This document shows positions 1 through 28,607 of a stretch of 28,607 nt of DNA, piece after piece. The stretch is from a virus. The notes under the pieces are model-generated. The model did no database searches. It saw nothing but the letters and a program-made list of their open reading frames with translations, and was not told the DNA's origin. Location: the IMG/VR virus record IMGVR_UViG_3300024520_000380, positions 1 to 28,607 of that record. One strand, 5' to 3'. The stretch's first letter is position 1. The number at the start of each line of letters is the position of its first letter. A program made the translations under genes and the position numbers.

Positions 1-49
1 CGGAGACAGCGAAGAATATGAAATGACACTTAGGCGTGTAAAAAACTGA
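1..49 (+). CDS. 3' end of an upstream gene (partial)
   Basis: The frame beginning at base 2 is open to a TGA at 47-49 and would encode the C terminus GDSEEYEMTLRRVKN. The next gene starts directly behind it on the same strand, which fits an operon running into the window from the left. The tail is charged and soluble. It is too short to assign a family, and with only 15 codons it could be a chance open frame. Confidence 0.35.
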   Translation, partial: GDSEEYEMTLRRVKN

Positions 50-61
50 ATGGGGTTCATA

Positions 62-571
62 ATGTCACCACACACCAAACAACGCAGGCGGGCGATTAGG
101 AATTCGCCGTTCGTACACGAGAACAGCGAGCGGGACAATTGCGAGGCGCTGTTGGTAATCGTCTCGGTCGTGCTGACGGCCGCCATTATCGCCGTAATTG
201 GCTTCCTCTTTGTATCCTGCGCCCAGGCCGGCGAGGACAACTTCGGCCGCCACTACGATGCGGGGGCGTCATATTCGGCAGACGTTGAACAGATCGCGGG
301 GTTCAGGCTCTGGAGCATTCGGGCGGAAGACCCGGACAACTGGATCGAGTTGAAGGTCGGTAAGGATACCGGGACGGCGAACGTCGGGGTCATCATAGCC
401 GGGCAGCGCAATTTCTCTTATGTGGTCGGCCTCGGCGCACACGTAGATGACGGCGTTGGTGTGAACGCCCACCTTGGGGGCATGAAAACTGTTGGGAAAC
501 TGGCAATTCATGGCGGCTATGACACCAATCCGGGGTCTTTCACGTTCGGAATAGGGTGGTTGTTGTGGTGA
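62..571 (+). CDS. Small membrane-anchored or exported protein of unknown function
   Basis: About 169 residues when started at the ATG at 62. An in-frame ATG at 50 would add four residues, but the GGGG run before 62 is a better ribosome-binding candidate. A basic N terminus (KQRRR) of about 30 residues is followed by one strong hydrophobic segment (LLVIVSVVLTAAIIAVIGFL) and then VSCAQAGED. The AQA could be a signal-peptidase site; the FVSC is a poor lipobox. The remainder is glycine-rich, alternates polar and hydrophobic residues, and ends in an aromatic residue (FTFGIGWLLW), which recalls an outer-membrane beta barrel but is too short to claim one. The stop overlaps the next gene by 4 bases, so the two are probably co-transcribed. 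I do not recognise a family. Confidence 0.6.
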   Translation: MSPHTKQRRRAIRNSPFVHENSERDNCEALLVIVSVVLTAAIIAVIGFLFVSCAQAGEDNFGRHYDAGASYSADVEQIAGFRLWSIRAEDPDNWIELKVGKDTGTANVGVIIAGQRNFSYVVGLGAHVDDGVGVNAHLGGMKTVGKLAIHGGYDTNPGSFTFGIGWLLW

Positions 572-933
572 AACTGAAAATCGTTAGCGACGGCGGACCG
601 AAAAACACTAAAGTCATTGACGCCGAAACTGGCGAAAGCCTTGTCGGCGTGACTGCGATTGAATGGGAAATATCATACGGAAATCTTGCAGTTGCCACGG
701 TAACAATAGAACAAATAGAGGTTGATCTAACCGGGCGGGCAATAATTCCCGGTGTTTGGCACAAGACGATTGGTGATCGTCCCCGTGGGTCTTTTGAAAA
801 ACTTCTCGTCTACACCACGGATAAGGGAATTTTTGAAGCGTCATTTCACAACGGCACGTTTTTCACAAATCTCGGGAGTGACTTTCATCCGGATCTATGG
901 ATGATCATTCCAACGCCACCCACATACAAATAG
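568..933 (+). CDS. Conserved-looking phage accessory protein, unknown function
   Basis: About 121 residues from a GTG at 568 that overlaps the preceding TGA (GTGA). Earlier in-frame GTG codons at 556 and 565 also exist, but the 4-base overlap makes 568 most likely. The N terminus (MKLKIVSDGG, then KVIDAETGESLVGVTAIEW) has the look of a small beta-rich phage protein that recurs in many siphophages without an assigned role; this is recollection of a pattern, not a search result. No signal peptide or membrane segment. The gene ends at the hairpin that terminates the opposing late transcript, so it and its upstream neighbour form a short plus-strand unit converging on the structural operon. Confidence 0.65.
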   Translation: MKLKIVSDGGPKNTKVIDAETGESLVGVTAIEWEISYGNLAVATVTIEQIEVDLTGRAIIPGVWHKTIGDRPRGSFEKLLVYTTDKGIFEASFHNGTFFTNLGSDFHPDLWMIIPTPPTYK

Positions 934-978
934 GAAAAAGCCTCCCTGGTCCGCAGTTAGCGGAACGGCCAGGGAGGC
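931..978 (-). terminator. Intrinsic terminator of the minus-strand late operon
   Basis: A perfect 10-base stem pairs 940-949 with 969-978 and has an inner CCG/CGG pairing. On the minus strand the stem is followed directly by TTTTTCC, so it acts for transcription running right to left. It lies about 107 bases past the last minus-strand gene. On the plus strand there is no T-run after the stem, so termination of the opposing small genes is less certain. Confidence 0.85.
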
Positions 979-1084
979 CAATCGGGGATGCTCAATCAGG
1001 CAGTGACTTTTACCCCGTGCTGAGATGCGAATCCAGCCACCACAAGATAACACACTTTCAACTCACCGCAACCAACCCCGGAAC

Positions 1085-1600
1085 TCAGTATTTCACCGAG
1101 TAGAGCGGTACCCCGAGCACGGTGTCCCCGCTGGCCGTGTTGACCCGGAGTTGGGTTACGGCCGCCTTCAGGTGGTATCGACACGGGAACGCATCTCGGA
1201 ACCCGGTAGACGAGGCCGCCTGGATCGCCGTAACAGACATCGTATCAACAGAAACCGCAGCGATGCCCGTTGAGTCGCCGTTCACATACAAAGCCTTTAA
1301 GGTAAACGGTTCGTTGGCATACAGAAACCACCCGCTTGGCATGGCCTTGATGGTTGCCCAGTCCCCGTTCCGGCTGCTAGGATCAGCAATATCAAACAGT
1401 TTCGGAACCTGGATGATTCGCGGCCCGAACCACTTAGCCGCAGCCACGCCAGAGGCCTTGGTGAAAGATGAGTGAACAGTATCGAGTGCAGCGAAAGAGT
1501 AGATGCTGCCGATAGCATCGTACTCCGTTGGTGGCTGTTGTGCCATTGACCCAAGGGCAATCAGGCAAACAGCCATTGCGATAAAGAGAATTCGTTTCAT
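1085..1600 (-). CDS. Secreted protein of unknown function
   Basis: 171 residues with a clear Sec signal peptide (MKRILFIAMAVCLIALGSMA, cleavage expected near residue 20 before QQPP). The start ATG is preceded by GGAGG at good spacing. The mature part of about 150 residues is rich in Ser, Thr, Ala and Val and reads as beta-structured; I see no catalytic motif. It is the last gene of the minus-strand unit, followed by the terminator at 931-978, and it sits in a run of four genes that all begin with a signal peptide or hydrophobic segment. Virion proteins normally lack signal peptides, so export to the periplasm or cell surface is the simplest inference. A surface-attached or tail-fibre accessory role is an alternative. 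Confidence 0.75.
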   Translation of the reverse strand: MKRILFIAMAVCLIALGSMAQQPPTEYDAIGSIYSFAALDTVHSSFTKASGVAAAKWFGPRIIQVPKLFDIADPSSRNGDWATIKAMPSGWFLYANEPFTLKALYVNGDSTGIAAVSVDTMSVTAIQAASSTGFRDAFPCRYHLKAAVTQLRVNTASGDTVLGVPLYSVKY

Positions 1601-1654
1601 CGTAAACCTCCGTCAGTGTCAGTCATTTCGAACCTTTTGGCCGACCGGCCGCGA

Positions 1655-2029
1655 TTAGTCCCGTTTGATCGTGTTCGTTGCCCCACTGGACAGGACATGC
1701 CAGAGAAGGCCAACGGCGCCAGCAGCGGCGCCCAGGGTCGCGGTCGGCCCATCGCACAACTTCAATAAGATTTCACAGACCGGCTCCATCCACTCGGGCG
1801 GTAGCACCGTTGCCAGGACCGCCGGCGTGCCCATTGCGGCCACAGGGCTGAGTGTCTTGTGAACCGCGTAACCGGTCTTTTTCTCAACCCACTGTCCACC
1901 CTTTTTGACCGCCGCACCGCTGCCAACCGCAGATGCAACCAAGACGGCAGCACCAGGACCGCCGAAGTGGTTTGCAGCAATTGGGGCCGCCGTGGTCAGT
2001 GCTGTGGTCAGGATGCTTTTGAGTTTCAC
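1655..2029 (-). CDS. Small hydrophobic protein, possibly membrane associated
   Basis: 124 residues from a GTG that overlaps the TAG of the deacetylase gene by one base (TAGTG); GGGGG lies at a suitable distance upstream. The sequence is Ala/Gly/Val rich with two hydrophobic stretches, about residues 8-45 and 100-118 (LGAAAGAVGLLWHVLSSG), separated by a polar segment with a KKGGQWVEKKTG patch. This could be a two-segment membrane protein of the holin size class, but no holin family is recognisable and the gene is far from the endolysin. Translational coupling suggests a role together with the deacetylase protein. Confidence 0.65.
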   Translation of the reverse strand: MKLKSILTTALTTAAPIAANHFGGPGAAVLVASAVGSGAAVKKGGQWVEKKTGYAVHKTLSPVAAMGTPAVLATVLPPEWMEPVCEILLKLCDGPTATLGAAAGAVGLLWHVLSSGATNTIKRD

Positions 2030-4017
2030 TATTTTACCCCCGGAATAAATGCGTTGCCCATTCCATCGGGCAGAAACCAGACCCTATCTTCTGCAGTGAA
2101 CTTGAACGTGTCCACCTGCGAGTATGCGGCCGGCGTTGCGATTGCGGTTGCGGTTGCCTTGATGTGCCTGCCGTATTCACTAACCCGCATGTAGCGGCCT
2201 CCGAGTTCGTCCACCACCTCCAACATCCAAAGGTGCTCCTCAGAATCAACGCCCTCTGCATATGCCCCGGTCGGAGCAGTTTTGAAGTCATGCCAGAACA
2301 GAGACAACACCCCGCGACCATCTCCACGAATGTGGTTAATCGCCCGGCGCATGTTGTGCTTTACGTCCGCCTCTGTAATTGTCGTGTTTGCCAACTCTCC
2401 GACGATAGTATTGACGCCCATTGTGTACGGGAGCCCAAGCATGTTTCTTGGCTCGCGCTGGTTGGGCCACGCCCGACCAGCAAATAAAGAGTCGGTAGCC
2501 GCAGGCCGCTCGTTGGAAATAAACCGATAGCTGAAGTCCCCGGTGACGTTTCCACCTGCGGCCTGCCCGACCCTAACCTGTACATACCCCATGTCGGCAA
2601 CGGCCCTCAGAACGAACGGCGATAGCTCGTTATTTGGTAGCGCCATTGATTTAGCAAAGTATGGATCGCTACGCCGTTGATTGCCATCAAAGCTATCTGC
2701 GCGGGCATAGAACCACTCAGGAGTTGCGTCGAACTTGAGTGAGTCATACAAGGCGGAGGTTGTGTCCGCTGGTTGCCACTCTCTCAAGCCCTCGGTTTGC
2801 AGGTGGTATCTTGAATGAGGCCCAATCTCCATGCGGTCCCGATCCAGCCATGTCATCAAGGAGTCCATGTCGGTATATCCGGCGACGCCAAAGTGCCGCT
2901 CAGAGAAGAACACCGTCAGTGCCCCGCCGTGGCTTTTCATGTTCGACACATACTGGGTATTGGCCGCAAGCACCCCGTCGTCAGTAGACATGGCCATAAC
3001 CCATTCGGAGGTTCCGAAAGGCTTCTGATAGCGTTTTGTGATGTACTTAATCGTGATCCACGGAGATTTGTTGACGTTGGTTACAACCTCATCCCACCCG
3101 AACGTGCGCCATTGCTGGGTGGTTGTATTCTTCTCCCCGCCAACAAACAGGAACCCATTATTGACCGCGCCATTAACCGCCCCCTGTACGCAATTTCTCA
3201 ACGAGGCGTGATGAGCAACATCGGTTAGAAGGAACGGATCTGCTTCTGTTCCACCCGAGATGTCCCAATAGTCACCCCAATCCCAATAGTAATCCCTTGC
3301 CGCTAACTCAGGCACCCAAGGGTCAGAGTTTGACGCCGCCCAATCTGGGTCGCCACCCCTCGTTGACACTTGGCGCTGCCAAGATGCGTGTGCGTTGTTG
3401 GGCCACGAGGTAATGCCCTTTGACCCGTACCACTCACTGTCATTAGGGTTGGTCATCAGGACAGAATACAGTGAGTCGCCAAGCGTGAACCCGCTGGAGC
3501 CCCAGGCCACAGAATACCAATCAGCCGAGGCAATAGTGCTGTTTGCCGGTATATAGTCCTCAACGGGGATGTACACCAGCAACCCACTCAGCCCAGAATA
3601 CGCTCCGATGTTGATGTCGTGCGCCAGCGGGGAAGACCCAGAAATGCGGGGAGGCGGAACGATGTTGTGCCAGTTGTTCCCAGTGTCGTAGCCAATGGCC
3701 GTTGCTGAGTCAACAATACCATAGGCGAAGGTTGGGACATCCTGCCCCGTGCCTAATTCATAGACAAAATCAGCTGCCGCTACATCGGTGTTGTGCTGTG
3801 CTATGCTGTGGTCTGCCGTTGCGTCCATTGTGAACACGATAGTGAAGGTGTCATAACTCGCAGCAGCAGAACCGCCGGCGTAGCTTCCAACCTGCGAGTA
3901 ATACCCGCCCCGGTAACTGCCTGGCGCAACGTCATGACCCCCATCGCCGCCAAACATTAGGCCCATGGCCACCGCACCAATAGCAGCGAACGATCCTATC
4001 AGTTTTCGTTTGTCCAT
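2029..4017 (-). CDS. Polysaccharide deacetylase (CE4/NodB-like) protein with carbohydrate-binding-like region; possible spike or exported enzyme
   Basis: 662 residues. The N terminus has a hydrophobic segment (about residues 7-22) that looks like a signal peptide or anchor, then a Gly/Ser/Tyr linker. Residues about 55-320 are beta-rich and resemble DNRLRE/CBM96-type domains (for example YIPANSTIASADW followed by Trp-rich motifs). Residues about 335-610 carry the CE4 hallmarks: STDDG at 344-348 (motif 1, catalytic and metal Asp), HSRYH at 401-405 (motif 2, metal His pair), SPFVLRAVADMGYVQVR near 466 (motif 3-like) and SLFWHDF with H576 (motif 5-like). CE4 enzymes remove N- or O-acetyl groups from surface polysaccharide or peptidoglycan. 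The gene overlaps its upstream neighbour by 19 bases. It may be a tail spike acting on capsule or an enzyme exported from the infected cell; the signal-like N terminus favours the latter. Confidence 0.72.
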   Translation of the reverse strand: MDKRKLIGSFAAIGAVAMGLMFGGDGGHDVAPGSYRGGYYSQVGSYAGGSAAASYDTFTIVFTMDATADHSIAQHNTDVAAADFVYELGTGQDVPTFAYGIVDSATAIGYDTGNNWHNIVPPPRISGSSPLAHDINIGAYSGLSGLLVYIPVEDYIPANSTIASADWYSVAWGSSGFTLGDSLYSVLMTNPNDSEWYGSKGITSWPNNAHASWQRQVSTRGGDPDWAASNSDPWVPELAARDYYWDWGDYWDISGGTEADPFLLTDVAHHASLRNCVQGAVNGAVNNGFLFVGGEKNTTTQQWRTFGWDEVVTNVNKSPWITIKYITKRYQKPFGTSEWVMAMSTDDGVLAANTQYVSNMKSHGGALTVFFSERHFGVAGYTDMDSLMTWLDRDRMEIGPHSRYHLQTEGLREWQPADTTSALYDSLKFDATPEWFYARADSFDGNQRRSDPYFAKSMALPNNELSPFVLRAVADMGYVQVRVGQAAGGNVTGDFSYRFISNERPAATDSLFAGRAWPNQREPRNMLGLPYTMGVNTIVGELANTTITEADVKHNMRRAINHIRGDGRGVLSLFWHDFKTAPTGAYAEGVDSEEHLWMLEVVDELGGRYMRVSEYGRHIKATATAIATPAAYSQVDTFKFTAEDRVWFLPDGMGNAFIPGVK

Positions 4018-4382
4018 GTCAGAATCACCTCGGAGGCGGTCCCCAGAACGACCGTGACAGAATCAGCACTGGTGCCAACCGTGGAGAACGGGCGGGGAAT
4101 GTTTGCCCGGAGGCCAAAAGTCAGATCCCCGAAATCACCAGAGGGCCATTTGCGCTTCAGTCCGTTGGGGTCGGTACCGGCGCCCTCGGTAGAGTCAACA
4201 ATGACGATAGTCGCAGTGCCATCGGCCAGAACCTCAAGCATCACTGGCCCGAGCGCAGAAGTGCTGGCGAACCTAAACCCACTATCTCCCGTGATGACCT
4301 TTTCGCCCTCGGGCGTGGCAAATGAGTCAACAGCAGTAATCGCCACAGCGAGCAGCGACAGAATCAACAGAATGCGTTTCAT
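3999..4382 (-). CDS. Secreted small protein of unknown function
   Basis: About 127 residues from the ATG at 4382; an ATG three codons upstream also exists, but MKRILLILSLL is a typical signal-peptide start. The signal peptide ends near residue 22 (DSFA before TPEGEK). The mature part reads as a single beta sandwich (TATIVIVDST, SADSVTVVLGTASEVILTW) and has no catalytic motif. It is the first gene of the exported cassette and overlaps the start of the deacetylase gene by 19 bases, which suggests translational coupling. Because the plus-strand HNH gene lies immediately upstream, this cassette either has its own promoter in 4383-4465 or depends on read-through across the HNH gene. Confidence 0.75.
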   Translation of the reverse strand: MKRILLILSLLAVAITAVDSFATPEGEKVITGDSGFRFASTSALGPVMLEVLADGTATIVIVDSTEGAGTDPNGLKRKWPSGDFGDLTFGLRANIPRPFSTVGTSADSVTVVLGTASEVILTWTNEN

Positions 4383-4450
4383 GGAAAACATCCCACTGTC
4401 CGGCGGGTTTTGATGATATGGACCAAAGTCTTACTTTAAACTTTGGATGG

Positions 4451-4492
4451 CGTCAACGCTAGATTGACGGTCATGATCGATGGTGTTACCCT
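4451..4492 (+). promoter_or_regulatory. Candidate promoter and operator for the HNH gene
   Basis: TTGACG at 4464-4469 is followed after 17 bases by TACCCT at 4487-4492, with TG one base before it (extended -10 form). The -35 box is also the right arm of an inverted repeat: CGTCAA at 4451-4456 pairs with TTGACG at 4464-4469, so a dimeric regulator could cover it. A second small inverted repeat, CCAAAG and CTTTGG, lies just upstream at about 4422-4446. The -10 match is weak; this is a prediction from spacing and position. Confidence 0.4.
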
Positions 4493-4531
4493 ATCGGAAT
4501 GGACGCCGTTTTGCAACCGGCACAAAGTCCT

Positions 4532-4557
4532 GGGGCTCGTTTCTGATGACGAGCCCC
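4532..4557. repeat. Perfect 8-base inverted repeat in the leader of the HNH gene
   Basis: GGGGCTCG at 4532-4539 pairs with CGAGCCCC at 4550-4557 around a 10-base loop. It lies between the candidate promoter and the ribosome-binding site of the HNH gene. Neither strand has a T-run after it, so it is not a clear terminator. It could be an RNA leader structure or the edge of an inserted element. Confidence 0.6.
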
Positions 4558-4581
4558 ACCAAAACATCAGGAGCGCCGCCA

Positions 4582-5082
4582 ATGAAGCCAATGCCAGTCA
4601 ATCCCACATCATCACAGAAAAAAGAATATCGCATCTTTTGCTCTCAATTCGGGCTAAAGCCGTGCTGGGCCTGTCGCGAAGTAAAATCGCTAGAAGGATT
4701 TAATGCACGCGCGAACGCACAAGACCGCAAACAGGCGTCGTGCAGGTCATGCGACAATTCCAAAAAAAAAGAATGGTGTAAGTTAAACAGAGAACGCGAC
4801 ATGGCAAGCAAGCGGGATTGGACAAAGGCGCACCCGGAGCGCGTGGCCGCTGGGCAGCTCCGATACCGAACGGCCAACCCAGAAAAACGTCGAGCCAGGA
4901 GAGCCGTCAGCGGGGCGGTCCTCGCCGGTAAGATGGTCCGACCTGATCATTGCTCCGAATGTGGCGCCAAATGCATCCCCCACGGGCACCACTCTAACTA
5001 TGACAAGGACCATTGGCTAGATGTGGAATGGTTGTGCTCTGGTTGCCATGGTAAAAGACATAGAGGCCGTCCTGCTCTTTAG
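4582..5082 (+). CDS. HNH endonuclease with zinc-binding cysteines, probable free-standing mobile nuclease
   Basis: About 166 residues from the ATG at 4582, which has AGGAG 8 bases upstream; longer in-frame starts run through the leader hairpin and are unlikely. The N-terminal part holds a Cys4 zinc knuckle (CWACREVKSLEGF then CRSC). A basic linker follows (NPEKRRARRAVSGAVLAGK), then a C-terminal HNH-like module: CSECGAKCIPHGHHSNYDKD, then WLCSGCHGKRH. This arrangement is familiar from small phage HNH nucleases that behave as homing-type elements. It is the only large gene on the plus strand between 933 and 27700 and interrupts the minus-strand late unit between the lysis area and the exported cassette, with inverted repeats on both sides. 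Function is inferred from the motifs. Confidence 0.82.
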   Translation: MKPMPVNPTSSQKKEYRIFCSQFGLKPCWACREVKSLEGFNARANAQDRKQASCRSCDNSKKKEWCKLNRERDMASKRDWTKAHPERVAAGQLRYRTANPEKRRARRAVSGAVLAGKMVRPDHCSECGAKCIPHGHHSNYDKDHWLDVEWLCSGCHGKRHRGRPAL

Positions 5083-5084
5083 TA

Positions 5085-5128
5085 GGCCAGCCGACAAAGA
5101 CAGGTGGAACCTGTTCCACCGGCCGGCC
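5085..5128. repeat. Nested inverted repeat between convergent genes
   Basis: GGTGGAAC at 5103-5110 and GTTCCACC at 5113-5120 form a near-perfect palindrome. It is enclosed by GGCCAGCCG at 5085-5093 and CGGCCGGCC at 5120-5128, which pair with one mismatch. It sits between the HNH gene (ends 5082) and the minus-strand gene ending at 5155. Neither strand shows a T-run, so it could be a weak bidirectional terminator, a mobile-element end or a protein-binding site. Confidence 0.6.
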
Positions 5129-5154
5129 CCAAAGGACTATCGGGCAGAATGTTC

Positions 5155-5460
5155 TTAATCGTGTCCGACTGCAACGTCCTGATATTCGGCCAGGACGTTC
5201 TCCAGGGCCAGCGCGATTTCGGAGCCCTCGATCAGGTCGATGGTGCCGTCAGCTACGGCATCGATGATCTTGTCAGCGAGCGCGTCCTGAGCGGCAGCGG
5301 CCTCTTTCATTTGAACGGCGTGAGCCTTGATCTTCTCTACGTCCTTTTCGGCCAGGGCGGCCTTGATCTGCGCAGCGATCATCGGTACGAACGACGCCAG
5401 GCTGCCCAGCTTGCTCATGGCTCGATCCCACAGTTTTTCCAAGTAACTTTCACCCATCAT
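5155..5460 (-). CDS. Small soluble protein next to the endolysin, unknown function
   Basis: 101 residues. Two adjacent ATG codons (5460 and 5457) lie behind GGAGG, and the second has the better spacing. The sequence is Ala-rich and largely helical (KAALAEKDVEKIKAHAVQMK and onward), with many acidic residues toward the C terminus. An early hydrophobic stretch (LGSLASFVPMIAAQIKAAL) is amphipathic rather than a clear membrane segment. The start overlaps the end of the endolysin gene, so it belongs to the lysis-region transcript and is its last gene before the HNH insertion. I recognise no family. Small helical proteins in this position can modulate lysis, but nothing in the sequence proves that. 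Confidence 0.65.
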   Translation of the reverse strand: MMGESYLEKLWDRAMSKLGSLASFVPMIAAQIKAALAEKDVEKIKAHAVQMKEAAAAQDALADKIIDAVADGTIDLIEGSEIALALENVLAEYQDVAVGHD

Positions 5461-5956
5461 TCAACCTCCGGTTATTGAAATAGACGGTTAACGTCCGATT
5501 GACCCACCCAAGAAAGAATTTCTTGCGGCTGGATCGTTTGATGGTCAGGGAAACATAGAATTGAATCCTTCGCAAGGCGAATTCGGCGGCCAACAGCTTG
5601 AACGATTTAGCGTGGTTGACCGAATAGAGGGTCATTGGTCCGATAATGCCGTCCGTGCGGGCGCCTGAGGCCGCCTGTAGCGTCTTGATCGCCTGCTTGG
5701 CCCCAGACATCACCCCAGCATCGAACAGCAGAGAGGCCACGGCCTGGGGGTGGATCTCGTCACATTTGAGGGGGTGCCAGAAATCTCGCCAATAGATCTC
5801 GGAGGCCCGGAGCCGAGTCATATTGGGAATGTCCTCGTCCGGGTATGACCTCGCCGAAATGCCCCACTTGGTAGCACCGCCGGGATCATCAGGATCATCA
5901 ACAAACGCGCCCTCTCGGTCCATTAAACCACCGATTTCTACCTCAAAGTCAGCCAT
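5450..5956 (-). CDS. Endolysin, GH108-type N-acetylmuramidase
   Basis: 168 residues, the usual size for this family. The N-terminal glycoside hydrolase 108 signature is clear: REGAFVDDPDDPGGATKWGI at about 14-33, with Glu15 as the expected catalytic acid. The C-terminal part (LLFDAGVMSGAKQAIKTLQ to TDGIIGPMTL) is the helical peptidoglycan-binding region that accompanies GH108 (PG_binding_3 type). The enzyme cleaves the glycan strands of peptidoglycan at lysis. There is no signal peptide, so release should depend on a membrane partner, and the gene immediately upstream encodes a small membrane protein, with the start overlapping its stop by one base (TAATG). GH108 endolysins are typical of phages of Gram-negative bacteria. 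Confidence 0.9.
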   Translation of the reverse strand: MADFEVEIGGLMDREGAFVDDPDDPGGATKWGISARSYPDEDIPNMTRLRASEIYWRDFWHPLKCDEIHPQAVASLLFDAGVMSGAKQAIKTLQAASGARTDGIIGPMTLYSVNHAKSFKLLAAEFALRRIQFYVSLTIKRSSRKKFFLGWVNRTLTVYFNNRRLNDG

Positions 5957-6168
5957 TATCCGGCTCCTTCATGCCTTGCGAGCCTATCGCCATAATCATC
6001 GAGTTTTTCACCATGCCTATTTAGGCGGCTGCAGTTGCTCTTTATCTTGGTATCGGCCCACCCCTTCCACTGGCTTGCCTTCTGCACCTTGGATATAAGG
6101 ACGGTAAACCCGACCAAAGACGTTACTATATTTCCGATTAGCGCAGCGATCAGGACAGTGTTTTCCAC
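5956..6168 (-). CDS. Small single-pass membrane protein, holin-like or lysis accessory
   Basis: 70 residues from a GTG with AAAGG upstream. One N-terminal hydrophobic segment (VLIAALIGNIVTSLVGFTVLI) is followed by a charged, probably coiled-coil tail (KIKSNCSRLNRHGEKLDDYG). It lies between the last tail gene and the endolysin, exactly where holins or similar lysis proteins are found. With one membrane segment and a charged C-terminal tail it could be a small holin or a spanin-like partner; no named holin family is certain. Confidence 0.65.
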   Translation of the reverse strand: MENTVLIAALIGNIVTSLVGFTVLISKVQKASQWKGWADTKIKSNCSRLNRHGEKLDDYGDRLARHEGAG

Positions 6169-6180
6169 GGGATGGCCTTT

Positions 6181-8127
6181 CTAAATGGTTATATCGTATT
6201 TCTCTGCCAGATGAGCCTCGATCAATTCGATTGTAGCGTCGGAATGTGCCGTTTGGAAAAGGTGGAATTCCGCATGGTCCCCGCGTGTGCCGGCAAACGT
6301 GCCGCCGGAATCTGCGGTGAGCCCGAAGGTCCCAGTATTATCTATCTGCCGCGCAACGTATGACAACCCCGTTTCTATGTCGGCTCCGTTTTTCCTTATC
6401 TTCGACCCGGTTGTTTTGAGCACAAAAACAAGTATCTGCCACCCGGCAGCAAAGGCCTGCGTTCCCCTCCAAAGGCCATCATAAAACTGGTACGTGTTGA
6501 AGGCTCCGCCGCCCGAGGACACCGAGAAAATTATGTCACTGGCCCCGTTGCAGTCCAACAAATACGCCGAAGCCGCTGCGTAGTCTCCGGTTATGTTCCC
6601 AGCGTAATAGAAGGTATAGTTCTTAGTCCCGCTGGTCCCTATCTTGTTGTAACCGGAATTGTTGTCGTCCACAAATTCCATGCCGTCAAACGTGTTTGAA
6701 AGAATAGTCGGCCACCGTTTTCTAACATCCAGGGCCATCTTTAAAGGCGCCGGCGGAGTGCCGCGAATGTGCTCCACGGCGTTGAAATAGTTTCCGCTTT
6801 CATCCCACCATCGGTCTATTGAGCGCGGGCGGTCCCTTTCCATCACCGTGGCCGGGAATGCTGTTACACCATCGAAATTGTCGCCTATGCTATTGGGGCG
6901 AAGCGAAAGAGTCAGGAATATGTTGTCCGCATAACGCGGACTTTTACCGGCCAGTCCGTGCAGCTGCAGGAACCGCGCACTGGCCAGCATGGTGTTGATG
7001 TCCACGGTTTTCTCAGTACAAAGAAAGCTCTCTGTCCCGTCGTACCCAATCCCTGAAAAGTGAACAATATCGCCGGAATCAAAGTTAAGGTGCGACCAGT
7101 CCGCGAAATCCACCTCTATCTCTGCCTGGTCGTCTTTCCAGAACGCGATATCAATGTGGTTCAGAACGTCTGCCCGCTTCACCTGGTATGGAACATCTAC
7201 CGAGACACTCCTCAGGTCGGCATCCGACCCCACCTTCTGTCGAACCGAGTTTATGGTGTCCCCAGCGTAGTTTTGCGGCTGGCCATCCTGGAGGTCGCCA
7301 GCACTGAGTGGAACAACCGTCTGCTTTATGGAATTCCCGTAGCGGCAGACTATTTCATCCAGGGTGTAGCGATCTGTCGGCCTGTTCAAATAAGAGGCGA
7401 CAGATTTTCCAGTCAGGTCGATGACAGACGGCCTGTCGGACAGCCCAGACCTGCGCGGGATAACCTCCAGCTGCATATAGCCGCCCGAGGCCGCCGGGCG
7501 GATCACCAGATAGTCCGGCGTGTTTTCTATGACCGTTTTTATTTGTTCAGCTATAGAGACACCGACTTTTCTGATCACGATCAGCGGCGCGGGGTTTTCG
7601 TCATAGTAGTCGCTTGCATCCTGAAAAGATGTCTGGTTCAGGTAATCCTTAAGGACTATAGGCGATGGGACGTGGTGAGAGAGCCAAGAAAACAACACCT
7701 GAGCCGGGTCTTTACCCTGCCAGCAAAAAGCAGAATATGCAAACAGGGAATAGGTCGTTCCCCCGGTAGTTTTCCCGTTGTGGGCGATCAGACAGTCTTT
7801 CGTATCCGGTTGCACAATATCGTGGGTTGCAAGAGGATTGTACGATCCAGAAATGTTCTCTTCTAGCAACGGCCACTCGTTCAGATAATCCAGAAATGAG
7901 AACACTTCTGTTTCTACGGCGGTGGCGTGAAACTGCGATAGTTTGTCTGCATCTTTGGAAAAGAATATTTCCTGGACGTCCTGGTCCTCGCTGATCCCGT
8001 TTATGAATCCGCTTGAGTTTTGCAGAGTTATGCTACTGGCCCCCGTGGTGACGCCCGACCATGAATGCGCCAGGGCCAGGATAAAGGGGTCTGTTACGCT
8101 TGCCCAGTTGCCAGCAGAAATAGCCAT
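6181..8127 (-). CDS. Tail tip/baseplate hub-like protein with C-terminal LamG-like domain
   Basis: 648 residues. The N-terminal two thirds are mixed alpha/beta with a stretch (VIDLTGKSVASYL, then PTDRYTLDEIVCRYGNS) that resembles the hub proteins closing the tail tube of siphophages. From about residue 455 to the end is a concanavalin/LamG-like beta sandwich: an N-terminal segment beginning near VRKRWPTILSNTFDG, strands such as WQILVFVLKTTGSKIRKNG, and the typical closing helix (ATIELIEAHLAEKYDI). LamG-type domains bind carbohydrates or proteins, so this end probably faces the host surface. The start overlaps the preceding stop by one base. It is the last tail gene before the membrane protein and endolysin. 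Assignment as hub rests mainly on position, size and fold impression. Confidence 0.72.
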   Translation of the reverse strand: MAISAGNWASVTDPFILALAHSWSGVTTGASSITLQNSSGFINGISEDQDVQEIFFSKDADKLSQFHATAVETEVFSFLDYLNEWPLLEENISGSYNPLATHDIVQPDTKDCLIAHNGKTTGGTTYSLFAYSAFCWQGKDPAQVLFSWLSHHVPSPIVLKDYLNQTSFQDASDYYDENPAPLIVIRKVGVSIAEQIKTVIENTPDYLVIRPAASGGYMQLEVIPRRSGLSDRPSVIDLTGKSVASYLNRPTDRYTLDEIVCRYGNSIKQTVVPLSAGDLQDGQPQNYAGDTINSVRQKVGSDADLRSVSVDVPYQVKRADVLNHIDIAFWKDDQAEIEVDFADWSHLNFDSGDIVHFSGIGYDGTESFLCTEKTVDINTMLASARFLQLHGLAGKSPRYADNIFLTLSLRPNSIGDNFDGVTAFPATVMERDRPRSIDRWWDESGNYFNAVEHIRGTPPAPLKMALDVRKRWPTILSNTFDGMEFVDDNNSGYNKIGTSGTKNYTFYYAGNITGDYAAASAYLLDCNGASDIIFSVSSGGGAFNTYQFYDGLWRGTQAFAAGWQILVFVLKTTGSKIRKNGADIETGLSYVARQIDNTGTFGLTADSGGTFAGTRGDHAEFHLFQTAHSDATIELIEAHLAEKYDITI

Positions 8128-8609
8128 TACGTCAGGCCCCTATTAACGCCCGTGTCCCCGCCTATGCGATCCGCACGGCGCCAAACTCTTGAAGTTGCCA
8201 ATGTGAGCGGGTGTTCAAAAACCAAACCCAGGATCTTGCTGTCCATGTATTCGGGCTCTTTCAAAAATCCGATGAAGTCAATCCACGTCGTTCCGGATAC
8301 CACAACAACAAGCCTCAGTACTGTACTGGCGAGATCAGATGCCCCGTTCGGGAACGCAGTTCCGCCGAGATCAAAATATCCACTGGAGTTATCCACGTCT
8401 ATTGTGGTCACCGGGAACGTCAAGTCGCCGCGCTCTTTCGGGTGTTTGTTGTACACCTCTGTTTTTATTGACCCCCACCTGTCAACCATGGCCGTGATAT
8501 CGGTCAGGGCGATGGCATTATTGTCGATGGTTAGCGTCCTGGTGATCCTGTGCCTCAGGTTCAAATCAGAGAAATCGATAGCCTGCTGGGCTGTGAGCCT
8601 GTCTGCCAT
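8127..8609 (-). CDS. Tail tip protein, unknown family
   Basis: About 160 residues from the ATG at 8609 that overlaps the preceding TAA (TAATG); the longer open frame upstream is out-of-frame readthrough of the neighbouring gene. The pattern TITDNN-like strands, ITAMVDRWGSIKTEV, FPVTTIDVDNSSGYFD and WIDFIGFLKEPEYM is the beta-rich layout often seen at the N terminus of tail hub proteins, where the gene product lines the first ring at the tube end. Here it is a separate gene just upstream of the long hub-like gene, so the two may be halves of what is one protein elsewhere. No enzymatic motif. Confidence 0.7.
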   Translation of the reverse strand: MADRLTAQQAIDFSDLNLRHRITRTLTIDNNAIALTDITAMVDRWGSIKTEVYNKHPKERGDLTFPVTTIDVDNSSGYFDLGGTAFPNGASDLASTVLRLVVVVSGTTWIDFIGFLKEPEYMDSKILGLVFEHPLTLATSRVWRRADRIGGDTGVNRGLT

Positions 8610-10282
8610 TATGGCGTCCCCTCCTGGCGGATCATAGCTGCAAGGCCCTCGGCGGGCCCGAGTTCCTTGAGCACAATGGTCGCCCGCCAGTGCACGTCTC
8701 CCGCACCCGAGTCGGAGACCGTGTTGGGCACCCAATCCAAAGATTCTATGAGCAGCTTCTTGCCGAACATCGGCTCTATAACACCGCGCCCGGCGCCCTT
8801 GAAATAGGTATCGTAGTGGTCGACCACTTCGGCGGCCGTCCATTCTTTGGCGTCACACCTGAGGTGAGACATTCCTGACTCGTCAAGGCTTCGCAGGCTG
8901 TCGGTTCCGATCACAAGCGCGTCACCAAACCCTCTTGGGTTCCAATCAATTAAACCATTATCCGGGTGCGGCGCGCCGTTAACATAAAGAGACACGCCAG
9001 ACGGGCCGCAGGTAATAGCGAAATGCAGCCACTGCCCGTATTCTATTGAAAATGTACTGGTGAGGTTCGAGAAATTAGCATCCAAGAATGATGAATCAAC
9101 AAGCGATATCCTGTCCACGACATCGGAAAGAACCCTAAGCCTGTCCGCGCCGTTTCCTATATCGCAAAAGGTCAGATCGTTCTCTGCCCACCTCCCAAAC
9201 CAAGTAATTGTAATGTCCGTGAACATGTGCCCGGCAGAATCCGAGTTCTGTATCAGGTCACTCACAGAAGCCGCCTCAGACCAATCTAGTACTTTAGGCG
9301 CACCCACATTCGTGCTGTTGTCGCTGCCAATGAAGACAGGACCAATAATAGCAACCTGGGATTCACTGGCCGTGCTGTCCACGAATGTTAACGAGAGTCG
9401 GCCGGTTGTATTGCCGGTTGTGTTCTCACCGCCGAGTTTGATTAACTGAGGCGTACCATCACCAAGCAACGTCACCGTGTCATAAACGGCGGTCAGGGGA
9501 TTATCGGAAAACAAAAGGGTCATGTTGCCGGTCCATGCGATATACAGGGATGCGACCGCTGAATCTGTGGCATCAAGGCCGGTTGCGGTGTGGACTATCG
9601 ATTCACTGACACCGCTACCTGGTGATTCAACCAGAACTACGCCCTTACCGTTGGTCACTATGCGCTTGGATAATACCGGCGTCAGAATGTCTTCCGTGTA
9701 TGTCATCACCGGCGTCCCAGCCGCAACGGTCCACCCGTGGCTTGCACTATCCGGGTGCGGCTTGGTTGCCTTATTCGCCTGCCCGGTTTGCGTTCTCAGG
9801 TATCGAGACCACGCGCCACGGAACCCAAACTGTGGCTCATCGTCGTCAACAACACGGAACACCAGGTCTGTTTCATCCCATAGGTAGGCATCGTTGGCGC
9901 GGGTGTTTGCCATGGTCTTGCGCCCAGTGAAGTCATCAAGCGACCGCTGCAGGGGGAATGACCACCGCGTATCGGGGCCCATGTTGGGGCAGAAATAAAC
10001 GGTTCTGTCGTCAAGCTGCAGGCGCTCGATCTCTGCTTTTTTGTCGGCGTTCACAAAGTCGATGGTCATTTCGAGTTCCGCGAGTTTTCGGCGGGCGACC
10101 TTTGTATCGTCCCCGGTGACGGCCTCGGTGAACTTATCGCGGCTCTCGAAGGCGCCCGCACGGGGGATTCCTGCACCTTGCTGGTTCGGCTCCACAAGCT
10201 GTATCTCGGTCACAGGGAACCCCAAATATGGATAGCCCGTGGCGTCCTCAGAAAGCCCGACAAGTGTGGGTTTGAACGGCAT
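8609..10282 (-). CDS. Distal-tail-like protein with inserted carbohydrate-binding-type domains
   Basis: 557 residues. Residues 1-150 and about 500-545 read as the two parts of one beta-structured tail protein of distal-tail type (C-terminal part KKLLIESLDWVPNT then HWRATIVLKELG). Between them lie a jelly-roll-like module (about 170-335, starting with DSASHGWTVAAGTPV) and a LamG-like module (about 345-495) with the hallmark GQWLHFAITCGPSGVSLYVN at 416-435 followed by the usual terminal helix AAEVVDHYDTYF. Distal-tail proteins carrying inserted carbohydrate-binding modules are known in other siphophages as evolved Dits, and this architecture suggests the same: host glycan recognition at the tail tip. 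It directly follows the tape measure gene, the expected place for Dit. Confidence 0.75.
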   Translation of the reverse strand: MPFKPTLVGLSEDATGYPYLGFPVTEIQLVEPNQQGAGIPRAGAFESRDKFTEAVTGDDTKVARRKLAELEMTIDFVNADKKAEIERLQLDDRTVYFCPNMGPDTRWSFPLQRSLDDFTGRKTMANTRANDAYLWDETDLVFRVVDDDEPQFGFRGAWSRYLRTQTGQANKATKPHPDSASHGWTVAAGTPVMTYTEDILTPVLSKRIVTNGKGVVLVESPGSGVSESIVHTATGLDATDSAVASLYIAWTGNMTLLFSDNPLTAVYDTVTLLGDGTPQLIKLGGENTTGNTTGRLSLTFVDSTASESQVAIIGPVFIGSDNSTNVGAPKVLDWSEAASVSDLIQNSDSAGHMFTDITITWFGRWAENDLTFCDIGNGADRLRVLSDVVDRISLVDSSFLDANFSNLTSTFSIEYGQWLHFAITCGPSGVSLYVNGAPHPDNGLIDWNPRGFGDALVIGTDSLRSLDESGMSHLRCDAKEWTAAEVVDHYDTYFKGAGRGVIEPMFGKKLLIESLDWVPNTVSDSGAGDVHWRATIVLKELGPAEGLAAMIRQEGTP

Positions 10283-10284
10283 CT

Positions 10285-12579
10285 TTACACCTTGTGCCTT
10301 GAAGATCTGTTTTCAGCTTCATCTACCGAGTCGACGAGCAGGTTCTGTTCTTCGCGTCTGAATGGGCGTATGGCCTGCACTGTGAGGCTGTCGTTGCCAC
10401 GCCTGGCCCTGTTCCGTCTGGCCGGCGGGGGCTTTGTAGATGCGAATTTACGCGCCCTGTCGATTGCGTCCACCTGCGTGCGTGGGATCATCACCTCGCC
10501 ACCGTGACCCAGAACCAAAGACCTGTCAAGGCCGGGCGCCCCAGGGACAACCATGGCGGGCATGTCGAAGCCACCACCCCCGGGCATGGCCATGCCGAAC
10601 GCGGCGTTTGGGATCGTGCCGCCAAAGGCGTTGCTTGTTCCCGTCAGTCCACCAACAAGGGCCCCCAGGAACCCGCCACCGCCACCAAAGGCGGCCATCA
10701 GGGCCTTCGCCACCAGCAAGCGAGCGATGATCCGGGCAATGTCACCCAGGATGCCGGCGGCCATGCTCTTGAACGCACGCCCCAGCATGAGCGGCCCCTT
10801 GGTCAGCCCAAGCATGTGGGCGCCGATGTCAGTTGCCACCATGGCAAACGAATCGCCGATAGAGAAGGCCATTTGGGCGAAATCCTCGGACGTGAACTCT
10901 GCAAGGCTGGCCACCTGCTCTTTGAGGTCATCGAGCCTTTCTTTTTCATCTTGGGCGGCCTGGTCCGCAATCTTTTTCTTTTCTCTTTGCCTGCTCTCAA
11001 ATTCGTCTAGTTCTTTACCCGATGCCGGGCCGAACTCCTCATCCTCTGCACGAATTGGTTTTTCCCGCTCAAAACCTGTTTGAATCACGGTTTCAGCCGG
11101 GACCAGCGCCCTATTTGCCGCATCCATCAGGGCCTTGATCTCGGCTATCATTGCGGCAATGTCTTCTTTTGCGCTGGCCGCTGCGGCCCCTATGCGGTCG
11201 ATTACGTTTGGCGCATCACCAGTCCCCTCAATTTCCTGCCTTGCCTTGACCCACAGTTCCGCGAACTCCCGCAGAGACGCCAAGTCAGTAGTGTCCGGGG
11301 CGAACCGCCTTTTTTCCTTGAAGGATGCGATGAACTCGGCGTCCTGTTGCCATATCTTCATCTGCTCGGTTACTTTTTGGTCAAACGCTCGCTGGTCAAG
11401 GGCGGCGTCCATCTCTTTGAGGCGATCCCCAACAAAACCGAGGGCAACGGCCAAAGAGGACGCACCAGGGACCGCTTCAATCAACTGGTCAATATACGCC
11501 TTCCAGAGCGGCGCCCCGTTCTGTGTTTCGGTGGCAAGGAATCTGATCATCACGGCAGTATCGCGGACAACGCCGACGACCTTTGTGAACACTGGCAAAA
11601 CGGAAGTGCCGGCGGTGATTACCAGCGCATCAAGAGCGGCCCGCGCCTGTTTCGACTGAAGGTCAAACGTCTCGCTCATCTTCTCAAACGCTTCTTCGGT
11701 CACCCCAGCAGCGTTCGCCATGGCCGTCAGGTTCTCAGCCATCAGGTCTACATTACCGGCCACCTTTGCGGCCACACGGAGGGCCTCAACGCTCGGGATC
11801 AGCTTGCGGAGTTCGGCCAGGGATTCGCCGGAAGCGTTGCCAACATCGATGATCGATTGCATGAATCCTTTGCGGATATCAATGCCGGCCTCAAGCATCG
11901 CGTCTGAAGCCTCTTTTGTCGGGGCGGCTATCGCCAGGATCAGCGCATTGAGCCCGGTGATCGCCTCTGTTGTTTTCACCCCGGAAGCGGTGGCCGTGGC
12001 CATGGCCGCTCCCAACTCCTCCAGGGAAACATTGGCCGTCTTGGCCGTACCGAACAGCTTTCCAAACCCTTGCCCAAGCTGATCGATTGTCGTTTTTCCC
12101 TTGCGAACCGTCTGGAAAAGGACATCAACAACCCGGCCCGACTCTTCCGCCCCCAGTTCGAGGCCGCCGAGGGCATCTGTCACAAGGTCGGCGGCCGTAG
12201 CGATATCAGACACGCCAGCAACGGCCAGCTTGCCGGCGGCATTAAGGACCATCGCTGATTCTGCAGCATCGGTGAAACCAGCCGATATAATATCGTACCT
12301 GGCCTTGGTCATTTTCCCAACGGTTTGCCCGAAATCCACAGAAAGCTTGAGGAGTTCCTCGCGCATGTCCTCAATCGCGGGCGTAACATCCCCATCAAGC
12401 AGGGTCGAAATCTCGGCCATGCCCTTTTCAAACTGGCCAGCACGGACGGCGGCAACGGTCAGGGCGGCCGCTGAGACCGCCCCGAACCTTGCCATCATCT
12501 GTGTAGCTGATTTGAAAGCGGGAAGAGCGTTGTTCTTCCCGTTGATTACTACTTGGAGGACATTACTTGTAGCAGGCAC
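10285..12579 (-). CDS. Tail tape measure protein
   Basis: 764 residues from a GTG at 12579 with GGTGG upstream; the start overlaps the end of the chaperone extension by 31 bases. The N-terminal half fits the TP901-type tape measure core: long Ala-rich helices with LAVAGVSDIATAADLVTDAL, then TIDQLGQGFGKLF, then GVKTTEAITGLNALILAI. A polar, charged helical region follows, then a hydrophobic segment near 600-670 (ARIIARLLVAKALMAAFGGG) and a Gly/Pro/Met-rich C terminus with GHGGEVMIPRTQVDAI. Tape measures set tail length and are ejected ahead of DNA. Using the usual rule of about 0.15 nm per residue, the tail would be roughly 115 nm, which is an estimate. Neighbours (chaperones upstream, Dit-like downstream) confirm the call. 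Confidence 0.93.
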   Translation of the reverse strand: MPATSNVLQVVINGKNNALPAFKSATQMMARFGAVSAAALTVAAVRAGQFEKGMAEISTLLDGDVTPAIEDMREELLKLSVDFGQTVGKMTKARYDIISAGFTDAAESAMVLNAAGKLAVAGVSDIATAADLVTDALGGLELGAEESGRVVDVLFQTVRKGKTTIDQLGQGFGKLFGTAKTANVSLEELGAAMATATASGVKTTEAITGLNALILAIAAPTKEASDAMLEAGIDIRKGFMQSIIDVGNASGESLAELRKLIPSVEALRVAAKVAGNVDLMAENLTAMANAAGVTEEAFEKMSETFDLQSKQARAALDALVITAGTSVLPVFTKVVGVVRDTAVMIRFLATETQNGAPLWKAYIDQLIEAVPGASSLAVALGFVGDRLKEMDAALDQRAFDQKVTEQMKIWQQDAEFIASFKEKRRFAPDTTDLASLREFAELWVKARQEIEGTGDAPNVIDRIGAAAASAKEDIAAMIAEIKALMDAANRALVPAETVIQTGFEREKPIRAEDEEFGPASGKELDEFESRQREKKKIADQAAQDEKERLDDLKEQVASLAEFTSEDFAQMAFSIGDSFAMVATDIGAHMLGLTKGPLMLGRAFKSMAAGILGDIARIIARLLVAKALMAAFGGGGGFLGALVGGLTGTSNAFGGTIPNAAFGMAMPGGGGFDMPAMVVPGAPGLDRSLVLGHGGEVMIPRTQVDAIDRARKFASTKPPPARRNRARRGNDSLTVQAIRPFRREEQNLLVDSVDEAENRSSRHKV

Positions 12580-12866
12580 TGCAATACCACCATTTGCATT
12601 TGTTCGATAGTCTTGCCGCCCCCGAGGGCCTCCTGCATGATACCCAGCGCCGCCGTCATGTCTTTGCCCGTGAATCTACGGGCTGAGGCATAGTCAATGG
12701 CGACATCTGTCAGGCTGTGAACGCTCCGGAGATATTGGCTTGGGCTACCGACCGAGTAACGGTGGCAAATCAGGTCAATCGCTTCCGCGTTCCCCGTTAG
12801 CAGGAAATCGACCAGCAGCCTCAGCGTCTTTCTTGGGGTTCGACAGTTCGATGATTTCCCCGCCAA
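12549..12866 (-). CDS. Tail assembly chaperone, frameshifted C-terminal part (T-like)
   Basis: This frame is open from 12872 to the stop at 12549 and lacks a good start: the only early candidate is a TTG at 12866 without a convincing ribosome-binding site. It overlaps the preceding chaperone gene by about 90 bases and lies between it and the tape measure, which is the classic position of the T extension of a G/GT pair. The product downstream of the overlap (RKTLRLLVDFLLTGNAEAID then YLRSVHSLTDVAIDY) is helical. Relative to the upstream gene the frame is +1 (or -2), not the common -1. If the shift occurs at CCC-A (12834-12837), the fusion would be about 226 residues. It could also be an independent gene started by re-initiation. 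Confidence 0.75.
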   Translation of the reverse strand: MAGKSSNCRTPRKTLRLLVDFLLTGNAEAIDLICHRYSVGSPSQYLRSVHSLTDVAIDYASARRFTGKDMTAALGIMQEALGGGKTIEQMQMVVLQCLLQVMSSK

Positions 12867-13230
12867 TGAAATTCAAATCCTTTATCGTCAGCCTGGCCAT
12901 GAACTCTTCGGGAGGCGTCGGTTCAACGAGAGATTTCAAAACCAGCGACCTGATCATTTTGAGCTGGTCGGCGAGGCTGAATGCCTCCCACTGCTCGGAC
13001 GCCATTTTGCTGATTTCCTTCTCGCTGTCCTCGGACGTCGCAATGGCCCGGTTCACTTCATCCATCGGGAAATCGTACAGAGAGAGCAGGTCCTCTGGCG
13101 CGATCTTGGAGATCTTCGCCCTTACGGGCTCTCCAATCTCGGCGGACAAATCAGGCAGAGTCACGATCTTTGTGGTTGGCGACTTGGTGTTGATCTCGCC
13201 CATGCTCAGAATTTTTTCATCATTACTCAT
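12775..13230 (-). CDS. Tail assembly chaperone (G-like)
   Basis: About 151 residues from the ATG at 13230 (MSNDEKILSMG). An upstream in-frame TTG at 13260 would overlap the tail tube gene and is less likely. The protein is acidic and mixed, with IVTLPDLSAEIGEPV near the N terminus and a helical middle (PMDEVNRAIATSEDSEKEIS). It lies between the tail tube and the tape measure and overlaps a second frame at its 3' end, which identifies it as the first tail assembly chaperone. By analogy with lambda gpG/gpGT, the short product and a frameshift fusion would coat the tape measure during tail assembly. Sequence similarity within this class is low, so position is the main evidence. Confidence 0.78.
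   Translation of the reverse strand: MSNDEKILSMGEINTKSPTTKIVTLPDLSAEIGEPVRAKISKIAPEDLLSLYDFPMDEVNRAIATSEDSEKEISKMASEQWEAFSLADQLKMIRSLVLKSLVEPTPPEEFMARLTIKDLNFIGGEIIELSNPKKDAEAAGRFPANGERGSD
12834..12840 (-). other. Candidate +1 ribosomal frameshift site between tail chaperones
   Basis: On the minus strand the upstream chaperone frame reads AAC CCC AAG AAA; one-base forward slippage of the proline codon gives CCA followed by AGA, which enters the T-like frame. CCC followed by A is a known kind of +1-prone proline codon. A second candidate is GGG-G at 12858-12861 (GGC GGG GAA), where slippage by one base re-pairs perfectly with GGG. Only the frame relation and the motifs are seen; the choice of site is inference. 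Confidence 0.45.
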
Positions 13231-13249
13231 GGCTTGTCCGGCCTTTCTG

Positions 13250-14224
13250 TTAGGTGACAATCGTGCCAGTGGCGTTGATCATCGTGAGGGCCAATCCCTC
13301 GGTTATCATCCCGTCAATCGTGAGTTGATTGATTCCAGGATCTTGCGCAGACGGGAACGCGGCCGTGATAAAGGCCTTATTCCCGGCTATGGAGTGATCG
13401 TATTTCGTGGCGCCGACGATGATGTCACCCTGATGTTGCAGGGCCAAGCCGACGATCTCGTTACCGGCGATGTAGTCCTGAACGAAGGCCTCGGTGTCCT
13501 CGCTGGTGGCATCGTTGTGCTCGCAAACCAGTGAGAAGCTTGCCACGGGGCGTCCTTCGATAACCGCTTCTTTGAACAGGGCCTCGCCATAATGCTCGCG
13601 GGCGCCATCGCGGGGGACCTCAAACTCAATCGTGCCGGAAAGCACCGTGAAGGTGTTTCCGCCGAGTTGCAGAAGCACCTTATGGGCGGGTAGCACGGGT
13701 TTGAATACGGGGAAGCTCGCCACAGTCGCGGCGCCGAAAGAAGTCCCGGTCCCCAGCATGTCGAAAGTCGTTCTCAGGATCTGGCGGTTGGCAAACTCAA
13801 TCGTTGCCTTAGTGACGTGCATACCCAGGAAAGTCTGCTCGCTGGTTCCACCGATCCCGCGCACGGCCTCAATCGAGATGCCTACCGGGAACGAATTTGT
13901 GGAAGGGACGAACGTAAAGGCATGCTGGTGGGCACCCGCTACCGGCGTGTCGACGCCGAATACGTAGGTGCCGAACAGGCTGTGCCAATACAACTCATGT
14001 CCAGTGTAGATCGAGGAAAAGACAACCGAACCCTCATTGCGGCCGGCCGAATAATAGACATCATCATGCCAGCCATCGGTCAGACACTCAGACATGAACG
14101 GATCTTTGACGTGCCTAAGGGTCTCGGAGATCATGCAGGAAAACAGATCTATCGTTCCCTTGACGCCAAACGTGACTTCGCCGCCGTAGCCGATATGGCT
14201 ATTGATTCCTTTTCCCAAACTCAT
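13250..14224 (-). CDS. Major tail tube protein
   Basis: 324 residues. The ATG overlaps the preceding TGA (ATGA). The opening MSLGKGINSHIGYGGEVTFG and the alternating beta pattern through the protein (GSVVFSSIYTGHELYWHSLF, ATIEFANRQILRTTFDMLG, GTIEFEVPRDGA) match the long tail tube proteins of siphophages, in which each subunit contributes beta strands to the hollow tube. The length is at the upper end for a simple tube subunit and suggests two tube-like halves or an added surface domain: residues 1-170 and 190-320 both show the same strand-rich layout. The gene precedes the chaperones and tape measure, the standard order. No contractile sheath gene accompanies it, so the tail should be non-contractile. 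Confidence 0.87.
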   Translation of the reverse strand: MSLGKGINSHIGYGGEVTFGVKGTIDLFSCMISETLRHVKDPFMSECLTDGWHDDVYYSAGRNEGSVVFSSIYTGHELYWHSLFGTYVFGVDTPVAGAHQHAFTFVPSTNSFPVGISIEAVRGIGGTSEQTFLGMHVTKATIEFANRQILRTTFDMLGTGTSFGAATVASFPVFKPVLPAHKVLLQLGGNTFTVLSGTIEFEVPRDGAREHYGEALFKEAVIEGRPVASFSLVCEHNDATSEDTEAFVQDYIAGNEIVGLALQHQGDIIVGATKYDHSIAGNKAFITAAFPSAQDPGINQLTIDGMITEGLALTMINATGTIVT

Positions 14225-14568
14225 TTCGCACCTCCGGCAGGCTTTGCGGCCTTTTCAGGCTTGGTGTGGTCTTTCTCGCCATTAGCGAGGTAGGCCGCTG
14301 TTTCGTCCGGGCGGTTTTCGTTGAAGTCCTCGAGGGCCTTTGCGCTCTTCTTGGCCCGCTCTTCGTGCCTTTTCTTGACTGCGGCAACGCGGTCATCGAT
14401 GGCCTTCTGGTATTCCTTTAGGCCCTCGGTGATTTCCCAGCAGCCGCCCAAGGGGTAACCATCGGGAACGCGCAACTTGACCTCTTCGCCGAGTTTGGCG
14501 GTCTTGCCCGCGAAACCGGGAACGGTCACTTCGGGAAAAGGCCCCAGGTATTTGGCTTTCACGATCAT
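14221..14568 (-). CDS. Small charged protein between tail terminator and tail tube, unknown function
   Basis: 115 residues, joined by ATGA overlaps to genes on both sides. The N-terminal half is a small beta domain (MIVKAKYLGPFPEVTVPGF, then EVKLRVPDGYPLGG). The C-terminal half is a highly charged helix, probably coiled coil (AIDDRVAAVKKRHEERAKKS), ending in a Lys/Pro/Ala-rich tail. A small basic protein in this slot is common in siphophage tail modules without an agreed function. The basic tail could contact DNA or the acidic tube lumen, which is speculation. Confidence 0.7.
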   Translation of the reverse strand: MIVKAKYLGPFPEVTVPGFAGKTAKLGEEVKLRVPDGYPLGGCWEITEGLKEYQKAIDDRVAAVKKRHEERAKKSAKALEDFNENRPDETAAYLANGEKDHTKPEKAAKPAGGAK

Positions 14569-15068
14569 GGGTTTACCCCTCTGTTAATCGCCACCACAAG
14601 GCGAAACTCAGCTACTAAGTACCCCTTGTTTATAGTGGAAAACGATTCCATGTCAAACACTATTGGGGCTGGGTTGGCAAAAAGTACCGTCCCCTGCCCT
14701 GCGCCGTCCGGCATTGTTTCATTGCCATAGATTGCCGAGTGAATATCTGCCATCAGTGCGGTGCCCGCCCGGTAGAGGGCCTCGCGCCCTTGGGATGTCT
14801 TGACGTAACCCCAGACGAAAACAGGCCAGTCAAAGTAGATCTTGCCTGTATCTCCATCGCCACCAAAGAATTGCTGGGCAGGCTCAAGATCACCGAGTTC
14901 AACCCGAATGGATGGGAATTCGCCGTCCGGGATGCCGTCCACCACATCGGCACCCATCGAAACCTTGGGCGTGGTGTTGAACCCGTCTGCCCTGGTGATG
15001 GTCTTCAGGGTCCGCATGATGCCGTCAATCGCCCGCTGTAGGCTGTAATCGTCCACATTAGTTGACAT
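14565..15068 (-). CDS. Tail terminator-like protein
   Basis: 167 residues, size and position of tail terminator/completion proteins (lambda gpU, HK97 gp10-adjacent class). An N-terminal helix (QRAIDGIMRTLKTI) is followed by beta strands (PSIRVELGDLEPAQQFFGG, KIYFDWPVFVWGY), a helix with GREALYRAGTALMADIHSAI and final strands (EFRLVVAINR). These proteins form the ring that stops tail tube growth and joins the tail to the head. The start overlaps the preceding gene by 11 bases. The fold is inferred from the strand and helix order. Confidence 0.72.
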   Translation of the reverse strand: MSTNVDDYSLQRAIDGIMRTLKTITRADGFNTTPKVSMGADVVDGIPDGEFPSIRVELGDLEPAQQFFGGDGDTGKIYFDWPVFVWGYVKTSQGREALYRAGTALMADIHSAIYGNETMPDGAGQGTVLFANPAPIVFDMESFSTINKGYLVAEFRLVVAINRGVNP

Positions 15069-15600
15069 TTGGAGCCACCCCCCTGCGGTTGGCCGCCGGC
15101 AAGACGCGCCCGGTTTTCAGGGTTCCCTTGATTGATGCCATGACATGGGCCCTGATCAGTTTCCTGACCCTCGGCGACCTCTCGCGCAAGGCGCGGCTCA
15201 TGTACGGGCGGCGCGGGATCTTGACCTCCCGGACGGACACGAATCCGCCGTCCTGCCCTTTGAACATCAAAAACCCGCCAGCCTTTTTCGGCCGGATGGT
15301 GCCGCCGAATTCGTGGATCGGGGCGTATTTGACATGGGTCCCGACGATGCCTACCACCGTGCCGCCCCGGTCAAACACCTCACCCTGGATCGACCGCCAC
15401 AGATCTCCGGACCTTCGCGTGAGCACCTTGCCGTCTACCAGGTCCTTCGCCCGGGCCTGGACGTCGATCACAGATGCCCAGATGCCCGCCCTGAGCCCCC
15501 GCGCAAAGGCCTTCGGCATCATCGTGCGCCAGACCCTGAGTTTTGCGTCAAGGTCCACCACACCAATGCTTAGGGCTCCTGATTTGCGGGGATCAGCCAT
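15058..15600 (-). CDS. Neck protein, HK97 gp10-type head-tail joining component
   Basis: About 180 residues from the ATG at 15600 that overlaps the upstream TGA by one base (TGATG); a longer start inside the upstream gene is unlikely. The key signature is VKYAPIHEFGGTIRPKKAGG, the conserved YA-x-x-HEFGG core of HK97 gp10/minor capsid joining proteins. It is preceded by a helix (MPKAFARGLRAGIWASVIDV) and RSGDLWRSI, and followed by RPYMSRALRE and a C-terminal helix, all typical for the family. The protein helps couple the connector of the filled head to the tail. Confidence 0.87.
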   Translation of the reverse strand: MADPRKSGALSIGVVDLDAKLRVWRTMMPKAFARGLRAGIWASVIDVQARAKDLVDGKVLTRRSGDLWRSIQGEVFDRGGTVVGIVGTHVKYAPIHEFGGTIRPKKAGGFLMFKGQDGGFVSVREVKIPRRPYMSRALRERSPRVRKLIRAHVMASIKGTLKTGRVLPAANRRGVAPNVN

Positions 15601-16223
15601 CAGACAAACCATGTCCTTTTGTGGCGCTTCAGTTCCTTGACCGTGACTTCATCGAAATCTGTAGCCGAGTAGGTGATGGACGTTTCGCCCTTCGACTCGG
15701 CGCTGATGCCGTGTTTCTGGTCCTTCCAGCGTTTCCACTTGGCGGCGATGGCATCCAGGGCGATCATCTTCAGGTTTTCCAGCCGGTGGTCCCCCGCGGC
15801 AAAGCCCGCCTCATATATCACCTCGGCGGCCTGCTCGACATCGGAGAAATTGCGGGTTTTCAGGGTTATTAGGCCCATCTCGCGGTCGTACCACATGTCA
15901 TCGTTCGAAAGGTCGGTGCCCGGACCGGTCAGGACGGTCGGGGTTGTGTCGTGCGGTAGCAGGGTGACAGACACCAAGTCTTGAACTGGAGCATTGCACA
16001 GATACAGCTTGGCCTCGCCATAGCCCCGGTAATATTCGGTGAGTTGCTCGCCTGCAGTGTGCAACATGTGATCCCGGCCCATCAATGCCAGCATCAGGCC
16101 GGTTACCCCGTTGATGTGCATTTTCAGCAGATCCCCGCCGTCTGCCGGGAAGCCCTGGTCCTGGAGGTATTTCTTCGCCTGGCTGACTGTGACTGGCGCC
16201 TGTCCATGTAGGGTGATCGCCAT
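15600..16223 (-). CDS. Head-tail connector protein (HK97 gp6/adaptor type)
   Basis: 207 residues. The helical layout with VTVSQAKKYLQDQ at the N terminus and LKMIALDAIAAKWKRWKDQK near the C terminus is typical of adaptor proteins of the HK97 gp6/SPP1 gp15 class, which form a ring under the portal after packaging. A central beta insertion (AKLYLCNAPVQDLVSVTLLP and WYDREMGLITLKTRNFS) is also usual for this class. It stands between the capsid region and the gp10-like neck protein, which agrees with the standard gene order. Confidence 0.8.
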   Translation of the reverse strand: MAITLHGQAPVTVSQAKKYLQDQGFPADGGDLLKMHINGVTGLMLALMGRDHMLHTAGEQLTEYYRGYGEAKLYLCNAPVQDLVSVTLLPHDTTPTVLTGPGTDLSNDDMWYDREMGLITLKTRNFSDVEQAAEVIYEAGFAAGDHRLENLKMIALDAIAAKWKRWKDQKHGISAESKGETSITYSATDFDEVTVKELKRHKRTWFV

Positions 16224-16224
16224 G

Positions 16225-16584
16225 CTACACCTTCGCCCGTTTGGTGACCCTGAGGATGAACGGTTTGGTTACCAGGTTGCCACCGTTGAAACCCTGAATC
16301 TCGAATTCGCAGATCAAATCCCTTGGGCCGTTGGTCACAACTGCGGTCGCGGCGCTCATCTGGACCTGCACCTTTCCATCTGAACCGTCCGTGAAAAACG
16401 CTGATGCGATTGCGCTTACAACAGCAACGCCGTCCTCGTCTGTGGCGTAGAACAGCTTGTCACCAGACGCCGAGGACAGATCATCAGCCACACCATCAGA
16501 GGTGATCGTATGCCGCAGGATAGCCGCTGTCGAGTCCTCTGGGATCTCGAATACAGGCATTGACTGGAAATATTCCTGGCTCAA
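16225..16584 (-). CDS. Immunoglobulin-like/BppU-N-like beta domain protein
   Basis: 119 residues. The start is a TTG at 16584, supported by GGAGG seven bases upstream and a TTGA overlap with the previous stop; a later ATG at 16560 has no good ribosome-binding site. The sequence reads as a single beta sandwich: FEIPEDSTAAILRHTITSDG, then LSSASGDKLFYATDEDG, then GSDGKVQVQMSAATAV and RDLICEFEIQG. This order (polarisation start, dGsdGkvqvq strand, final EFEIQ strand) resembles the N-terminal domain of baseplate upper proteins and many phage Ig-like domains. Its place among head-neck genes suggests a capsid or neck decoration rather than a baseplate role. Confidence 0.62.
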   Translation of the reverse strand: MSQEYFQSMPVFEIPEDSTAAILRHTITSDGVADDLSSASGDKLFYATDEDGVAVVSAIASAFFTDGSDGKVQVQMSAATAVVTNGPRDLICEFEIQGFNGGNLVTKPFILRVTKRAKV

Positions 16585-16844
16585 TTCACTGCCTCCACGC
16601 GCCCGCCTGCAACCGCAGCGCCGTCGATAGAACCGCCGACCACTTGGCCACTGATCGCTTGAAGGGACCGGCCGCCGATGACAGATCCTCCGTCAAGAGT
16701 ACCGCCGACAACCTGACCTGAGATCGCTTGCTCGCCCCTGGTGCTCAGGGGGTACGGAGCCGTGATGCTTCCACCATATACCAAATCCTCGGCAGCGACC
16801 CCATCGGCCAGCAGAAGATTGAGCATGTGGAGGGGAAGAAGCAC
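16581..16844 (-). CDS. Small Gly/Val-rich repeat protein
   Basis: 87 residues from a GTG that overlaps the upstream TAG (TAGTG) with AAAGG in place. A hydrophobic N-terminal stretch (MLLPLHMLNLLLADG) precedes two tandem 23-residue repeats (residues 40-62 and 63-85), each beginning AISGQVVGG. The regular small/hydrophobic alternation suggests a short beta-solenoid or beta-strand stack. It is co-translated with the large beta protein upstream and the Ig-like protein downstream, so a surface decoration or neck-spike role is possible. No known family recognised. Confidence 0.68.
   Translation of the reverse strand: MLLPLHMLNLLLADGVAAEDLVYGGSITAPYPLSTRGEQAISGQVVGGTLDGGSVIGGRSLQAISGQVVGGSIDGAAVAGGRVEAVN
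16590..16727 (-). repeat. Two tandem 69-base coding repeats
   Basis: Two in-frame 69-base units at 16659-16727 and 16590-16658 encode AISGQVVGGTLDGGSVIGG and AISGQVVGGSIDGAAVAGG. The DNA copies share blocks such as ACCGCCGAC (16632-16640 and 16701-16709) but differ at many third positions, so the duplication is old and the protein pattern has been kept. Confidence 0.85.
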
Positions 16845-17761
16845 TAGTTGTCCTTTATCAGCCCACCGAACGAGCCGATGGCTTTGGTGTTGTTTACGGT
16901 GGCTGTAGCCCTGATAAGCATGTCTGTTTTTTCGGGGATTGCATCCAGCGTTGTAAACGTGTGGCTAAATGAGGTTGTGCCATCGGTGGCCATGCCTGCA
17001 TTTAGTTGCTCGCGGAACGCCATTCCGAAAGGCCTAACTCTCAATTCCATCTCGCCGTAGCCCTTGCTTTGGGCGTTGTAGATTGATGCAAATATTGCGG
17101 TCATGAAGAATGTCTTCCCGGCCGGCACTGTCCAGAGCGCCATTTGGGATTGGTTGTTCCCGATTGACACCTGAGCCCTGACTGTGCCGCCCGCGAGGTC
17201 TTGTATCTTCAGGTCGCCAGTGTTCACCCCGTCGATCTCATTCAGGCCAGCAGTCAAGACTTCAATACGGAATATCCTAAGATAGCTATTCACGGTGAAC
17301 ACCGGGCTCACCCCGTCAAGGGTCATCTGTTCGCTGACCTCTGCATAATTCTCGTCGAGGCCATAAATCATGATGGTGTGGGCGCCAATATCACCAGGTG
17401 TGTCATTGGCCGACGTGCTCACCAGTTCAAGCTGTGCGGCAGCGGTCATCCATGGATAAAGCCCACCGCCATCCCATACGTCTTCGATCTGCCCGTTGTT
17501 GATCTGAGTGTTCTGTCCGAACTTCCGCAACTTACTCCAGCCAGGAACGTTGCCAAGGGCGAGTTCGGCATAGAACATGGCCGCCGGCATGCTGGGAAAC
17601 GGGGTTTCGATGCTGGGGTCGGTGAATTCGCCATCTACGCCGAACCCCCCCTTGACCCGTTGGACCCTCGCCCCGTCAGCAACCCCACCATCATTGATCT
17701 CGTCGTCAGCGTACAGGCTGCCGGTGGTCGTGTTCGTGTTCAGCCGTGTGTTGTCAGCCAT
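16844..17761 (-). CDS. Large beta-rich head or neck accessory protein
   Basis: About 305 residues from the ATG at 17761 with AAAGG seven bases upstream; a GTG five codons earlier is the alternative. The N terminus is polar and flexible (MADNTRLNTNTTTGSLYADD). A middle part contains WDGGGLYPWMTAAAQLELVS and IMIYGLDENYAEVSEQMTL, and the rest is strand-rich (VRAQVSIGNNQSQMALWTVP, GEMELRVRPFGMAF). There is no enzymatic motif. Its place between the capsid gene region and the connector, together with the next two small beta proteins, suggests head decoration or head-fibre proteins. Similar proteins recur in environmental siphophages as unknown structural proteins, as far as I recall. Confidence 0.65.
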   Translation of the reverse strand: MADNTRLNTNTTTGSLYADDEINDGGVADGARVQRVKGGFGVDGEFTDPSIETPFPSMPAAMFYAELALGNVPGWSKLRKFGQNTQINNGQIEDVWDGGGLYPWMTAAAQLELVSTSANDTPGDIGAHTIMIYGLDENYAEVSEQMTLDGVSPVFTVNSYLRIFRIEVLTAGLNEIDGVNTGDLKIQDLAGGTVRAQVSIGNNQSQMALWTVPAGKTFFMTAIFASIYNAQSKGYGEMELRVRPFGMAFREQLNAGMATDGTTSFSHTFTTLDAIPEKTDMLIRATATVNNTKAIGSFGGLIKDN

Positions 17762-17795
17762 GATCCAACCTTTCACCGCGAGGGCCAGGGCGGGC

Positions 17796-17830
17796 GGGGC
17801 CGGACATACCCACCAGGGTGCTCCGGCCCC
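17796..17830. repeat. Strong intergenic stem-loop
   Basis: GGGGCCGGA at 17796-17804 pairs perfectly with TCCGGCCCC at 17822-17830, and ACCC/GGGT pair inside it. It lies in the 77-base gap after the gene ending at 17839 in the direction of transcription. No T-run follows on the minus strand, so mRNA 3'-end protection or processing is more likely than full termination. Confidence 0.65.
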
Positions 17831-17838
17831 CGCGATTC

Positions 17839-18324
17839 CTAGCCTACGGTCTCGGCGGTCTCGATCAGAGTTTTGACGTCCAGCGGGTCCGGGACCATCT
17901 TGGTTTCCGGTCGCTTGGTGTCTTCATTGATGCCCAACTCGGGCTTGAAGCGCACTTTGACCTTGAACTCCTTCTCGCCGATCAACAACAGATCAGGGAA
18001 ATCCTTCTGCAGGCGCTCAACTTCGTCAACCTTCAGGTGAACGATGTCGCCACACTCGACCGAATAGGCCTCATGGGTATTGACGCCCTTCTGGGTGTCC
18101 GATGGGATCGCTGCGCGGCTGTAGTTCCTGGTGAACTGAACCAACTCGGTGCCGAGCCCGCGCCGTGCGGCCGCCTGGGGGTCCACGCCCGCGCCCGCGA
18201 GCGTCGCCTTGGTGAGGTCGTCGACCTTGGCGCCCAGTTTGGCGATAGTCCCTTTGTTCTCTTCGCCGTCCGCCACAAGAGCCTTGTACTCTTTCTCGGG
18301 GATGGTGACTGTCTTCTCTGCCAT
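17839..18324 (-). CDS. Protein encoded directly after the capsid gene, unknown function
   Basis: 161 residues with GAGGAAGG upstream of the ATG. The N terminus is a short charged helix (EKEYKALVADGEENKGTIAK, then KVDDLTKATLAG), probably coiled coil. The C-terminal half is mixed: VECGDIVHLKVDEVERLQKD and EKEFKVKVRFKPELG. It is enclosed between two strong hairpins, the terminator-like one after the capsid gene and the one at 17796-17830, so its message level may be set separately from its neighbours. Head-region proteins of this size can be decoration or head-completion proteins; nothing in the sequence settles it. Confidence 0.7.
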   Translation of the reverse strand: MAEKTVTIPEKEYKALVADGEENKGTIAKLGAKVDDLTKATLAGAGVDPQAAARRGLGTELVQFTRNYSRAAIPSDTQKGVNTHEAYSVECGDIVHLKVDEVERLQKDFPDLLLIGEKEFKVKVRFKPELGINEDTKRPETKMVPDPLDVKTLIETAETVG

Positions 18325-18349
18325 TGTTCCGGCCTTCCTCTTGAGTTTG

Positions 18350-18384
18350 AAAGAAACAGGGGCGGGCGGTTATGCCCGCCCCTG
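18350..18384 (-). terminator. Terminator-like hairpin after the major capsid gene
   Basis: CAGGGGCGGGC at 18357-18367 pairs perfectly with GCCCGCCCCTG at 18374-18384 around a 6-base loop. On the minus strand the stem is followed by TTTCTTT. It lies 17 bases past the capsid stop codon. An 11-base GC-rich stem plus a broken T-run fits a partial intrinsic terminator or a stabilising 3' structure that raises capsid message relative to downstream genes. Confidence 0.75.
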
Positions 18385-18401
18385 ATCACCCTGCAACCCT
18401 A

Positions 18402-20045
18402 TCAGGCAGCAGCGATGTTGAACAGCTCCGCCTGGGCGGGGACCGTAGCGACCGGGAAGATCGGCTTGAAGTCTCCGCGCCAGAAGGCAACCAACTCGGT
18501 CGAGTCGCTCGCCAGGTGGACCTGCTGGCCGATGGTGATCCGGCGGCGGTTGCCAATGACAGCGCCCTCGGTGTTCACCGCGTAGGCCGCGGTACGGTTG
18601 GTGGTCACGTTGTCGATCAGACCGCTGGCGTTCATGTTTTCCGCGATGCGGCGGGAAACGATGAGGTCAACGCCATCGACTTGGGCCAACGAGCCACTGC
18701 GGACAGTAGCCTGAGGACCGAACTTGTCGATGGTCATCACGTTGGCATCGTCCAGCAGCTTCACGTAACCGAACACGCCCATCAGGTAGGCCACGGTCGC
18801 GGGATTGACGCCATACTCGCCCATGGCGGCACGCATGCCGCGCAGGCCGACAACGGTGGCCTTGGCGTTGGAATTGTCAATCTTGCTCGCGGGGCTTCCG
18901 GTGTACTGAGCCGTGAACCGGCGGATGCCGTCCCACAGATCGCGGGCATCGGTTCCAGCAGCGGCCAAGGGGTTGGCCTTGCCGAAGTGAGTACCACCGG
19001 TGTCGATGTTCGTGGGCTGGCCGTTGATGATCGCGTCTTCGATGGCCTCGCCGAAGTTGCGGGTGTGCTTCCGGTTCAGGATCGACAGGGTTGCGACAAT
19101 CGCGTCCTCATCGGCTTCCTGGCTCAACCAATAGCGGCTGCGCAGCTTCTTGGCCGTCAGCGTGATCTTGTTCGACGCAATCGCGCCCGGGTTCACGAAC
19201 AGTGCGTCAGCGTAGGGGTCGGCGTTCGAGTTATCGGTCACCTCGGAGACGATCACCGCTTCGTTGTCGTTCATGTCCAGGGGCAGCACCATCGTGGCCG
19301 CGGCCATCGATACTTCCTGGAACAGGCCAACGACCGGCAGGCCGATCTTGATCTGTTCGAACAGGTTGGCGCTGTACTGGGTCGGAATCCAGTTCACCAC
19401 TTCGGTCGCGGTGTCAACGAGATCGCCGGCGGCCTTCATGAAGCTCTGGGCCAGGTACTGAAAACGCTTGTAGCATTTCAGGCCACGAGCTCCGCCGTTT
19501 TCCTCGTATTCGCGGATCTCAGCGGTGTTCTTCTGCGCCCGCATCATCGCATCGACCTGCAGGACCGTATCGGAGGCCTTCTGCAAGCGGCGGATAGCGA
19601 TGTGCTGCGGGGCGTGGAACTGCGTCTCGTTGTCGTCTTCGGCGGTCTTGGTGAACACGCCTTCGATCAGGTTCTTGAGCGAGGGCTTGGAGCCTTCGGG
19701 CATTTCCTTGGCCGCGTGGTCGCCGTTGAACTCCATGAAGCCGCCGCCGAAGGAATCGAGGGCATCCTTCAACTCGCCGCTGGACTGGCCGAAACCAGCC
19801 ACAAACTGGTTCTGCTGGCTGGCGCGTTCGGCCTTCTCCAGGCGGTCGGTGATCGCTTCGACGTTTTCCGCCATCTTGGCGAAATCGTCCGTCCGCTGCT
19901 CGATGTCCAGACCGGTCTTCTCCCGGTCCTCGGTCATCTGCGCGGTCAGTTCGGCAACGTCTTTCTTGACGCCATCGAACATTTCCTTGACTTCGGCCTC
20001 GGGGACAACCCGCAGTCCTTCGTCGTTTTCCAGTTCTTTACTCAT
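18402..20045 (-). CDS. Major capsid protein, HK97 fold, with long N-terminal delta/scaffold region
   Basis: About 547 residues from the ATG at 20045, which has GGAGG 8 bases upstream; the open frame continues upstream but would overlap the protease gene. The N-terminal about 100 residues are charged helix with coiled-coil character (VKKDVAELTAQMTEDREKTG, then MAENVEAITDRLEKAERA), the usual delta domain that scaffolds the prohead and is removed by the protease encoded just upstream. The rest has HK97-type features: a helix-strand core with VLPLDMNDNEAVIVSEVTDN, then SRYWLSQEADEDAIVATLSI, and a C-terminal P/A-domain pattern with DLIVSRRIAENMNASG and NRRRITIGQQVHLASDSTEL. No separate scaffold gene is present, consistent with a fused delta domain. 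A hairpin directly follows the gene. Confidence 0.92.
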   Translation of the reverse strand: MSKELENDEGLRVVPEAEVKEMFDGVKKDVAELTAQMTEDREKTGLDIEQRTDDFAKMAENVEAITDRLEKAERASQQNQFVAGFGQSSGELKDALDSFGGGFMEFNGDHAAKEMPEGSKPSLKNLIEGVFTKTAEDDNETQFHAPQHIAIRRLQKASDTVLQVDAMMRAQKNTAEIREYEENGGARGLKCYKRFQYLAQSFMKAAGDLVDTATEVVNWIPTQYSANLFEQIKIGLPVVGLFQEVSMAAATMVLPLDMNDNEAVIVSEVTDNSNADPYADALFVNPGAIASNKITLTAKKLRSRYWLSQEADEDAIVATLSILNRKHTRNFGEAIEDAIINGQPTNIDTGGTHFGKANPLAAAGTDARDLWDGIRRFTAQYTGSPASKIDNSNAKATVVGLRGMRAAMGEYGVNPATVAYLMGVFGYVKLLDDANVMTIDKFGPQATVRSGSLAQVDGVDLIVSRRIAENMNASGLIDNVTTNRTAAYAVNTEGAVIGNRRRITIGQQVHLASDSTELVAFWRGDFKPIFPVATVPAQAELFNIAAA

Positions 20046-20049
20046 CTCA

Positions 20050-20973
20050 TCAACCTCCGTAAAGGGACACAACTTTGAACTTCTTTTCGGGCCTTCCATC
20101 CAGAGAAACGAGTTTCATCTGGGATTGCCCGCCGGGTTCAGACTGGTTCTGATCGTCCGGATCGTCCCCTTTCGCATGGTGAGCCGCCTTGATGGCGCTA
20201 TCTATCATCAATCTTTTGAAATTGTCAATCGTGAAATCGTCCACGTTCTCGGGAATGATATCGCATCCGTTGGGATCGTCGCAGAACAGGGCAGCGGTTA
20301 TGTCGTCCCCATAGGCGCACTTCATGGCCTTTTGCAATTCAAGGGTACTCTGCGGGTTCATGGCGAATGTCACCAAAGAAACCTCGCGCAGGATCAGCGC
20401 CTTAACGAATCTGAAGTTCGCCTCGACCCCGGTCCGGGGGTCCTTCATGCGCTTCATTTCAGTTTTGATAGGCATCCAGCCGATAGACATGGCCTTGAGC
20501 CTGTTTTTCTGCACCTGCATGCGGGCGAAATGGATCACATGGGCCAGTGGGTGGTTGGGAATCATTCCGTGCTCATCGAATGGGGAGTCAACGAAGCCTT
20601 CAACCTTCAGCCCACCGGCGCGGTTTCCCATGACCCGCTTGCCTGTGGCTACGACCTCGGCGCCTGTGATCTCTCCAACCTGCTCCCGGAATCCATGAAA
20701 AAACATGAGTTGGCGGCCGAATTTCAGGAATTCGTTGATCGTCTGCCTGGTGAACGCCTCGGGGGCAACAACATCGCGGCCAAGGTCCGGGTGGCCGGTG
20801 TTCGCAAAACCGTGGAATTTCACAGGGCGCATGAACGCATCTTCAGCGGACGAGTCCTCATCAGCCTTGAACTGGATGGGCGCATAGAGGTAGCCGCCGC
20901 CATAGTTCCGTTCGGCCGCTTGGTCGGTGAGCTTTTTCTTATCCCTGCGGCTCATATCGGTTCCCAAGGTCAT
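20050..20973 (-). CDS. Prohead maturation protease, HK97 type
   Basis: 307 residues, longer than the roughly 200-residue core. The catalytic elements of the HK97 prohead protease family are visible: His93 in LMFFHGFREQVG, Ser163 in LKAMSIGWMPI, and REVSLVTFAMNPQS at 196-209 with Glu197 as a likely third residue. The N-terminal extension is polar and basic. The C-terminal about 90 residues after the core (with CDDPNGCDIIPENVDDFTID and a helix) are an extra region that may be self-processed or act as a targeting segment. The start overlaps the portal stop (ATGA) and the capsid gene follows after 4 bases, the standard portal-protease-capsid order. It would cut the capsid delta region inside the prohead. 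Confidence 0.92.
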   Translation of the reverse strand: MTLGTDMSRRDKKKLTDQAAERNYGGGYLYAPIQFKADEDSSAEDAFMRPVKFHGFANTGHPDLGRDVVAPEAFTRQTINEFLKFGRQLMFFHGFREQVGEITGAEVVATGKRVMGNRAGGLKVEGFVDSPFDEHGMIPNHPLAHVIHFARMQVQKNRLKAMSIGWMPIKTEMKRMKDPRTGVEANFRFVKALILREVSLVTFAMNPQSTLELQKAMKCAYGDDITAALFCDDPNGCDIIPENVDDFTIDNFKRLMIDSAIKAAHHAKGDDPDDQNQSEPGGQSQMKLVSLDGRPEKKFKVVSLYGG

Positions 20974-23288
20974 GACTTGTCCCCTTCTCCCGGCGCCCGC
21001 ACTTCATTGCGGACACCACACCGGCAGTTGATCGTGTTGTCAGCAGTGGCCCCGTTCCAACTATCTCCAGGGTATGCCAGTTTCTGGCCGGACACAACAA
21101 ACAGTTCCTCGCCCGCCACAATGCTCAGACCGTGGGCCTCGGCGTGGTTCTTTGCCCCTGGCGGCGGTGGCCCGCGCCGGGTGACTTCATCAATGTGCGT
21201 CGACCACACTGATCTGACGTCGACCCCAGCCTTGCGGGCGGCTTCGGCCACATCGATTGTCGCTGCGTTGATCGCGGGCAGGATCTCGGTCCTGGCGATG
21301 GTCGCCGCATTGTTCCGCATCCCGTTGAAGTGCTTGGACACTCGAGCGGTCATTTCACGCTGAGTTTCACCAACGGCAAGCCCGTCACCAAGCGACCTGC
21401 GCAGGTCTAAGTATGACGTCCCCATCATCTTGCGCACTCGCTGCTCTTGGTTTGCCAGGCGGGCAAGAGCCCGGACAGGCTTAACGTCAAATACGGTCTC
21501 GATCTTCAGGGCCGCAAGGTTGGTCTGCACCGACCGCTCGATGGCATCCCTGATCTCATCGGACACCGACCCGACAACGGCCTTCTTGCCGTCATAGAAC
21601 ATGATGGCCTCGATCTGCGTCAGGATCTCAGAGTTGACCACAGATCTGGAGGCCAGACCGCTGACTTCCTTCTGGATGTCTCGATAGATGACCCTCAAGG
21701 CTCTTTCGATGCGGTTCTGCGACAGCCTGCGCGTGCGGTCGAACTGAAGCCTGAAGTCGTTATCGACCGCCTTGACCGTGACATTCATAGATGCTGCGGA
21801 CTTGATCATGCCGCCAAGAGCGGTACCCGCTGGCAAAATTAGCTTGGGTTGTGAAATTAGGCCGGGAGGTAACAGCAGCTTAGAGTCATCATCTACGGGC
21901 TTGCCGCTGCCGTCCCCACCACCAAGCAACGCCATCGCCGCGGGCTGGTTGTTCAGGAACAAGGTGTCGCCCTCGATGCCCGGGATCGGCTCAAGGCCGT
22001 GAATCCTGGTTCGTACCTCGTTCGGGGTCATCTGCCCGGACTGGATGGCAATGGCCCCAGAGTCGAACTTCTCTTTTTGCGATGTCTGTAGGGCCGGCAC
22101 CTCGCTCGCATCGAACCGGAGCCTAAGCGTCGGGTCATACTGAACCAGACCGGTGGCGTCCCATACAGATTCGATCCGCTTGCCGTAGCGCCCGAGAACC
22201 GTGTCCTCATAGGCCATTCGACGCACAGTCTCCGCAGTGGCCTTGTTGGCGAATTTCTCCGTGAACAACTCCGGCTTGTACCCAAACAGGGCGATGATCT
22301 CGTCCCGATGGGTGGTCAACTGGGTGTCCATCATCACGTCTTTTTGGAGGATGGTCTGCGGGTTGAACTTCAGCCCGCCCCAAAGGACTGCGATCTTTGC
22401 CGCGTTCTTACTGCCTGCGTACTGTTGCATGAAGTGATCGCGGATAACAATCGCGTCACTCTTTTCGATTGAATCCTCTTCGGTCTCCAGCGTTCCGGAT
22501 AGGTGGACGCCCTGCTTGAGCACGTTCTGGTTGAACTTCCGCAACTCGGCATCCGTGATGATTGTCTGGATACCTGCAGCGGGAATGCCCTGGCCACGGA
22601 AGCGGCCGGCGGGAGAGAACGAATCGATGTGCACCACTTCGCTGGTGTCAAAGAACACCCGCGTGCCCGTGATGTTGTATTCGTAGCCAAGCAGGCCAGT
22701 TGACTCGGATGAGATCTTTTTCACGAACGGCGAGAACATGACATACATCTCGCCAGGCACACCCTTGGGCGTGTCAGGCCCGGGCGGGGTCAATGCGATG
22801 TACGCTTCACCGGTCAGCAGCAGCCAGGCGACCATGGATTCGACAAACTGATACGGGGACTGCAGGGGATTGATCCACCGGAACATCTTTCCGACAGGTG
22901 TTTCGTCGGCGCCCTCTAGGACTTCCTTGCCGTCCTCAAACCCTGTTGCCTGCATGACGCGCATGGGGATTGCGGCCAAGGCCGTGGCGGTCCAACTCGT
23001 GCAAATGAACACCCAAGGGTGGGTTTCGTAGAGCCTGGCGAGTGTCTGGAGGTTCTCTTGCGGCTGGTCGCTGAAGCTGTTTCCGAGTGCGGCCGATATC
23101 TCTGTCTGGCCCAGCACCTGATAGTCTTTGATCTCCTGAAGCCTCGAAGGCGAGATGCCGAGATCCTTGACCAGTTGGTTCATTGCCTGGGGCTGCATAA
23201 GCCGGAAGGCCATTTCACTGAGCTTTGTGCCCATGTCGCTTAGAGTTGTGTTCGCTGCCCGGTGTAGAATGCTGGGTTTCTTTGGCAT
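20970..23288 (-). CDS. Portal protein fused to a MuF/SPP1 gp7-type minor head protein
   Basis: 772 residues. Residues about 60-430 fit the HK97-family portal: ETHPWVFICTSWTATALAAI, then WLLLTGEAYIALTPPGPD, FSPAGRFRGQGIPAAGI and RLRFDASEVPALQ. A linker with a Gly/Asp/Pro-rich stretch (GGGDGSGKPVDDDSK) follows. Residues about 530-757 form a complete minor head domain of Mu gpF/SPP1 gp7 type: helices, ARTEILPAINAATIDVAEAA near 665, WSTHIDEVTRRGPPPPGAKN, and the closing TINCRCGV motif at 752-759. Portals form the DNA entry ring and the MuF-type protein is normally a separate internal head protein ejected or bound at the portal. It directly abuts the terminase gene (TAAATG). I see no stop or frameshift at the junction, so the fusion looks genuine. 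Confidence 0.92.
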   Translation of the reverse strand: MPKKPSILHRAANTTLSDMGTKLSEMAFRLMQPQAMNQLVKDLGISPSRLQEIKDYQVLGQTEISAALGNSFSDQPQENLQTLARLYETHPWVFICTSWTATALAAIPMRVMQATGFEDGKEVLEGADETPVGKMFRWINPLQSPYQFVESMVAWLLLTGEAYIALTPPGPDTPKGVPGEMYVMFSPFVKKISSESTGLLGYEYNITGTRVFFDTSEVVHIDSFSPAGRFRGQGIPAAGIQTIITDAELRKFNQNVLKQGVHLSGTLETEEDSIEKSDAIVIRDHFMQQYAGSKNAAKIAVLWGGLKFNPQTILQKDVMMDTQLTTHRDEIIALFGYKPELFTEKFANKATAETVRRMAYEDTVLGRYGKRIESVWDATGLVQYDPTLRLRFDASEVPALQTSQKEKFDSGAIAIQSGQMTPNEVRTRIHGLEPIPGIEGDTLFLNNQPAAMALLGGGDGSGKPVDDDSKLLLPPGLISQPKLILPAGTALGGMIKSAASMNVTVKAVDNDFRLQFDRTRRLSQNRIERALRVIYRDIQKEVSGLASRSVVNSEILTQIEAIMFYDGKKAVVGSVSDEIRDAIERSVQTNLAALKIETVFDVKPVRALARLANQEQRVRKMMGTSYLDLRRSLGDGLAVGETQREMTARVSKHFNGMRNNAATIARTEILPAINAATIDVAEAARKAGVDVRSVWSTHIDEVTRRGPPPPGAKNHAEAHGLSIVAGEELFVVSGQKLAYPGDSWNGATADNTINCRCGVRNEVRAPGEGDKS

Positions 23289-24872
23289 TTATCCAACTCC
23301 TACAGTGCCGGCCTTGCGTCCCCACCAGGACAGGCAGGCGGCGATTCCAAGCTCACCGTGCGATAGTTCGCCCGTCTCCCTGCGCTGCTCTGCAGAACCC
23401 ATAAATTCAATGAGGTCTGAATCGTTGTACTGATATCCCTTAAGGTCGTCAATGCTTTTCTTTCCTGCAAGTTTCAGTTCTCCCTTTGAAATCGCAATTT
23501 CCAACTCACTGAACATCAGCGGTTTTGTCAGCCCCGAGGTCGGGAATCCTGGTTTTCTTTTGTGAGGTTTCGTGTTTGCGTGATCCTTCAGCGCCTTGTT
23601 GACGTGCTTGTATACCTTTTTGGTCCCCCACATCCGCAGCAGGGTTAGGATCGTGTCACCGGGATAGTTCCGCTCCGGTATGATGATCCCGGGGTATCTC
23701 TTCTGCAACTCAACCAGTTTGTTTGCCTGAACTTCAAGCGGCGCCCAACCGCGCCATTCGTACACCTGCTCGCCGGTGTCTATGTCCGTGATGAAGATCC
23801 CCGCAGGGTGCCCGCTGGCGTCACCAGTGCTTGCATCGTGCCCGATGGAGTGCCTGTGGCCCGGTATCGCCTCCCTGAGCTGTGCCTTGATGACGAGATC
23901 CTTGCTCAGGAACACCGGCCGGCCAGAGTGCAGGAAGCACGATTGATCGTTCTCTGGGAATTCCACAATGAACACATCGCGGGCCGTGAGGTTACCCTGG
24001 GGCATCAGGGTCTCGATCTTGTTCCTGCGAAATTGGAGTTGTTCACGAGTTATCCCAAGGCTGGGGATAACATCCTCGCCGTCCGCGGGGTTGCCGTATT
24101 CGGCCACGTTGCAGGCCAGTGCCTCGATCTCATCCTCTGTCGGCTCGATCTGCTGGCCGTCTTCGATGGGCAGGACGTTGCGCACGTCCCACCACCATGG
24201 ATAAAATCGGGCCTTGTAGGCCGCGCTGTCTGGGTTGGTCCTAGCATCGGTGTACCTGCGCTGGAACGAGTCCATCCCGTTGGGGGTTGAGTCGATGTAA
24301 ATCTTCCCTTTTCCCACCGGTACGCAGTTGACGATCTTTGAGAACATCGCCTCGGCATAGGCATAGAATGCGAATTCGGTCAGGATCAGGTTGGTGATGA
24401 CCCTGGACTGGCCCTTCTTCATGGCCACCGACTCACTCTGGCCGGCTGTCAGCACTTTGAACGATGACCCGAGGCTGTGGAACCTGAAGCTGCGCACGGT
24501 GTCTGTGGTGGCCTGTGGCCTGAATTCATCGGGGATGTTCTCATACTGGACCCGCACCACCTGATCGAAGATCTCGTCTGCCGTCTCCTGGTTGTGGGCA
24601 ACCAGCTCCGCCTTGGTGCCTGGTATGGTCACCACGTCAAGCCAAGTGTCGGCGACGTAGATGGAGGTCAGCCCGGCCCGCCTCGATTTGAGTGTTATTT
24701 CCCTGTTGCGCTGCGTGAGGATGATATCCCGCTGCATGGGATTGAGGATCATGGGGACCGTTCGCTGCAGGTGCGGGTCCTCCACCTCGATCAGGGATTC
24801 TATCCAGTTGATTCTCTGTTGTCCGGCGATGGGCTTGGACATGTCGGGCAGGGTTGTGAGCTTATAATTCAT
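23289..24872 (-). CDS. terL: Terminase large subunit
   Basis: 527 residues. The ATPase half has a Walker A-like KSRRAGLTS at 62-70, a Walker B-like NLILTEFAFY at 161-170 with Glu166, and the coupling motif IYIDSTPNG at 191-199. The nuclease half shows HSIGHDASTGDASGHPAGIF at 341-360 (Asp346), IPERNYPGDTIL around 398 (Glu400) and SHGELGIAACLSW near the C terminus, where many relatives have Asp in the third metal position. The Walker A lacks the classic GxxxxGK form, as in many terminases of this type. The protein drives DNA into the prohead through the portal and cuts concatemers. It overlaps the small-subunit gene by 11 bases and is followed immediately by the portal gene. Confidence 0.95.
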   Translation of the reverse strand: MNYKLTTLPDMSKPIAGQQRINWIESLIEVEDPHLQRTVPMILNPMQRDIILTQRNREITLKSRRAGLTSIYVADTWLDVVTIPGTKAELVAHNQETADEIFDQVVRVQYENIPDEFRPQATTDTVRSFRFHSLGSSFKVLTAGQSESVAMKKGQSRVITNLILTEFAFYAYAEAMFSKIVNCVPVGKGKIYIDSTPNGMDSFQRRYTDARTNPDSAAYKARFYPWWWDVRNVLPIEDGQQIEPTEDEIEALACNVAEYGNPADGEDVIPSLGITREQLQFRRNKIETLMPQGNLTARDVFIVEFPENDQSCFLHSGRPVFLSKDLVIKAQLREAIPGHRHSIGHDASTGDASGHPAGIFITDIDTGEQVYEWRGWAPLEVQANKLVELQKRYPGIIIPERNYPGDTILTLLRMWGTKKVYKHVNKALKDHANTKPHKRKPGFPTSGLTKPLMFSELEIAISKGELKLAGKKSIDDLKGYQYNDSDLIEFMGSAEQRRETGELSHGELGIAACLSWWGRKAGTVGVG

Positions 24873-25332
24873 CTTTTCCGAGTTCCTTTAGGGCCTTCCC
24901 CTCGCGGATTCGGTTCATCATTTCAGGGAAAGTCTCGTTCCTTGTGGGGTCGTTTTTGCCCAAGAAAAGGCCAACCTCAACACGGTCCAGATTGACGCCA
25001 CACAGCTTGAGAAGGTCTTTGTCGATCTGGTGAACAAGAGCTAAAGCCTTCTGTGTGCCTATATCAAGGCACCTGTTGCGAGTGTCCAGGCTCTTTGATA
25101 CGAAATCAGCCACGGCCTCGTCTTGGTTTCCAAGCAGGTCCTGCGCCATGCTGATCATGGTCTTTTTGAAGATGGCCACATCGTTGGTGATGGTCCGTCT
25201 TGATGGGCTATCGTGGTCCTTGGCCAGCATTTTCGCAATTACAGTCAGGGCAACGCCTTGCCGCCACAACTCAAATACCGCAATCCTGCGACTGTCCGTT
25301 GCCTTGACTGATGGGCGCCCCGTCTTGCCCAT
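24862..25332 (-). CDS. terS: Terminase small subunit-like DNA-binding protein
   Basis: 156 residues. The N terminus contains a helix-turn-helix pattern (RRIAVFELWRQGVALTVIAK followed by SRRTITNDVAIFKK), and the remainder is helical with a conserved-looking acidic and basic mix, ending in KALKELGKDEL. Size, HTH and position directly before the large subunit with an 11-base overlap identify it as the small terminase subunit that recognises the packaging site and loads the large subunit. The oligomerisation part cannot be verified by motif. The 62-base gap upstream could carry its binding site. Confidence 0.85.
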   Translation of the reverse strand: MGKTGRPSVKATDSRRIAVFELWRQGVALTVIAKMLAKDHDSPSRRTITNDVAIFKKTMISMAQDLLGNQDEAVADFVSKSLDTRNRCLDIGTQKALALVHQIDKDLLKLCGVNLDRVEVGLFLGKNDPTRNETFPEMMNRIREGKALKELGKDEL

Positions 25333-25394
25333 GGTAAATCACCGCCATTCATCAATAGATATCTAGTTGCGACTATGCGAAGATATGGGAAAAT
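25333..25394. other. Short intergenic region before the terminase genes, possible packaging or regulatory site
   Basis: A 62-base gap in an otherwise tightly packed unit. It contains the perfect palindrome TAGATATCTA at 25356-25365 and a second AGATAT at 25380-25385. Packaging sites recognised by small terminase often lie next to its gene. No convincing promoter could be placed. The assignment is tentative. Confidence 0.3.
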
Positions 25395-25670
25395 TCACGG
25401 CGCAAGCCTCCGGACCTGATAAACCTCAACCATCACGGTAGCACATTTCCCACAATCTGACAGCCTTCGGGTCTGCCTGCACGGCGAGTTGGGGTATATT
25501 ACCGCGATCTGTTCAACCATCTTCGCAACCACGATACTTATGCGGCTGTCGAATTGAACGGGGTTCTCAATGCCTAACCGCGTGATTGAGGCCTTTTCCG
25601 TATGGATGACCTTGCCCCTTCGCTTGCTGTAGTCGATGCTCCCGAAGTTGCTGGTCTTTTTTCTGGTCAT
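25395..25670 (-). CDS. Small basic protein, unknown function
   Basis: 91 residues, beginning MTRKKTSNFGSIDYSKRRGK, very basic at the N terminus. The middle part (FDSRISIVVAKMVEQIAVIY) could be a helix and the C terminus has CRQTRRLSDCGKC with three cysteines in CX8CX2C spacing, possibly a half zinc site. It precedes the terminase genes by a 62-base gap and follows the next gene after 7 bases, with GAGG before the start. I do not recognise a family. A DNA-binding role is suggested only by its charge. Confidence 0.6.
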   Translation of the reverse strand: MTRKKTSNFGSIDYSKRRGKVIHTEKASITRLGIENPVQFDSRISIVVAKMVEQIAVIYPNSPCRQTRRLSDCGKCATVMVEVYQVRRLAP

Positions 25671-25677
25671 GCCGGCC

Positions 25678-26004
25678 TCAATTCAGCTTGTTCGCCTCTT
25701 TGGCCATTTCGTCCACGTATGCCAGGTACTTCTTTGTGAGCGCCTCACCCCATTCGGTTCCCTTCATCGCTGCGTAGGCCTTTACCAGGTCCATGACGAT
25801 GCTGACCGGGATCTTGACTGCGACCAGCTCCAACTCGCCGTGGCCGTCTGCAGTCATGACCTCGGACTTCACTTTCTTGTACACCCCCGCGGCGTGGCCT
25901 ATGCCTGAGTTGTTTGCGATCATGACCTGATCTACGACCAGGGCCAGGGGGGCGATGCAGATGATTGCCTGTTCCTCGGGCGTGAATGGGTGTTTGGTGG
26001 TCAT
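25678..26004 (-). CDS. Small helical protein, unknown function
   Basis: 108 residues, joined to the upstream gene by an ATGA overlap. FTPEEQAIICIAPLALVVDQ near the N terminus is amphipathic rather than a membrane segment, and the rest is helical with a mix of Lys, Glu and Ala (VDLVKAYAAMKGTEWGEALT in outline). There is no cysteine cluster or catalytic motif. It belongs to the string of small co-transcribed genes before the terminases, which in many phages encode packaging or late-regulation accessories. Function unknown. Confidence 0.65.
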   Translation of the reverse strand: MTTKHPFTPEEQAIICIAPLALVVDQVMIANNSGIGHAAGVYKKVKSEVMTADGHGELELVAVKIPVSIVMDLVKAYAAMKGTEWGEALTKKYLAYVDEMAKEANKLN

Positions 26005-26249
26005 TTGGTCTCCGTTTCCGCTGAGATATGATTAGATTTCCTGAGTTCTATTGCCGCATTCAGCCCCTCTTCCCAGCAGGTCACGCAGAGCCTCATAAAC
26101 CTTTTGTTTTTCACGTTTGTGTCCTTCTCGTACAGTAGAAGATCCTCGGCATTACCCGGGACATCGAACCCAACGAGATCGAAACTCCTAAACCCGCAGA
26201 GGTGGCACCAATCTTGTCCTTTTTGCGGGTAGAATTTTGTGTCCGACAT
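26001..26249 (-). CDS. Small zinc-ribbon-like protein, unknown function
   Basis: About 82 residues from the ATG at 26249 (MSDTKFYPQKGQDW), which has AAAGGGAAAG upstream; an ATG at 26264 is possible, while the longer frame before it would overlap the preceding gene. Two CXXC pairs (CHLCG near residue 16 and CVTC near residue 57) make a probable zinc ribbon that could bind nucleic acid or protein. Neighbouring genes overlap it by ATGA. No enzymatic motif. Confidence 0.65.
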   Translation of the reverse strand: MSDTKFYPQKGQDWCHLCGFRSFDLVGFDVPGNAEDLLLYEKDTNVKNKRFMRLCVTCWEEGLNAAIELRKSNHISAETETK

Positions 26250-26279
26250 ATCTTTCCCTTTCATTTCCGGTTCGTTTCC

Positions 26280-26301
26280 GGCCCCGGGGCGAGTCGGGGC
26301 C
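26280..26301. repeat. GC-rich stem-loop between small genes
   Basis: GGCCCCG at 26280-26286 pairs with CGGGGCC at 26295-26301 around an 8-base loop. It falls between the gene ending at 26308 and the start at 26249-26264, in the leader of the zinc-ribbon gene. There is no T-run on the minus strand. It may tune mRNA stability or translation. Confidence 0.4.
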
Positions 26302-26307
26302 GTGATT

Positions 26308-26565
26308 CTACTTGTGCGCGTTCTGGCGTGGCGAGTCCTGCGGGCCACCCCTCCGGTCCTTGGTTTCGACCTCCACCTGCTCGTCTGCTACTTCCTCTAG
26401 GCGGTTGATATCAAACCCCTGCGTACCGGGCACCTTTCCATCCTTGTCCACTGGCGGCTGAAGGCTGAGAGTATCGCATCCCGTAAGCCATTTATGGTGC
26501 CCGGTCGCAACCCCTTCAAAGCCAGTAACCTTATCCCGGTACTTCTTCCCAAGCTCGATCTTCAT
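26308..26565 (-). CDS. Small conserved-looking phage protein, unknown function
   Basis: 85 residues beginning MKIELGKKYRDKVTGFEGVA, then HHKWLTGCDTLSLQP and FDINRLEEV. This is a small beta-barrel-like pattern that I have the impression of seeing widely in phages without an assigned role. The C-terminal tail is charged and low complexity (VEVETKDRRGGPQDSPRQNA), likely disordered. GGAAGGA lies before the start. It stands alone between the HNH gene and the zinc-ribbon gene. Confidence 0.7.
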   Translation of the reverse strand: MKIELGKKYRDKVTGFEGVATGHHKWLTGCDTLSLQPPVDKDGKVPGTQGFDINRLEEVADEQVEVETKDRRGGPQDSPRQNAHK

Positions 26566-26580
26566 TGTCCGTTCCTTCCT

Positions 26581-26874
26581 CTACAGCGAAACCGAATCAG
26601 CGTCGAATACGATGATTCCCTCTTCTAAGGCATTGATCAGAGTGTAGATCAGCCAATCGCGCTGTCGACCTTTCCAATCTGGTGGCGCGGTGTGGTGGCT
26701 GTCGTGGCACATCTTACAGAGGGGCATGGACAACAGATCCGGGGCCTTCATGCCGGCGCCGCTCTGGTTGAAGTCGCCCTTCAAATGATGCGGGACGCTG
26801 GGACCTGGCCTCGAGCATCCTTGACAGGGCTGCCTCTTGATCCATTCCAGGTATTTCGGTTCTTTGCGGTTCAT
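26581..26874 (-). CDS. HNH-type nuclease-like protein (Ref/DUF968-like)
   Basis: 97 residues. An N-terminal zinc pair (CQGCSRPGPSVPHHLKG) and the following LLSMPLCKMCHDSHH give the layout of the small HNH proteins related to phage P1 Ref and DUF968: a Cys pair, a His-His, then PLC-x-x-CHDxxH. The C-terminal helix is RQRDWLIYTLINALEEGIIV. P1 Ref is a RecA-dependent nuclease; HNH proteins near terminase genes also assist DNA packaging in cos-type phages. It lies about 1.2 kb upstream of the terminase genes, in the right order for either role. It is joined to its upstream gene by ATGA. Confidence 0.82.
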   Translation of the reverse strand: MNRKEPKYLEWIKRQPCQGCSRPGPSVPHHLKGDFNQSGAGMKAPDLLSMPLCKMCHDSHHTAPPDWKGRQRDWLIYTLINALEEGIIVFDADSVSL

Positions 26875-27068
26875 TGGCGAACCCCCGTGTTGAACATGCC
26901 TTCAATGATGGCGTCCCTTTCGGCCGTGATTGATATCATAAAATAGTGGGCCGTCTGCTCGATTAGCAGCCTCTCATGGTCTCGCCTCTCCCAAGCCCGC
27001 ATCTCCCGGGCCAATATGACCACCGCCACGATTGCGAAATAGGCAATTAGTAGATTAAGCACAGTCAT
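26871..27068 (-). CDS. Small single-pass membrane protein
   Basis: 65 residues. A strong N-terminal hydrophobic segment (VLNLLIAYFAIVAVVILA) is followed by a charged helix (REMRAWERRDHERLLIEQTA). It overlaps its upstream gene by 14 bases and the HNH gene by ATGA, so it is part of the same operon. Topology resembles small phage inner-membrane proteins such as spanin-like or i-anchor proteins, but it is distant from the endolysin and no family is recognisable. Confidence 0.7.
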   Translation of the reverse strand: MTVLNLLIAYFAIVAVVILAREMRAWERRDHERLLIEQTAHYFMISITAERDAIIEGMFNTGVRQ

Positions 27069-27315
27069 CGCCTCCGATCTCAGGGTTGCACCTGCAGTTG
27101 ATCGTCTGGAGCCGCTCGGGTGGGTCTGGCCACTGGCCGGATGGCATTATGCGGCCTTCAGCCACGAACGAGAATTCATAATCAATCATCCCGAATTCGT
27201 CGGTGTACCAGAGTTTGAATATCTTGCCCTTCCACCGCTCAAGCCTCATGGGATCAGTGGGGGGCTGGCGCCGAACCAGATACGAAAGCCACAGAGCCCT
27301 AATAAATTCTCTCAT
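27055..27315 (-). CDS. Small protein ending in an INCRC motif, unknown function
   Basis: 86 residues, joined to the lipoprotein gene by ATGA. The middle is beta-like (GKIFKLWYTDEFGMIDYEFS). The C terminus reads RLQTINCRCNPEIGGDDCA; the string TINCRC is also the closing motif of the MuF-type domain fused to the portal in this window. No MuF domain is otherwise present, so it may be coincidence or a small metal-binding end. It is followed by the membrane protein gene with a 14-base overlap. Confidence 0.65.
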   Translation of the reverse strand: MREFIRALWLSYLVRRQPPTDPMRLERWKGKIFKLWYTDEFGMIDYEFSFVAEGRIMPSGQWPDPPERLQTINCRCNPEIGGDDCA

Positions 27316-27692
27316 TGGACATCATTCCCTTCCTCAAAAAACTTGTCCCAAGGGGTAGGCACCCCATCGGCGTTAAAGCCTCGAACCCTGCTTATCGAGT
27401 TCGTTTTGCCCGACATCAAGATGTAAGCCGATGGGACTGAAACATCTGCCCTGGTTTCAATCTGGTAGTGATGAGCGTCGGCGTGACCAGCCCAGCCCAA
27501 ATGGACGAACATGTCAGCGTTGACCAGAATCAGAAGTGCAGACAGTACAGAGGGCTGGTCTGCCGGCGGCACCGATTTAACCACCGCCATAAGATCCGCC
27601 GGCAACACGTCAGACTCGATCTCGATGGGTGGGCACGTCGCGCAGCCGGTAAGGATGCAGAGCGCCATGATCGCTATAATTCCCTTTTTCAC
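27312..27692 (-). CDS. Predicted lipoprotein, unknown function
   Basis: 126 residues from a GTG at 27692 that has AGGAGG nine bases upstream. The N terminus MKKGIIAIMALCILTGCATC has a good lipobox (LTGC, lipid-attached Cys17). The mature part is mostly polar with one helix (ADQPSVLSALLILVNADMFV). Phage lipoproteins of this size serve as spanin outer subunits or as superinfection-exclusion proteins that block the phage receptor, for example the T5 Llp type; the family here is unknown. It is the first gene of the minus-strand run from 27692 to 25395. Confidence 0.75.
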   Translation of the reverse strand: MKKGIIAIMALCILTGCATCPPIEIESDVLPADLMAVVKSVPPADQPSVLSALLILVNADMFVHLGWAGHADAHHYQIETRADVSVPSAYILMSGKTNSISRVRGFNADGVPTPWDKFFEEGNDVQ

Positions 27693-27746
27693 CTTTTTGC
27701 GCCTCCTGTGTTTGCGGTATCGGCCTTTATGCTATACGTTCGACTC

Positions 27747-27944
27747 ATGCCTGATTTCAATTTAGATCCTTCTCAGTGGGTGTCAGCCTTGAACGAGGCC
27801 AACAATACCTTACCGTTCTGGATCGTCCGCGCCCTGGTCATCGGGGCCTTGGCTCGCTGGTGCTGGGAGCCCCTTACTCGCGGCTTCGTAAATATCACCA
27901 TCGGCATCTCTAACATCATTCGCGCTTTCCGAGGCATTCGTTGA
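27747..27944 (+). CDS. Possible small membrane protein on the opposite strand
   Basis: 65 residues from the ATG at 27747 (MPDFNLDPSQWVSALNEANN), with an alternative ATG at 27729. A hydrophobic segment (LPFWIVRALVIGALARWCW) precedes an amphipathic tail (ITIGISNIIRAFRGIR). It fits exactly into the 264-base gap between two minus-strand genes without overlapping either, and its codons prefer G or C in third position like the neighbours. A TGCTATACG box before it could be a -10 element. Against it, no ribosome-binding site is visible. Moderate to low certainty. Confidence 0.45.
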   Translation: MPDFNLDPSQWVSALNEANNTLPFWIVRALVIGALARWCWEPLTRGFVNITIGISNIIRAFRGIR

Positions 27945-27956
27945 CATACACCAACA

Positions 27957-28238
27957 TCAACCAGCGCCACCACCTCCACCGCCGCCGCCTTCACCGCCAA
28001 TGGGGTCGCCATCCCACGGCCATTCCGGATCGTTTACCCATTCTTTACATCTGTTGTACCAATTCCAAACCCTGAAAATGTAGTGGTTCACTTCTACAAC
28101 CAGGGGATCGTCGGGGCCGGCGGTGTAAGCTACCGGGTTATCGTCAGAGTCCCTCAGTATAAGAACAGCGGTGTCCTCGTCGGCTTGTGCCACCCCCGCG
28201 ATCAAACACAGGATGGCTAAGAGTATCATCAGTCTCAT
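27957..28238 (-). CDS. Small secreted protein with Gly-rich tail
   Basis: 93 residues, with GGAAGG before the ATG. A Sec signal peptide is clear (MRLMILLAILCLIAGVAQA, cleavage before DEDTA at about 19-20). The mature part has a short beta domain (TAVLILRDSDDNPVAYTAGP), an aromatic patch (YIFRVWNWYNRCKEWV) and a low-complexity C terminus of nine or so glycines. It begins 2 bases after the stop of the coiled-coil gene upstream. Function unknown; a periplasmic or surface role follows from the signal peptide. Confidence 0.72.
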   Translation of the reverse strand: MRLMILLAILCLIAGVAQADEDTAVLILRDSDDNPVAYTAGPDDPLVVEVNHYIFRVWNWYNRCKEWVNDPEWPWDGDPIGGEGGGGGGGGAG

Positions 28239-28240
28239 TG

Positions 28241-28607
28241 TTATCCTTCCTCCCTTTCAAACACGGCCACGGTGTCTCCAATGCTCAGATTCGCCACCGA
28301 AAAGTCATCAGTAGAGATAGACACCTCATGCGGCATGGCGGCATTCATACACACCCTTGTCCCCACTATTTTCCCCACCACAATCGGCCCTTTCTCGCTG
28401 GCGAGGATGGCTTTAATGGCATCAATTCTACCAATCCATGCAACGGCTTCATCGCCACATTCAAATTGAATATGCTGAAGCGCCCCGACCACCGCCTTGA
28501 GGCGGGAGAGCTCGGTGTCCTTCTCTCGAATTCGCCCTGCCAGACCGTCACACTCACCATCGAAGTCATCTACACGGCGCCTCAACTCCTTAATCGTTGA
28601 TTCTTGC
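28241..28607 (-). CDS. Coiled-coil protein, 5' end cut by the window edge
   Basis: The frame is open to the right edge; the TTG at 28585 is probably not the real start because the heptad-like helix continues upstream of it (QESTIKELRRR). The visible N-terminal part is a coiled coil (GLAGRIREKDTELSRLKAVV), followed by VAWIGRIDAIKAILASEK and a small beta C terminus (IGDTVAVFEREEG). The next gene follows after 2 bases. No family recognised. Confidence 0.65.
   Translation of the reverse strand, partial: QESTIKELRRRVDDFDGECDGLAGRIREKDTELSRLKAVVGALQHIQFECGDEAVAWIGRIDAIKAILASEKGPIVVGKIVGTRVCMNAAMPHEVSISTDDFSVANLSIGDTVAVFEREEG

Follow-up and report, generated by a model that had tools for sequence, protein, structure and literature searches.

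A phage gene set encoding a divergent CE4 deacetylase with a predicted export signal

Gene content and layout

The window, that is, the whole stretch of viral DNA analysed here (28,607 nucleotides of IMG/VR record IMGVR_UViG_3300024520_000380), carries four minus-strand open reading frames exactly where the original prediction had placed them, together with the neighbouring features listed below in the direction in which the four genes are read.

5155..6168, minus strand: lysis neighbourhood upstream of the cassette (PF05838, phrog_315), with the next three genes
6168-5956, minus strand: 70-aa transmembrane protein
5956-5450, minus strand: GH108 endolysin (PF05838, E 5.5e-21; phrog_315 endolysin, E 3.5e-42)
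5460-5155, minus strand: 101-aa protein
4480..5082, plus strand: HNH-type endonuclease gene (carries an HNH-like motif), separating the cassette from the lysis genes
3999..4382, minus strand: 127-aa small protein with a signal peptide (rule-based call; no known family)
2029..4017, minus strand: predicted exported-type CE4 deacetylase of 662 aa (sub-cutoff PF01522 match, homolog, motifs, model)
1655..2029, minus strand: 124-aa protein with a GTG start, holin-like at most (no family match)
1085..1600, minus strand: 171-aa small protein with a signal peptide (rule-based call), homologous to a 137-aa protein of a second phage
940..1000 (approximate limits), minus strand: intrinsic-terminator-like hairpin closing the cassette (sequence and folding)

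Genes 4382-3999 and 4017-2029 overlap by 19 bp and a 1-bp overlap lies at position 2029, both as had been described, and the last gene begins 54 bp beyond the end of gene 2029-1655. The first gene was read from the ATG at 4382; an in-frame ATG at 4391 would give a protein of 130 aa. Beyond the last gene, folding predicts a strong intrinsic-terminator hairpin (GCCTCCCTGG...CCAGGGAGGCTTTTT), which, like the direction of transcription, fits the proposal that the cassette forms the end of a phage late operon. The part of that proposal that does not fit is continuity with the lysis genes, from which the cassette is split by the opposite-strand HNH-type gene (for which tblastn gave a weak match, E 0.008, next to an annotated HNH nuclease). 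Because this gene intervenes and a weak promoter-like site lies ahead of the cassette at 4440-4413, the four genes may be transcribed as a unit of their own. The codon usage of the cassette is that of the late genes, and the genes scanned included no recognisable integrase or repressor.

Predicted export

A simple rule based on n-, h- and c-regions predicts signal peptides for three genes of the set (4382-3999, 4017-2029 and 1600-1085). Among annotated phage proteins the same rule is satisfied by 4 of 150 (2.7%); its rates are 1.4% for shuffled proteins and 0.9% for internal pseudo-starts. At the 2.7% rate, three calls among four genes would occur by chance with a probability of ~7e-5, before any correction for the region itself having been picked for its signal peptides. 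The claim that all genes of the set start with a signal peptide or a hydrophobic stretch thus stands for three genes and fails for gene 2029-1655, which lacks a signal peptide by the rule, has two weakly hydrophobic Ala/Gly-rich segments and gave no significant family match in profile searches. Cleavage is predicted by the rule at MKRILLILSLLAVAITA|VDSF in the 127-aa protein, with a later site possible, and at MKRILFIAMAVCLIALGSMA|QQPP in the 171-aa protein. The signal-peptide-like N terminus of the 662-aa protein (residues 1-17 or so) is less hydrophobic in its core than the other two. Its ATG at 4017 is preceded by a good Shine-Dalgarno sequence (GAGGTG, 8-nt spacer), better than that at the in-frame ATG of codon 18, whose use would drop the signal peptide, and this supports the signal-containing start. 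Sec export is predicted from sequence for the deacetylase and for both small proteins.

The CE4 domain

Behind its N terminus, the 662-aa protein has a beta-rich-looking region not assigned to any family (~50-320), followed by a CE4 domain (~325-640). The two motifs on which the assignment originally rested are in place, STDDG at residues 344-348 (motif 1, [TS]xDDG; QTDDG in the homolog described below) and HSRYH at residues 401-405 (motif 2, H[ST]xxH, the metal ligands; HSRAH in the homolog). The C-terminal LxH motif, which carries the catalytic acid His, appears as SLFWHDF (SLYTHDF in the homolog), and its H576 is invariant between the two proteins and lines up with the terminal His in other CE4 proteins. 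In motif 3 (RxP[FY]), P461 is aligned and invariant and the Arg is away from its usual place (SMALPNN); other viral CE4 proteins aligned with it vary at this motif too. All of the putative active-site residues (D346, D347, H401, H405 and H576) are conserved in the homolog at 30% identity.

The PF01522 profile scores below its cutoff of 23.1 for both proteins (13.8 bits for the 662-aa protein and 20.2 bits for the N-terminal part of the homolog), with the matches falling on the correct motifs, and profile comparison with hhalign aligns the CE4 motifs at P 6e-4 versus 0.78 for a control region. The structure prediction that had been proposed as a check returned a CE4 fold: the AlphaFold (AF2) model of residues 316-658, whose input alignment included six CE4 proteins, has a pTM of 0.68 and matches CE4 structures at Z 12-15 (Foldseek, VIA-align). 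Single-sequence AF2 on the whole 662-aa protein gave no usable model (pLDDT 29), and hmmsearch against the PDB, using a profile of this protein and the homolog, returned nothing significant. The conserved motif residues, profile comparison and predicted fold together uphold the CE4 assignment and identify the 662-aa protein, by sequence and model, as a divergent CE4 (NodB-fold) deacetylase. The suggestion of a CBM96 module in the N-terminal region is not borne out, the window giving no PF24517 match up to an E value of 1.

A relative in a second phage

One relative was found, a 2011-residue protein encoded on an otherwise unrelated siphovirus-like contig whose head and tail genes are unrelated to those of the window phage. 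It has both the N-terminal region and the CE4 domain in common with the 662-aa protein (30.5% identity over residues 30-661 of the latter) and has its own signal peptide by the same rule, even though the extreme N termini of the two proteins cannot be aligned. The gene directly before it encodes a 137-aa signal-peptide protein homologous to the 171-aa product of window gene 1600-1085 (alignment z 5.4, reached in 0 of 500 shuffles). The 127-aa protein was tested as a homolog of these two and rejected by alignment, and no homology to other small proteins of either phage was detectable for it. In both phages the CE4 set lies near endolysin genes. The gene of the relative sits between tail genes and lysis genes, where receptor-binding proteins are usually encoded, and its product has the length and modular build of a fibre, with Fn3- and LamG-like modules. 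A second glycosidase domain in the middle region of the relative is an impression that PF14885 (GHL15) did not match.

The relative came from the third of three CE4 pattern scans; the first had given two matches, both by chance, and the second other viral CE4 proteins unrelated to the 662-aa protein. Scanning with an alignment of the two yielded no further member, leaving a family of two at 30% identity so far. No viral contig matched the patterns derived automatically from the 662-aa, 648-aa and portal proteins, those of the 662-aa protein found nothing in GTDB contigs, and a family pattern gave six matches in GTDB contigs, all by chance. Matches of the 662-aa protein to phages and plasmids by tblastn were insignificant, and the cassette was absent from all 80 distant relatives collected by terminase alignment. 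Profile searches of 392, 168 and 398 genomes (958 in all) from three phyla, which may not be those of the host, were empty. Titles and the beginnings of abstracts among open-access literature hits mentioned no phage with a signal-peptide CE4 protein encoded in its lysis region.

Discussion

That signal peptides recur in both the distant homolog and its partner supports the view that the set is built for the cell envelope, or beyond it, and the cassette is read here as encoding an exported, non-virion CE4 enzyme, with a probability of roughly 60%. An export signal kept at ~30% identity is poorly explained by a hydrophobic start that arose by chance.

It is doubtful that the 662-aa protein is instead a virion spike, fibre or turret, a receptor-binding structural protein whose glycan-binding region and CE4 domain deacetylate surface polysaccharide during adsorption and whose hydrophobic N terminus either anchors it in the virion or arose by accident. 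Virion proteins with CE4 domains are documented (PMC12494034), Foldseek also matches other CE4 or tail proteins of tailed phages, and the modular gene of the relative lies where a receptor-binding protein would be expected. The structurally closest virion CE4 protein is, according to the model, the top structural match, turret head protein gp31 of HFTV1 (PDB 8qpg chain TA; Z 15.1, rmsd 2.9, 201 aligned), which likewise belongs to a tailed, siphovirus-shaped virus and has a beta-type, binding-type domain followed by a CE4 domain. However, HFTV1 has an archaeal host, the gp31 gene lies in the head-tail region, sequence identity is 8%, and gp31 lacks the hydrophobic N terminus or signal peptide that the 662-aa protein and its homolog both have by the rule. 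Signal peptides are present in these two despite N termini that cannot be aligned, and also in the co-encoded small proteins; moreover, tailed virions assemble in the cytoplasm, so an exported protein would no longer be available for incorporation. The alternative raised originally, a spike with a misleading hydrophobic N terminus, is weakened accordingly.

It is also unlikely that the cassette is an exclusion or moron module whose exported enzyme changes the surface polysaccharide or peptidoglycan of the living infected (or lysogenic) cell, blocking the adsorption or the lysozymes of competing phages. The opposite-strand gene, the promoter-like site and the cassette's own terminator would suit such a module, the structural matches include CE4 enzymes of peptidoglycan, and loss of acetyl groups blocked infection in experiments with Acinetobacter phage Aristophanes (PMC8471582). 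Against it stand the late-type position by lysis and tail genes in both phages, the late-gene codon usage and the lack of a recognised integrase or repressor among the genes scanned. Exclusion departs from the preferred reading in timing and benefit, and the exported enzyme is common to both.

A catalytically dead CE4-like domain that binds glycan without deacetylating it is improbable, since, although the Arg of motif 3 is not in the usual RxP place (SMALPxN instead) and CE4 pseudoenzymes exist (e.g., BA3943, a structural match), both homologs, at 30% identity, retain the Asp pair of motif 1, the His pair of motif 2 and the His in the final motif.

Many bacterial CE4 deacetylases are exported enzymes. 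Those matched here (e.g., Vibrio chitin and chito-oligosaccharide deacetylases, PdaC, SpPgdA and acetylxylan esterases) have the CE4 fold and DD..HxxH metal site in common with the 662-aa protein but are bacterial genes with 10-15% identity and other accessory regions. Two large-phage contigs (L114 and L119) carry CE4 proteins that are likewise phage-encoded with clear signal peptides, which favours the exported reading, and the L119 region also has an endolysin; these proteins, however, are compact (250 aa), with the usual TFDDG motif and no large N-terminal region, their neighbours differ (phrog_38499 in L119; a GtrB-like glycosyltransferase), and no relation to the 662-aa protein is detectable beyond CE4. 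The tailspike deacetylase gp41 of Aristophanes also deacetylates surface polysaccharide but is a structural protein of the SGNH/GDSL fold (PMC8471582).

As an exported enzyme, the deacetylase might act as follows. Late in infection, as its position suggests, transcription of the cassette would accompany or closely follow that of the lysis module, and the predicted signal peptides, whose recurrence in the distant homolog and its partner supports this step, would carry the deacetylase and two small proteins out of the cytoplasm. There, going by the predicted fold and residues, the CE4 domain would deacetylate a glycan through a D-D-H-H metal site. The final step is tentative: at or before lysis, the enzyme may alter host surface or extracellular polysaccharide, so that progeny leave matrix and debris and avoid re-adsorbing to dead or infected cells. 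That a phage deacetylase can render cells uninfectable has been reported (PMC8471582). More speculatively, the cassette could represent a transferable release-enzyme module of tailed phages, in which a Sec-exported deacetylase and a dedicated exported partner are swapped between unrelated phages and kept beside lysis genes, editing host extracellular glycan for progeny escape without re-adsorption as a bacterial-virus counterpart of receptor-destroying enzymes.

Enzymes with which phages modify glycans are usually viewed as parts of the virion that serve entry. If the reading proposed here is true, a conserved exported version near lysis genes, with an exported partner, would point to enzymes that serve exit or act on infected cells. 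This divergent branch of CE4, so far two proteins sharing 30% identity and without a hit in the 958 genomes of three phyla, is also a possible source of new polysaccharide deacetylases.

Genomic setting of the cassette

The window is an entire virus record (28,607 bases), and the genes on the minus strand form what looks like the late region of a siphovirus. Portal and terminase found matches at only ~20-30% identity among 50,697 phage records, so the phage is deeply divergent.

Features of the window (coordinates, strand, description)
24872-23289, minus, terminase
23288-20970, minus, portal
20973-20050, minus, protease
20099-18402, minus, capsid-like protein (PF05065 just below its cutoff)
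16223-15600, minus, head-tail adaptor
14224-13250, minus, tail tube
12579-10285, minus, tape measure
10282-8609, minus, tail-region protein (LamG match over cutoff)
8127-6181, minus, second tail-region protein (weak LamG match)
between 8127-6181 and the endolysin, minus, 70-aa transmembrane protein
5956-5450, minus, GH108 endolysin
after the endolysin, minus, 101-aa protein
4480-5082, plus, HNH-type gene between cassette and lysis genes
4382-3999, minus, cassette, 127-aa protein
4017-2029, minus, cassette, 662-aa protein
2029-1655, minus, cassette, 124-aa protein
1600-1085, minus, cassette, 171-aa protein

The positions and overlaps of the four cassette genes, and both motifs of the 662-aa protein (STDDG, residues 344-348; HSRYH, 401-405), are as originally predicted. 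A signal peptide or hydrophobic segment had been expected in all four products; a simple n/h/c rule (background 4/150 annotated proteins from three other tailed viruses) called signal peptides in three (MKRILLILSLLAVAITA, MDKRKLIGSFAAIGAVA, MKRILFIAMAVCLIALGSMA) and not in the 124-aa protein. GAGGTG lies eight bases 5' of the ATG of the 662-aa reading frame, so translation probably yields the form with the signal. The cassette agrees in codon usage and GC3 with the adjoining tail and lysis genes, and a terminator-like hairpin lies 3' of the last gene.

Two other small exported-type genes lie upstream of terminase (27957-28238, minus, signal peptide MRLMILLAILCLIAGVAQA; 27312-27692, minus, lipoprotein-type start MKKGIIAIMALCILTGC). 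Beyond the terminator, on the opposite strand, the product of 50-571 (plus) combines a segment of transmembrane or signal type with a C-terminal portion that weakly resembles an outer-membrane beta-barrel (PF13505, E 0.17); it might be a further envelope protein.

Identity of the predicted deacetylase

The proposed CE4 assignment of the 662-aa protein held up, with the Pfam polysaccharide deacetylase profile matching at the correct location under cutoff (E 0.059). The same profile matched a 2011-aa homolog from a second siphovirus-like contig at E 0.0023 (6e-4 for the N-terminal 800 residues). In an unforced MAFFT alignment with six CE4 proteins of viral contigs, the columns of DDG, of IGxHSxxH and of the motif 3 Pro are invariant, and the terminal His lines up with that of others. 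With hhalign, the two-member CE4 region matched these viral CE4 proteins at P = 6e-4, whereas the control, the N-terminal region, gave P 0.78; the hhalign probability was low (12%), as expected from such thin profiles. An AlphaFold2 model made with that alignment (pTM 0.68; core pLDDT roughly 75-93, several loops poorly modelled) retrieved only CE4 deacetylases or esterases from the PDB with Foldseek (26/26 at E < 0.001; substrates chitin oligomers, xylan or peptidoglycan), and VIA-align gave Z ~12-15 to the same group. Since known CE4 proteins were in the input alignment, the model supports but does not prove the fold. Motifs and profiles give evidence that is independent of the model. The N-terminal region (about 50-320) has no family assignment, and the CBM96 profile did not match.

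A second phage with two related genes

Searching viral contigs for DDG...[IVM]GxHSxxH yielded one true homolog, on IMGVR_UViG_3300005683_000468 (38,533 bases, 65% GC), which aligns with residues 30-661 (30.5% identity, E 1e-64). Portal, terminase and tape measure of this relative belong to other PHROG groups, and outside the cassette only a weak head-tail-adaptor match is shared. The homolog comprises a signal peptide, the shared N-terminal region, CE4, Fn3-like parts (fibronectin match, E 0.006) and other modules with no family match. The gene directly before it encodes a signal-peptide protein of 137 aa, and the mature part of this protein shows homology to the 171-aa protein of the window (z 5.4, 0/500 shuffles). 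After the homolog follow a transmembrane protein of 94 aa and one of 153 aa judged N-acetylmuramoyl-L-alanine amidase-like by eye. Thus a predicted exported CE4 enzyme, a homologous exported partner and lysis genes co-occur in two phages sharing little else.

On visual inspection, residues ~810-1240 of the 2011-aa protein (gene 11370-17405, minus), beside CE4, resemble a glycoside hydrolase of TIM-barrel type and bring PgaB or PelA to mind, with no Pfam match, including PF14885.

Virion component or exported enzyme

The preferred reading, with a probability of about 0.6, is that the 662-aa protein is an exported, non-virion enzyme. A virion role is considerably less probable, although the relative's gene occupies a receptor-binding-protein-like place and its product is long and modular. 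In the haloarchaeal siphovirus HFTV1, head turrets carry CE4 behind a carbohydrate-binding-like domain, proposed to bind and weaken host surface glycan (PMC12494034), and the turret protein is the top structural match (VIA-align) of the CE4 model. However, its start (MTGLNPDGLGRTAAF) has no hydrophobic segment, so the signal peptides of the 662-aa protein and its homolog are the distinguishing feature. An accidental hydrophobic start is hard to uphold, since both homologs carry a signal although these sequences align poorly.

Other phage deacetylases and possible function

Neither phage CE4 proteins nor deacetylases on virions are new. The scan of viral contigs that yielded the homolog also found two related 250-aa CE4 proteins (38% identical to each other) with clear signal peptides, of another CE4 branch than the window protein, at loci with phage genes on large-phage contigs: L114 (IMGVR_UViG_3300035698_017008, 8747-10853; DNA ligase, Hsp20) and L119 (IMGVR_UViG_3300025113_000005, 7036-14011; endolysin). 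Signal-peptide deacetylases in phage contigs are thus not unique to the window. In both, the CE4 gene comes directly after a short gene that is similar in the two contigs (phrog_38499 in L119, L,D-transpeptidase-like in appearance) and a Pro-rich membrane protein, near a GH16-like-looking protein; L119 adds four further signal-peptide proteins, the endolysin and a GtrB-like glycosyltransferase. These loci look like a separate exported envelope cassette. Elsewhere, IMGVR_UViG_3300038620_000086 (1-1812, minus) encodes a phage protein with a lysozyme-like-looking region followed by typical CE4 (TFDDG...HSYSH), possibly a combined cell-wall enzyme. Short CE4-like phage proteins of cytoplasmic type, which lack a signal peptide, recur across viral contigs L010, L012, L015 and L016 (about 160-185 aa; LTFDDGLY...EIGGHSYYH).

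The literature searches made turned up no precedent for a signal-peptide CE4 protein that two otherwise unrelated siphoviruses encode close to lysis genes, together with an exported partner; the pattern is real and testable, though drawn from two genomes and from prediction. The D-D-H-H site would deacetylate a glycan outside the cytoplasm, and the lysis neighbourhood suggests action around lysis. Phage receptors can be lost to deacetylase action, since cells treated with Aristophanes gp41, a phage deacetylase of a different fold (SGNH), became uninfectable (PMC8471582). Peptidoglycan editing, competitor exclusion and escape from debris or matrix all fit, and nothing in the fold favours one over the others.
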